64,000 bases of DNA, from assembly GCF_009389715.1 (NCBI RefSeq), contig NC_052407.1:3537154-3601153 (forward strand), given 5' to 3'. The notes under the pieces were generated by a model, which saw only the letters and a list, made by a program, of their open reading frames with translations, was not told where the DNA came from and ran no database searches. Of the stretch, positions 1 through 64,000 are shown piece by piece (the first letter of the stretch is position 1; each line of letters starts with the position of its first letter). Source of the stretch: Phoenix dactylifera. Taxonomy: Eukaryota > Streptophyta > Magnoliopsida > Arecales > Arecaceae. Made by a program: the position numbers and the translations under genes.

Positions 1-690
1 TAAAAACAAAGAAAAGTTTCATTTATATTTCTTTTAATATTAACAACGAAAATAAGCAATCTATGCATTAGATAATTCTAAGTTTAGTAATTGACTTGAA
101 CATGCATGCTTTAAGCTTTACATATAAAATACTATCTTAGTGGATGGTTAGAAAAATGAAAGTGCTAATTTACCAAATTGGTGAAACTATCTCAACAATT
201 TAGGTTTAAAACCTACATTCAACAAAGTTTGGGCATATAGAATACCTACTTAGTTCATACAACTCATTACTTATATTTTTTCAAAAAATAAAGATACAGC
301 ACAATCAGTCAATCTTCAAACTCAGGTGAGTCACAAGCAAATTTTGAAGCTCATAATTATCTCCAAAAAATTCGAAGAATAAGCAAAATGGTGTATACTC
401 GACTCCATACCAAAATCTTATGAATGCAGGGAGATGATCTTGTTGTGGATTATTCACTAATATAACATAGAATTGAATTGAAAGTAAAGCAATGATCGAT
501 TGGTGCACATTAGCTTTTTTTAATATAATTTTAAAAATAAGATAATCATGGAGATCTCTGGTATTGGAAATTTGGAACATGCTCCCACAGTTCCACCTCA
601 TGCCTACACCAGAAACAAACATTAAAAATATCAATATATATATATACACATTAAAAATATAAAATAAAAAAATATATATATATATATTAA
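1..690. other. AT-rich intergenic DNA, no gene seen
   Basis: The stretch is AT-rich and ends in interrupted TA/AAT runs at about 636-690. Open frames here have no recognisable domain and cross the AT tract. I see no gene. Confidence 0.6.
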
Positions 691-829
691 AATGAAGAAA
701 TTTACAAGTCCAGCGTGGTGCTCCACGGAATGCCGTGGACGCATCAATCTCCTCCGAACGGCGGCCAGCCCTCCCTCCGGCCACGTCCGACGGAAACGTA
801 TTAATAAATGGAGGAGAGCATGGGCCCCG

Positions 830-1280
830 CCGAGCCGGCCACCCACTGGTCCGCACGCTCCCTCCTCGCACGGAAGCGCTCTCTCATACCTCCACCAAAC
901 CCTAGCTTCGCTTCTTCCCTTCTCCCACCTCTCAAACCCCCCAACTCCCTCTCGATTTCTCGCTTGCCGATTTGATAGAGGAATTAGTGCGGTGTTCCGC
1001 TGCCTATCATTCTCCATTAATCAGGTAACCCAGCACGGAAAAACAAATTCAACAGTTACCCTCTTTGTAATTTTTCTATAATTTTTCCCGACAGTTTATT
1101 TCTGATTAATTAATTGGGTCGGTTTTCTAGATCTGGCCTGATGATGATCACGAAGCGAGTCCTTGGACCATAAAAATATGAACTTGCACTCCTTTTAATT
1201 GCTTTCATTTGCACCTATTTGCTTCTCATCACTTACTTCTTCGGGAATGATATCCTTGGATATGTAGATAAGCCAGGAAA
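830..1280 (+). promoter_or_regulatory. Leader region of the FAR1-related pseudogene
   Basis: Base composition changes to CT-rich and GC-rich just before the FAR1-like frame. A telo-box AAACCCTAG lies at 897-905, a motif common near plant transcription starts. The sequence ATCAG followed by GTAACC near 1021-1030 could be the donor of a leader intron, with an acceptor just before the ATG at 1281 (TAAGCCAGGAAAATG). This suggests the pseudogene came by segmental duplication or decay in place, since a retrocopy would have lost a leader intron. The splice sites are inferred. Confidence 0.4.
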
Positions 1281-3270
1281 ATGGGGGCCGCAGAGGATGC
1301 CGATGTGCCTCCAATCCAGGATGGGTTCCGCCATCTGGATATGCAGTTCGACAGTGAAGACGCTGCATACGCTTTCTACAATACGTATGCCGCTCGTGTC
1401 GGATTCAGTGTCCGGAAGTCCAAAATGTGGACGACTTCCAAGGATGTTCTTGCGGCCAGGACATTTCGTGTGCTCCAAGCAGGGCTTCCGCCAGAAGAAG
1501 AAGGGGTTCGAGCCGAAGAAGCCTCGGCCAGCGACGAGGACGGGCTGCCCTGCGTGCATGACCATCAAGATTACTCCCAGCGGTAGATATCGTGTGACCG
1601 AATTCGTGCCGGACCAATAACCACCTGCTTGCGAACCCGTCGGCAGCTCACCTGCTCAGATCCCACCGGTCAAAGTCAAAGCGAGAATTGCGGATGATTC
1701 AGGGATGCCGCCGGATACTAGTGGCGATCACCTGTTGAAGCGTAGGAAGGCGATGCAGGTGGGTGACGCAGGTTGCTGTGCTCGAATACCTTCAAAGACG
1801 CAAGTTGAGAATCCGTCCTTCTTTTATGCCATACGAGTTGATGGGGATGATAACATGACTAGCTTCTTTTGGGCCGACGCAAAGTCCATGATGGACTATC
1901 AGTACTTTGGCGATGCGGTGTGCTTCGACACAACTTATAAAGCAAATGATTATGGTAGGCGTTTGCATTGTTTGTCGGTGTAAACAATCACAAGCAACGA
2001 TTATCTTTGGCTCCGCACTGCTTTATGATGAAGTGTTGAATCTTTTCCGGTGGCTGTTTGATACCTTCAAGAATGCAATGCATGATAAACAGCCAAAGAC
2101 AGTTCTAACAGATAAATGCATGGAAATAGCTGATGCCATTCAGTCGCAGCGTGGCCGGCCACAGCTCATCGAATATGTGCGTGGCATGTGTAACCAAAAT
2201 GCCATGAAGCACCTAAATCAAGTCTTTGAAAGGTTCGAAAACTTTTGCGCATGACTTGGTCAATGTATTTTCGATTATGAAGAGGAAGAAGGAGTTCGTA
2301 TATGCATGGAGAGCAATGGTAGACAAGTATGATCTCAATGATAATGAATGGTTGGCAAAGCTATAATGAAGATAGGCTTATGTGGGCTTTACCTTATGGA
2401 AAACAAGTATTTTGCGCAGATATCGGAAACAATCTACAAAAGAAAACCTGGTCAGTCTGCTCAAGAAACATTTGAGCCCACAACAAGATTTTTGCCCTTT
2501 TTTGAGCAATTATGACACATTACTGAATGAGAGAAGGTGCCTGGAGTTACAAGCTGATGTACATGCTAGTCAAAATTTCTTGAAAGCACCCTCTTTGGCG
2601 TATGCTGAGCAAGCTGCAAATGTTGTACACACCTGCAGTTTTTAAAGCATTCCAAATGAGTTTGAGATTACATGGACTGCATGGTATACCACTGTGGGAT
2701 GTTGGGGCAGTATCAGATTATAAGGTGATTGTTTGATGAAAATCTATAGAGCATTTTGTTAGATAATGACTCATCAGACAATTCAATTTTTTGTAGTTGT
2801 TAAAAATTTGAATTTGCTGGAATTCAATGCCGTCATGTGTTTAAAGTACTGGATTATAGAAATATCAAAACGAACTCTCCACCACGGTACATCTTGAAGC
2901 GGTGGAGAAAAGATGCTAAGCTGGCTGCTGTAAGAGACCGTCATGAGTATCCATCTGCCCGACAGTTCCAAGTCACTCGTAGCAAATCGTTATAAATTAT
3001 CTGTGGCTGCAATTTTCAGTACAGTTGCAGCAAGGGCTGCAAGACAGTGGAAGCATTTACATTTATTGAAAGCCAATCAGAGTTGCTTCTGGAACAAGTA
3101 GAGCATATTTTGCAAACAAGAACTTTTGAGATACCGCAATTGACTATCGCCTCAATTATACAACCACGGAATCTGATTGATAGTGTAGTTGAAAGTCTAA
3201 ATCATGATAATAACGCTGACACAAATGTTATCATTAGTGCAACAAATGGTATATCCTTTATTTACTGATC
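1281..3270 (+). pseudogene. FAR1-RELATED SEQUENCE (FRS) pseudogene
   Basis: FAR1/FHY3-family proteins are transcription regulators derived from a Mutator-like transposase. Parts appear in the right order. The FAR1 DNA-binding N-terminus starts at 1281 ([20 protein letters not shown]) and continues in another frame with [11 protein letters not shown] and [12 protein letters not shown]. The MULE-like core follows at about 1780-2350 (FFYAIRVDGDDNMTSFFWAD, AVCFDTTYKANDYG, TIIFGSALLYDE, KTVLTDKCMEIADAI). The SWIM-zinc-finger region is near 2790-2930, where the CSCKKFEFAG and [11 protein letters not shown] equivalents sit in shifted frames. A C-terminal tail ends near 3268. Frame changes lie near 1465, 1950, 2000, 2150, 2235 and 2370, with a stop at 1618, so at least seven lesions are visible. 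No full-length product is possible. The family assignment is firm; the subgroup is not. Confidence 0.85.
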
Positions 3271-3539
3271 TACAGGTTCTGGAAACTATGCTTGATACTT
3301 TGTCAATATCAAATCAGTACTTCTAAATATTTGCAGGTATCTTAGGTTTCTGATGCATGTTTTCAGCCATTCTATGCCACTGCTTAAATTCAGTCCAGGT
3401 AATCACCTATCGAAATATGTTTTTATGGCATTTCTTTCCCAAGCTAATATCATGTCATATGTTAACTAATTTACTGAGACTTACTTTCCATATTTGTCAA
3501 TGATGACTTCAGACCATGAAATTTCCCAAATGATTGTTC

Positions 3540-4250
3540 TCTAACAAGATATAAAGACAATACAGATGAAGACTACTCTGACAGGGAGGACTTTGAAGGC
3601 GAGGAATTTTTGAAGATTTGTCTGAGAAAGATTGGATATTGTTGACTTTAGTGGACATGTATTCCCTGCAAATGAGGCTTCCTGAGCCATAGATTGATGT
3701 GGTCCAAATGCTTCTCTTTTGGAGCTAGCAGATTCCATACATGCTGAGCAGATCACAGAAGAACCTGATTGTCATTTAGGAGAATCTCCTATATGAGGTT
3801 CTGCTGAAGAGATAGGTAATAAAGGAGGTATGCCACAGAAGACAAATGGCAAGAGGAAATGTTTGCTGGCTGACAATGAATCCATGATCTGTATTCCAGA
3901 TCCAACCATTGGAATTGGGCTTCTGAATCAGAGTATGCATATTGCAACAAGAAAGGTACCTGAGGCAGCTACAGGTCCACCATACTTCTAAAATGTGGCC
4001 CTAGCACCAGGAGATAGTTGGGAAAGAATCTCATGATTCTTATATGACATTGAGCTGGAGTTCATGGACTGAAATTGCTTTTGTGCTGCTGCCCGAAAGA
4101 GAGCTTATGTTCAGCAACCTGCCATCCATGATGGATCTCCTCTTCGTCCCTTCTCAATTCTCAATCATTTCTCAAAAAAATCATTTAGTGATTTATCATT
4201 TGACACTGTATTGGCCAACTGCTGGTTGGCAGAAAGACTAAGACATACTT
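3540..4250 (+). pseudogene. DRM-type de novo DNA methyltransferase pseudogene (N-terminal half)
   Basis: DRM proteins carry out RNA-directed de novo cytosine methylation and have N-terminal UBA domains followed by a rearranged methyltransferase domain. Matches run in order: an acidic segment (DEDYSDREDFEGEEF, about 3555-3605), a UBA segment in two frames (EKDWILLTLVDM, then SLLELADSIHAEQITEE), a linker (MICIPDPTIGIGL), and the conserved domain start (PEAATGPPYF, NVALAPGDSWERIS, FLYDIELEF, CFCAAARKRAYVQQ). At least five in-frame stops interrupt it, near 3684, 3696, 3795, 4035 and 4071. Several sit where the family has arginine, as expected from CGA to TGA change. The SAM-binding and PC-loop part is not found in this window. 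The neighbour upstream is the FRS pseudogene on the same strand. Compared with the family from memory; DRM2 versus DRM3 is undecided. Confidence 0.75.
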
Positions 4251-4860
4251 TATGTGATTCTTTGGCTAGAATATCAATTATTTATTATGCTAATATCGAT
4301 GTTGATCACATGCCTCAATACCCATAGGCATACTAATCTCCCGGCATTCACACCAAACTGTGGCGATGGAAGAAGTCTTCAACTGGACGACCAAGAGCAG
4401 TGGCTTTGGTGTTTGGGATATGTGCTACACTAGGATATTTTTGATACATTGTGCTACTTTTCTTTCTGTCAGGTACAAACTCAATCTGCGTATGGAATTA
4501 TTCTACATAGTTTATGCTGTTAGTTAATTCACTTGAACATATTCTAATTATGCTTTTATATTAATTGTAATCTTACAAGCTTATGTTTTTTCATGCTTTA
4601 GCAATGACTCAAGGAGGAGTGGCATTTGCTAACATGCTGATGGCAGGATTTTCCATAGTTTACTTCTTCATTAACATTTCTCCTTTACTTGATTATTTTG
4701 CTATTAATAAAGTTTTGATTTTTAAAGTAATATTAGGATGTTGTTCTAATGGGATAGTATATTCGAAGTGTATAGGAACAAGTTTCATGGTAACCAGTTC
4801 CGAACTACCTATGGTAGGAGACCAGCATATACTGATATAGCATCGGATCGTACTAATACA

Positions 4861-4863
<3 letters not shown>

Positions 4864-4938
<75 letters not shown>
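4864..4938. repeat. (TA)n microsatellite
   Basis: An uninterrupted TA run of about 75 bp. Frames across it encode only Tyr-Ile repeats and are not genes. Confidence 0.95.
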
Positions 4939-4939
<1 letters not shown>

Positions 4940-4941
<2 letters not shown>

Positions 4942-6800
4942 TTTAAGGTTTTTAAGCTTATTTTATTTAGTTCTAAGTGAAATATGGGATTTTGTGAGCT
5001 CATTTATAATGTTTAAATATAATATACTGTATTTTTTTTTATATTACACATCTAAAGAATGGTGACTATATATACATGTTAAATTAAGTATAGCATTTAA
5101 AATGTAAAATACTCATATTAAAAAGTTAGAAATGCAACATATATGCATCTAGTCAACTTTAAGTCTAGTGTCGTTGTCTCTCCATACACATCTAAGTCAT
5201 GTTTGTAGTCGGGCCATGGGACTTGACTCCAATGGTATTGTGCCTATCTAGGATCCTGGTAGCATGTCTGTACTGAATGATCATGCTGATACTGTTGCTC
5301 TGTTAGGTACAAAGGCGGAAATCCATAAAAGGACTGAGCAAGGTCCGATCTATAGTCTAACTAAGGCCGAGGAGGATTATACTTGCTCAAACATGAAGAC
5401 TCAAAGGGCGCATATCCATATAGATCATAGCTCAGCACAGGATGATATGATTCGATATAGGATGATAATCCTGACTAGCGGAAGGATCCTAATACGTCCA
5501 AGATTCCCACTCGGCGCACCACCTCATCAGCCAGATAGGTATCATGTCCACCACCTCTAGGTCCTATCCTCTTGTACACTATGGTGTCCTTCCTAGCTTG
5601 AGGTTTATGATCCTTATCGTGCTTCGCATACTCAAACTAGGACTTACCAGTCAACGAAGTAATCATAGGAAACTGCAAGCCACTCCCTCTCTATCCACTT
5701 CCTCCTCCTTGACCATCGAACCCATCATTACTCGACGAGTCATTATTATCATTGCTTATATCATAAGATGACTTGGGCAATCTATTATAGGAGTGCTCGG
5801 TAATCTAGGAGTCACTATGAATTGGCTCCTCATTCACTCTTTCCAATGGACCTGCTTTCTTCCTTTCTGTTACGTTGCTTGATTGGATGTCTAGGGTATT
5901 GGCTTCTTACCCTTACTTGATCGACCTCCCTGACTCTCCTATTTGTCTCGCATGGGTACACTACATTGACTAGTTCTGCCCCCTTGAATGGTTCTACCTT
6001 CCTGCCTAGCTCTGTCTCCCTAGCCCTACTACCCTAGCTGATTCTAGTACTGTAGTGTCCTCTTCTAAACATCTGTTTGTCAAATCTTTGATTTGAGATC
6101 TCCAACTCTAAACTAGATTATGACCTTGACTGGCTTCTCCCTGAACTTTACAGTGGCTGCAACTACCGAACATCGGCTTGTTGTTGACTTGATACATGTC
6201 AATCTACTCAGTTCTCTGAATTCACTTCGGCTTGCTAATCTATGAGAACGGTCTGATCAAGGAGGTGGTCTTGGGTCATCAAGCTCATTAACCTATCACA
6301 TGATCCTCCTCATCATATACAAAGTCATATAGTTGATCCTCATACATTAGATCGAGTTCATGCTGAAGCTATTTCAATGCCAGTCATATGTTGTAGTTCA
6401 TATGTTGTAGTGCACAAAGGCGATGCATTTGGTCTTTCTTGAGTCAAATTGTTTCTCTATTTGCTGCGGATCAACGCAATGGTTGACCAATTGCACTCAC
6501 ACCCACAAGCTAAAACTCTCTATGACTGGGGCTGCCCCACCATAGTAAAGCCACCACTTAGCTACAAACGAAAATACATTGTCCATCAGCCCCTAATTGG
6601 TGTTGACATATTAAGTGAAAGATCTAGTGTAGAATGGTACCTAGACAAATTTATCTCTTACTAGCAACTAGACCTCTCTCTAAGACCATACTATCGCCCT
6701 TCTTATATTCTTTGCTCTGCGATGCACATAATTTATGGTATTATTGTGCAAGATTCACAAATCAAAGATATATTATAATGGGTGACTGGTATTTAAGTAA
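4940..6800. other. No recognisable gene
   Basis: Composition shifts at about 5160-6700 to a more even base mix than the flanks, as in old inserted DNA. Short frames on both strands gave no family match. A decayed transposon is possible, but I could identify no domain. Confidence 0.4.
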
Positions 6801-6803
6801 TGC

Positions 6804-6937
6804 TTAACCCTTCTGCTTGGCAGCGGTCAATGCATCATCCTTCATCTTGGAGATAACATTCCTCAATGAACTTAAGAGCTCAACATTCCTCGACATACTC
6901 AAGAGTTCCTCATCAGTGTCCATCCCAGAAACTGTAT
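6804..6937 (-). other. Possible orphan terminal exon, unknown protein
   Basis: On the minus strand a frame opens after an acceptor-like TATACAG and runs MDTDEELLSMSRNVELLSSL to a stop at 6804, about 39 residues from the ATG at 6923. It is charged and helical in character. The codon pattern looks coding, but part of it is a short internal duplication of about 30 bp. I do not recognise the family and see no partner exon. It may be a gene remnant. Confidence 0.25.
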
Positions 6938-6999
6938 AGATATACTTCGGGTTGTTATAAAAAAAAAAGAGACTGCAGAAGAATCTCACCAAATTATAT

Positions 7000-9080
7000 G
7001 TAAAGTTAAAACAAGAAAGGAGATTGAAACTTCATTCTGGCAGCTGGAGAATTCAAAATCTCCAAAATTTATCTTTATTAAATGACAAATTTGCCCATGA
7101 TATGAGCTGCTTGTTGTGTTGCTGCAAATCACTGACAGTAATCAGCACTTGTTACTAACACTTTTAAGAAAAATTTAACTTTCAGCATTTTGTTGTATCT
7201 TCCATTTATTTTAAGGTGCTCATCACCCTAGAGATTAGACCTAGCTTATCTTTGCCAAATCGGTGTAAATTTATAAATTTACTACTAGCTGCATTAATGC
7301 AATTTAGTGCAGATTCATATCCTCTGGAACAGGTCTTTGCTGGCTTAAGGCCTCAAATGGCAGGGATTTCTTGCATGCCCATATTCCTTGACACGGCAGT
7401 CAAAGTGTTCCCCAATGTATAGACTGGCAGCCTATGTGGGGATGGGTGGCTTAAGTGTAATTTTTCTCAGAGAAGGCAAGGGACAGTTGTGGGATTGTCT
7501 TATAAATTTTGCAACATCATGATTTGTATGTTCCACAATTGTTTCCCTATCTAAGATTTAAATTTGTTTCCCTTAAAACTTCTGTAATCTGTTTACAAAT
7601 GTTGTAATGCTTTCAGATGGGTTTCTGTATGTAATGCATCTTTTAGGTAAGAATGAATTCTTTGCTAAATTTAATCACTTTTTCTCTTCTTAATAGCATG
7701 TTAACATTCAAATTAAAATTCCTTCTCTCTTACAGATACGTCATTTTGTTTCTATGTTGCTAAACCAAGTTCCATTAGATTTGTGGTTTAGGTGCGGACT
7801 TATGAAGATTCTCTTTGAGAGTGTATTTTGTTCTCTGAAATTTTCTGAGGTACTGAGATCGGTTTACTGTTCTGTTTTTCCAAGTACGAACCATTTTCTT
7901 GTCTTGGAACATATAATTACAAGATGCCTCTATAGGTAGGTTTCATGGTAAACATTGAAAGTAACACTGATCAGTATTGTGCCCTAGGTTCTAGCAGAGT
8001 TCTAATCCTCTACGGTAATGCATGTCTAGATGGATGGCTGTTACCCATTGTACTAGCTTGAGAGATGGTGCGACAACAATCCATTTCCTAATTATGGTAG
8101 CTTGAGAGATGATCGACAGCCATCCATTTTTGAGAAGGGCGACGTGTCATCCATCCAAATATGCATTGCGGTGCAAAATATGCATATCAGAGGATCTCGG
8201 CTTGCAGAAACCATGGTATGGTTCTTATCAGGGCGTTTGCTGACCACTGGCTCTCAGTGGCTTTGGCCATTGCCTACAGATAGGATTCTCACCACCCATC
8301 AGGTATGAAAACATTGTCATTGGTTGCCATGTTTACAGGAGCTTCACCCAGGGTCTTCCAAGACCCTGATTTCACTTGAGAACGTCGACTGTTACACCTC
8401 CAATTGCTGTGTCTGGAGTCTGGACCAGCAGATCCCGCCACCTTCTTAACAATTTTCGACCCTGGTACTGCAGGATAGATAACCTTTCTTGCCCATTTAA
8501 CCGAACAATCTTCTTTTTGGTTTGAATTGTAACATCATTGAGAAAAAGACACTTCAGACTATTTGTGTTCATTTAGAGTTCCAACTGAAGTTTTAGGGGT
8601 CCATCAAGGGAATTCTAAGCATTTAATTATTCCCAAGTGCATTACTTTTGAATGTTTTATGCCTGAGTACTGCATGGCCATCTTTCCATTGTTGAGGTCA
8701 AATTCCCTCAACCAAAACCGAGCAAATAAAAAAAAACCACGATAAAATAATTTCTTGATGCTCACAAAGTGATTTTGTACATACAAGGAAAAATACATCC
8801 TACCAGTCTTTCAAGATTTGAAGCCTATTAAAATGGAGGTAATTTATGATGGCTTATTTGAATATAAGGTCTTGCAGATATCCCAAGGTTCAAAATACAC
8901 ATGCACTTTGTTCTGTTATTTGTATACACTGCACATGATAAAGGTGCCCAACTTAACTAACTTGACTCGTGTCTTACATAGATATCTTCTTTCTTTGTTT
9001 CTTTTTCGTTCTTTCGACGGAAACATCTCAGAAAACCATTAGGGAGCATATGGTATCTGGTTTCAGCCTTTCAAGTTTAC
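7000..9080. other. No gene seen
   Basis: The stretch is AT-rich with short frames only. Around 8055-8140 the phrase AGCTTGAGAGATG is followed by similar sequence twice (starts near 8056 and 8099), an imperfect local duplication. A frame at 7216-7422 has some coding feel but no recognised domain. Confidence 0.4.
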
Positions 9081-9089
9081 CGGTGATTG

Positions 9090-9215
9090 CAGGTATATAT
9101 ATCATACCGGCCCAAACCGTATGATACGGCGCATACCGTATCGTACCGGTTTGGTATCGGTATGGATGGCGTACTGACACTTAGAAGGCCACATTCCATA
9201 CTATACCGACACAGT
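9090..9215. repeat. TACCGG-rich palindromic repeat, short copy
   Basis: A GC-rich island in AT-rich DNA with repeated ATACCGG, CGTATCGTACCGG and GGTATCGGTATGG words that pair with each other. It resembles the longer copy at 57455-57830. It sits between the second remnant exon of the saposin pseudogene and where its last exon would be expected. Confidence 0.7.
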
Positions 9216-9277
9216 GCTAATGTGGCATCAAAGTTCGGTACCGAGACAACGAATTTTAATTATGGTTGTGTTCTTGC

Positions 9278-9483
9278 TTGCTCTTCTTTCACCTATGCCT
9301 TTTCACAATATTTCATGAGAGCATCAACAGCCATCACGGAATTGGTGAAAAAGCATCTCATCGGTAACAAATAAATGGACAGAATGGAAGCATAAGGGAT
9401 GAGTAAAACAGTTGATACCATGACTTACCCTTAACGATGACCTTGACAAATAATTCGCATGCTTCACAAATTTTCTCATCTGT
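9278..9483 (-). pseudogene. Partial saposin-B pseudogene
   Basis: Two remnant exons match exons 2 and 3 of the intact gene at 11356-12959. The first (9429-9483) begins after CAG with TDEKICEACELFVKVIVK, parallel to TDEKTCLACRRAVKDLVI, but is about 23 bases shorter. The second (9278-9334) reads MAVDALMKYCEKA, a stop, then VKEEQ, parallel to MKIMEILIEYCEEADENEEQ. Its acceptor lacks AG and its donor is GC. No first or last exon was found. It is a decayed tandem copy on the same strand, downstream of its parent. Confidence 0.8.
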
Positions 9484-9489
9484 CTGCTG

Positions 9490-10720
9490 GTGAATAATGT
9501 TTACTCAGAAGCTCAAATATGAAGTAAGACGAAAAAATCAAATGCAAATATTGAAACCATTTGCATCAAAAATCAATTGCAAATATTGGAAAGCGTTGGA
9601 TGAACAATAATTTGATTTGCTAAATTATGTTTTGAAAATAGATTGATTATATTTTTATGCTAAATCATAATATTTGTATTTGATTATTATATCTTATATC
9701 ATTATACAGGGTTCTGCTTAGGAGTGAGAATAGAAACGATATTCAACAATATTGATATATTTTAATTTTAGTATTGCTGTTAGAATTTTTTTATAGGTTT
9801 TGAAGTATAATGATGTCAGACTCTTGAATTCTATCTGTTAGTTAGTTTTGTTAATTAATTCAATTTTTAATTTTAGTTATTTTAATTTTGCCACTGCGAT
9901 ACATTTGATATTATATTGAAATGTCTTACATGTTTGTGGAGAGAGTTCTCCATAACTATGTAGCAGTTGCTACCCCAGCTCATAATTTGGGATCGGGGGC
10001 ATGGCAAAAATAATCCATCTTCTCTATAAGTGACATCAATTCCTTATTTTTCTCATACTCTGCCCCTCCTGCCTCTTCCTTTACCCCAACTAAATGCAAG
10101 AGTAGAGTGACATGGTGCATCCGGAATGGATGCAATAATATTAGCACCTACATAAAATTTCAATTTAGGCATTCATGATAATAGGACAATAACTGGTAGT
10201 TCCACCTTAGATCTCTAGTTTATACTTTTGCACACTTCTACTCTCCACTCAGAATAGGAACTAACCCTATTTAGCTGAATAAATGAGACACTTTTGGGAT
10301 GCATGCGTTGGATGCGTTTATGCTGCCCCTTGCAAATCCTTCTCATCCTTTTATATGTGTCCCTCATTTTTCTGTTGTTGAAAAATTTATAATAGCAATA
10401 CGAGAAATAGAACCCCAGAAAATCATACAAATATATAAAAAAAACATACTATTCATCGCAACCATTGATTAAATCTTGAAGATAACATGCAACCACGGCA
10501 AAGAAAAGGAAACTGAATAACAATTAGAGCAATGTAAGGTAATCATGTGTCTAGCCTAAGAATTTCCCCTCTCTCTCTCCAATTTCTATATGGTGGCTCT
10601 CAATAGGGCGAACCACAATGATAGCACAGGCTACCGCATTCTAGACAGAGAGAGGATGTAGCCCTAGAGTTTATTTTATTTTGGGCTCCCTCATCAAGAG
10701 TCCATCTTTAAAACATGCCT
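9490..10720. other. Intergenic DNA, no gene seen
   Basis: AT-rich sequence between the saposin pseudogene and the intact gene. I see no conserved frame, RNA gene or clear repeat. Confidence 0.5.
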
Positions 10721-10724
10721 TGCA

Positions 10725-10860
10725 TTTTTTTTTTTGGTTAAAACAACTATTTCATACATTATGAGTACGAATACATCTAATAAAGTCAGAAAACATCTTT
10801 CATACAATACCAAAAGCAGATGTAGGATCATACCGAACTATATTAGGGTTTACTGATCTA
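10725..10860 (-). mobile_element. LINE 3'-end fragment
   Basis: Poly-T at 10725-10737 is the A-tail of a minus-strand element. Behind it comes the reverse complement of a conserved tail (DFIRCIRTHNV in translation) shared with the LINE ends at about 14150, 15030, 20030, 24750 and 50400. Only about 130 bp can be recognised. Confidence 0.55.
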
Positions 10861-11355
10861 ACGTCCAACCCATTTTTCGCACTAGGAAAATCCGATCAAT
10901 GTCAGCCCACAGCATCCACACTTGGTCTTATTATATGAAATGAAGTATCGAAATTCATCTGCAAAATGGATCAAATGCAAAGCAAATGGATGATTAACCC
11001 ACGTTCCATTCACCCTCCTTTGACCAACATAGCTTTATCAGTAAGCGAACAGCAATTGATTTGTAATTATCTCAGATGAGCTTGGATGATAACTAAAGCC
11101 ACCATTTTAACAATGGAAGCATTACATTTCAGATAACCAGATGTGAGATAGTGACAAAATATCACAAAGCTTCATCAAATCCCTACTGTGGCAAAAGATT
11201 CCTGATGTCCATCGGACAATATACATCTATTTTTCATAAATAAAAGCCAAAACATCATGCAATCCTGCAGGTAAAGAGTGTCCCCCCTGCTTGGTTATTT
11301 GAACATACCCTATAGAAGTAAAGCTACCACATTCTTATCCGACTTGACGGGCATT

Positions 11356-12959
11356 TCACAGAGATATCCCCTCATCACAGAGATTCATCAGACGGCACAA
11401 GTCATTGGTTTTCAGCTTGTTAAGTTTGGACAGGATTAGAGGAACATACTTGTAGACCATCTGCTTGCACTGCGAAATCATAAAAATGGCAGCAGAAGTC
11501 ATTGGTATGCATTCCAATGAGGACCATGCCATCAATGATTGTTTACAGAGATGAAATGCTTACTTGCTCTTCATTCTCGTCTGCTTCTTCGCAGTACTCG
11601 ATAAGGATCTCCATTATCTTCATCTGAATAAGAAGTGAAATGAAATGGGTACTTAAACACAAGAAGAGAGGATATTCTTTGATATAATACTAATTCATCG
11701 AAGCACAATCGATTACCCTCATCTTGGGCGTCTTTAATTGAATGACAAGATCTTTAACAGCTCTGCGGCATGCTAAACAAGTTTTCTCGTCCGTCTGGTA
11801 GTAAATGACACAGATTTAGATTCAAATAAAACCACAAAGTTATGCAATATCATGGAACTTGGGGTTGAAAAAGACTATTGTTACCACCAGTAGTTCAGTG
11901 TACAAGCACTATAAAATCTGGTATCTCATGAAGAATAATCAATGTGATGAGCAGAGATTTTACTAGTTATTTTTAAAAAAAACATTCAGCCCCCTCACTG
12001 CATCACACTGTTGTAAGTAAAAAATATTATTTTGAATATAGGCAAAGTGTGCATGGAGACACAAAAATATCCAATATGTAAGTATGTGGCCTAGTTGTGC
12101 AATAGTTCAAGACATTCATTTAATGGATTTTTAGATTGAATTGATGTATGGCTTGCTGCTATGGGAGAAATGGAGCTTTGTGTGGCCGCTACAATCTATA
12201 AAAGCTCATGTTACCTCAGGAGAAAACTTGTTTAGAAAGATGAGACTCTTATCATTTTGAAGCATGTGTTCATCCAAACATAATCCTGTGTTGTTGCAGA
12301 GACTTTCTTCATTGTAAAGATCTTGCAAAGACAACCTAGTTTGAAGCATGTATGCTTCTGACTTTTGTAGACACTGCAAGGATAAAGCAAGCCATGCTTG
12401 GTGAAAATAGTGTCAGCTGGATTAGTAAATTAAAGGTAACCATTTGGGTGGAAGTCTGTACCTTAGACTTGAGATCAGAAGGCAGAATATGGCAAATTTC
12501 ACTTGATAGCAATCAACATACCCAAACAGATTTGGATCACTCAAGGCTTTTCCAGTTTTCTTGAACCTCCAGGCATGAATTACAAATGGAAGACAGGCCT
12601 TTCATTGAAGAATGCTTGTTTCCTATGGAGAAGCCACTTACTAGTTATGATTGAAGGCAAGATGGGTTTCATAGAAATTGACAGTCTCATTAAGGAGGTG
12701 TGCATCAAATTTGAATGTGAACTACTTTATCCATGTATTTATTGGTTTCTTTTTTCTTAGCAGCAGCAGCACCTCCTTCATTGTGAATTTGTTCGTGCCG
12801 GTATCTGGACTAATATCGAATAAAAACTATAATGGTGATTTTTCATGATTTACTTGCACTCACCTCATCCATAAACTCGGGCTCGACCCCAAGCCTAGCA
12901 TCCACATGAGATAGCATAACAAGTAGAACAACAAAAGAGGATAACATTCCCATTTCCAT
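11356..12959 (-). CDS. Saposin-B domain secreted protein, four exons
   Basis: Exons on the minus strand: 12959-12864, 11794-11717, 11623-11564 and 11469-11356. All have GT/AG borders and all junctions are in phase 0, giving 115 aa. Residues 1-21 (MEMGMLSSFVVLLVMLSHVD, then A) form a signal peptide. The rest is one saposin-B domain with the six expected cysteines at 38, 41, 69, 79, 103 and 109 (CLAC, EYC, CKQMVYKYVP, DLC, NLC). Saposin folds are disulfide-tied helical bundles that bind lipids or membranes; related plant proteins carry one or two such domains. Here there is only one and no protease. A vacuolar or extracellular place is inferred from the signal peptide. A broken copy lies downstream at 9278-9483. 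The lipid partner cannot be told from sequence. Confidence 0.88.
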
Positions 12960-13675
12960 CTTCTACTCACCTTCAATATGTTAGATAGCCAATATTACAC
13001 AAGTTCTTTAAAATAAAAAATAAATAAATAATGCAAAGCAACATTTAAACCAACAGTAAAAGCGTAAAATTGTTTGCGACACAGTTCTTATCTTGGATTT
13101 CTTTTGAGTGAAAATTAATCGTTATCCTGATAATTTAAGCACTAGGTAATAGTGCAACTTTAAATGCTAAAACAAATTTAATCCTGAAATTAACTTCGTG
13201 ATTGTAAAAACAAGGCTAACTAAGAAAATTTACTAATATTGAAAAGAAAAGATCTTTTGTATTGCCATGGACCCATGCAAGGAGACATGAACACTTCATA
13301 TGATATCAAGAAGCTGTGCTTTAAGCTTAAACTTATATAGATAGATAGCGAGACCAGCATATAGAATCTAAGAGATTGAGACATACCAATCACTCTTTGT
13401 GAGGAGCTGAGATGATATGGCTGAAGCAGCGGGCAGTGAAGTATTAATAACCAGCAGCAGCAATGAAAGCATATTTCTCTCCTCGTTTTGCTCATTTTCC
13501 TCTCTTTTTCCACTCAACTGTTTTATTCCACACGTATCGTGTAAGAAGGACGAGAGACGTCGTTTGGTCACACAATGCTTTGGATGTGCAAGAATAAGAG
13601 AAAGAACACAACATATGGTGTACCATCACAGCATCAACATACGGAAGCTATAGCTTAATCATGGGCTTATGCACC
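12960..13675. other. Upstream region of the saposin gene
   Basis: This lies 5' of the minus-strand saposin gene and should hold its promoter. A small frame at 13417-13653 has no domain. I could not name a reliable TATA box or other regulatory motif. Confidence 0.4.
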
Positions 13676-13679
13676 TTCC

Positions 13680-14205
13680 CAGAAGGTGCCTGAGGGCCAC
13701 GTAGGAGTGCTCAATCTAGTAACATTCAGACACTGGTCTTGTTAGGGAAGCTGGTAAAGCCTCCTGCAAACCTATCGTGGAAACTATTATGGTCTAGGTG
13801 GCACTTTAGATGGTGGAACTTTATGTGCTTGAGGGCTGTTTGGGTTGGTCTGTATTAAGTCCGGCGTGTTCTGAGAGCCAGTGTAGTCCTGTTCTAGAGT
13901 GACTCAACTACGGTGATCGGTTGGATCCAAAGGTGCATGGGTGACATGGATGGATGTCACCCATTACTCCGAAATATTCGGGCCACGGTAGGTGGAGACA
14001 TTGTCTTCCCAAGCCAAGCATATCTATGAAAAGCCAACAGAGCTACGAATTGGGTGGCCTCATATATGGCTGATCATTCTAGAGGAGCTCTCTAGGTTAG
14101 TGAGAGGGAGCTTCCTAGAGCACTCCGAGACTTGTTATATTTTGATTTTTCTAAATATATTCACACTAGAAATGTATGAGTCATCCATTGTAGAAAAAAA
14201 AAACT
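13680..14205 (+). mobile_element. LINE 3' end, RNase H remnant
   Basis: Translated pieces match the end of a plant L1-type RNase H domain: STTVIGWIQR, GDIVFQAKHIYEK, then NWVASYMADHSRGAL, followed by LLYFDFSKYIHTRNV and an A-run at about 14193-14202. A frame change splits the KAN/RATNW region. The copy is 5'-truncated and dead. Confidence 0.75.
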
Positions 14206-14209
14206 TACA

Positions 14210-14688
14210 TGCTTTTTTCTTCACCTACGTCTCAAAAGCCTCTATGCTATATATGACAAAGATGTAGAAAAGAAAGACACCATCAGGCATGAAGTTAAGA
14301 TGCGCTGGTGCCACCATGTGAGATATAGAATAGGAGAGAAAGCATAGCCATGATCATATGAGAGCATTTGTGACGTCTTACACAAAAATGCACTCCCACT
14401 TATAGCTCATAAACTTTTATTTCTCTCTCTAAATAGGAGTTTGATTAACAGGTATGATTTGTCAAAGAAGGATAAGTATGGAATATAGATTCCCAATGGA
14501 TGGGTAATAAAAATTTCGAAGAGCAGATTGCAGGAATAATTACTTTATTTCTATGATAATCATAATTAACGGCTTTGTAGAAGCATTACAACAAGACAAC
14601 AACGTTATTGAAGTCTTGAACTAAGCTTAGGCTTGTCGGCATCGTTGTTATTTTTGTGTTTTTGTTTTTCTACAAATTAGTGAAGTGA
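14210..14688. other. Spacer between two LINE ends, no gene seen
   Basis: I see no conserved frame. The sequence separates two LINE 3' ends that lie head to tail on the plus strand. Confidence 0.4.
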
Positions 14689-14689
14689 T

Positions 14690-15088
14690 ATGTTGGGTTT
14701 GATGTTAAAAGTAGCATCTAGCTGCTTGCGAAAGTATTACTAATGCGAGGCTCGTCTTGGAAGCGGGTGGTATTCATATTGAAGGAGATTTGGCTGTGGT
14801 GATCAATTAGATCTAGAACCAACATAGGGCTAGCGATAGACATCCACTTTTGCAGAACATCAGCAAGTTGACGATGGATTGTGGTGCTTTTTGAGCCACT
14901 CAGGAGATTAACAGGGCTACTGACTGGGTCACCTCTTTTGTTGCCCAGCACTCGAGTGATCTCCTTTGAGAGAGCTATAACATTATCCCACCGCCTTTGC
15001 ATTATCTTTTTTTTTTCTGATTTTTTTGAATGTATTCATGCTAAAACAATATAACCCACCTGGTCTGTCAAAAAAAATAAAATAAAAT
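14690..15088 (+). mobile_element. LINE 3' end, RNase H remnant
   Basis: Readable pieces are VHIEGDLAVVIN, ATDWVTSFVAQHSS, then the tail word FLNVFMLK and an A-rich end CAAAAAAAATAAAATAAAAT near 15070. It has the same plan as the copy ending at 14202, but the sequences differ widely, so the two are separate insertions, not one duplicated piece. Confidence 0.75.
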
Positions 15089-15089
15089 A

Positions 15090-16320
15090 GCATCTACACA
15101 AAACTTATTCTATTCCTTGTTTTTGTTTCCACCTTTTTATAAAAGCAATAAATCTTTGCTACTAAAAGAATAAACATCTTGCAAAAAAATTCAAAATATA
15201 AAAGATTTTGTGTACATGTTGTTCAGCCTAGTCAATTTTTGTGTTAGGTTTTTGAAAATAAAAAACAGAAAACCAAAGCAATACTCAGCGGGCCCTTAGT
15301 TTCTTTTGTTTTGTGAGCCCATCAATGTTGGCATGCACATCTAAAATTGGTGGCCCACCCCCATCCCCAGCTACTTTGAGCTCAAAAAAGCTAATTACGA
15401 TAGTAGTATAAGTCCAATGTTCTGGGCCGTAAAACCCAAAAAATATCATGAGTCTACATTCATGGCCACCAGTTCACTCTTCATTTGAAGAAAGGAAAAC
15501 AGAGAATATGAAGTGTAAAAGAAATATGTCTTGTATAGTGGCGATTAGATAGTTGGAAATAGAATAATCAAACCAAGCCAGTTTATGTATGCCTTTAATT
15601 TAATCAAGGATCGAAATGGAATTATAGCCAGTGGTGCACTGCTCCTCCACATAAAGAAGAGGTTCTTGGGAAAAAGATTGGCAATCTTGTTTTTCTCTAT
15701 TTTAAACTAGATAATTCTAATAAGTACCGCTCAGATTGTTGTTGAAGAACAATGAAAATGATTTATTCATGAAGAGTAGGCAAAACTATTTCAGAATGAT
15801 TTTACCACATGATGAAAATTATTTGAGTATTAACTTTTGGTGATTTAAATAGCTCATGCTAAATGGTGTAAATAAGGTTGAGTACTGCATACTATGGTTT
15901 CCCAACATGAGTTCAATGCTTGGGTTGACAAAGCATTTATATCATTGAACTACCTTTTTTTTCCCTCTAATATAAGTAGTTGGTGCAAGAATGTTTAAAC
16001 TTATGTAACCATCCTATAGCAAAAAATCAACCGGACTTCAAACACAATATTCCTCCATTTGGGAAAGTTAAAAAATCGATAAACATACATTACTTCGACT
16101 TCTACAACTACGAACTAATGTAGGATAGTAATTGGGTTGGGTCGGATATAAGATAGATTAAAATTCTATCAATCCAAACGTAATCTGATTATTAAACGGA
16201 TTAAAAATTTAGATCAAATCTGACCATTTTATTAATAAGTACCTAATCAGATATATAATAGATTGGATCAAATTAAATTGATTAAATTTTAAAGCATACA
16301 TCCCTAGACTAATCCCAAGG
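15090..16320. other. Intergenic DNA; possible TIR-element remnant at 16130-16300
   Basis: No gene seen. The stretch near 16130-16300 repeats GGATTAAA, GGTTGGGTCGGAT and ATCAGATATA words typical of small decayed plant DNA elements, but no ends could be fixed. Confidence 0.35.
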
Positions 16321-16650
16321 TTTTCTTTTTTTTTTTTTTTTGGTGAAAAATAGGAGGGGAGGGGAGGGACCAGCCCACCCGCGTAGCAGCCCCATTACTG
16401 AGCCCCCCTTCCACTAGGGAATGTTCGATACAGGTCGCAGGTTTCGCGTGCCTTCCCCGACCCGTGGGCTACCCACTGGGTTCACCGCCTACGTGTGGGT
16501 ACGTCACCCCAGTACCACCTTGGTACAAGTGGAAGGAAAGCATAACCGCCAACAGCCAGCCGAGCGTGGGGCATCCGGTCCCCTAATTTAATCGACGCCC
16601 GTGCGTTTCGAACCCGGGCAACCCATTTGACATGCGCTCGCTAAATGGCG
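16321..16650 (-). mobile_element. tRNA-derived SINE
   Basis: Poly-T at 16326-16343 is the A-tail of a minus-strand element about 330 bp long. Near its 5' end are Pol III-like boxes: an A-box-like TTAGCGAGCGCATG (complement of about 16631-16645) and a B box GGTTCGAAACG (complement of about 16603-16613), spaced as in tRNA genes. The body is GC-rich, unlike its flanks. I could not establish a target-site duplication. Confidence 0.75.
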
Positions 16651-16835
16651 CTAGTGCAGACAAGGACATCTCTCATATGTGATGGTCTGGTAAGTGGATA
16701 AAGGGTGGTCCATCTTTCGCGGCAAAGGACTCTTTCTTCACATAATCCACCGTTGGATCATTCACCTTTGCTTTGAGAGCTGTGTAGAGGGATGGATGAT
16801 GGAGTTTGGATTTTCTTTTCTTTTTATTTATTTTT

Positions 16836-17480
16836 TTTTTTAACAACGGCGGCTCACGTCAATCTAGCATGAGCATTATCAGCAGAGTCAAAGAAATAAG
16901 ATGATATAAGGGTAAAAGGGTAGGGTCGGACACTGTCCACGAGACCTCTTCTGAATGATGAGCAACAAAAAAAGGCGACCCAGTCGGCAACCCTATTCGC
17001 CATAGTAGAGTTTCCCTTCAGGATGATGCAGTCAGCCCCTAGAACATTCCTCACATAGGTGATCTCCTTCCATGTTGCCTTGAGCTCGGCTCCAGTAGCA
17101 ATCATATCACAAGTGCGCCACCCACCTGCCACAACCAACCTAAAGTTGTGGTTCCGGATCACAAATTCTATCCTTCCACTGTCTTCGCCTGCCAAGATGC
17201 TACCATCAAAGTTCGCCTTCAGATGACAGAGGGTGGGAGCTTCCAAGAGATAAGAGTTACTCGAGATGTTGTAGAAGTGATTGGAAATCTCAGATGTCCC
17301 TAACCCACTCCGTGAAGGTGATTGGGTAACGGTGATAATCTCGGTTCATGGCGAATGGCTCTATCCTCCTCCACTGCTTTCGGGGATGTCCTCCTCTCCT
17401 TAAAAGTATGGATATTTCTGTCTAGCCAAATATAATACGCCATATAAGCAATAATGATCCTCCACTCTACGTCCCCGATC
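16836..17480 (-). mobile_element. LINE 3' end with RNase H domain
   Basis: The minus strand reads from about 17480 as VEWRIIIAYMAYYIWLDRNI, then the RNase H part LKANFDGSILAGEDSGRIEF, TGAELKATWKEITYVRNVLG and NRVADWVAFF. An A-tail is represented by poly-T near 16832-16841. Conserved RNase H positions (NFDGS, ELKA) can be seen. At least one frame change separates the linker from the RNase H frame. Sequence to about 17740 may also belong to it, but I cannot prove that. Confidence 0.8.
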
Positions 17481-18295
17481 TACTCTGCAAGAATCCGCAG
17501 GTGGCACAGCAAAGCCTCCGCCGACCTCACGGTGGATTCACGGTGTCTGGTGGGTGATCCACAGTAGATTCGCACCAAAGAAGGTGAAACTTTATTCGCG
17601 CGAAGGATACACCTCCGACCCGTTCTCATTGCGACATAAATAGTATATTCACCTTTCTTTCGCGCGCCGTTCCGATACGACATAACTAGTATATAAACAA
17701 GCAAGTTGTCACCGCCGCCCTGACTAAATCGCACACAGGTTCACATACGATCTAGCGTGGCAACTTTTACCAGGAGTCGGAGAAAAAATAATGGAAGCTA
17801 CTTAAATACACGAACCTTCTTCCTTCCAAGTTATAAAAAACAGCATGAAAACAGAGTGTAGCGTTCCAGATTAAACCCTTGAACCGGGTCAGCCGTTGGT
17901 TTTTGAATCCCTTCAACGCCAGACTAACTCATGTTCTACTTTCTTTACTCATTTCCTTTTGGCCTTTCCCTTCTCCTTTCATCACTCCCTGCTTCCCCGA
18001 GCCAACCGCGCCCAGTCTGCGTTCCACACCAGACGGCGAGCACATCGGTTTCGCCCTGCACCGCGACCCGCACACCGGTCAAGCCAGAAATGGTGGGCGG
18101 GCCGGATTCAAACATATCGCAATGAAGAAGGATACCAGTTTAATTCGTTCATCTCCTTTCTGAGGCCTATATATATATATATATTATATATTATATATAT
18201 TATTATGGTATAGAAAGAAAGCAAAGGCTGATAGCTTCGCTCTCATATTTGCGCCACTTTTTTGTCATCCATTTAGCATTCTTCTTCACCTGACC
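17480..18295. other. Unassigned sequence, leader side of the F-box pseudogene
   Basis: Contains a short minus-strand frame (17480-17734) of unknown kind and a GC-rich CT-rich stretch at 17930-18110 like a plant leader, then (TA)n at about 18169-18203. The AT run separates the leader-like stretch from the F-box ATG. Confidence 0.35.
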
Positions 18296-18299
18296 GTTA

Positions 18300-19440
18300 A
18301 TGGACTGGTCGGAGCTCCCCTCGGAGCTCTTGGGCTCCATCTTAGAGAGGCTCCCCGTCCCCGACCACCTCCGTTTCGGCCTCGTCTGCTCGTCATGGCG
18401 GTCCGCCGCCAAATCCAACCTCTTCGCCCCGTGGCGCAGTCCCCATGGCTGATGATCCCTTTCAACCCCAACACACCTCCCCTCCGCCAAATCCTCCGCC
18501 CAATTCTACAGCTCTCCGAGCGAAAAGTCTACAGAATTCCCCTGCCCGACCCCCCGGTCTCCGACCGCCTATGCATCGGATCCTCCTATGGATGCTGATC
18601 GCCGCCGACGAGACCTCCGAGCTCCACCTCCTGAATCCAGTCACTGGAGCTCAACTCCCCTCCCTTCCATCACCACCTTCCCCTTCGTCGAAGCCCTTCG
18701 CGACCGCAAAGGCCGCGTCACAAGCTACAATCTCTGCTTAGGCGACGACGACATCCCGCCGGAATCCTTCGCGCCCGACCAGCTCCGGTATTTCTTCTAC
18801 GAGAAAGCTGTCGTCTCCTCCGACCACACCGTCATGCTGATCCATAACCCTTGTTCAAGCTGGCCCTCGCCCGGCCCGGCGACAAGGAGTGGACGATGGT
18901 GGACACCCCTTCATCCTATTGGGTAGACGCTATATTTTCTTCCGGCGGGCAGTTCTGCACGCTTGAATCCACGGGAAGAGTGGAGCTTGGGACCTCCATG
19001 GCCTTCTTCCGACGTCGGCCGTCGTCGCGCCTAGCCTGGGCTATTCGATTGTTCCAAGTACCTGGTGGAGCTGCCGGCCGGAGCAGCTGTTGCAGGTGAG
19101 GAGGTGGCGGGATCCCGTTCGCTTGGGCTGCAGCTGGGAGCCTCGCCCTCTCTACGTCGAGCACACGACGACCAGGTGGAGGTGTTCGAGCTGAGGCCGG
19201 GGCGGAATGGATGGGCCTGGGTCAGAGAACACAAAGAGGGATTGACCGGATTTGCTCTGTTCCTGGCAAGAATGGTTCGCTGTGTGTGTCAACGAGGGAA
19301 TGTCCGGAGCGCGAGGGAATTGCGTCTACTTCACGGACGACGGTACTTGGTCGTTTGAGAGGTGTCACAATGTGGTTCCAGATGTTGGAATGTTTGATTT
19401 GAGTGATGAGATTGAAGCCTTGTGGTGGGTACGATTTCCA
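18300..19440 (+). pseudogene. F-box / KIB1-4 (DUF295) pseudogene
   Basis: The ATG at 18300 opens an F-box (MDWSELPSELLGSILERLPV, then CSSWRSAAKSN). DUF295 (KIB1-4) pieces follow in three frames: IPFNPNTPPLRQ, CIGSSYG, HLLNPVTGAQLPSLPS, LRYFFYEKAVVSSDHTVMLI, FKLALARPGDKEWTMVDTP, VEVFELRPGRNGWAWVREHK, GNCVYFTDDGTWSFERCHNV. Intact members are SCF substrate receptors of about 350-400 aa without introns, and the piece order here fits full length. Frame changes near 18430, 18600, 18860, 18990, 19150 and 19260 break it. High GC suggests it was a normal monocot-type gene until recently. Confidence 0.85.
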
Positions 19441-19644
19441 GTGATTGGCCGCCTCCAATCTGGGTCACACCCACTATGTGACATGTACATGCGAGTTTCA
19501 AAGCCAAAAACTTCTGTTTTGTTTTTCACTTATCCACTGATGCACTGCTGTAGAGGTAGTACCAAAATTACAAGTACTGATACAACTTTATATTCATTTA
19601 GAACAATAAAAAAATCCTAGGCTTATGTACCAACAATGATGTAG

Positions 19645-19672
19645 GTATTTTAAAAAATTTAACAGTCCGAAG

Positions 19673-19728
<56 letters not shown>

Positions 19729-19765
19729 CTTCGAAGTAAATTTTTTTTAAATCTACTTTCAACAG
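19645..19765. repeat. AT hairpin: inverted repeat around a (TA)n core
   Basis: A TA run at 19676-19725 is flanked by near-complementary arms: TTTAACAGTCCGAAGTGAA on the left and TTCACTTCGAAGTAAATTTT on the right. Arms of about 28 bp with few mismatches suggest a foldback MITE whose core has expanded as a microsatellite. Confidence 0.7.
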
Positions 19766-19894
19766 TTGAATCAATTTGAAAAAAACCTAAAGTTAGGAGA
19801 TTTATCAATAAGTAATGTTGCTCCAATACCTAACCAAGAGCTACTACGACACCGATTAAAAAAGACTGTGTAGCTACTGGACGACGAAATAAAT

Positions 19895-19904
19895 TTTGTA
19901 TATA

Positions 19905-19935
<31 letters not shown>

Positions 19936-19980
19936 ATATATTATATATATAATAAATATATATAATATATATATATATTT
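19895..19980. repeat. Interrupted TA/ATT low-complexity run
   Basis: An imperfect TATATA/ATAATATATT run of about 85 bp directly before a LINE 3' end. Confidence 0.9.
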
Positions 19981-19984
19981 GCAC

Positions 19985-20195
19985 GCCGCGCTAAGTAGGT
20001 ATTTTATACCAATACAGGTATGAATATATCTAATAAAATTGAAAAAATAACAGATCATAGTGCCCAAAGCAACTCCCTTTCTCAGCCCACAGGTACTCCA
20101 GTGACTAGCACATAAGCAGCAATTTAGTTCACAGTCTCGTTAGCCTTTCTTTGAATACATGCTTGGCCTGAAAGACCATCCTATCGTATGATGTA
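19985..20195 (-). mobile_element. LINE 3'-end fragment
   Basis: The minus strand from about 20185 reads VFQAKHVFKE, an interrupted ANRA/ADW region, LRKGSCFGHYDLLFFQFY and IYSYLYWYK. This is the same end of the RNase H domain plus tail as in the other LINE copies. It is short and decayed. Confidence 0.6.
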
Positions 20196-20640
20196 TATTC
20201 TTAGCTTTATTTTTTTAAAAATATAATAAATTTTTACCACGAGGATCCTTTATATGGAAGATGAATGCTAATAGCTAACATTCGTAAGAAAAAGATTAAT
20301 GCATGATATTAAGCCTAAAGGGCTGGTGTAGTCTTTTGTGGTTGAGCCAAGATATCTGAATCAAATCCAAATTTCAATGAGATCGTGAGATTAAGGATAG
20401 TTGCAGAAAGGTTGCACTATTGTTATTAAACCGTGCAATAGTAGTCAGACAAAATATTCTAGTTGTGTTTTAAATGAGGATTTGTCCTTTTACCATGAGG
20501 TTATTTGTTCTTTTAAATGAAGGAAGAAAAAAAAATACATAGTTATCATCGTGCCCTCCAAAAGCCCCCAAATGGGCCTAAGAATTATTCGCTGATCTCC
20601 ATCTAAGAAGCAATTCCCTCCAGATAAAATCTCGATCGCT
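20195..20640. other. Intergenic / upstream of candidate gene
   Basis: No conserved frame. GC rises sharply after about 20630, at the start of the candidate exon. Confidence 0.4.
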
Positions 20641-20727
20641 CCGCCATCCCCTGCCCCCGAACTTGGCGAACTCTCCGTTCTCTATCGCTTCTTGGTCGCA
20701 GGCGTCCCCGACCTTCAAACCCCAGCC

Positions 20728-21162
20728 ATGGCAACCGTCGTCTCCTCCGTCGCCCTCACCCTCCGAAACCCTAACGCTAACTCCACCGTCTTTCTCCCAC
20801 CCAAACCCTCCCGTCCGCCCCGTCCCTACTCCGTCCCCGCCGCCTTCCCTCCCAACTCCCTCCATCTCCGCCCCTCCCCGCCTCCAAATCCCTCGTCGTC
20901 TCATCCTCGCCTCTCCCGCGCCGACGTCCCCCACCCTCCTCTCCGGCTCCACCCGCACTATCCTCCCTCCTCGCCTCGCTCTCCGTTCCAAGCTCTCCTG
21001 TCCCTTCCCGCCCGCATCGCCGCCGCTGCTGCCCGAGCCGCCCCATCCGCGGCGGACTCGCCGAGATCCGGGATCTCCGGGGAGCCTCGCCTCGCCGTGG
21101 GGCCACTCTTCTTCCGCCCTCAGACGGCCCAGCGGGTTACTCAAACCCCGCTCACCGTGTAG
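20728..21162 (+). CDS. Possible first exon of a plastid-targeted protein (unidentified)
   Basis: The ATG at 20728 lies in GC-rich DNA and opens MATVVSSVALTLRNPNANST, a Ser/Thr/Ala-rich, acid-poor start like a chloroplast transit peptide, followed by a proline-rich stretch. The frame is open for 144 codons. The other two plus frames are also open and the strand is Pro/Ser/Arg-rich throughout, so openness is weak evidence. A splice out of this exon is likely if it is real, but I cannot fix the donor or name the family. A long minus frame here is a shadow. Confidence 0.4.
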   Translation: MATVVSSVALTLRNPNANSTVFLPPKPSRPPRPYSVPAAFPPNSLHLRPSPPPNPSSSHPRLSRADVPHPPLRLHPHYPPSSPRSPFQALLSLPARIAAAAARAAPSAADSPRSGISGEPRLAVGPLFFRPQTAQRVTQTPLTV

Positions 21163-24100
21163 CCCGGGTAGGCCAAGTGGCTCGACATCTTACATGGGTC
21201 CTCATGGTAGGTTCTTCTCAGCTGGTCCCCAAAACCCCTGGATCGCAGCCCCTCTCGGCCATTAGGGACCTGTGCGACCTTATCTCAACTCTTCAGGAAC
21301 ATAATTCCGGTGTTTGATACCTGATGTGAGCCCGCTTCTCGCTTTGCCTTGGGAACTCTTGGTTTCGATTCTTAACAACACCGAGGGATGTATTGAAGGA
21401 GCGGCGGCAAAGAAGGTTTTTAATAACTTCTCTCTATGTTATATTGTTCCGATTCTCTGTTGGTTTAAGCCTATTGATAGGTTTGTTATTGTTGTACATG
21501 CATATGATTTTCTATGCGATCGAGAATATCATGGACATATGCGACTGTTTATGAGATAGATACATATATCTTGAAAGGAAAATTCGTGTTTCTTCTTTGC
21601 CTAAAAGTTTTTTTTTTGCTCCCACAAAAAAATGCAACATCACAATTATTTTCACCCTGATCTGTGCTGTATACATTTCATTGCTTATTCAGAGATATCT
21701 GTGCCAAATGTCAAAGCATTCTAAGATTAAATTATACCTATTTCACTGTAGGTGGTGAATTATTGCATTTAGCAAAGAGTGTAGATTTTCCAGATACTAT
21801 TATGCTGCTGCCGCATTTGCCACTGTTTTCTTTTTTTTCACTTCCTTGCCAAGGCTTCCTCAGTGTAGCGAGTGAAAGGGAAACGATTCAAGAATGTGCT
21901 GATCGCCAATGGTCTGAAATTGGTCATCTTTTACAAGCTTAAAGAGTATATATGTGTAATTTACTTGCTATGCAAGTGAGAAAACATATTGAAACTCATT
22001 CTAAATGAGAATCAAGAATGCAAAATGTCTGAGCTGAAAGTTTTCATCCATAATCCAATGAATTTTATGTCGTACTTTAGCTTCTGCAGAAAACTTTGAT
22101 AGATCTCTTAGTATTAAAATTCAATTGACAACATATCTCAATTAGGATACAGTAAGATTTTAATATATTTCAACTCTGGAACTTTACTGAGTGCTCATCC
22201 ATATAATGAATATAAGATTAGTCATGCTAACTTTCTGGACATTGCTAGTTTATAAACTCTTTGGACACACATATATGACGATTTTTCTTCTTGGATCTCC
22301 TCAAATTAGGACTGGAATTCAGGATCTCTATAAGACTAAACCAGTCTGTGGAGTTGTTAGACAAACCAAAGTAGCCTGTGCACCTTCGAGTGTTTAAAAA
22401 TTGCTTCTTGATAGGGAGTTCATTGTATTCATTGCTTTATAAAAGTTCATATTTATTAAACTCAGGATAGAAGTGACCTTTTATATGCGAACTTCGTGAA
22501 GGCTCAAGTGAGCAAGTTGAGCTTTGTGCTCATCTAATCTCCATCAAAATAAGCCTTCACTCTAAAATCTGATGCATATGATTTTATCATTAACAACCCT
22601 TTCTTGCTGCCTTAATATTTTTGCATTTATGTTAGTGTTTATGTTGCAGAACTTTAGCTGTTAGGGCATTGTACAATGCTAGTGTCTAGGTATCCTTAAT
22701 CTGGCATAACTTTCTGAAAACCCCAATGCACAGATACCTTATATAATATAAATAACTTCATATATTATCACCATTATCTGGCATAAATTTCTGAAAACCC
22801 AATGCACAGATACCCTTATATAATATAAATAACTTCATATATTTCACCATTCTGGCATAAAATTTCCGAAACCAATGCACTGATACCCTTATATAATATA
22901 ATAACTTCATATATTATCACCATTAAACAATACAATTTCATACTTAGGTGTATGTCTAATGTTTAAAAAGCAAAGTGATGAATAAGGTATGAGGCATAGA
23001 GCTTCATGCATCTCCCTGATGTATATTGTGATCTCATGAGAATATTTTGAATTTAATCAAAATAATGGCATCACTGTCATGTTTCAACTCATGACCTTTT
23101 CTACCATAATAAATAACTTTATAATAAAAGTCCTCAGACATGTATAACTTTGTATGACCAATATGATAGAATAGTTTAACTGTAAGATCTAATTATTGAA
23201 ATACAAGAATAAAACGTTTGCGCATGCCTCATCTTAAGTAAGCCTGTGCATGCTTTTTATGCCAAGACTGATATGAACTTTGACAATCATGCTGCCAACT
23301 TTTGGAAGCACAGTGTGCAGGTGAGAATTGGAGTTAGAACAAAACTTAGAAGAGTGAATGATGAATTTTATGCTGTTGATATTTTTTGTGGCATAAAAAA
23401 ATGGTGGCAAGAGGGCAATTGAGCAGTCAGCTTGATGCTGACTTTGGCGACTTATGCTTCTAGGTGCTAGCTATTGCATTAAACTCCTCTCAATTGGTCA
23501 GAGGAAATTTTGGACTAACCTTGTGCATTGAACTAATTATCATCAAAATAAGGCACTATGATTGTGCTTGCTGAAGTTCTTTTTTATCATTATGCTGTAA
23601 AATTTTACAAGTTTTCGATCACCTTTTCTATGATGAGTAATTTTGAATGTTCTATGCCCTCGAAGAAATTTTTTTCCGGTGCTCTTTCATGAATCTCTTC
23701 ATAATTTCAGTACCAGTATTCTCTGTAATACAATCTTAGATTATGCCTAATATGTGAATTTTATTTTTCATTTTAAATTGCTATTGTTTGTAAATTTGAT
23801 GAACATTGATTAAAGTCATTTCTGGTCATGTTGTTATTTTCAACTTTTGACTGCATGATTCATTGTGATCTGTAATTGTCCTATGCATCAAAGTCCAATA
23901 ATTTTTAGTAAAACAAGAACCATAATTGAAAGCTATATATACTTTTTAGAGTTGTATATATTTACTTGCCATTTTATCTCTACTTTCTTTTTGAAATATT
24001 TGTGCAAAAAATTACATGTTATCATTGGCCTTCTCCCCCTTGATCCGTCAAAACCAAATCTGGTTTGCTCTCCTACATGAATTTCTATTTCACATGTCAT

Positions 24101-24350
24101 ACTATCTCGTTGATTCTAAATCATGTGAAAAACAGTCAGCGTGAATTATAAGCATCCTCAAATGTACTTATTTAGATTCTCATCCCTACATATTTACACG
24201 TCAACTCGAAGATTCTCGTATGCCATGCTTATCTTGTGCTTAGACCCTCTTAAAGGCCTCAAAAGTTAAAAGATCGTAGTCTTTGTTATTATCTGGTTTA
24301 ATTTATGTTTTTTTCTTTGTATAATTGATCAAAAAACAAAAAATGATTGC
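21163..24350. other. Possible introns of the 20728 gene; no exon recognised
   Basis: AT-rich with intron-like T runs. Frames near 21314-21559, 21664-21942 and 22191-22397 carry no known domain. It contains the 77-bp triplication listed separately. Confidence 0.35.
22701..22925. repeat. Three tandem copies of a ~75-bp unit
   Basis: Units begin CTGGCATAA at 22701, 22778 and 22852 and share AATGCACAGATACC, TTATATAATATAAATAACTT and TATTATCACCATT. Periods are 77 and 74 bp. Copies differ by small indels, so the duplication is not brand new. Confidence 0.9.
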
Positions 24351-24389
24351 ATCGTGTACTGTTTCTCCCCTCTCCCTTCTCTTTTCTTA

Positions 24390-24450
24390 TATGCCCCCCC
24401 CCCCCCCCCCAAAAAAAAAAAAAGAAAAAGAAAAAAAGAGAGGAAAACAC
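24390..24450. repeat. Poly-C / poly-A / GA low-complexity tract
   Basis: A run of about 16 C, then A, then AAAGAAAAAG words. Such homopolymer junctions are prone to assembly error. Confidence 0.85.
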
Positions 24451-24702
24451 TTCCTTCCTCCGGTATATATGTCTTACTGATAACCAGATCTATATTTCCT
24501 TCATTATTTCACCTTCACATTCAACCAAAATCTTGTCTTGTCGTTTAACACTAAATCATTACGAACTAGCACACACCTTGTCATCTTTGTAATATCAATT
24601 GTAATCAATGATAAGTGTAAGATATGAGTCTTAAGGTCGAGCCATATTGTTGGTCCTGCGCATGGGCCTTCTTTCTCTTCTTTTTCTTGTAGAACTGGTT
24701 TC

Positions 24703-26840
24703 TTTTTTTTTTGGCTAATGCGGGTGGATCATACCTTACGGGAACGGATACACCCAATAAGGTCAAAAAATAGGATACCTCGGAGTGCAAGGACAACTCC
24801 CCATCATCATCCACAAGGTGCCTCCGGAGTGACAGCTACATACGCAGCTACCAATCCACAGCACCATTACCTTCACGGTAAATATGCTTGGCTTGAAATC
24901 CATCCATCCCTCGCCATAGCTCAAATGTCACGGAGCAAGGGATGGTCACTACTGCCACCCCTTGGACCTCCTGGATCCAACTGATGACGGTGACTGAGTC
25001 ACCCTCCAGGATGATGGACCTAGCCTGTAGACACATCGGGCATGGCGAAGGCCCGCCCAGGCTGCTCTCAGCTCCGCATCGAAACCGAAGTGTCAAATAA
25101 TTACTGCCACGGCAGCTACAACCTGGCAGACGAGTCCCGAATAACAAAAACCTGCACTCCCCGCATGCCACCATTCAAAACAGACCCATCAAAGTTGACC
25201 TTGAGGAAATCGGGGGTGGGCTTCCAGGTGAAAAACACCGTACGGGATACTGCCGAAGCAGAGTGGGAACCCAGATGTCCGAGCTATCAAGGTCCCTCCA
25301 ACAGGGATGGTGTAAACACAGCTCTGGTCTGAATGCGGGCACTCTCGACCACAAATCGCGGCGACATACGTCGTTCGCCGAAGGTGCGAGATTCCTGGCC
25401 AGCCAGATCTGGTAGGAGTGCAGCTCGTTCGAACAGCCTCCTGACGAAGCACTGGGGACTTTCGAGCCCTGACGATAGCCTGTAAGAACAGGTCCCTAGC
25501 GCCATACCACCTGTGGACCCCTGCCAGACGCCAAGTACCCCTAGCCTATGTGCACCGAAACAGAGCATGTCCACCGTCTCGGCCACACCACAAGCCGCAT
25601 ACACCAATGGATCCTCACACCTCGACCTTTAGTACAGCTCTCGTAGGAAGACGGTCCCAGACCACCTTCCAGAGGAACAACGCTACCTCGGGTGGAGCCA
25701 ATCGCCAGATCCAGGCACAATCCGGGCCAGGCTCGTACTCTCGCCTAAGGATGCTGAGAGATCGCCCTCCTGACCCTGGATCTGGTCGAGGAACACCACA
25801 CACGTACATCTGGTCCGCCATTCTGTGGTAAGGAGTGAACGGATCCGCTCCGCCAATGCTGTTCAAAGAACGGGCCAACTGAATCTCATCCCAGCTAGCC
25901 ACCCGGGGTCATGAGATCACAGACCTGTAGACCCTCTCCAGCCTCGACACTACCGTAGTTGGCCAAAGCCGCAGAGGAAGGCCATCGACCCATGGGTCCC
26001 CGGCTACATCGATGCTACGTCCGTCGCCTATCAGCCATCGGGTGTGACTCGACACCAATGGCAAGTACCTCGCTATCTCCCGCCATAAAAAGAAGCATCT
26101 CCGCCCTCCTCGGGCCAGCCCTCTGGGCCTGCCCCCCATAACGGATGGTCATAATCCGGCTCCAAAACCCTGTGGCTCCAGGATAAAGCGGGAAGTATGC
26201 CGGAAGGAGCAGCTCTCGTCTCTCCAGGAGAGACACCACCCCTAGACCACCCTTCCTGGGGGGAGGCAGATACGCTCCCATGCCACAGGTACACCCTACG
26301 GCCCCCTCATGTGAGCCCCATAAGAAGCCCCGAAGAAGTCGCTCAATCTTCAGTAAAAGAGACTTTGGCACCACATATTGCCATAAGTAGATGGGCATGG
26401 AGCTCTGTACAGATCGAATCAGCGTGACCTGCCATCATAGATAGGGACGCTGCCGCCAACCCTCTAGTCTGCTTTGAACCCGCTGCACCAGCCGGTGCAC
26501 TCGGAAACTCGCAATCTCCTACCCGAGATCGGGCACCCAGATAGGTTCCAAGTCCGTCCTGCGGCATCTCCAGAATCTCCGAATCCCCGTCGAACCCCGA
26601 GTGACGTGCTAGGGCTGAAGGAGATGGAGGATTTCTGGCCATTCACTCTCTGACCGGATACAGTGCAGTAGGCTGCAAAACCTCCTGATAGCCTGAGCGT
26701 CCGCTACGCGAGCCCGAGTCAGGAGAGGCAGTTATCGGCAAAGAGTAAATGTGATATCGGCTGGGCCCTGGAACTGGGACATAGGCCCCCGGCTCTCTGG
26801 CGGCGCACGCAGCCCGCAGCGCCGAGACAAGACATCAGAA
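24703..26840 (-). mobile_element. 5'-truncated L1-type LINE, 2.1 kb
   Basis: Minus strand, 5' to 3': end of reverse transcriptase from about 26840 (LLTRARVADAQAIRRFCSLL, PISGRRLRVSECT, MPIYLWQYVVPKSLLLKIER, LRGFLWGS). Then comes the connector (RWLIGDGRSIDVAGDPWVDG) and the zinc-finger RVT domain (WRLAPPEVALFLWKVVWDRL). A decayed RNase H (SIILEGDSVTVISWIQE, GFQAKHIYREGNGAVDW) and the tail FDLIGCIRSRKV follow. Poly-T at 24703-24713 marks the A-tail. The catalytic front of the RT is missing. Several frame changes and stops make it inactive. GC content is well above the flanks. Confidence 0.9.
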
Positions 26841-26844
26841 CAAA

Positions 26845-28690
26845 TGAATGTTCAGCTGCTATTAAACTGTGGTTAACTAGAAATCTGTGACCCAGTCACC
26901 CTAGCAATTCGATCTAGGTTGCTGGTTCAGACATTGCCCTGCATATGCTTTAATTTCATAATTTACATTAAGGTAGCCCTAATGGTACTCATTATTATTT
27001 TTTCTTTGCTCCAGGTTGATGCATAATTCATCTACATTTTTATTAATTTGAAAAAAAATCAATGTTCAAAATAAATTTGTGGCATGACACCAAATTGAGC
27101 CTTTAAGATATCTGTCAAAATTTTAACATTTGGTCCATCACAATACCCTGTAACTCCACAATGGTGCATCATAAAAGTTCAGTTATATGTTTGTTGGTGT
27201 TTCATCCATATCCTTATAGCAGCAATGGAGTACTATCCCATCATCATTGATATTATCCACGATTTCAATGTAAGAATTATATGATTGTTGATTAGTCAAC
27301 CAAATTAGCCTAGTTAACCCATTATTTTCTAAACAACATCAATTTCAAATTCATTTGATCCCTTTGCATTCTGTTCATCTCTTCTAAGTGATGACATGCA
27401 GACACTTCCTGAATCCTTGTTGCATTTCTCAGTGTTCTCTAAATTTATTCGTCTTATGGATCTTTACTTAAAAATTGCTTTCACACTTTTCTCAATCTCA
27501 CCATTATTTAGCCAAATTATGATATCTTCGTTATTTAGTGCACTCATTTTAGTGTCCAACATTATTGGTAGAATTTCCTACATGTCTTCTTTGGAGCTCA
27601 TTCTGATAATATATAATTACAACATATATCTTATCTCATATATGTTAGTAGTTTTACCTTATTAGTTTTAAAAATATCTTTTGAAGATTCTGTCATTTCT
27701 CCATGGCTGCTCTGAAGCATGACATTCTTCCTTTGGTCATATTTTGGACCTCAACATTCCTCCATCAGTTTTCTTATATGGATGTTGTTTGATTTTCACA
27801 AGTTTTCCTGGTATTTGCATGTGATCAGTATCATATTTTGGTGCCATTTTTGTGTTCCTAATCCCATCTAATAGTTTTATTTTTTAAAGATATTGCAAGT
27901 TCATCTCTTTAATTCGTCTCCCTAAGGGACGGAAAATTCCATTTTGTTTCTTTGCCTTCTCAGTGTACTGTTGCTAAAACTATTGGCCTATGGCAGTTAG
28001 ATTTTCTAGTTATTTATCAATTTGCAATCTTTTCATGTTGTTATTTTCTTGTAGGAAGAAAAAAAAAATCCTTAAATGACACCTCTGATCCTCCATTGGA
28101 GGTACTGGATGTGCAGTTTTTTGTATATATTTTCTGATTAACTATGAATGTGTAGGTTCACAACATTATTTGAAGAATTTCTTTCAGACCTTCATGTCGT
28201 CTTCTAAGATGGAATTAGCTTATTTCCCACCTTGGGCCAATTTATGTAACAGGCTTCTTCTCTGAAGATTATTTCAGGAATTAGATCTAATATAGTTGTT
28301 TCTTTCATGGTGTGAACCCTATACGGCATCTCTTGGAGCAGTACAACCAAGATCTGTTGCTTGCAAACTGATTCTCAACATTGTCTGTCATATTCTTCTA
28401 TTTTCAGTGTAGTATAAATTTGATAGGTAAACTCCTAAAAATATCTGAACTCCCAACTAGTTTATGTTACAGTTGAAGCACACATGTAAATGGCATATGC
28501 TTTGTTTACTTCAAAGTTGGCACAACTGAAAAGGAACACCCTTTTCCAATACTTGTCAGTTAAAAACTAAAACCAGTAAATACAACTGCTATGTGTGTGA
28601 TGCACGGCTAGTGGATATATCTATTAATGTAGCTTTAGTTTCACATATTTGCAATGCTTTTCTGCCTTTTCACATATTGAGACTTGTGTG
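26845..28690. other. AT-rich DNA, no gene recognised
   Basis: Resembles intron or intergenic sequence. No frame with a known domain, no RNA gene and no clear repeat. Confidence 0.4.
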
Positions 28691-28693
28691 CAG

Positions 28694-28801
28694 GAAAATG
28701 GTGATGATTGGTGTTATCGTTCTCGCTTGCTGTTCTTTGCTGGTGATCTATGATGCAGTTGCAAGGAGAACGAAAAAGGAAGAAAAAGGTGGCGATTTAC
28801 A
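28694..28801 (+). other. Candidate exon with a hydrophobic segment
   Basis: Bounded by TGTGCAG before and TTACAG followed by GTGG after, as for a plant exon. One frame reads MVMIGVIVLACCSLLVIYDA followed by a basic stretch (VARRTKKEEKGGD), like a membrane anchor with a cytosolic or stromal tail. Family unknown. It could belong with the exon at 20728, but no junction is proven. Confidence 0.25.
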
Positions 28802-29198
28802 GGTGGAATGGTCCACACGCCTTTATTTTCATGTCTCATTTTGAACAAGTTTGATGCTAGATGTTTCTGTAATGTAGATTGAAATTATATTGCAGACGAA
28901 ATAGAGACAATAGGTTATAGTAGAAATAACTGTGTAATCTTTGCTTGTTTGACGTACTATAGTTCTATCTGGAAAAGTTTAGACTTCTCCAGCATTATTC
29001 TGATACTTCGAAAATAAGGGAAAGAATACTTATTGACATGCTCGTGGTTACAAAGTCAAGAATGTGATTTGTTTGGTTTTCCAAATTGATCAATCTACTG
29101 CTGGTGAATTTTCATTCAACTCTTCCCATGGCTGGCATCTGAAAAAAAAAATAACAAAGAATGCATGCTATTACTTAACTGATATTAATCTGAAACAA

Positions 29199-29324
29199 GC
29201 ATTCACACCAGCAAAAGTAAAGACTCGAGTGAAGAAAGATCAGAAAAAGGCAGTCTTACAAAATGGAGAATCACACAAAGGGAAAAGACATACCAGATTG
29301 TATCTAGACGATTGTTCAAAGTGA
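29199..29324 (+). other. Candidate terminal exon, lysine-rich
   Basis: A frame ending at 29324 reads AFTPAKVKTRVKKDQKKAVL and then basic residues to DDCSK and a stop. The codon pattern looks coding, but no family is recognised. It lies 0.4 kb after the previous candidate exon on the same strand. Confidence 0.25.
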
Positions 29325-29499
29325 TGGCAGATTCAGGGTGCCTGCTTCCCGATTATGGATCGGTGTCTCCCTCTTTATAAATGAGGCTAACGGTGTATGA
29401 TTTACAGGAAAATGACTAATAATAGTTTCTTTCTTTTATATCAGGAGGAGCAGTTCGTAATTTTGTATATCTCTCGTGGCTCTGCCCTTGGCGGTTGAC

Positions 29500-29645
29500 T
29501 AGGGCTGAAAACAGATAGAATGCGGACTGAATATGGGTATATCTACGTCCGTATCTATATATATATATAAATAAAATTAATATTTAATATTACAAATTTA
29601 AAGAATATCGAATCGGACAGTTTCTATAAAGTAGAATAATACATG
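29500..29645. mobile_element. hAT-like MITE remnant
   Basis: Starts TAGGGCTGAAAACAGATAGA, like the TAGGGNTG(T/A)AAAC ends of many plant hAT-type MITEs, followed by GGACTGAATATGGGTATATC words. The far end is not fixed. Confidence 0.4.
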
Positions 29646-29649
29646 TATA

Positions 29650-30790
29650 ATATTGGTTTCAATGCAATGCGACTGACTTTATATGCACTAGCACATCTTC
29701 TAGATTCCTTGAAACATGGCTTTCTCGTTAAAACCAAACCACATGCAAATAATCTTAGATGTTAAAACGTAGGCTTTATTAGGCTTAATTACCTTGATGT
29801 GGACCTGCCAATCTTGGAGGAAAAATAATATGATTAACACAATATGATAAGTCATCAATGAACCACATCAGCACATGAGATGGCCCAAATCCAGGTTGGC
29901 AGGCCCTTACATCAAATTTCCCTGTGAAATTGCTCTGTGACTTCTCAAGCCAAGCACTGCACATTTCAGAACCATAGAGCTGATGAATTTGAATTCGAAA
30001 GCCATCACCAGCACTACAAGTTGTCTACGCCGCATCTTTCTATAGTTAAGACCACAGAAAGTAAAGATCTTGCAGATCCAGAACTTTTCCCTAATTGCAC
30101 AAGAACTGAGACAAATCATTCATCGTAAGGTTTAAGATAAGCCTTTCCTGGCTGGGTATTTTGCAGGATTCGCATAGGATATACAAGGATGCTCGCTACA
30201 TATATCCTAAGATTCAGTCACCCCTTTGTGATCCGAACTGGAGACATTAAAGTCCTAAAGTAATCTATAATAAAGAATGATGGCTGTCTAAAGAGTTTGT
30301 TAAGAATAACAGAAGCTGTAACTTACTGAATCTCAATACAAAAACAATATAAAGGATGTAGAAAATCACATCAATGCAAATTAAGCTAATGTGTACCAGA
30401 AAGGGTGGCATGAATCTCAGATTATCATGGGCTAAGAGAAACCCTAATTAATTGGGGAAATGGGCGTACTAAAAAGGTTATCACTGAGGATCCATCGGCG
30501 GTTTCTAACGGTAGACATTAGGAGGGAGGACCTTCTTGGAGTCAGGGACGCATCGGGCCTGTGCGGCCAACTGCGAGGTAGGTGAAGGCCATGGGAGGGG
30601 TTTGAGGAAAAAGTTGAAGATATGCAGAGTAAGTTGGAGGAGTAAGCTGATGAAGGAGGAGGAGGCCGCGGAGAGATGAGGAGAGAAGAGGCCGGCGGAG
30701 GTAGCGGAGCAGGAGGAGCACGATCGGTGGTAGGAGTGAGAGGAAAGGGTCGGGTAGGAAAGGGCTAGAGATTTGGAGTAAGAAAATTTT
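29650..30790. other. No confirmed gene; possible exon pieces
   Basis: A plus frame at 29937-30128 and a proline/leucine-rich minus frame at 30542-30814 look partly coding but match nothing I know. A telo-box-like AAACCCTAATTAATT lies at 30441-30455 and a plus-strand ATG follows at about 30461 with roughly 40 open codons. I cannot choose a model. Confidence 0.3.
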
Positions 30791-31578
30791 AGGGGAATTT
30801 GCTTCGCGGTCCAAAATTAGACCCCTGTATAACGAATAGTCCCTGTTGACTGTGCATTTAATAAGCGGTCCATTGACATATCAAATCTCATAAGGAGACC
30901 AAAATACCCCTGACCTGTTTCCTCTTCCGTCGTTCCTCGTATGCATGTGTTCATTTGAACGAGCCCTATTCAAAGTTCACTAATTCCAGCCCTCGTTCGT
31001 CCCCAATCTTCGTATCCTAATCCTCTCTTCCGACGGAAAGAATTCCATAAAAATCTCGCCCGATTCCGCTTGATTTGAACGCCCCGGTTTCGAACCCTAG
31101 AACTGCAAATCACTTCCCAACGGTACTCGATCTTCCTCTTTTCCCCTGTTTAGCCGTTCCCCTTTTGGAAAAGTAGAACCCTTCCGATCCGATTGTGAGG
31201 AGCAAGGCCGCCTCGGAGTCGACCTTCGACCGACTTCGCCCTGTTCGTTGTAGCGGAAGCTTAGGTGGACATTGGTCTCTCCAACCTTCTAATAGTCGTT
31301 CTGCATTCCTTCAACAGGTTTGTCACCGCATACTTTCTCGAATAATGTATTGAACACGGACGTGATATGCAGTATTGTACGGCATTCCAGGTAGTTGTTG
31401 GAATGGTCCAGTGGTTTTGCGGGATTAATGGACAGAGAGGTTGTGGTAGCACATTTGAGAAATTTTGTTTGTGGGAAAATTTCTTCCATTCCGTGCTAAT
31501 TGTGTACTTTGTTTTAGTTTTTAGGATGATTTATTTTTGTTGATATTATCAAAAATATAATTTGTAACTATATTTGTG

Positions 31579-34500
31579 ATGCAGAATCTAAGATGGCCCC
31601 AAAGCAGAGTATCGGCAAAAATCCTCTGTTGGCCCGATACTATGGTTAATGGAAGATGTTATTTCACCCACTTTGTAAATTTTATGGTCACCCTAATCCC
31701 ATTCATGTCTGATGAACAGAAGGAAAGAATTCGTGGCACTCCATTTGGGCACATGCTAGATCTACCATATATAAAACAGAGTAGGCCTGTCTTGGACACA
31801 TTGCTCTCCCTTTGGGATAATGTTGAGGAGGGTTTTTGGTTTGGCAGGGTATAGTGCCTTTTGTAGGGACTGATTTCGCACTAATCCTTGGTTTGAGTGC
31901 AACGGGTGATGAGGTGCAACTGCATAGGAAGGGAGGGTTACGTGTGACCTCATCACCCGATTTTTTGATGGTGACCACCAGAAAGCCAGTAGAGATGCAA
32001 TTAAAAGTAGATTACAAGTCCTTGTCGGTAAGAGCAGTCGACAAGATGTGGAGGATTTTACAAAATTATGGGTTCTTTATCTTTTGGGACTATCCTCTTC
32101 CCAACCGTACGCTACTATGTCCCTAAGACATTATGTTCATATGTCGATGATTTAGACCGCTTAGGTTCGTATAGTTGGGGTCTTGCCGTTTTCTCTTTTC
32201 TTCGGCAGCAAATACCTAGTCTAGCTGATAGTGTGAAGACTAGAAACGTCACAGGCCAAGGGGTTGGTAGATACATGGATGGCTGCACGGTCGCCTTGGT
32301 GGTAAGCATCATAAGATGTTTTTTTTATATTTCATTGTTACGATATATATATTTAGATGTAATTTGATGTTTACAATGCATTTTTGCAGGTATGGGCTGT
32401 TGAGCATGCTAACAGCATTGTTGGAAGGCACCGACCACCGTTCATGTATCCACGTCTCGTACGCTGGAACAACACCCCATTTCCCCGCAGGGTGGACGTG
32501 ATTGCGGATGTTATGAAAAATTTAAAACGATTTGAGGTTTGAATGTTGAATTCTTACATTGGAAATATTTTAACTTGTACGTTAATTTAACAGTTCGAAA
32601 ACTTTCGAATGCTTTAGGTTATTGAGAAGTTAGAACCAAGAGAGGAGGAGTTGCACCTTCTCTCAGCTGGAAGGCCACAATTACGTGTGCCTGATGAGAG
32701 GCGTGCGGAGACAGAACATCAACAATCCGTGCATGAGGAACTCAGGTATTAGCAGCTTACTGTGACAATAGCATTTACAAACACAAATATATGCACTTTT
32801 GAATTGGCATGCAATTTTCACTTGTCGGCACATAGTTCAAGTCTGCACACATTGATGTATGCTACAGTTTGTTCAATTCATACAAGCTAATTCATTATTG
32901 TGTGTTTTAGATTCGTCATCTAGCCAAAGTGGATCGACATTCATGCGGAAAATTCACACAACGTATCACAGTGCTTGAGACGTGTTTGGTCCAACATGGG
33001 TTTTAGTTTGCAGACCCTCATCCTATTGGGGATGTTGAGAATATCCGCATAGAACAGCTCGATAAGAGGGTGTCCGACAATTAGAGAAGGTCCTACGAGA
33101 TAAGGGCCTTCTGGTTGATGACAAACCTGGTGAGGCCTGCTACTGTTCCTCCTGAGGTAAGCATGCTTCCTCTGTATAAGGTCTGACAAGTTAACTACCA
33201 GTTCTAGTATGAATCGACCTTGCTTGATTTAAACAACCTCTTCCTTGGTTACGTGAAGGAGCATACTACAGTTGATCCACGCTATCACGACGATGCTCTT
33301 CAGAAAGATCTCATATGCAGCATAGTGCTGATTCGGGTGGAGGTATGTCAATTTTTTGGTACGTAGTGTTCGCAGTTTTTAGAATGGTAGTATAAATTGT
33401 CTTGAATGCATTTTCAAATCAGGTTATTTCGTCCACTGATGCTGAAGCTAAGAAGAACAGAGAGCTCCCAGGTCATATGGTGTCCTCCTTATTGCAAGCG
33501 CGTGAAGCTGGGAGCACGCGAAGCGCAAGCCATCGGAGAAAGCGAAGGCCATATCAGACCAGCCAAAGACCTATAAAAGGGCTAAAAAAGGGTCAAAGTT
33601 GCCGAAAATAGTGAGGTTTGTACGGGAATTACTATTGTGTCGAGGATTCGCCCGCTCGGTCAACCAACATATTCGACCACACGACAAGTTTCATTAATGG
33701 AGCTCCAAAAATCGGCTCCAACATGGGAGAAACCTCTCCCCCGGGAGCGGTATAGAATTGTTGTCTCGTCCATATGTGTTTATTTATCCATATTGAATTT
33801 ATTGAACTTAGCATATAGTGTCGTCCACTAAAGTTAACGATGTTCAGAGAGTGGCACTGAAACGTAGCTTTCATGGGAAGGGGACAAGTATACTCCCTAT
33901 TAGGTATGAAGACGCTATTAAATTCTTCCTCGAAGAACATGAGTTTGGGTAAGTTAATTATATTAATTGACCATTTTTCACAATTATCGCATTTCAAGTT
34001 CTTAAACATAACTATGTTATGTAGGGTTATAATATGGGAGGACGAGAATCGTACCAAACCTGCATGCAGCCCTGATGCCTTAGTGCAGGTCCTACATGAC
34101 AAGGCACTACGGAGTGACGTATGCTCCTACAATGAACTACTACTGCAAATTGTAATTTGGTACTAAGTGCGTACTTCTTTTATTGCGTACAGGTAATCAA
34201 TGTGTACTTTCGCATTTTGGAGCTTCTGCCTCGTGCCACTAATGAGATTTATTGACAATCCATATTTATATTTGGCGCTGCGAGATCCAGGTTTTGAATT
34301 ACTGCTCATGATGTCTCGTTCTTACATTTTTCCAATTGAAATTCAGCGTGCCAACTAAGCTGTGTTAAATAAATTGTATGCAGGCTGCCGTGCTCCAGCA
34401 TCTACCATTGGATTACCTCTCAATTACCACTGATGTTACCAAAAGAATTCATAGAGTCATTGCTGCCCAGTATTCAAACATGGCTTCGGGAATTCAGATG

Positions 34501-34995
34501 TGCCGATCTTCAAAAAGTGTAGATATCTCTTCATTCCGATGAATACGGGATGGCATTGGTATCTACTTTCTCTGGACTTGAAGGACCAGCGCTTCGAATG
34601 CTACAACTCCTTGTGGAGTTTCGACGTTGGGGTGGACGCTGTTAGATATGGTTGGTATCACTTGTGAAACCTAATATTACTGAGAACCCTTTTTAGCAGG
34701 CGTATGTTCTTAAAATTTTGCATTCTTCACATTATTACAGGCTTCTTTTGTGAGATCGTGGCTAAACGACGTTGTCGGATTTCGTATCCCAGAATTAGCA
34801 TATTCTGAAATTCGACAATGTGCACAACAACGAAATGATAGTGTTGACTGCGGGGCATACATGCTTATGTTTGCAGAGGGACTTACCCGAGGCAGCACGC
34901 GACCATTAAAGGAAGAATTGAAGGATCCATCTTTATACAGGAGCTGGGCTTGCAGGGAGTATTCTATTGTACTCCGGGAGCATTGCCAGCGTTAG
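31579..34995 (+). CDS. MULE-borne plant mobile domain / Ulp1 (C48) protease gene, interrupted
   Basis: The N-terminal part is a plant-mobile-domain-like segment: LDLPYIKQSRPVLDTLLSLW, IVPFVGTDFALILGLSATGD, DDLDRLGSYSWGLAVFSFLR, VWAVEHANSIVGRHRPPFMY, RVDVIADVMKNLKRFEV. After introns and a variable middle, a C48 cysteine-protease end appears near 34500-34995. It includes a His-bearing LHSDEYGMAWHW equivalent in a shifted frame, then DVGVDAVRYG and the catalytic-Cys motif RNDSVDCGAYMLMF, with a stop at 34995. Ulp1-like proteases cut SUMO-type proteins; their role in MULEs is unknown. Frame changes near 31640, 31850, 32100 and 34530 show decay. The start (MAPKQ near 31594, or 31579) is uncertain. 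Confidence 0.7.
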
Positions 34996-34999
34996 GTTT

Positions 35000-35550
35000 A
35001 GGTCAATGTACCCTGGGAAGACTTGTATAGAGAAATCGTAGACTACGTGTTGTATCACATGAATGCAAATTAGTTGTAAAACTTGATTGTAAATGTGTTA
35101 TAAAAGGATGTTTGTCCAACTGTAATTCTTGTTCTCTGTAATAAAATATTTTCAGACATAGTATCATTATTCCCTGCAAAGTCCTTATTTATTGCAATTT
35201 TTCCAACTCCTGTCATGCTCATCGCTTAAACGAAAAGTCTACGGTGACTTATTAAAAACTGAGCCCACTTAAAAATCGATTTCTACAGTACGAGTTTTAT
35301 CGTAACAATATCATCCCTGCACAAAAGTAACAATGATTAGCATCAAACATTTGTGTTTCATAAAGCGTGTCGGAGTTTGAGAAACTGTCTTCGGCCTAAC
35401 ATTCATGTGGTTGAAATGCCTAAATTCAGATGGTCGGACATCTGGCACACCACGAGTCCGAGTCTGGCACAGCATTCCTAAATTCAGAGGCGACTTTGTT
35501 CGCCGACGAGTCCAAGCTAACTCACCAGCCACTCTTAGGGATGCAAACCT
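35000..35550. other. Spacer after the Ulp1 gene
   Basis: Contains AATAAAA-type words near 35140 that could serve polyadenylation of the Ulp1 gene, then sequence that grades into the GTCGAC array. No separate gene. Confidence 0.4.
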
Positions 35551-35554
35551 TGAA

Positions 35555-36312
35555 TGTCCGGAGGTCGACTCGGCACACCAAGCCACTCTCTGTGTTGGCT
35601 CTGTGCCACTTAAGGGGTCGACTCGCCATTCACTGGGGTCGACGCGAGTCGACCCCAGCACACCAGGCACTCTTTAAGGGTCGACTTCCTTATGTCCAGA
35701 GGTCGACTCCAGTCTGCCTGAGGTCGACACTTAGGCTCTGGCTGTTTTTGGGTGCTCTCTGTCTTGCCTCTGTGCCACTTAAGGGGTCGACTCGCCATTC
35801 ACTGGAGTCGACTCCCTTAGACTGGAGTCGACCCCAGCACACCCAGGCACTCTTAAGGGTCGACTCCCTTATGTCCCGAGGTCGACTCCAGTCTGCCTGA
35901 GGTCGACACTTAGGCTCTGGCTGTTTTTGGGTGCTCTCTGTCTTGCCTCTGTGCCACTTAAGGGGTCGACTCGCCATTCACTGGAGTCGACTCCCTTAGA
36001 CTGGAGTCGACCCCAGCACACCAGGCACTCTTAAGGGTCGACTCCCTTATGTCCAGAGGTCGACTCCAGTCTGCCTGAGGTCGACACTTAGGCTCTGGCT
36101 GTTTTTGGGTGCTCTCTGTCTTGCCTCTGTGCCACTTAAGGGGTCGACTTGCCATTCACTGGAGTCGACTCCCTTATGTCCAGAGGTCGACTCCAGTATG
36201 CCTGAGGTCGACACTTATGCGTCGCTGGCTGTTTTTGGGTGCTCTCTGTCTTGGCTCTGTGCCACTTAAGGGGTCGACTCGCCAATCACTGGGGTCGACT
36301 CCCTTAATCTAG
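35555..36312 (+). repeat. Left GTCGAC-rich tandem array, five units
   Basis: The phrase CTGTGCCACTTAAGGGGTCG recurs at 35601, 35769, 35949, 36127 and 36257 (periods 168, 180, 178 and 130 bp). Each unit carries several copies of GGAGTCGACTCC or GGGGTCGACTCG, and GAGGTCGACACTTAGGCT. The palindromic SalI word GTCGAC occurs dozens of times. Repeated open frames here are by-products. Confidence 0.93.
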
Positions 36313-36506
36313 TTAACTTTTATTTCTTTCCCCTTTTTTAGCAATCTTCTGGATGTTACGAATACACAATTACCATAGAATCAAAATATCATTATACAAG
36401 CCATGTTGGTCAAAAATAGAACATTTCATTGCACTTGTAGACATTACATAAATATATTACAATGAGTCTCCTCGAGACCTATTAAACTCTTGCAGACAAA
36501 ATAACC

Positions 36507-37923
36507 TTACTTTCTAGGAAAAGAAGAAATCATGGGGCAGTGAAACTCGAAGAAGCTCTTGGCAGTCTCCCCAATACAAGACCAGAACTCTAAAACTTTC
36601 TGCAGAATGGCTGCAACTTCAGAGTTGGACTGGAGATAGGACTTGTTCAGGTCAGCTAAAGTCTGATTGGATCTTATGAAGTGATTGTAGAAGTTTGTCG
36701 CATACATCCTGTGCATTTTCATTCAGATTCTCCATGTCCTTTCTGACAGATTGTTGAAGCTTTTTTGTCTCCTCTTCTATGTCCACAAATCTCTGGTACT
36801 GTCCTTGAACAAGACATCGAAGACTGACCATTTCTGCCCTCATTTCAGCGACCAATTCACACACGGTTGCGTTGGAAGGTACCAAGTCTGTACAAGCAAC
36901 ATCTCTAGAATTCTTAGCTCTTGCACGATATCATCCCTTAGTGCTCTGAACTGCTTCAGCACTAAGTCTAACTCAGTGGGCTGCTGAGTTTGGGCAATTG
37001 GTTCTTCAGTGGGAGGATGAAATGATTCTTCATTTCGACAGGTCGCTGCTCTTCTCTATGGCACGCACTGCTCTTCCCTTCATCTTTTCTTATCCACTGA
37101 CCATCTTTCTTACGAAAACCCATTCGATGTAGCGACCGGTCATTGTAAGTATCCCAATGACCAAGAGTTGTAGATGGTTCCCCTTCAATATTTACACCGA
37201 ACTCCTCGAAGACTAAGGTTAAGAGCATTCCATATGGCAAGGATGCCTTAGCTCTAGAGGCAGACTCTACCATGTGTCTAATCATCAGGTGAGGTAAACT
37301 AAGGGGGCTACCGTTCAGAATGTGGAACATAACAAGAATATCTCTTTCGGACACAAAATCAAACCTACCTGTTTTCGGAAAGAGGATTCGGCTAACAATA
37401 TGATGTAATAGTCGATTTTCCACACTAAGTCGGTTGGCCAAATTTGCTCAAGTGGACTAACATTTTCTGTGCCAAGAAGATATTGAATGCCCAACACTCT
37501 ATTTTCTAAAAAATCTTCGGTTGAACCAGAGGTTGGGATGTTCACAAGACTCCCTAGGGTTTCCGGGTTTAGCAGAATTGGGGTTTTGTTTACCACACTT
37601 TCAATGCTAGCAATTTCGGTTTTGAGATTGGCATAGAATTGGCGAACAAGGTTCGGGTACGTCGGAATGTCAAGGGAACATAGGGTTTCCCAACCCATGG
37701 CTTTCAGCTTCAGACCTATGGTAAAACCCTGGGCTTCTAAGAAGTCGAAATCTATTTTCCTACCGAGAGAAACACGACGAGTTACCAAGGGTACTTGCCT
37801 AGGAGGAGATGGAGCATGCGGACGAGGAGGAGGAACGTCGTTTCTTGCCTTGGACCTTCGCTCGGTTGCTTCCGGAACATTACTTCTCTTCTTTGAAGGC
37901 CGCACGACCTGCTTCCTCGGCAT
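36507..37923 (-). other. Putative plant transposon protein ORF (Transposase_32-like), broken
   Basis: From an ATG at 37923 the minus strand reads a basic N-terminus, then IDFDFLEAQGFTIGLKLKAM and DIPTYPNLVRQFYANLKTEI. A second reading gives PKTGRFDFVSERDILVMFHI, SRAKASLPYGMLLTLVFEEF and DRSLHRMGFRKKDGQWIRK. A coiled-coil-like tail follows near 36700-36880. This is the conserved 'putative plant transposon protein' region that I recall from many plant genomes; its element class is unsettled. The copy is broken in one or two places. It lies between the left GTCGAC array and the minisatellite, on the same strand as MURA. Confidence 0.6.
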
Positions 37924-38004
37924 GGCGACGGATGGATGATAGGTAGAGAGGAGGGAAGTAAGGAATTGGACGAACGAAGAGACGCAAGGAGCACGGGAAG
38001 GGAA

Positions 38005-38242
38005 CTTAGGTCGACTCCACGAAAATAGAAGGGAAGAGGGAGTCGATTGACCTCAGGTTTTATTTCCTTATTGGAGTTACGGGTCGACCTCAGGCATACT
38101 GGAGTCGACTCCTACGAAATGGAGTCGACTCCCTCTTGATGAGAGGTCGACTCGTAGCTTGGCTGCGTACACAGGCGCTATTTGGTATACTCTAAGAGAG
38201 TTATGGGGTCGACTCCAAATATCAGTCGGGTCGACTCAATCG
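38005..38242. repeat. Short GTCGAC-rich stretch next to the minisatellite
   Basis: Words GGTCGACCTCAGGCATACTG, GGAGTCGACTCC and GGGTCGACTCAATCG repeat at short spacing in what would be the promoter region of the 37923 ORF. It has the same word family as the two large arrays. Confidence 0.8.
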
Positions 38243-40852
38243 TAATAACTGTGTTTCCAGAGAAGCTAACTGTGTTCCCAGAAAAGCTAACTGTGTTCCC
38301 AGACAGCATGCTAACTGTGTTCCCAGAGAAGCTAACTGTGTTCCCAGACGGCATGCTAACTGTGTTCCCAGAGAAGCTAACTGTGTTCCCAGACAAGCTA
38401 ACTGTGTTCCCAGAAACAAGCTAACTGTGTTCCCAGAGAAGCTAACTGTGTTCCCAGACAGCATGCTAACTGTGTTCCCAGACAAGCTAACTGTGTTCCC
38501 AGACACTCCGTAACTGTGTTCCCAGAGAAGCTAACTGTGTTCCCAGACAACCTAACTGTGTTTCCAGAAACAAGCTAACTGTGTTCCCAGAGAAGCCAAC
38601 TGTGTTTCCAGACAAGCTAACTGTGTTCCCAGACAAGCTAAATGTGTTCCCAGACAGCATGCTAACTGTGTTCCCAGAGAAGCTAACTGTGTTCCCAGAA
38701 ACAAGCTAACTGTGTTTCCAGAGAAGCTAACTGTGTTCCCAGACAAGCTAACTGTGTTTCCAGACAGCATACTAACTGTGTTCCCAGACAAACTAACTGT
38801 GTTCCCAGACAAGCTAACTGTGTTTCCCAGAAACAAGCTAACTGTACAAGCTAACTGTGTTCCCAGAGAAGCTAATTGTGTTCCCAGACAGCATGCTAAC
38901 TGTGTTCCCAGACAAGCTAACTGTGTTCCCAGACACTCCATAACTGTGTTCCCAGAGAAGCTAACTGTGTTCCCAGACAAGCTAACTGTGTTCCAGAAAC
39001 AAGCTAACTGTACAAGCTAACTGTGTTCCCAGAGAAGCTAACTGTGTTCCCAGAGAAGCTAACTGTGTTCCCAGACAGCATGCTAACTGTGTTCCCAGAG
39101 AAGCTAACTGTGTTCCCCGACAAGCTAACTATGTTCCCAGACACTCCGTAACTGTGTTCCCAGAGAAGCTAACTGTGTTCCCAGACAACCTAACTGTGTT
39201 CCCAGAAACAAGCTAACTGTGTTCCCAGAGAAGCTAACTGTGTTCCCAGAGAAGCTAACTGTGTTCCCAGACAAGCTAACTGTGTTCTCAGACACTCCGT
39301 AACTGTGTTCCCAGAGAAGCTAACTGTGTTCCCAGACAACCTAACTGTGTTCCCAAAAACAAGCTAACTGTGTTCCCAGAGAAGCCAACTGTGTTCCCAG
39401 ACAAGCTAACTGTGTTCCCAGACAAGCTAAATGTGTTCCCATACAGCATGCTAACTGTGTTCCCAGAGAAGCTAACTGTGTTCCCAGAAACAAGCTAACT
39501 GTGTTCCCAGAGAAGCTAACTGTGTTCCCAGACAAGCTAACTGTGTTCCCAGACAGCATGCTAACTGTGTTCCCAGACAAGCTAACTGTGTTCCCAGACA
39601 AGCTAACTGTGTTCCCAGAAACAAGCTAACTGTACAAGCTAACTGTGTTCCCAGAGAAGCTAACTGTGTTCCCAGACAGCATGCTAACTGTGTTCCCAGA
39701 CAAGCTAACTGTGTTCCCAGACACTCCATAACTGTGTTCCCAGAGAAGCTAACTGTGTTCCCAGACAAGCTAACTGTGTTCCCAGAAACAAGCTAACTGT
39801 ACAAGCTAACTGTGTTCCCAGAGAAGCTAACTGTGTTCCCAGACAGCATGCTAACTGTGTTCCCAGAGAAGCTAACTGTGTTCCCCGACAAGCTAACTGT
39901 GTTCCCAGACACTCCGTAACTGTGTTCCTAGGGAAGCTAACTGTGTTCCCAGACAACCTAACTGTGTTCCTAGAAACAAGCTAACTGTGTTCCCAGAGAA
40001 GCTAACTGTGTTCCCAGAGAAGCTAACTGTGTTCCCAGACAGCATGCTAACTGTGTTCCCAGACAAGCTAACTGTGTTCCCAGACACTCCGTAACTGTGT
40101 TCCCAGAGAAGCTAACTGTGTTCCCAGACAACCTAACTGTGTTCCCAGAAACAAGCTAACTGTGTTTCCAGAGAAGCCAACTGTGTTCCCAGACAAGCTA
40201 ACTGTGTTCCCAGACAAGCTAAATGTGTTCCCAGACAGCATGCTAACTGTGTTCCCAGAGAAGCTAACTGTGTTCCCAGAAACAAGCTAACTGTGTTCCC
40301 AGACAAGCTAACTGTGTTCCCAGACAGCATGCTAACAGTGTTCCCAGACAAGCTAACTGTGTTCCCAGACAAGCTAACTGTGTTTCCAGAAACAAGCTAA
40401 CTGTACAAGCTAACTGTGTTCCCAGAGAAGCTAACTGTGTTTCCAGAGAAGCTAACTGTGTTCCCAGACAGCATGCTAACTGTGTTCCCAGACAAGCTAA
40501 CTGTGTTCCCAGACACTCCATAACTGTGTTCCCAGAGAAGCTAACTGTGTTCCCAGACAAGCTAACTGTGTTCCCAGAAACAAGCTAACTGTACAAGCTA
40601 ACTGTGTTCCCAGAGAAGCTAACTGTGTTCCCAGAGAAGCTAACTGTGTTCCCAGACAGCATGCTAACTGTATTCCCAGACAAGCTAACTGTGTTCCCAG
40701 ACAAGCTAACTGTGTTCCCAGACACTCCGTAACTGTGTTCCCAGAGAAGCTAACTGTGTTCCCAGACAACCTAACTGTGTTCCCAGAAACAAGCTAACTG
40801 TGTTCCCAGAGAAGCTAACTGTGTTCCCAGACAAGCTAACTGTGTTCTCAGA
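38243..40852. repeat. 21-bp minisatellite with ~790-bp higher-order period
   Basis: The basic unit is about CTAACTGTGTTCCCAGACAAG (21 bp), with 23- and 24-bp variants (AAACAAG, CAGCATG) and a short CTAACTGTACAAG form, some 120 units in all. Variant order repeats. The marker CACTCC(G/A)TAACTG lies at 38504, 38934, 39142, 39293, 39722, 39910, 40085, 40514 and 40723, giving a three-marker pattern with a period of 789-792 bp. The marker AAATGTGTTCCCA near 38640, 39430 and 40221 gives 790 and 791. Three higher-order copies are therefore present. Because 21 is divisible by 3, long frames coding SGNTVS repeats arise by chance. Confidence 0.93.
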
Positions 40853-41462
40853 GTTTTGAGTCGACCTCACCGAGTTTTGAGTCGACCTGCGTGCAGTGGG
40901 AGTCGACTCCGGTCAAAGACGAGTCGACTCCTTAGGTGGCACAGAGCAAAGAGAGAGAGCAGCCGAAATAAGGGAAGCCTAAGTGTCGACCTCACCGAGT
41001 TTTGAGTCGACCTCCTTGCAGTGGGAGTCGACTCCGGTGACGGACGAGTCGACTCCTTAGGTGGCACAGAGCAAAGACAGAGAGCAGCCGAAATAAGCGA
41101 AGCCTAAGTGTCGACCTCACCGAGTTTTGAGTCGACCTCCTTGCAGTGGGAGTCGACTCCGGTGAAAAGCGAGTCGACTCCTTAGCTGGCACAGAGCAAA
41201 GACAGAGAGCAGCCAAAATAAGCGAAGCCTAAGTGTCGACCTCACGGAGTTCTGAGTCAACCCCTGGGCAGTTCGAGTCGACCCCAGTGAAAGGCGAGTC
41301 GCCCCGTTAAGTGGGACAGAACAAAGACAGAGAGTGGACCTTAGCTCAGCCAAGCCTAAGAGTCGACCTCTTTTCCTACCGAGTCGACATCGGGACGGAT
41401 CGAGTCGACTCCAATATTTTCGGAGTCGACTCGTTAAGAGTCTCAGATTAGGCAAAGTCGAA
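40853..41462 (-). repeat. Right GTCGAC-rich tandem array, four units, opposite orientation
   Basis: GGCACAGAGCAAAGA recurs at 40938, 41063 and 41188, with a variant at 41313, a period of 125 bp. The reverse complement (GTCGACACTTAGGCTTCGCT, CTCTGTCTTTGCTCTGTGCC, GGAGTCGACTCGTC) matches the left array (GTCGACACTTAGGCTCTGGC, CTCTGTCTTGCCTCTGTGCC). The two arrays are therefore one family in inverted orientation around the ORF and minisatellite. Unit length and sequence have diverged. Confidence 0.9.
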
Positions 41463-41776
41463 GGAAAGCCGGGAAACGGGATTTTAGGTGACAATATAAA
41501 TTTTTCCACGCCATATTCAACTATTGTAATTGTCAGAGCTGACGTCGAATGCTATGCCAACTGTTGATTAACTGTGTATCATTACGTGTTTGTAACAATT
41601 TTTTAACTGCATTCCGGTTTGAAGTAACTGAATTAAAATCTAACAAAAAATAAACATATACAATTCAGTTTGCACTTCATTAACATCAATACAAGAGTTT
41701 TGTTCTTAATATGCTGTGACTAACATGAAAATACATTGCAGGTATCTCGATACATTCTTCATAATGTCCATATTCT

Positions 41777-44143
41777 TTACTTGATGACCTCATTACAAGT
41801 CCTTCTATTGTGCCCAACCTTCCCGCATCGTCCACATCTCATTTCACGTACTGACTCCACTTGCGAAGGTCTTCTCTTTTTTTTAGGCCTGCCAGGACGT
41901 GTCTTTCTTATAGGGGGTAGAATGTGAATCTCTTCAGAGGCACTTTGGGGTTTCTACATGTCAGGAATTGGACTGATTGCTTCGGCATATGTTACTCTAT
42001 ACAATTCAGCTTGGAAGCAATTGTCGGTGAATTGGTATAGTGATCTGCCGTCCTTCTCGATGCATGCACAAGCACGCTTACATGGCATGCGGAAGATTCG
42101 CCACTCGCCACAAGAGCAGCTACACATATGCAGGTCAACTTTGCATGAGTAGTTGGTATCCTTTACATCATATATCATTATGTTGGACGTAAATACAGCT
42201 AATCTCCGACCATCTTCTGCATTTTTTTGCAACACTTTCTCCGCATCAGGACAAAGTTGAGATTGAATGCTATATCCTCGATTACAGCGTTCATGCATCA
42301 TCTGCATTATTTGGATCCTTATATGGTCAACCATCTGAGGCACAGGGAGATGACGAGCCTCCAGGACCCAACTATTAAAAGACTCTGCCACATTCGATGT
42401 CATGATGCCCCAGCGTGGACCTGGAAATACAGCATTCGCCCAATGCTCCGGCTTTGCATGTAGGAGAAAGGTGGTAACACCAGGGGCTTCTGATGTAAGC
42501 TTTGCAATTAGCTTTCGGAATACAGTAAGCCTTGGTGTATAGGCAGCAGCATTTAGTAAATCAATAAGCCTCTTTCTCTCAGCTGCACGATAATGGACAA
42601 GGACCTGCATTGATAATTAAAATCAGATATACCACATGCTACATTACTTAGATACTTTGTAGTTTAAATTATTCATAATATGACGATGCAAACCTGATTC
42701 TTGAAGTTTTCTTTCACATGACGTATACAATATGAGTGGTAAGAATCAGGAAAGTACTTCGGCACGGATTTAATAATGCCCTGATGTCTATCTGTCATAA
42801 ATGTGAACTGTTGACCACTATACTCAGTACAACTATGAATAGCTTCTTTCAGAAACCGGCAAAACCATTCCCAATTTTCATCACATTCTGTATCTACAAC
42901 ACCATAAGCTATAGGAAACATATCATCATTTCCATCTTTGGAAGTGGCTCCAAGCAATACACCTCCATCCTTATGCTTTATAAATGTGCCATCCATAAAA
43001 ATCAGAGGACGACATCCTTTTATGAAACCCATTAGTGAAGCATGAAAACAAATGAATAGACGTCTGAATCGACCATCAATTGTTTCATACTCTGCAATGC
43101 TGCCGGGGTTGGTCTGACGAATGGCATCGCAATACCAGCGAATCCGTTCATAAGATAGCCGGCTGTTACCATAAAGATCCATCATAGCCACCTCCTTACC
43201 ACGCCAAGCTTGATGATACGGCAATTCAACACCATATTGTCGTCGAATATCCTTTACAATATCACTCGGCTTATATAACGGCATATCTTGAAGTTGATCT
43301 TTAACAATTTTGGAAACCCAACGTTTTGAAGCCTTTGGATGAGACCGCACTTGCAATCCTCCTCCACATGTGTGGTTACAGTGCATTTTTTTAATTGCAA
43401 ACTTTTCACCATTCCCAAGGCGAGAAGCATGAATACGCCATTCGCAACCTTCATAAACACATTCTACAGTAACTCGATCACGATCGTTCTTCACGAAGAC
43501 AAAATCCCTGCAAATTGCAATGCAATAGTTGCGAATGGTGTCACGTAGAGTTTCCACATTCATGAACTCCTGACCAACACCCTCTATACTATTTTTCCAA
43601 TCATCCAACGAATTTTTTTGACTTGCTTCCTCTTCAATTGCGGCTCTTGTTTCTTCAACAACTTGACCAAAATTACTTGAGCTACCCTTCGAAAATTTTT
43701 TTCCTCTCGAACTGATTTCAGCACAATGCGATGAGCCACTGTTCATACAATACGATAAACATTATTTTAGCAAACTTACTAAAATCCGTTGCACAAAACA
43801 ATATTTAAAAAAGGGAATATCTCTCAATTACCACAGCAGCACCTTCGATCAAGGTTGGAGAATGAGTAACAACCATCTCGATCACCTTGGCATTTAAGTT
43901 GACGTGTATTTCATGCATGTTACGAACATCCTTATCGCTCATGAGCGTAACAAGCATTTTAGACTTGTTTGGAATATAAAACTTAACTTCTATCATTGTA
44001 GAAGATAAATGTCTCCACCTTTCAACTATTTCCTTAAAAATTTGATCAAGAATTGTGTCTTTTGAGATGGAAATAATCACAGCTTCGCTACCATAAGAAC
44101 AAATGGCCATAAAAACAGAGCTACCAGTGTCTTCCGAAGCCAT
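41777..44143 (-). CDS. MURA transposase of a Mutator-like element
   Basis: Exon 1 (44143 to about 43832) starts MASEDTGSSVFMAICSYGSE and holds a PB1-like region. Exon 2 (about 43746-42694) holds the zinc-binding N-terminal domain (CVYEGCEWRIHASRLGNGEK, HNHTCGGG-like) and the DDE core: first Asp in FMDGTFIKHKDGG, second in FTFMTDRHQGI. Exon 3 (42604-41954) holds the Glu (NVAESFNSW) and a SWIM finger (CSCSCGEWRIFRMPC). The exon 2/3 junction is GT/AG and phase 0. A TAG at 41954-41956 ends the frame. The same frame continues to 41777 with an NLS-like RPGRPKKKRRPS and a CCHC knuckle CGRCGKVGHNRRTC, so the stop looks recent. The best exon 1/2 splice sites do not share phase, so that junction is uncertain. 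Confidence 0.85.
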
Positions 44144-44149
44144 GACAAT

Positions 44150-44790
44150 GGAAAAAAGAGGAGGCAATGAACAGATAATTCCGAATTGCAAACAGACTTA
44201 GGAATATAGTGGAGCAGAGTCTCACTACACAGAGAAAGAGGGACTATCAGCGTTCTCTCAAACAGGGAACCGGTAAAGAGTAAGATGTAGTCTCAACGTT
44301 TTTAGGTCAACATAAAGGCTCGACATGCTCTCTCCCTATCCATCTAGCATCCATCCTAATGGGTGCTTGTCTCTTCCCAGACCAAACAATCTCCATTGGC
44401 AAAGACAAAACAGAGAAGAACGGAGACAAAACGCATACCCTGTTGCGGCCTATTTTTACATCTTTTTTCCGTCTCAAAATCTTCCTCGAAACCCATCTTC
44501 GGTAAACACCTTCCGTGGGATCACCAGGGGCATCCACGCTTAAGGGCTGCAAGTGGGAAGCTAACTTCGGAGCATCTTCGGTAGACAAAAACAGAGTGTT
44601 TTCCGGTTACAAAACAGAACGCAGTACCTATTTTTTTCCCGCTTCCGGTAGCATGGGGGTACTTAAGTAACCTGGGGGCACTTTGGGTACTATATTTTAA
44701 AGCAAACAGTAACTTAGGGACCGGGAATTAAAGATCCATGAAGCGGTGGACCGGAAGTTCTTTTTTGGGTCAACCGGGACCTCCTGTTAC
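44150..44790. other. MURA upstream region and right MULE end
   Basis: Holds the presumed promoter of the minus-strand MURA gene and, near 44640-44755, sequence similar to the left end of the element in inverted orientation (GGTCC, ACTTAAGTAAC words). No separate gene; frames at 44307-44588 overlap on both strands without a domain. Confidence 0.45.
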
Positions 44791-44794
44791 AGCG

Positions 44795-45021
44795 GGGTCT
44801 TTAGAGGGACGGAAAAGTAATTTTCCGAAAATTTTATTGGTTTCCAACCGTGTTTTTAAGTGTTATAACATAACGACGTTTAATAAAAATTATCTTTTGA
44901 TGATGCTTTTAAGCATCATAACTCAACACCGCTCCAAAGAAGCGTCGGGATAAGCCTTCTCAATTGCAGATGCCAATAATAACACGACGCTAATAAGATG
45001 CGTCTCTAAAATTTGGTGTAG
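44795..45021. mobile_element. CACTA-like terminal fragment
   Basis: Read on the minus strand from 45021 it begins CTACACCAAATTTTAGAGAC and carries repeated GCGTCG/GACGC words in inverted orientations, as in the subterminal regions of plant CACTA elements (typical end CACTACACCAAA). The first bases of the end are altered and the other end is not seen. It abuts the MULE end. Confidence 0.45.
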
Positions 45022-45094
45022 TTTATCCTTTAATGATATTTCTTTCTAACGTCGATAAATTTCTGTTGGGTTTCACACTTTTTTCTGTAATGGA

Positions 45095-45275
45095 AAAACA
45101 GGAAGGAAGAGATGAGTAAAAAATAAAAGAAAGGCAATGTGGAAGAAAGGAAAGAAAGAAGAAGGATTAAAAAAAAGAAAAAAAAAAGAAAGAAAGAAGA
45201 AGAAAAAGGAGAACGAAGAAATAGAAATAAAGGGTGGACGGAAAAAAAAAAAAAGTAAGGAAGGAAAGAATGTGA
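45095..45275. repeat. Purine (GA/A) tract
   Basis: About 180 bases almost free of pyrimidines on the plus strand (GAAGGAAAGAAAGAAGAAGG and similar). Frames through it are Lys/Glu- or Phe/Ser-rich and not credible as genes. Confidence 0.9.
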
Positions 45276-45509
45276 GAGAGATAGAAGGTATGTACCATAG
45301 GGGCGTGGAACAGTGGGACATCCCAGTCTACATAGAAATGGGACAGCAACTTATGGAACTTAAAATTTTGGTTTAACTAGGTTCAAACATAAACCGAGAG
45401 TGGGCAGTCAGTGTTCAAGTCTATAACTCTCTGAGACATACGCTCGTCAGAACCCATATATATCCCTAATAAAATGGCCCGAGTCCTTTTCTCTCTAACT
45501 CTTTCATTC

Positions 45510-47200
45510 TAGTGGCATTTCTGAGGACTTTTGAGCAGCTCTTTAGGAACTTCATCTGGAGAAGGAGTAGTGGTAGAGGCGGTATCCACTTATTGGCATG
45601 GAAGGTTGTGTGTCAGCCAATCAAGTTGAGAAGTTTGGGGGTGCAGTCATTGGTGGTAAGGTGGGAGGCTCTAGCGGCACGTCACGCAGCTACATTTATG
45701 CTAGAGCCCGATAGTATGTAGTCTTCGTTGATGAGGGCCAAGTATGGTCATTTGCTGCCGGGGACACGGGCGGGCCGTCACCATTCACCGGTCTGGAGCG
45801 AGATGTGTGCCAGAGCCGTGTCGGTGCTTTCGGAGATCAGATGGGCCATTGGGGACAGACGATCTATCGATATTTTGGAAGATAACTAGGTGCCAGAGCC
45901 ATGTCGGTGCTTTCGGAGATCAGATGGGCCATTAGGGACAGGCGATCTATCGATATTTTGGAGGACGACTGGGTGACTGAGCAGCTGATCAGTCGGTTGC
46001 TGACCATGGTGGATTTGGCGAGGTTGAGTGGATACAGAGTTTGTGACTTGCTGGACCCTGTTGGGGGTCAGTGGAGGACTGGGCTGATTCGGGAGGTTCT
46101 TGGGGAGCAGTTAGCAGAGTTAGTTATAGCTCTTCCGGTACCAGCCTAAAAGGAGCGTGACAGGTTAGTATGGATGCTATCAGGCCGGACGCGGGTACGA
46201 GCTAGGGATCTTCAGGCTTGATGCAGTAGGAAGCTAGCTCGGCAAATTGAGAGAGGATGGATTTGGAGGATGCGGGTTCACCCGCGTGTGGCGCTCTTCA
46301 TCTGGAAGATGGCATGGGGATGCCTACCTACCAGAAGTTTGCTAGCTCGGTGAGGAGTGCGGGTCACCCAGTTCTGTGAGGTGTATATGGAGATTGAGGA
46401 GACTATTGATCATGCTCTTTTGCAGTGCCCCCGGGTGAGGGAGATATGGAGTAGATCACCTATGCCCTTGCCTCAGGGGGTGGAGTCGGCACTGGATTTG
46501 ATCTACTCACTGAGAGTGTCTATGCAGAGTCCCAGACTCTAGGAGGGGGATCCTCATAGCATACCTAACTTATCATATCTGGTTGGACAAGAATGCTGGT
46601 ATATTTGAGGGTAGAAGGTCGCTTCCGATGATGGTGGTGGATAGAACTGTACTGCGGGCGAGGAAGGTTACCGTAGCTACCGCGTTATTCTCTACTGAGA
46701 TGGCCAGGGACATCTGAGGCACTTTTTCCACTGTTGTAGCGCCCAAGTTCACCCTTCTTTCTTGGGTGCCCCCACCCCGTGGTCATCTCAAAGTGAATTT
46801 CAATGGTAGTATGTCGGTGGATGGTGTATCAGGAGGTGTCAGATTCATGATCAGAGATTCTTTTGGCAGGTTGGTAGCAGCTGAGGGTCGATGCATGCTT
46901 GGGATCACTATTGTAGGGGCAGAGCTTCGGGCCGCATGGAAGGGGCTGTCATATGTGAGGAGGTCTCTTGGAGCCGAGAGGATGCATCTTGAGGGAGATT
47001 CTTCAGTAGTGATTGACTGGATTCGAGGTGTGGATAGATATGGTGATGGCCACCCTCTCATCAGAGAGGCTAGCAGGCTGGCTCGGAAGATGGGTGGCCT
47101 GCAGACAACACATGTGTTTTGGAAGGCGAACAGGGCAACAGACTAGGTCGCCTCCTTCGTCGCCCGACACTTCAGAAATTTTCTATAGACATCTACAAGA
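45510..47200 (+). mobile_element. 5'-truncated L1-type LINE, 1.7 kb
   Basis: Order on the plus strand: RT end (LFRNFIWRRSSGRGGIHLLA, VRWEALAARHAATFMLEPDS), connector (RWAIRDRRSIDILEDDWV), zinc-finger RVT (HPRVALFIWKMAWGCLPTR and EETIDHALLQCPRVREIW), and RNase H at 46766-47146 (LKVNFNGSMSVDGVSGGVRF, GAELRAAWKGLSYVRRSLGA, LEGDSSVVIDWIRGVD, FWKANRATD). The RNase H frame is long and little damaged. An 83-bp tandem duplication at 45807-45972 shifts the frame, and stops at about 45719, 46147 and 46540 break the rest. It is a close relative of the 24703-26840 copy. Confidence 0.88.
45807..45972. repeat. 83-bp tandem duplication inside the LINE
   Basis: GTGCCAGAGCC(G/A)TGTCGGTG begins at 45807 and again at 45890. 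The two 83-bp copies differ at only a handful of bases, and since 83 is not a multiple of three the duplication changes the frame. Confidence 0.93.
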
Positions 47201-48265
47201 GATATTCTCTCTCCTTTGTACGCTTTACTCTCTCATAATTTGGCAGGATGTACTTAAGTTAGAGCTATATAAAATGCCGTAAGTATGTAGATATTTGTTT
47301 TTTTCCCGAAAGCGAACGGGAAGAGGAAGGTGCCTCCTCCATTCTTATTGTTATAAAATATAATATATAAATGGGCACAGGTATGGATATTTCACAATGG
47401 TTGGGTTGGGAAGGCGTCGTACCATCCCCCATCTCTTATCGTGAGGGAAAAGGCTAGCTATTCTAGGTGGGTAGTACCAAGGATGAGACAAAGGTTCCAG
47501 TCAGTAGCCCCACTCCAAACTTCGGACTACAAGGACAGGCGAGAACAAATTTCGATTTGGCTCCCTTTTTTTTAATTTACGTTGCATGGCTCGGTGTCCT
47601 CGACGCAACATGCACGTCGTGTGGGAATTTTCCAACGAAGCTTTACACCTGAACTTGTGCGCCTCTTCCCCCTAATAAGCCTTTCTAAGAATACCGCGGT
47701 CTCCAACGCATAAACCACCAACTTTTCTAAGGTAAGCGAGTTTTGTAGATAGTGAAACCGTGGTCTTCCAGTCGGTGAGTAGAAAGGCCACTGGTTCAGA
47801 TGACATAATACATTTAAGTTTAAAGTGCAAATTAAAACTCTTACATGAATTTGCATCTTAAGCTCATCCAAATCAGCATGCTGGAGCAATTTTTGTAGGA
47901 TGACATAATTCACTTAAGTTTTTGTCAAATACCGTATTTGTCATCTTTCGTTCCACATGTATGTGCAGTAGGAAAATTCTTCCCATGCGGTAGGAAAATT
48001 CTTCCCAAAAACAAAAGTAGTTTTCAATCACAAGATGGCGCCATGTGTCATGAAGAAAGTGACATTCTGCTAATAAAAATAGAATTCAAGCAGATGATTT
48101 TGATTGCTTGACACGTTCTACGGCTCCAAATCCTATACAGTCGTTGAAGAGGTCGCTAGATTAAGAGTTCAAATTTATTTAAATCTAATCGCAAGTACCA
48201 CGATCGGTCCGTGATTAGCCTCATTAGGCTCACGTTATAGTGTCCTCTACTCCACATAGACAATG
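47200..48265. other. No gene seen
   Basis: Mixed sequence with a minus frame at 47572-47913 lacking any domain. TGACATAATNCANTTAAGTTT occurs twice (about 47800 and 47899) and GCGGTAGGAAAATTCTTCCCA partly repeats near 47970-48010; both are small local duplications. Confidence 0.4.
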
Positions 48266-48275
48266 TGCCGAATCT

Positions 48276-48530
48276 GCTCTGATATCATTTGTCGCAACCT
48301 AGGATCTCACCCAAAAAAATTATTCAGAAGGTATTTTTTGAATTTTTTAACCATGTATAAGTACCCAAGATCTATATAGTGCATAGCCGATGTAGAAACT
48401 AAATACACATCCACACGGATCCTCATATCTCTTCAATTCAAAGGCAAACATGAGAGGATCCAAACTCATAATCAAAGCACTCCATGTAAATGTAGCAAAT
48501 GGTTATGACCTGCATTATTAAAAAAAAAAA
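48276..48530 (-). mobile_element. LTR-retroelement fossil: primer-site-like motif plus part of an LTR
   Basis: The minus strand reads TGATATCAGAGC at 48287-48276, close to the initiator-tRNA-Met primer site TGGTATCAGAGC used by many plant LTR elements. It comes just after GCGACA, which would be the LTR end. The LTR remnant would extend from about 48290 to about 48530. No coding parts are seen. It is old, broken and probably non-autonomous; family unknown. Confidence 0.5.
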
Positions 48531-48534
48531 GTAT

Positions 48535-49985
48535 CATAAAATGATAATGAGTAAGGAAAAAGAACGTGTGTGATATGGAGATCAAATCTTTATGCGTACG
48601 TGTCCTCTAGTATTTAGTGACGAACAACCTAAAGGTGGTGGGCATCGCAGGAGAAACGGTCGGTGGAGCCGCAAACGCTACAAGACCCGGAAGACTCCGA
48701 GTTTTCAAGACGCTAAAATCCGTGGCTGTACGTCGTAAGTTCAGACGGCATGCGCTGAAGTAGTTGCTCCCATTTCCGTCCAACGGTCCAAGTCTCATTC
48801 CGTGACAATTAAATGAGCCTTTTTGACTTCCAAGTCCCAACTCCCAACTCCCGAACAAACATCGCAAGTTCGTTTAGAGAATCACTAACTACTTGGTGAT
48901 TCAGGGTGTAGTTAAGGATTTTTTTTAATGAAATGTGTCCCTTTTTTTATTTGAATATAAGTGAGCCGTAAGACTAGAAGTTACGTAATACACTCTAAAT
49001 AAAATAAACTCCAGCAGGTCCTCCAACAGCCAACTCCATCATATCTCGTGGATAGCCACTTAAAGCATTCATTAGCTGCATCAATGTGCAATATACTTCT
49101 GTTGAATAGCTAAACCATATGCTGCGGCATCATTTTCTTCTCTCTGAATGTGGGATATTTTGATCTAATCCAACAAGTTCAGGAGACATCATGTTTCATA
49201 TTTTGGAGCAAGACATTATGGTCAACCGAACTTGTAGGTAATGTAAGCCATCAAGTTCTTCACAATGAGATCCCATGGTCTAAAGCTTTGCATATTCATC
49301 TCTTTAGAAGTTAAATGGCTGGCTAGCTACTAGCTGAATCATGGACTCGTAAGCCTAGATCTAAACACACTAGCTAGACCTAATGTAACCTAAATATACA
49401 TTACAGATTGTATATAAAATTTTACAAATTCTTTCATGTACATTATTATTTTTTACATGTGCTACCATTGTTAAGCTGTGCCTCAATACTAAGTTAGAGT
49501 TCTTTTGAAGTTGAGTATTACTTATAAGCGGACTATTAGATATTAAGCACCAATTAATTACTTGTTTAGGATGATTAGGAAAGCATCTTTTGAACTCCAT
49601 CCTCACAATAAAAGTGAGGGCACAGTATTTTTCTTTTTTTCATTTCTCTTACTTCTACCTTTGATTTAACTGGACAAATTCGGTACACTCAATTGCATCT
49701 GAAGTGAAGGTCGTACTTCTACATGTACACGTAAAAGAGGCCGGTGCGGACCCACCAACAACCATGCATGTGATCTACATGTATGGGATTGTACATTAAA
49801 TGGGTGGCTTTGATGCGGCTCTCATTCATTTTCCCATTCGGATGCACAGCATAACATTAATGTGATAGTCCAATTCTTGCATCCATAATTGATACATGTA
49901 AAGGCAAAAAATATATATAACATAAAATATAGCAAAAAAGGACATGGAGAAGGCATGCAGCGTTGCTACCAGATGGGAAATTTTT
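48535..49985. other. Intergenic DNA, no gene seen
   Basis: A GC-richer stretch at 48600-48870 is open on the minus strand but matches no family. The remainder is AT-rich. No RNA gene found. Confidence 0.4.
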
Positions 49986-50009
49986 CCTATACTCCTTTTC
50001 TTGATATAT

Positions 50010-50462
50010 GGAAGTTGGTCGTTCTAGAATCATGGTAGCGGAAGGCTATCAGTTATTTGGCTATACGGTTTTTAGAGCGGAGCTGAGAGCTGCCTGAACG
50101 AATCTTCGACACGCTCAACGTGTGTTCTTAGCTAGTTCAGTCATTTTGGAGAGTGATTTGGCTACGGTCATTAGCTGAATCCAGAAGGGTCCGAGGGTCG
50201 TTGCTGTTGACCATCCCTTGATTCGCGATATCTGAATGACGGTGAAGGATGAAGAGGTCGTCCAGACAAAACATATGTTTAGAAAAGCTAATGGGATTGC
50301 AGATTGGATGGCCACGTATGTGGCTAACCATGCTAGCAGTACTCTGTAAGCGGAAAATGAAAAACTACCTCAGAAGCTCCGTAATATTTTGTTTTTTGAT
50401 TTTATTGGATGTATTTGTACATGTGTTGTATAAACCGCTCAATCTGAAAAAAAAAAATGTTG
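50010..50462 (+). mobile_element. LINE 3' end, RNase H remnant
   Basis: Pieces AELRAA, LATVIS, VAVDHPLIRDI, TKHMFRKANGIADWMATYVA and the tail ILFFDFIGCICTCVV precede an A-run at 50448-50457. Same plan as the other copies. Stops at the expected Trp/Gln positions show decay. Confidence 0.8.
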
Positions 50463-50499
50463 GTCATTAAATAAATGCTCATTTGAAATCAAATGTGAC

Positions 50500-50964
50500 A
50501 CTTGGTTGGACCACCGGAGGGGGATGACGGAGGGTATACGTGATCCCCAGACGTCAAATCTAAAGTGCCGCACGACACGGTTCCGGGCGGGGTTTGGTGG
50601 AGCCCCAAACACGGTTTTAAGCAGTCAGACTCGGATCCATTGCAGCCAGTGGTTTAGTTCTTTTTGACGCTCAAAAGTCGGCGGAAGAATGAAAGGGCGG
50701 TCCGACCAAGTCTAACTCACCGACCTTCGCACGAATCCACCGTCGGATCGCGCAATAGCCGATTGAGAGCCCTGCAGGTTGTTTAATGAGGGCGTTCTGA
50801 TTACTTTGAAACGTGTGCAAGGCGCGATCCAGCGGTCCACGTCGCGAAAGAAGATGAACCCTCCGTTCGCGTGAAAGAGACGACCCGAACCCGCCGGTGA
50901 GAACTCATGTTTCCCATGCGACGACCAAGTCTTGGAACTGGGAGGTGCTGCTGCTATACAAATA
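50500..50964 (+). promoter_or_regulatory. GC-rich promoter region of the small peptide gene
   Basis: GC content rises sharply at about 50500. A TATA-like TATACAAATA lies at 50955-50964, so transcription would start near 50990. From there no ATG occurs before the peptide start at 51169, which agrees with this being the core promoter. A TTGAC W-box core is present near 50667, but one short core means little by itself. Confidence 0.45.
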
Positions 50965-51102
50965 CTCGTTCCCCCCTCGTCTCCCTTCCACCATCCTCAA
51001 AGATCCTTGCGACGATCAAGTCCTCTTGGAACTGGGAGGTGCTGCTGCTATTCAAACACTCGTTCCCCCCCCGTCTCCCTTCCACCATCCTCAAAGATCC
51101 TT
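50918..51102. repeat. 91/94-bp tandem duplication across the core promoter and leader
   Basis: GCGACGA(C/T)CAAGTC begins at 50918 and 51009. Both copies continue through GGAACTGGGAGGTGCTGCTG and end CCATCCTCAAAGATCCTT. The first holds the TATA-like TATACAAATA; the second has CTATTCAAACA at the same place. Few differences indicate a recent event. Confidence 0.93.
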
Positions 51103-51168
51103 GGATATTTATCTCTGTCCTTATAGAAGGAAAGGCATACCCAAAGCTTGCACTCTTTTCTTGGTGCG

Positions 51169-51396
51169 ATGATGGGTCCTGGTGCAAAGCAGCTCGTTCT
51201 TCTGGTGCTGGTGATCTCCACCATGCAACCTCTTCTGGCAGCGAGGCCTCTATTGGGACAGCATTGGTGGCCGGAAGGGTATGCGGGTCTCTTGTTATCC
51301 AAGGCCTTCATGCGACGGTCCCTCACGCCACAGTCTGGACCTTCGAATTGCACTGGAAATCCCAGCAATCTTGGAGGCATTTGCCCACCACATTGA
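51169..51396 (+). CDS. Secreted cysteine-containing signalling peptide precursor, CTNIP/SCREW-like
   Basis: 75 aa from the ATG at 51169 (a second ATG follows at once). MMGPGAKQLVLLVLVISTMQ begins a clear signal peptide with likely cleavage after residues 24-26 (PLLAA). A variable middle with RR precedes the C-terminus SGPSNCTGNPSNLGGICPP, then H and stop. It has two cysteines only, a CT motif and Pro/Gly-rich spacing. That layout fits the CTNIP/SCREW phytocytokines as I remember them (secreted precursors with a conserved C-terminal CT...P...C segment, immune and water-loss signalling through an LRR receptor kinase). The SGPS word also recalls the PIP family. The gene is intronless in the visible part. 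Function is inferred from architecture. Confidence 0.6.
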   Translation: MMGPGAKQLVLLVLVISTMQPLLAARPLLGQHWWPEGYAGLLLSKAFMRRSLTPQSGPSNCTGNPSNLGGICPPH

Positions 51397-51399
51397 CCT

Positions 51400-52940
51400 T
51401 AACGTTTCACCTCAACTTGTACGTGGTGGTTGGGAGATATGTGGGTCTGAAGATGGGTGTGGGAGGGTGCTAGGTTTCTCAAGAACTCTAGGGGAGCTAG
51501 CTTGTGTACGTAGCTTCTAATGTTGGACTTGTGTTTTCCTTCTGTTTGATGTATTTGCGTAAGATTTAGCCTGTGTGTGAGGTAGTTCTAGCTTGATTTT
51601 TTCCGATGTACTAATTGACAAAATCATTGTTGATTCATTTTGGTTTGCAAGTGAGATAATTTCCAACAACCTTCTCGTTTGCTATTCAATATCCTCTTGT
51701 ACTGTGAATGGTATATTTGCGCGAAGAGATCTTTTTAAGTAGGGTATATTATTTGTGCTAATAGATCTTTCAAGTATATATGGGCTAGTATCCCCCTTTA
51801 CTTAATTTTTTTTTAAAAAAAACGCATGAGCTTGGATGTTGTATATGGTACCCTTTAGTTCAATCACCAAAGTTCTAGCCACGGAGCTCATGGAGCATTT
51901 TACACGTATTTCCAGACCCATAGCTTATAAATTATTTACATGAATACTCATTTTTCCTTGACTGAGACTTTACATAAACAATGTGCACTTAATATCCTCA
52001 CTTCATACATGAATTTATTGTAGTTATTATCAATAGGTCTCATATAAAAACCACTTAAGATATGTTTGGTTGGAAAGAAAACTGCTTGAAAATATGTTCT
52101 CTAAGAGATCTATTATTTATTTACTTTCTATTAAAAAAATAATAAAAGTTTTTCTAGAAAACTTTTTCATTTTCATGGAAAGTCCTACTTTTCCTATTAA
52201 TTTTCCATTCTTCCCCGGAAACAAAACAAACCTTTATTGAAAGAGTTCGTAATAACACAAAACAACTTCATCTTCTTTAGGCAATTAGGTGGCAATGATT
52301 TAGAATCATGACATTTGCAAATAATATGACAAAATAAACATTTTACTTGATTAAACGTTCTGCTTTTATCAGGCTATTTTGCACTGAAAGCTAAAAAATA
52401 TTAGGTTTGAAGAATTAACTTTTAATCAATCTAAAATCGTAAATAAAATTGAAATAATTGTAGAGTCGATCTAGATGTAATAGTTTGATGGTGGTCTCAT
52501 ATATGGATCCATGTTGATCCGAGGGAACTATGATGTTGGGCACCATTAATGCATGAGACTTGCTGCTGCGTAGTTTGACCTCTAATAACCTCGTAAAGAA
52601 TAATTAAAACATTATGATTATTTTTGTAGATTGATGTAATTTGCTAGATTTTTCTTGTGCTAATTTGACAGAAGCTGACACATTTTTATTGATGGCCATG
52701 ATAGCAAATGTCCAGTCTTCAACGCACATTAGTTAAGAAAATAGTTTGTGTTCATATGATCCCAAATTACAACATTGTTCCATTAGCTAAGATCAATGCT
52801 AAAATATCTACACCTGTTACACTTTGATAAATTTATGAACGCACTAGAAACTTTTTTTTTTTTTCTCTAGCAAAAAGCAAAAAAAACGCGCTAGAAACGT
52901 TTCATGAATACATGAATAATCAAAAGATACTTATTATATC
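51400..52940. other. 3' region of the peptide gene and intergenic DNA
   Basis: GC content falls away after about 51540. No further gene, RNA or named repeat found in the AT-rich remainder. Confidence 0.45.
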
Positions 52941-52941
52941 A

Positions 52942-52943
<2 letters not shown>

Positions 52944-52984
<41 letters not shown>

Positions 52985-53093
52985 AAGCAATATGGTGATA
53001 ATTTGGGATCACTACAGTTTAAACCCTAGATCTTACACAAATCAGATTTTTGGGGGAGAGGCGCCAACCAGTTGAGCTAGCAATTATTGGTTA
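52944..53093 (-). mobile_element. Short tRNA-derived SINE with a (GA)n tail
   Basis: The minus strand begins near 53093 with CAATAATTGCTAGCTCAACT and has an A-box-like TAGCTCAACTGGTTGGCG (53062-53079) and a degenerate B box GGTTTAAACTG (53015-53025). It ends in a (GA)n run, seen as (CT)n at 52945-52983. About 110 bp plus tail. The B box is weak, so an old tRNA pseudogene is the alternative. Confidence 0.5.
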
Positions 53094-53094
53094 T

Positions 53095-54100
53095 TCCCCA
53101 TCATATCAATTTTTTTAGAATAGATAAAATCAAAATAACTATAAAATTTATTTTATAGGTTGGTAGTTATTGCATAAATGTACACACATAGACTTTAGGG
53201 TGCTAACATTGGCAGGACAAAGTGTTTCACTAGTGTGGCAAACACCTAATCAAACTCCAAAGTATATGTATGTGTTGAAGCTCTAGCACCTAGAAATTGT
53301 TAATATTGCAAAAATAATATTTCTGAAAACTTTATAATAAGAAAATATTTAAAAATTAAAAGATTGAAAGCTTGCTTGGATCAAAGTGTATCAAAAAAAA
53401 AAAATACTACCTTAGGAAACGAAATTCGTCCCCTGGTGCAAGTCTATGGCAAGATCATCTCTAAGGCATAACAACCTTGCTTAGCTTAATCATCCTCTCA
53501 CAAACACAATCGTGTATAAGACTTGACCTGATCAACTCCTTCAATTACCTGTATGAAAAATTAGAAATACTAAAAAAGAGAATAGCAGGAAAAAAATCTA
53601 TTGAAAGGAAGAGGAAAAGGAAACTAAGTGGAATGTGATATAGGATATAGGACTAAGTTGTAAGGGGCCTTTGTATAGGCCCTATTGTTGTCGGAGAATC
53701 TTTTATGTGCCTCCCACACACACATGTACTCATCGAACATGCCTTGCTATGCGCATGTGCACGCCTGCTGGGCAAGCACATGCCCATGCATGCGATCACT
53801 AGCCCATCATCCTTAAAGCCCAACCTTGATTTGAATGAACCAGATATCTATAAATGCAAGTAAACATGGAACTACTAAAATCAAATTTTAAAACTGTTTG
53901 AATCACTTAAAAAAGAGAGAAAAAATAAAATTGAAAATAGAAAATTTAAAATTTCCAACACCACGGCCCATGGTTGCTGTTCTATTCGAACAGTCGAGGT
54001 TCGTGAATTTAAGAGTCATCGCATCCACACTTCTTGGGCCTAACAATTAGAGATGAACCATGCACGTAATTACATGGCTCAGGGGGTCCATCCATAATTG
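53095..54100. other. Intergenic DNA, no gene seen
   Basis: AT-rich with short A-runs. Around 53700-53800 are alternating CATG/GCATGC words, a short purine-pyrimidine alternation. No conserved frame. Confidence 0.45.
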
Positions 54101-54109
54101 ATTCTAACT

Positions 54110-54513
54110 AAACTTGAGGGTGACTGTAGGTGAAATCGATCCCCCAACCGAGTCCCCGTCGTAGAATAAGCATCCATCCTTGTCAAATATCGGAATATTA
54201 TTCCGGGATGCCACCTCAAAACCTCGTGCTTGGTCGCAAACTCCCATCACCGCCTGGTGAACTGACCGACCAGAGTACCCGCCCAACCGCCTGGCGACAC
54301 GACGCTGATATTGCCCGACAACACCGCTGGATATTATCCGCAGCGTAATCTCTCCGTAGATTAATCCCCTGGTAATTTTGCACCCCGTCCATCCGAATTT
54401 CCCAATTGACCTCCTTAATCAAATCCACCGAGAAAGAACGAATCCTCTCTGTCGCTCGCCCTCTTCTTCTGTTTTGTGGGGCTCTTTGAGGATTTTTTGA
54501 TTTGGGGAGGAAT
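54110..54513 (+). promoter_or_regulatory. Leader and proximal promoter of the START-domain gene
   Basis: CT-rich, GC-richer sequence ends in AGGAAT just before the ATG at 54514. An in-frame TTG upstream at 54502 is not needed, since ATG with GG after it is the better start. A minus frame across the region is a shadow. Confidence 0.5.
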
Positions 54514-57500
54514 ATGGGGGACATGTACACCAACATCGTGGATTTCATGCGGCGGCCGGCGGTGGTGGAGACGCTGATCGATATTTTGCTGTGCGCCGTG
54601 CCGATCTGGGTGGCGGTGATGATCGGGCTGGTGATTGGGTGGTCGTGGCGGCCGCGGTGGACGGGGCTGTTGTTCCTGGGGATGAGGAGCAAATTCCGGT
54701 TTCTGTGGACGGCTCCGCCGGGCCTCGGGGCCCGCCGGCTCTGGCTGGCGTTCACCGCCCTCTCAGCCTTCTCCGTGTGCCGGAAGCTCTGGTCCAGCTT
54801 CAAGGGGAAGGGCGAGGGGTCGCCGGCCCCGGAGGACTCGGCCTCCCGGCCGGCGGTTTCCATGTCGTCCGCGGACGAGGACGGTGGTGGTAGCTTCAGG
54901 TGGGTGTGAATTCCTTTTGGTTTCTTGTTTTTGGGTTGTTTTCTTTGATAAAATTATTTAATTTATGCATTTATGGGAATTAGGTAAGTGAATGTTGTGC
55001 AAAATAGAGGGTCCTTTCATGCTGAAAGAAAGATAAAGATCGGTAATTGAGTAATTTTTAGGAAAAATCCCGTTTTGTCTTAGTGGAGTTCTATATTCAT
55101 GTCTTTCTGTAATTCAAAGGTTTTTTTTTTTTTTTTTTTTTTTTGCGTGCGTGCGTGCGTGTGTCGCTGAATGCTGCTTAATCTTTTGAAGTCTGAGAAA
55201 ATTTGAATTGTAGAAAAACTAGGTTACAATACAAGAATTTATGTGTTTTTATATATATATTTTTTCCTATCTTAACTTTCTGTCTGAAAAGCAGAGGCTT
55301 TAATTAGGAACCCTGTCTTCTTGAAATGGGTTCACTTTAATATGCTTAAAGTCAAATTTTGTCTATATCGAATTATAAAGGTGAGACCAAAGACTGTTGG
55401 TGCGATGGGATTTCGAAGAGGGTAGAGATAATAGAAGTCGCTGGTTGAGTTATGAGACTACTCGGGCTTCATGCATATTGAGTAGAACCAGCAAATCATA
55501 TGATTGTGGTTCACAATTTTATGAGAGTTTCAAATGGGCCTCGTATCCTGGAAATGAAAACTTACCATTATGCTTTCGGTGTTTCTCTTGGGAGCGTGGG
55601 GACTTATTATAAAATCGTGAAGATTAATAATACAAGCAGTGGACAAGAGAGAGAAACTTGGAGAGAGAAGCAACTGGTCACTGCCGTGATGCTTTTCTTT
55701 ACAGTGAGATTCATGGGCCTAGAAATTGGTTGAGAGATTAGAACTTCATGCATGTACTATCCTTCTTTGCTTCAGTGGCCAGTATGAACTTATTTATGAA
55801 TGGATGATGCATCTTACTAAGTATTGAAGAGTATGTGACACAAATGAAATTGGACAGATTTTTATTGGAGGATGTGCATTGAAAACATCCTTATGATAGG
55901 ATAAGCAGTCATAAAACTTTGTTTAGTTCTTTAATGGAGCCTTCTCAACTTAAAATTTTGCTCTGATGCTGACCTCATTTGATAGGAAAAAGATGAAAAA
56001 GATTTCATTGATATTGATGATGATGGCCAATTATGTATTTCTGGATCAAGGCTCAGGCTCCAAACTGGGAGGAATGTGATCGAGGGAATCATATATTTCT
56101 TGAGGGGCATCTACTTCAAATAATCAGAATTAGTCCACTAGTTGATTACCTTTCCGGTCATTGTTTTGAAAAGTAGCCTCTTGGACTGCAGAGGCAGTCA
56201 CCCAAGCTTAGGTGGTCACCTGGCCATCCACTCAGTATCCAACCATTTTGGCAGCTTCTATATGTTGGTCGACCACTTTGCAAGAGCCTCCGTGGCCAGC
56301 CTAAGCATAAGCAACCCAAGGGCAACTAGGTTGCACAATATTGTGGAGTTGGCAAGGTATTAGGCATGGTTGTTAGGTGGATTAATAACTAATATCATTA
56401 ATGTTTAACAATGCATCGACTCATTTGAAGTATTTAACATGTTTCTGTTAAGATCAATTATCATTGTTACATAACAGGAAACATATCATTGTTACACTAA
56501 AATAAGTCCTTAAATAAATGTTAAAAATTCTATAATTTAGCTACTTCCTTTGATTTGTTGACTTAATTTAATTTTATATTATATTTACTATTGTGAATTT
56601 TTAATTCATGTTTTTTAGTACAATAAGTTTAAGTGATTGGCTTGGTGCTAAGCTATTTCTAGAGAACCTGCATATCTCAACCTCCATAAAAAATGTTTAG
56701 TTGAAGATATCCATATTCTAAATGTAATTTTTTGTCTAACTGCAGGAAATGTGTTTTTATATAATCCAAGGATGTTGTCACGAACCATCAATCTGACTTC
56801 AACACAATTAGTGTTGGACAGAATGCATTGTTTACGTTAGCTTTTTGATTCCTTCTAAGAAGATGTCTATGCATATTCTTTCCAACACCTGATGCCTTTT
56901 GGTTAGTTTAACATTGAATTGACTTAAGAATTCTGTCTCCATAGTTATGAATCGTGCTTGATGTATAGTTATGTTGATGAGCTTTATGTTTGAACTGGTC
57001 ATTCTCTGATGGAACCCATGTGTATTTCATTCGATGTTAACCAATGATCGATGGTTTAAGATGACTGAATCCCAGAGCTTTCAGTTTCGACACTCTTGGC
57101 CTTCAAGATTGATATCTCTAATGGTAATGTCCAGATCCTTCATGTTATATTCTGACCACCGTCATTGATTTAGTCTGGAAAGGGGATAAACCGTAGTTAT
57201 ACCTGGAATGTCTGCCAAACAGCCAAAACAAAGGGCTGGATTGTTGTACTTGATTGTTCTTGTCAGTGGTCTTTATCATGGGATAATGTGTTCCTTAGAT
57301 ATAGTGGAACAGAGCTATCCAGCTTCCAACTAACTTTTGAAATGACCAAAAGCTCCCTCCCTTAGCAAGAAGAGAAAAAGCAGTGGTGTACTTCTCTTTT
57401 TTAACCAAAATGTAACTAAACAACTTTACTGTGTTACTATGTAACTCATGGAATGCCGTACCGGCCCATACCGGCCGGTACGGGCCGGTACGTACCGGTC

Positions 57501-60500
57501 CGGCCGTGGACCGGTACCGGAACGGATAAAAAACCGGTATTTCCCGGTTTTTTATCCGTACCGGCCGGTACGGGTGCGTACCGGCCGGTTCGGGCCCGTA
57601 CCGGCCGGTTCGGAGCCCGTACCGGCCTCGTACCGGTGCGAACCGGCCGGTTCGCACCGGTACGATTTTTTTTTTTTTAGAACCACAACGCCGCGCGCTG
57701 TGGTTTTTGAAACCACCGCGTACCGGCCGGTACGGGACCGGTACCAGCCGGTACGTACCGGACCGGACCGGTACCGTACCGGTCCGGCCGGCCACCGGTA
57801 CGCCGACCGGTACCGGTACGGCGGACCTTGATGTAACTGTTAAAAGAATTATTCCCTTTAATCCTGAAATCAACTATTGTTTTGTGAATAAAAAAGTTTT
57901 CCTAGAAATACATATCCAATTTCTAATTTAGGCCTCTGAATTTGCCTAGAACTATTGTTCAATGTTTTTGCAGGTCATAAAAGTGCTTTCAATGCTGTCT
58001 GCCTTCATCATAATGGTTCACTTATCCATGAATTGCAGATTTCCACTTAAGACATCAACATGTATAAGACATCAACATGTACCTTTGTAGCAAGAATCTT
58101 CTATTTAAGGTGGCGTGTCTACCTTTGAATCTCCTTGAAAACTCATCCCTGCACTCGCATCATAAAGTGTTCTCTTATTAAAAATTTTAGGAGACCCACT
58201 TCCCCGTACCTGGACTTGAGACTGGGATGTCATAAAAAAATAATTCACCATTTTCAGTGTGATTGGTGCAGAATTCAGTAGGATTAAACTAAGAATCCCT
58301 GTTTTAAATCATGAGAATGCTAGATCACAGCTATATGAAAGGAGTAAAAATTGATCTTACGTAGATCAGAATGATTATGAACTCAATGCATATCTGTGTG
58401 GTCACTTAAACCATAAGTGTGCAGAACCATTACCGGCATAAGAAAAGTACGACCGAGATGGTGTTGCCATGAGAATTAGCTCTTGATGAGGTCACTTGAT
58501 GGCGAAGATATGAATTAGTTGCATTGCTGGACTAAGTCATATGTGTCATGTGATATTCTTAAATCTTGGTATAAGGTTACATTAAGAGTTCTGCAACATA
58601 ATGTTCCCTTATGTGTCATAAAATTTTCCTTGTTGCTACTTTCACAATGCTTTTTTTTTTGGTTGGGGGGGGGGGGGGGGGTAGGAATATGTTGTCAATT
58701 AGAATAAGCTGTGACTCTCTCTAGGACCATTTCGCATCAGAAAAGGCTTGACTAGTATGCAACTTCAAAATTTTTTTGGCAAAAATTGAGGATTTATATG
58801 GCACTTCATAGCACCTTCATTTCTATTTATTTGTTTTCTTATTTTTGAGTGAACTAGTGCATGTATTTGAAGTTCAGAATGCCCTAACTTTCTTTACACA
58901 ATCTTTCTCTGGATCTACCAGTGGAGCTTTCAAGGGTGGGCATGATGTTGTTATTGAGAAAGATTTGGAGCATCTATTGCATCTTTTGGATGGTAAGGCG
59001 GGAGATGCAGTATGGCAAAATCAGATGGAACGCACCACACCAAACATGATATACCAAGCTTGGCGCCATGAACCTGAGGTAAAATATGAAGTTTTAATGC
59101 TTTGAACAATTACTGCAACAGAATGGTTTCAATAACTATATTGCTTCTGAGAACATACTGTGTCTCTAATATTTTTGTGTTTCCTAGGATTTGTTTCAAA
59201 TGCATGCATGCATGTGTGCTTTTGTCTTTCCTGCATTATGTTGCTGATGTATCTTTTCCTTTACTATTTTGAAATGTTTTCTTCATTAGTCTATTTTATT
59301 TTCCTCGTTTGGACAGAATTTTTGGAGTTTATTGTTTCTTCCTCCACTCATTTAAAAAAATGCTATGAAGTTCCTTTGCTTCATTTCTTTCTCACATAGT
59401 TTTGTGCTTTTGACCACATCTTAACCACTGGTATAATTCATCAATAAATTCAAGATTCTGATGTTCTTTTTTGTTCATCAGGTGGGCCCCATAATTTATC
59501 GCAGCAGAACTGTATTTGAGGATGCAACTCCTGAATTGGTCAGAGATTTCTTCTGGGATGATGATTTTCGACTTAAATGGGATCCCATGCTCGTGTACTT
59601 TAAAACTTTGGAGGAATTCCCTGAGAGTGGAACAATGATTGTTCACTGGATAAAAAAGGTTTTCAACAAGCATCACTCATGCAAATGTTGATTCTCAAAC
59701 TTATAATTGCTCATAATAAAAGTTTGACTTGATTGCTTATCTGTCACCTCCAGTTCCCATTCTTCTGCAGTGATCGAGAATACATAATTGGTCGACGCAT
59801 ATGGGAGTCTGAAAAGACTTATTATTGTTTGACAAAGGTATTGTATGACAAGTTTCTAGATTAGTTGTGGTCATATCTTCTGTTTAATGATTATTTTGCT
59901 ATCAAACTAGACCATGCTCAATCCTCTTTGTATATTTATCCATTTTTTAATTTGTGTTGCTTGTATGCTACTATATCTATGTTTTCTTCTTTAAAAAGAT
60001 TTTGTAAGGGATAGGGTTTTCTTGGTAGAAAATAATGGATCCGTATTTCATTTTCATCAATGTTCTAGCATTAAGGGCATCTCTTTCCATGTATCTGGGT
60101 AGAATAGCTGCACATCACAGATTACAAAATTCAAGACTCTCCAGCTCGGCTCTTTTTCCATTTTATTTAACTTTGTCTGTAAAGTAATATTTTTGTACTA
60201 CATGGACTGAATTGTGCCAATCATGCACGCTTCATGTTTTGCACAACATTGGGCAAACATTGTTTGAAAAATGTCCAATATCTGCCAAATAAAATCACAT
60301 TAAATCTTTCTCTACACTGCAATGAAGAAGGAAATACTAACAAGATGGAATGGCCAAATGGACCATCAGACCTTTCTGATTATTTGTCATCTTGGCCTTA
60401 GTTATAAGACTGTAGTATAGCATTAGGGGTATAAACAAGTTCAACAAGCTGGGCTCTGCTCAAGCTCGGCGCGACATTATAAACGGTCTGCTCGATAGCG

Positions 60501-62179
60501 GCTTAAGTCTAGTTGAGAAAGCCCAACTCAAGCTCGGTTAGTGTATACTCAAGTCAGCTTAAGCTCGAAAAGCAAATCGAGCAAAGCTTGAGCTGACTCA
60601 GCTCATTTAAGCTTCAGGAAAAAGTGGTAGGGTGAGAAGGTTCTACCTGACTAGGTGTTGCTTTCATGGTGGCAGTTGCTGTTAAAGCCTTTGGAGTGTG
60701 TGATGCTTTTCATGCTCAATGAGGTTGTGGATCTCCAGGCAACCGAATCAATGGTTGTTGTGAGGATGCAGCAGCAGAGAAAAGAGGAGGGAGATCTGGA
60801 GGAGACTTTAGATCAATAGTGAAGGAATTTAGATCAACAGTGAAGGAATTTAGTCCACTGAGGTTTTGTTCGGCGCATATGTTATATGACAGATGCATTT
60901 GTAGTTTTAGAAAGGTCTGCGAGAGCTGCCACTAACTTGTCTTACTGGCATCTGAAATCCAGCAGTTATAATCATCCTTACACCTTAATGTTGATGTGAA
61001 TAGCAGCCCATCCATGCATACTTTTTACCATCTTTCGAACTTGGCATGGTAAATTTAGGATGAGGATGATTGTCGTTTATTGCATTCATCATCTTTAGTT
61101 TGAGATATATATTGTTGCTGTTATCTGGCAGTGTTTACACCATCTGGTATTTGTACGTTGTATCCTAATCGCCGGTGTTGTTTCTCTAATTAATTTATCA
61201 CATTTTATTCTACAGAATGTTCCTTACCCAGCTTTACGCAAGAACGAAAAACCAAGGCGTGTGGAACTGTATTTCTCAAGTTGGCGCATCAGAGCAGGTA
61301 CATATCATATATACTTTATCGAAGTATTTCAAGAATCCTGACCAACCTAAATTAATTTTGTGTTTCCTATTGAATCAAATATTTCCATGGGATGCTACTA
61401 GGACTATATTGTAGACCAACAAATAAGATTTAACTGAACTCTTCACCATTATCCCGTGCTAGTTATGTTTGAAATTTACTTCCCAAATAGTGAGCTATTA
61501 TAGACTTTTGTTGGAAACCGTGACTTGAAATGAGTTATGCCAAAAGCCTTTTGTACTGATCACAGATTTCCAATCATCCAGCAGCTGAAATCTCATGTCA
61601 TCATTTGGATGGATAATTCTGATCACCACGGGTTTCTTTCCATTTCATGTTTGGATTCTATAATCAACTATTTTATTGCAAGTATCACGGTGGATCTTAT
61701 AATATTCTTAATATATCTTTTTTATTTTCATTCACATGGATGCAGTGGAGTCGCGAAGACAAGACGCGCAACTTTCTGCATGTGAAGTAACTCTTATTCA
61801 TTACGAGGACATGGGCATTCCGAAGGATGTAGCTAAGGTTGGTGTTCGTCATGGAATGTGGGGAGCTGTTAAGAAACTTCAATCTGGTATGAGAGCGTAT
61901 CAAGTAATGAGAAAAACAGATGTAACCCTGTCCAGGAGTGCACTAATGGCACGCGTCACCACGAAGATTCCAGTTGATGGAAGCATCGGACTCTTGGACT
62001 CAGAACCGTCCCATGAATCAGAAACAGGTAACAATGATGATGTTATTGAGGTACATCACGGAATTGACTGGAAATGGGTTGTTATTGGTGGAACGGTGGC
62101 CGTTGTCTGTGGGCTTCAGACCGGTCTTATTGGTAAGGCTCTGTTATTTGGAGCTGCAAGGAGGCTTGCAAGGAAGTGA
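54514..62179 (+). CDS. START-domain membrane protein, CP5-like, six exons
   Basis: Exons 54514-54899, 58922-59078, 59482-59658, 59754-59837, 61216-61297 and 61746-62179. All introns are GT/AG, all phases agree, and the total is 439 aa. Residues about 21-47 (TLIDILLCAVPIWVAVMIGL) form an N-terminal membrane segment, followed by a Ser/Asp-rich linker. Residues about 140-345 form a START/polyketide-cyclase-like lipid-binding domain (VVIEKDLEHLLHLLDGKAGD, FWDDDFRLKWDPMLVYFKTL, DREYIIGRRIWESEKTYYCL, VELYFSSWRIRAVESRRQDA, CEVTLIHYEDMGIPKDVAKV). A C-terminal membrane segment follows (WVVIGGTVAVVCGLQTGLIG). This matches the plant CP5 type (Arabidopsis At1g64720 and relatives), thought to bind or move lipids at membranes. 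The ligand is unknown. Intron 1 is 4.0 kb and holds the TACCGG repeat; intron 4 holds a MITE. Confidence 0.93.
57455..57830. repeat. Palindromic TACCGG-rich repeat inside intron 1
   Basis: About 375 bp of GC-rich sequence in AT-rich intron DNA, built from GTACCGGCCGGTACGG-type words that are their own complements. It includes a perfect 38-bp palindrome at 57628-57665, a hairpin GGATAAAAAACCGG / CCGGTTTTTTATCC at about 57524-57559, and a hairpin AACCACA...TGTGGTT at about 57681-57707. All frames read Arg/Pro/Tyr/Val repeats. A related shorter copy is at 9090-9215. Confidence 0.93.
60423..60620. mobile_element. hAT-like MITE rich in AGCTCG words (intron 4)
   Basis: Starts TAGGGGTATAAACAAGTTCA, like the TAGGGGTGTAAACGAGCC ends of widespread plant hAT-type MITEs, and continues with CAAGCTCGG, CGAGCAAAGCTTGAGCTGAC and CTCAGCTCATTTAAGCTTC, which fold on themselves. 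The right end near 60620 is degenerate. It lies inside intron 4 of the START gene. Confidence 0.55.
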
Positions 62180-63329
62180 GAGTGACCTTCCGTCCGGAAT
62201 GTGTTTTGAGGGACCAATCTCTGATTCCTATTTAAATACGGGAATGTTATAAATGACGGTAAAGCTGCTTAAATATGATATTTTATATTCAGGATTATAG
62301 CTTTGTGTTGCACTGGTTTGTATGATATTCTCATCTTAATTTATGATAGTATATACCTAATAGTCTGCTAAGTCTGCTTGATATGCATACTGAAACTGAC
62401 CCATGTCTGTGGTAGTGTCATGGCTGGTTATAAGCTTTAACTGAACCAGGAATAAGGTACGTAATTGAGGAAAAAGGTATGTAGTTTATGTTGGTGAGGT
62501 TTATCTTTAGGTCTTATCATTTTGAAGAGCTAAAAAGTTATTCTAGATTGAAGCAAAAATTTCAGTATATCTTAGAGAATATTAACAATCATTGGGAAAA
62601 TGTAAATTACTGCAGGAAAGGTAATTTAGAAAATCTACCAATTGCGGCACGTCTCTATGAAGACTTCACATCTTTTACTTCTCATATGCATGCTTTAAAA
62701 CACTTGTTTCAACTCAAAATATGACACCTATGAAGCTTTTGGTCCTGGAGGAATCACTTGCAGATATCAAATTGTAACCACGCCCTACCATGCAGAAAAC
62801 ATAGAAAATTAATTAGAGCAGCTCAAGCGAGTATCATGTTGGACTGCAATACCTGCTGCCAAGTTTCATCAAAACATTGATGGGGAGACATACCTTCATG
62901 CTTGGGGCTTACATGATGATATGTAAATAAATTATGCTGATAAATTCAGGTTTTCAGTTCATATGAATCTTCATGAGAGTGAGAAATGCAGCAAATTAAG
63001 TTCCAAAGTCTAACGGCAAGAGCTCATCCCTCTAAATAAAATAAAGGGCTGCTTTGCCTCCTTTTTCACCCAAAAAACAAAAAACAATTTGCAAGAGTAT
63101 GCGTTGCATTTGATCCATCATCGGCTTTTAAAGCATTGTCTGACATATTCAATGACACTGGTTTAATTTGATAACAGCTCCTGATAAACTGTTCTTAATT
63201 AATTGCAACTAATCATTCGATAACATTGTTCTTCCACCAACGAGACCAAACTAGAGAAACAATTAATTAGGCGCATACTCCAAGGTGGTTTAGTTCTAAC
63301 TCCAATTTAGACTCTTCTCCTCCCCCCAG
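62180..63329. other. Convergent intergenic region
   Basis: Separates the plus-strand START gene from the minus-strand glycosyltransferase, so it holds both 3' ends. No other gene; the frame at 62488-62724 has no domain. No single poly(A) signal stands out. Confidence 0.5.
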
Positions 63330-64000
63330 TCAAAACTGCGAGGCACTACGATCCTTGGCCTTTGCATTCAGATACCCCACAAGCTCATTTAGGCTCTGAT
63401 CAGAACTCCCACCCTCACGCAATGCCTTCTTGGCCAAATCCCTCAATCTCCTCGAATTCCTTCTAATCTCCTCACTCTTTTCCCCATGCATCACCTCCCT
63501 TATGCACCTCTCGACCTCATCCCTAAGAAAGATCCTCTTCTCCCCTGCTCTCACCCTCCTGCCAACCCTCCACATATCCTCCACGTACTTGGCATTCGTC
63601 GGCTGGTCGGTCCAAAGCGGCATCGCAACCACCGGCACCCCGAAGCTCAGCGTTTCCAGCGTCGAGTTCCAGCCGCAGTGCGTCGCAAAGCATCCCACGG
63701 CCTCATGGCCCAAGACAGCAAGCTGCGGGCTCCACTTCACGAGGAGTCCCTTCTCCGGTGGCTCTTCAATGAATTCGCGAGGGAGGTTCTTCCTGTCAGG
63801 GCCCTTCACCACCCACAGGAAGTACTCGTCGCTCGCCTTGAGGCCAGATGCCAATTCCTCCATCTGCTCGACTCCTAAGGATGCAAAGCTGCCGAAGGAG
63901 ACGTAGACCACGGAGCCAGGTGGCTTCGCATCGAGCCACTTCATGCAGCTATCCTTCTCAGCTTCAAAGGTGCTCATGCCGTAGGTGTCGCTTCCGTCGT
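63330..64000 (-). CDS. UDP-glycosyltransferase, UGT74-like, C-terminal part (5' end off window)
   Basis: The minus-strand frame enters from the right edge (DGSDTYGMSTFEAEKDSCMK) and stops at 63330, giving about 222 residues, close to half of a usual 450-480-aa enzyme. It has CMKWLDAKPPGSVVYVSFGS and then the complete 44-residue PSPG sugar-donor box at 63734-63603, from WSPQLAVLGHEAVGCFATHC to PLWTDQ. The box keeps the HCGWNSTLE core and the final Gln typical of UDP-glucose users. The DTYG...CMKWLD lead-in and PREFIEE context resemble family 74 (small acids such as salicylate or IBA in known members). Acceptor and exact subgroup cannot be told. No frame damage is seen. Confidence 0.92.
   Translation of the reverse strand, partial: DGSDTYGMSTFEAEKDSCMKWLDAKPPGSVVYVSFGSFASLGVEQMEELASGLKASDEYFLWVVKGPDRKNLPREFIEEPPEKGLLVKWSPQLAVLGHEAVGCFATHCGWNSTLETLSFGVPVVAMPLWTDQPTNAKYVEDMWRVGRRVRAGEKRIFLRDEVERCIREVMHGEKSEEIRRNSRRLRDLAKKALREGGSSDQSLNELVGYLNAKAKDRSASQF

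Follow-up and report, generated by a model that had tools for sequence, protein, structure and literature searches.

A Sirevirus-like PF20167 gene with phased palindromic arrays at the centre of a 14-kb Ulp1-carrying MULE

The MULE and its central module

The window, a 64-kb stretch of DNA, contains one copy (W) of a 14.0-kb MULE (30792..44827), delimited by copy alignments and with the ends GGGGAATTTGCTTCGCGGTCC... and ...AAAGTAATTTTCCG. In 30-kb tiles, six further MULE copies match across 30792-44827 and show no plus-strand match of more than 150 bp beyond it. W is bounded by the target site duplication AAAATTTTA at 30783..30791 on the left and 44828..44836 on the right (9 bp by eye, 8 bp by script). 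Among seven copies, duplications of about 9 bp are clean in W, C173, C922 and C17; that of C1 is visible by eye and was missed by the script, whose right edge was off, and those of C2a and C50 are ambiguous (A/T runs). Long terminal inverted repeats were not found at the MULE ends, which share just ~20 bp of imperfect similarity as judged by eye. Many plant MULEs lack long TIRs.

Pfam matches bear out the initial annotation in placing the module between converging Ulp1 and MURA genes. The PMD-like/Ulp1 gene, of several exons, lies on the forward strand at 31561..34992 (low edge placed by eye); its C48 domain (Peptidase_C48) falls at 34455-34664 and 34714-34992, and a PMD-like piece at 32032-32364 is a weak match (E 0.02, below the cut-off). 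The MURA transposase gene occupies 41768..44191 on the reverse strand, as defined by homology across copies, with its low edge taken from alignment. It comprises ORFs at 41954-42610, 42673-43746 (the one supported by Pfam) and 43805-44191, and the DBD_Tnp_Mut and MULE domains identify the element as a MULE.

GTCGAC occurs 55 times in the window against ~10 expected from base composition, and 50 of the 55 sites fall within 35564-41430. The left array (35555..36312, 25 sites) is 3' of the ORF and matches the palindrome array of the Sirevirus 3' LTR; a cluster of seven sites 5' of the ORF (38010..38235) matches the boxes that precede the env-like gene in Sireviruses; the right array (40853..41462, 18 sites) is inverted relative to the left one, the longest arms being 76 nt, 83–86% complementary and 4.7–5.3 kb apart. 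TRF gave array units of 179 bp and 125 bp, and between the upstream cluster and the right array it delimits a minisatellite with a 21-bp period and a AACTGTGT core (38246..40852), which is also present in related MULEs without the module. The opposed arrays, the GTCGAC-rich region upstream of the ORF and the minisatellite, all noticed in the initial annotation, are real. The distance from one site to the next is a multiple of 21 bp, give or take 2 bp, in 18/24 cases in the left array, 5/6 in the upstream cluster and 17/17 in the right array; perfect 10-bp palindromes account for only 13 sites in this region of W. A chance origin of the arrays is ruled out by the excess of sites, the 21-bp phasing and the conservation of sites between W and the MULE C5b (see below).

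The ORF (36525..37923, reverse strand, low edge approximate) encodes 465 aa in intact copies and is frameshifted in W, so that its match to PF20167 ('Putative plant transposon protein') is split over two overlapping frames scoring 45.8 and 30.7 bits against a cut-off of 45. It is the sole Pfam match of the ORF at E values up to 0.01 and confirms the suspected transposon-protein ORF, though in a frameshifted state. PF20167 is the env-like 3' ORF of Sireviruses. The protein has a basic N-terminus. None of the eight long ORFs encodes a hydrophobic stretch suited to a transmembrane helix, the highest 19-residue hydropathy being 1.3–1.5, which argues against an envelope role. The AlphaFold model, of low quality (mean pLDDT 38, pTM 0.17), gives no DNA-binding fold, and a search of PDB sequences returned three weak, coiled-coil-like matches (best E 0.065).

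Probable Sirevirus origin and distribution of the module

The core of the module was most likely taken up from the 3' end of a Sirevirus (Ty1/copia), an origin well supported by sequence comparison. The Sirevirus 3' ORF is homologous to the module ORF along its entire length. Twelve non-MULE loci were compared (L029 and 11 further fetched loci), and in nine of these, namely the abundant type (L029, L032–L036 and L042; n=7) together with L038 and L039, clusters of GTCGAC/GAGTCGACTC sites flank the ORF on both sides; two-sided clusters are absent from L037, L040 and L041. The ORF is uninterrupted in L029, L032 and L033 among the abundant type. Copia pol domains were recognized by Pfam at L029, and by eye a pol tail precedes the ORF in L034, L042, L032 and partly in others, as does a degenerate RT in L038 and L039.

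With motif definitions taken from the portion of PMC2829016 available, polypurine tract (PPT) octamers (AGGGGGAG) occur in all seven abundant-type loci and in L038, and the junction AGGGGGAGATTG at L029, L032, L033, L035 and L038; L034, L036 and L042 possess octamers without the junction, and neither motif was found at L039 or L041. In 7/7 abundant-type loci, palindromic RM boxes without the CGG-CCG core are present both on the 5' side of the env-like gene and in the 3' LTR, whose position was deduced from the junction motif. The donor-type loci thus share octamers, junction and palindromic boxes with the Sireviruses of that account, from which they differ in that the motif is GAGTCGACTC and the CGG-CCG core is missing; the 21-bp phasing and the presence in a DNA transposon are additional here.

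In alignment, W and L038 are ~70% alike over the ORF and arrays. PPT octamers number zero in the modules of W, C105 and C5b; the MULE module, having neither PPT nor LTR junction, is a Sirevirus derivative and no Sirevirus itself. Its 'arrays' look like the palindromic boxes of such a foreign 3' end, which precede the env-like ORF there and are present in the 3' LTR as well.

A first survey for PF20167 gave 7,495 first-look candidates, of which 150 were scored. ORF places with at least 60% identity number 33, and 27 of them are no more than 15 kb from a match to Ulp1 or MURA. The remaining six comprise C74 and C1887, which on inspection proved Sirevirus-type, together with C1803, C1281, C2262 and C432. 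The full 464–465-aa frame is uninterrupted in 11 of the 27 MULE-type places and broken or partial in 16. The whole layout was recovered in at least 17 of 46 near-full transposase matches (from 120 MURA matches listed), a census in which the array, ORF and Ulp1 lists hold the top-scored places and 'none' is no proof of absence. All six tiled MULE copies carry the module between identical ends.

Between C105, a MULE of another subfamily, and the W family, identity drops stepwise from 96–98.5% to 84–90%. MURA dS is 0.33–0.36 (4 copies, about 0.34; the set being C173, C17, C2a, C105 and W only) and ORF dS is 0.00–0.029 in six copies and 0.032–0.045, untrimmed, in two. So near-identical a module (ORF dS 0.00–0.045) despite a MURA dS of ~0.34 implies that the module moved between MULEs. 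C105 lacks the right array. The sequenced sister MULEs C18 and C2:24624922, 87% and 82% like W in the DNA of the MURA region, lack the module, with one GTCGAC in 9.9 kb and none in 9.8 kb fetched, respectively. In the ORF tree the C5b MULE groups with L038/L039/L041 (support 97/99, or 89/98 without the long row L040), which suggests two independent captures by MULEs; a single MULE clade was not rejected (p-AU 0.060).

Conservation of the sites and the gene

Pairs of GAGTCGACTC palindromes spaced 21 bp apart number 111,310 (control 0), and those 26 bp apart (N16, the single spacing control) number 15 (control 1). In comparisons among seven Sirevirus LTR arrays, identity is 98.3% at palindrome bases and 80.6% at other bases, 658/761 palindromes are intact against 621/2390 ordinary 10-mers, and CpG is kept in 776/802 cases within palindromes against 1376/1815 elsewhere, all counted as ordered pairs that are statistically dependent. 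Sequence conservation of this kind supports selection on the palindromic site. Between the arrays of W and C5b, site bases are 94–96% identical and other bases 65–80%; whole sites are conserved in only 26 of 41 comparisons, and one C5b array contains nine exact cores and nine with one mismatch.

As for the PF20167 gene, dN/dS is 0.11–0.13 in three Sirevirus ORF pairs and 0.10–0.16 when MULE ORFs (C2a, C173, C105) are compared with L038/L039 at a dS of 1.4–2.1, near saturation; part of this latter divergence path may lie inside Sireviruses. Mutual comparisons of C5b, L038 and L039 gave 0.32–0.42. Among young MULE copies (C17 left out; 160 codons of W, 350 of C105 and 94 of C922) the ORF shows few changes and a dN/dS of ~1. 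With this ratio, 16/27 ORFs broken or partial and that of W frameshifted, recent purifying selection inside MULEs is unsupported.

A putative protein–site pair and its alternatives

The reading we favour, at a probability of roughly 0.6, is that a 14-kb Ulp1-type MULE took up a Sirevirus 3' end and with it a protein–site pair acting on the elements that carry it. The acquired piece would comprise the PF20167 gene together with the boxes ahead of the gene and those of the 3' LTR; the MULE has neither the PPT nor the LTR junction of a Sirevirus, and holds a second copy of the LTR array in inverted orientation. The protein would be a nuclear dimer binding GAGTCGACTC sites two helical turns apart, and would affect any element with such an array by chromatin opening, methylation removal or transcription activation, in parallel to the action of VANC on VANDAL motifs. 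With gene and sites held together, the MULE would gain a self-recognition system beside its own, which would pair the Ulp1-type gene with the AACTGTGT minisatellite. The module would later have reached a second MULE subfamily, most likely via recombination. This history suggests that gene and repeats form one working unit able to pass between kinds of jumping gene.

A broader proposal is decidedly tentative: that each Sirevirus env-like (PF20167) protein counteracts silencing of its own element by recognising that element's phased palindromes in a sequence-specific manner, and that a MULE with a Ulp1/VANC-like gene and AACTGTGT minisatellite stole this second, transferable self-recognition cassette, possibly twice, and then passed it to another subfamily. 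A DNA transposon holding the Sirevirus gene and boxes without PPT and pol serves as a natural experiment: it points towards a protein–site pair and specifies protein, site and spacing. If true, the proposal would carry the VANC idea beyond MULEs to an abundant group of plant retrotransposons, suggest that such systems move across element classes, and make the long-unexplained plant Sirevirus 'envelope' a nuclear DNA-binding protein.

Two alternatives are possible, each clearly less probable than the favoured reading. The module may be a passive passenger, a Sirevirus 3' end acquired by repair-linked capture, with gene and arrays useless to the MULE and persisting because the family is young. 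The near-neutral young copies and the broken ORFs, including that of W, fit this account, as does the frequency of sequence capture by MULEs reported in the available part of PMC13317346. Harder to accommodate are the survival of the ORF and both site clusters while the PPT octamers are gone (the frame of the MULE copy C14:18930521 is intact at 86% aa identity), the excess conservation of site bases between W and C5b, and the possession of the module by a second subfamily.

The palindromes may instead be sites for a host transcription factor of the stress type, with the gene merely a neighbour in the Sirevirus 3' end. Sirevirus boxes have been proposed as stress transcription factor sites (PMC2829016, in the part available), so the binder may be a host protein, and any dimeric factor would fit phased palindromes. 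Against this possibility, in the same account linker boxes of box-bearing Sireviruses are present only where there is an ENV gene (9 with, 4 without), and the MULE kept gene and sites while losing the PPT.

A use of the arrays by the MURA transposase, as internal binding sites or an assembly aid, would agree with their position inside a MULE family that retains them, but is very improbable given the near absence of the motif from the two sister MULEs. Least probable is one of two readings offered by the initial annotation, in which the inverted arrays are the subterminal ends of an independent DNA transposon inserted into the MULE: the arrays are indeed inverted and the core is foreign, but the one filled/empty pair (C105 versus C18) revealed neither TIR nor TSD at the module edges, C105 is without the right array, 27 of 33 ORF places lie near MULE genes, and the module occupies the identical position in at least 16 of the 20 copies whose MURA identity is 88% or higher. 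Nesting is thus disfavoured, and the other reading holds, in which a giant MULE has a specialised central region.

The protein–site pair of the favoured reading resembles known systems in part. VANDAL MULEs with VANC, as presented in the accessible text of PMC5735166, likewise combine a MULE, an accessory protein and short tandem-array motifs in non-coding DNA; the accessory gene here is of the retrotransposon type PF20167, with a putative anti-silencing role. Kaonashi (KIU)/Ulp1-carrying MULEs share with W the lack of long TIRs, the MURA gene and the Ulp1 gene, to which W adds the Sirevirus-type gene and GTCGAC arrays, neither being described for Kaonashi in the sections of PMC13317346 at hand. 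A further parallel comes from the PF20167 domain in the 3' extra ORF (aORF) of Athila, a Ty3/gypsy element. Unlike the module, Athila is not described as having palindromic arrays in the available portion of PMC11728184, which reports a predicted nuclear signal for its protein.

The GTCGAC module and the MULE that carries it

Two tandem GTCGAC arrays in opposite orientation, reported by the initial annotation at 35555-36312 and 40853-41462, were confirmed. A third, smaller cluster lies at 38010-38235, and a minisatellite of AACTGTG type with a 21-bp period (38246-40852) is found between the clusters. The module (35555..41462) holds 50 of the 55 GTCGAC sites of the window, about 10 being expected over the full 64 kb, and the spacing of adjacent sites is mostly 21 bp or a multiple thereof.

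Six genomic copies (C173, C922, C50, C1, C17 and C2a) align to the window over 30.79-44.83 kb; 30-kb tiles of all six revealed no extra plus-strand match >150 bp beyond these limits. The window's copy (W) is flanked by the 9-bp duplication AAAATTTTA. Such duplications are clean in C173, C922 and C17 and were seen by eye only in C1; the C2a and C50 flanks are A/T runs and ambiguous. The shared extent and the 9-bp flanking duplications indicate that this is a complete 14-kb MULE, moved as a single unit with the module included. Extra GTCGAC clusters (2-8 sites each) occur within the minisatellite of C17 and C2a (tiles L021-L026).

Of the 120 MURA matches listed, 46 were near-full; their neighbours were taken from top-scored places only, so that features may be missed. 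Among the matches listed, 17 of the 46 had all four features (Ulp1, left array, ORF, right array) nearby (16/20 at MURA identity ≥88%, 1/26 below), three had left array and ORF only, one Ulp1 and left array, one Ulp1 only, and 24 none. In the copy at C5:12567271 just 1.9 kb separates the MURA and Ulp1 matches, probably through internal deletion. For C8:3799344 (MURA 97%) and C286:86466 (88%) the matches listed include neither arrays nor ORF nor Ulp1 in the vicinity; both are possible deletion derivatives.

Sirevirus relatives of the module

The module is most likely (probability about 0.9) a captured Sirevirus gene together with its palindromic boxes. Its ORF belongs to PF20167, the env-like 3' ORF of Sireviruses. 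ORF queries of the 773-Mb genome gave 7,495 first-look candidates in one case (150 scored) and 9,913 in the other (91 scored). Twelve non-MULE loci comprised L029, a Ty1/copia element with gag, integrase, RT and then a 484-aa PF20167 ORF, and 11 picked from the scored candidates. GTCGAC clusters lie on both sides of the ORF in nine of the 12: seven loci belong to an abundant type, while L038 and L039 represent another; the decayed L037, L040 and L041 are without such flanking clusters. Among the seven abundant-type loci, three (L029, L032, L033) have an uninterrupted ORF.

The abundant-type site is a 10-bp palindrome, GAGTCGACTC, with 18-29 perfect copies per locus (six loci); L029 has 42 matches at ≤2 mismatches, 28 perfect, with 3.7 such expected. 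The downstream cluster is placed in a putative 3' LTR by AGGGGGAG octamers and the AGGGGGAGATTG junction motif, past which the first palindrome follows at ~180-190 bp in L029, L032, L033 and L035. The abundant-type loci match the Sirevirus layout of PMC2829016, in which PPT octamers follow ENV, the LTR contains palindromic repeated motifs, and elements with the env-like gene, but no others, carry further such motifs 5' of it. Most published motifs have a CGG-CCG core, whereas the present one does not. The order cluster, ORF, array recurs in the MULE; PPT octamers number 0 in W, C105 and C5b.

A second, decayed Sirevirus-type lineage consists of L038, L039 and L041, with a degenerate RT preceding L038 and L039 and a PPT junction in L038. 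The MULE ORF shows 67, 67 and 54% amino acid identity to these three (~70% in DNA), versus 35-45% to the abundant type. PF20167 ORF places 60-67% like the MULE ORF also occur at C1803:5311, C1281:13255, C2262:17861 and C432:175343, with no Ulp1 or MURA match within 15 kb.

Transfer between MULE subfamilies

C105, from a second MULE subfamily, differs from four W-family copies by a MURA dS of 0.33-0.36; its ORF dS is 0.00-0.029 against six W-family copies and 0.032-0.045 against two, untrimmed. Identity along C105 is 96-98.5% in the module, stepping down to 84-90% in MURA. By these comparisons the module has moved between MULEs. C13:10527736 and C14:9349034 appear to be C105-type, judged by their matches. 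The donor was probably a W-family copy, since C105 best matches C173 and both have a doubled upstream cluster. W and the diverged copy C5b have the right inverted array, which C105 lacks.

C18, a sister MULE with a MURA side 92.7% like that of C105, has minisatellites and no module. The module junctions (C105 versus C18) consist of short shared or locally repeated sequence with neither TIR nor TSD, and transfer therefore probably involved recombination or repair. The earlier suggestion of a transposon nested in the MULE finds no support, either in the junctions of this one pair or in C105, where the right array is missing. L028 (C5:10352600-10361500) is a mosaic, with a MURA 3' end 92% like W, Ulp1 75% and module 70%; its ORF is closest to the L038 lineage. 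Among the matches listed from open-access PMC (titles and abstract starts), no MULE with a Sirevirus gene or such arrays was described.

The palindrome and its predicted partner

Seven Sirevirus LTR arrays, compared as ordered and hence non-independent pairs, are 98.3% identical at palindrome bases versus 80.6% at others; CpG was retained in 776/802 comparisons in palindromes versus 1376/1815 elsewhere. This pattern indicates that the palindrome is under selection. Between the W and C5b arrays site bases are 94-96% identical and the rest 65-80%, with whole sites retained in only 26/41. Exact GAGTCGACTC pairs at 21-bp spacing number 111,310 genome-wide (reversed-pattern control, 0) and at 26 bp 15 (control, 1); such unusually common phased pairs could be used to map where Sirevirus ends of this kind lie.

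Gene and sites were found jointly in two unrelated element classes. Three Sirevirus pairs give a dN/dS of 0.11-0.13 and so show the PF20167 gene to be conserved; the path from Sirevirus type to MULE gives 0.10-0.16, but at dS 1.4-2.1. An envelope role is unlikely because the N-terminus is basic and none of eight long ORFs has a membrane-suited hydrophobic segment. PMC11728184 describes an Athila 3' ORF with PF20167 plus a nuclear signal. We tentatively propose, at slightly less than even odds, that the protein would bind the palindromes as a dimer, which might counteract silencing or drive transcription. VANC-like systems for LTR elements are discussed in general terms in PMC12844716. The predicted structure is poor, with a mean pLDDT of 38 and moderate values only in part of the C-terminal helix (residues 352-454).

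Central AACTGTG-type repeats occur in all five related MULEs examined (W, C105, C18, C2:24624922 and C5b), with or without the module: window 38246-40852, L027:649-3250, L030:2514-6689, L031:754-1875 and L028:2001-3764. They are often 21 bp or multiples apart and vary in unit sequence between subfamilies; C5b has the weakest set, with units in both orientations. By analogy with the VANC anti-silencing systems of VANDAL MULEs (PMC5735166) and with Ulp1-bearing VANC genes (PMC13317346), these repeats may be what the Ulp1-type gene of the MULE itself targets.

Elsewhere in the window, dense self-complementary CCGTACCGGCCGGTACGG repeats occupy 57458-57819. LINE-like reverse transcriptase/RNase H fragments close to the MULE (25-26.6 kb and 45.4-47.1 kb) and a minus-strand ORF resembling UDP-glycosyltransferase (63330-63977) were recognized by eye.
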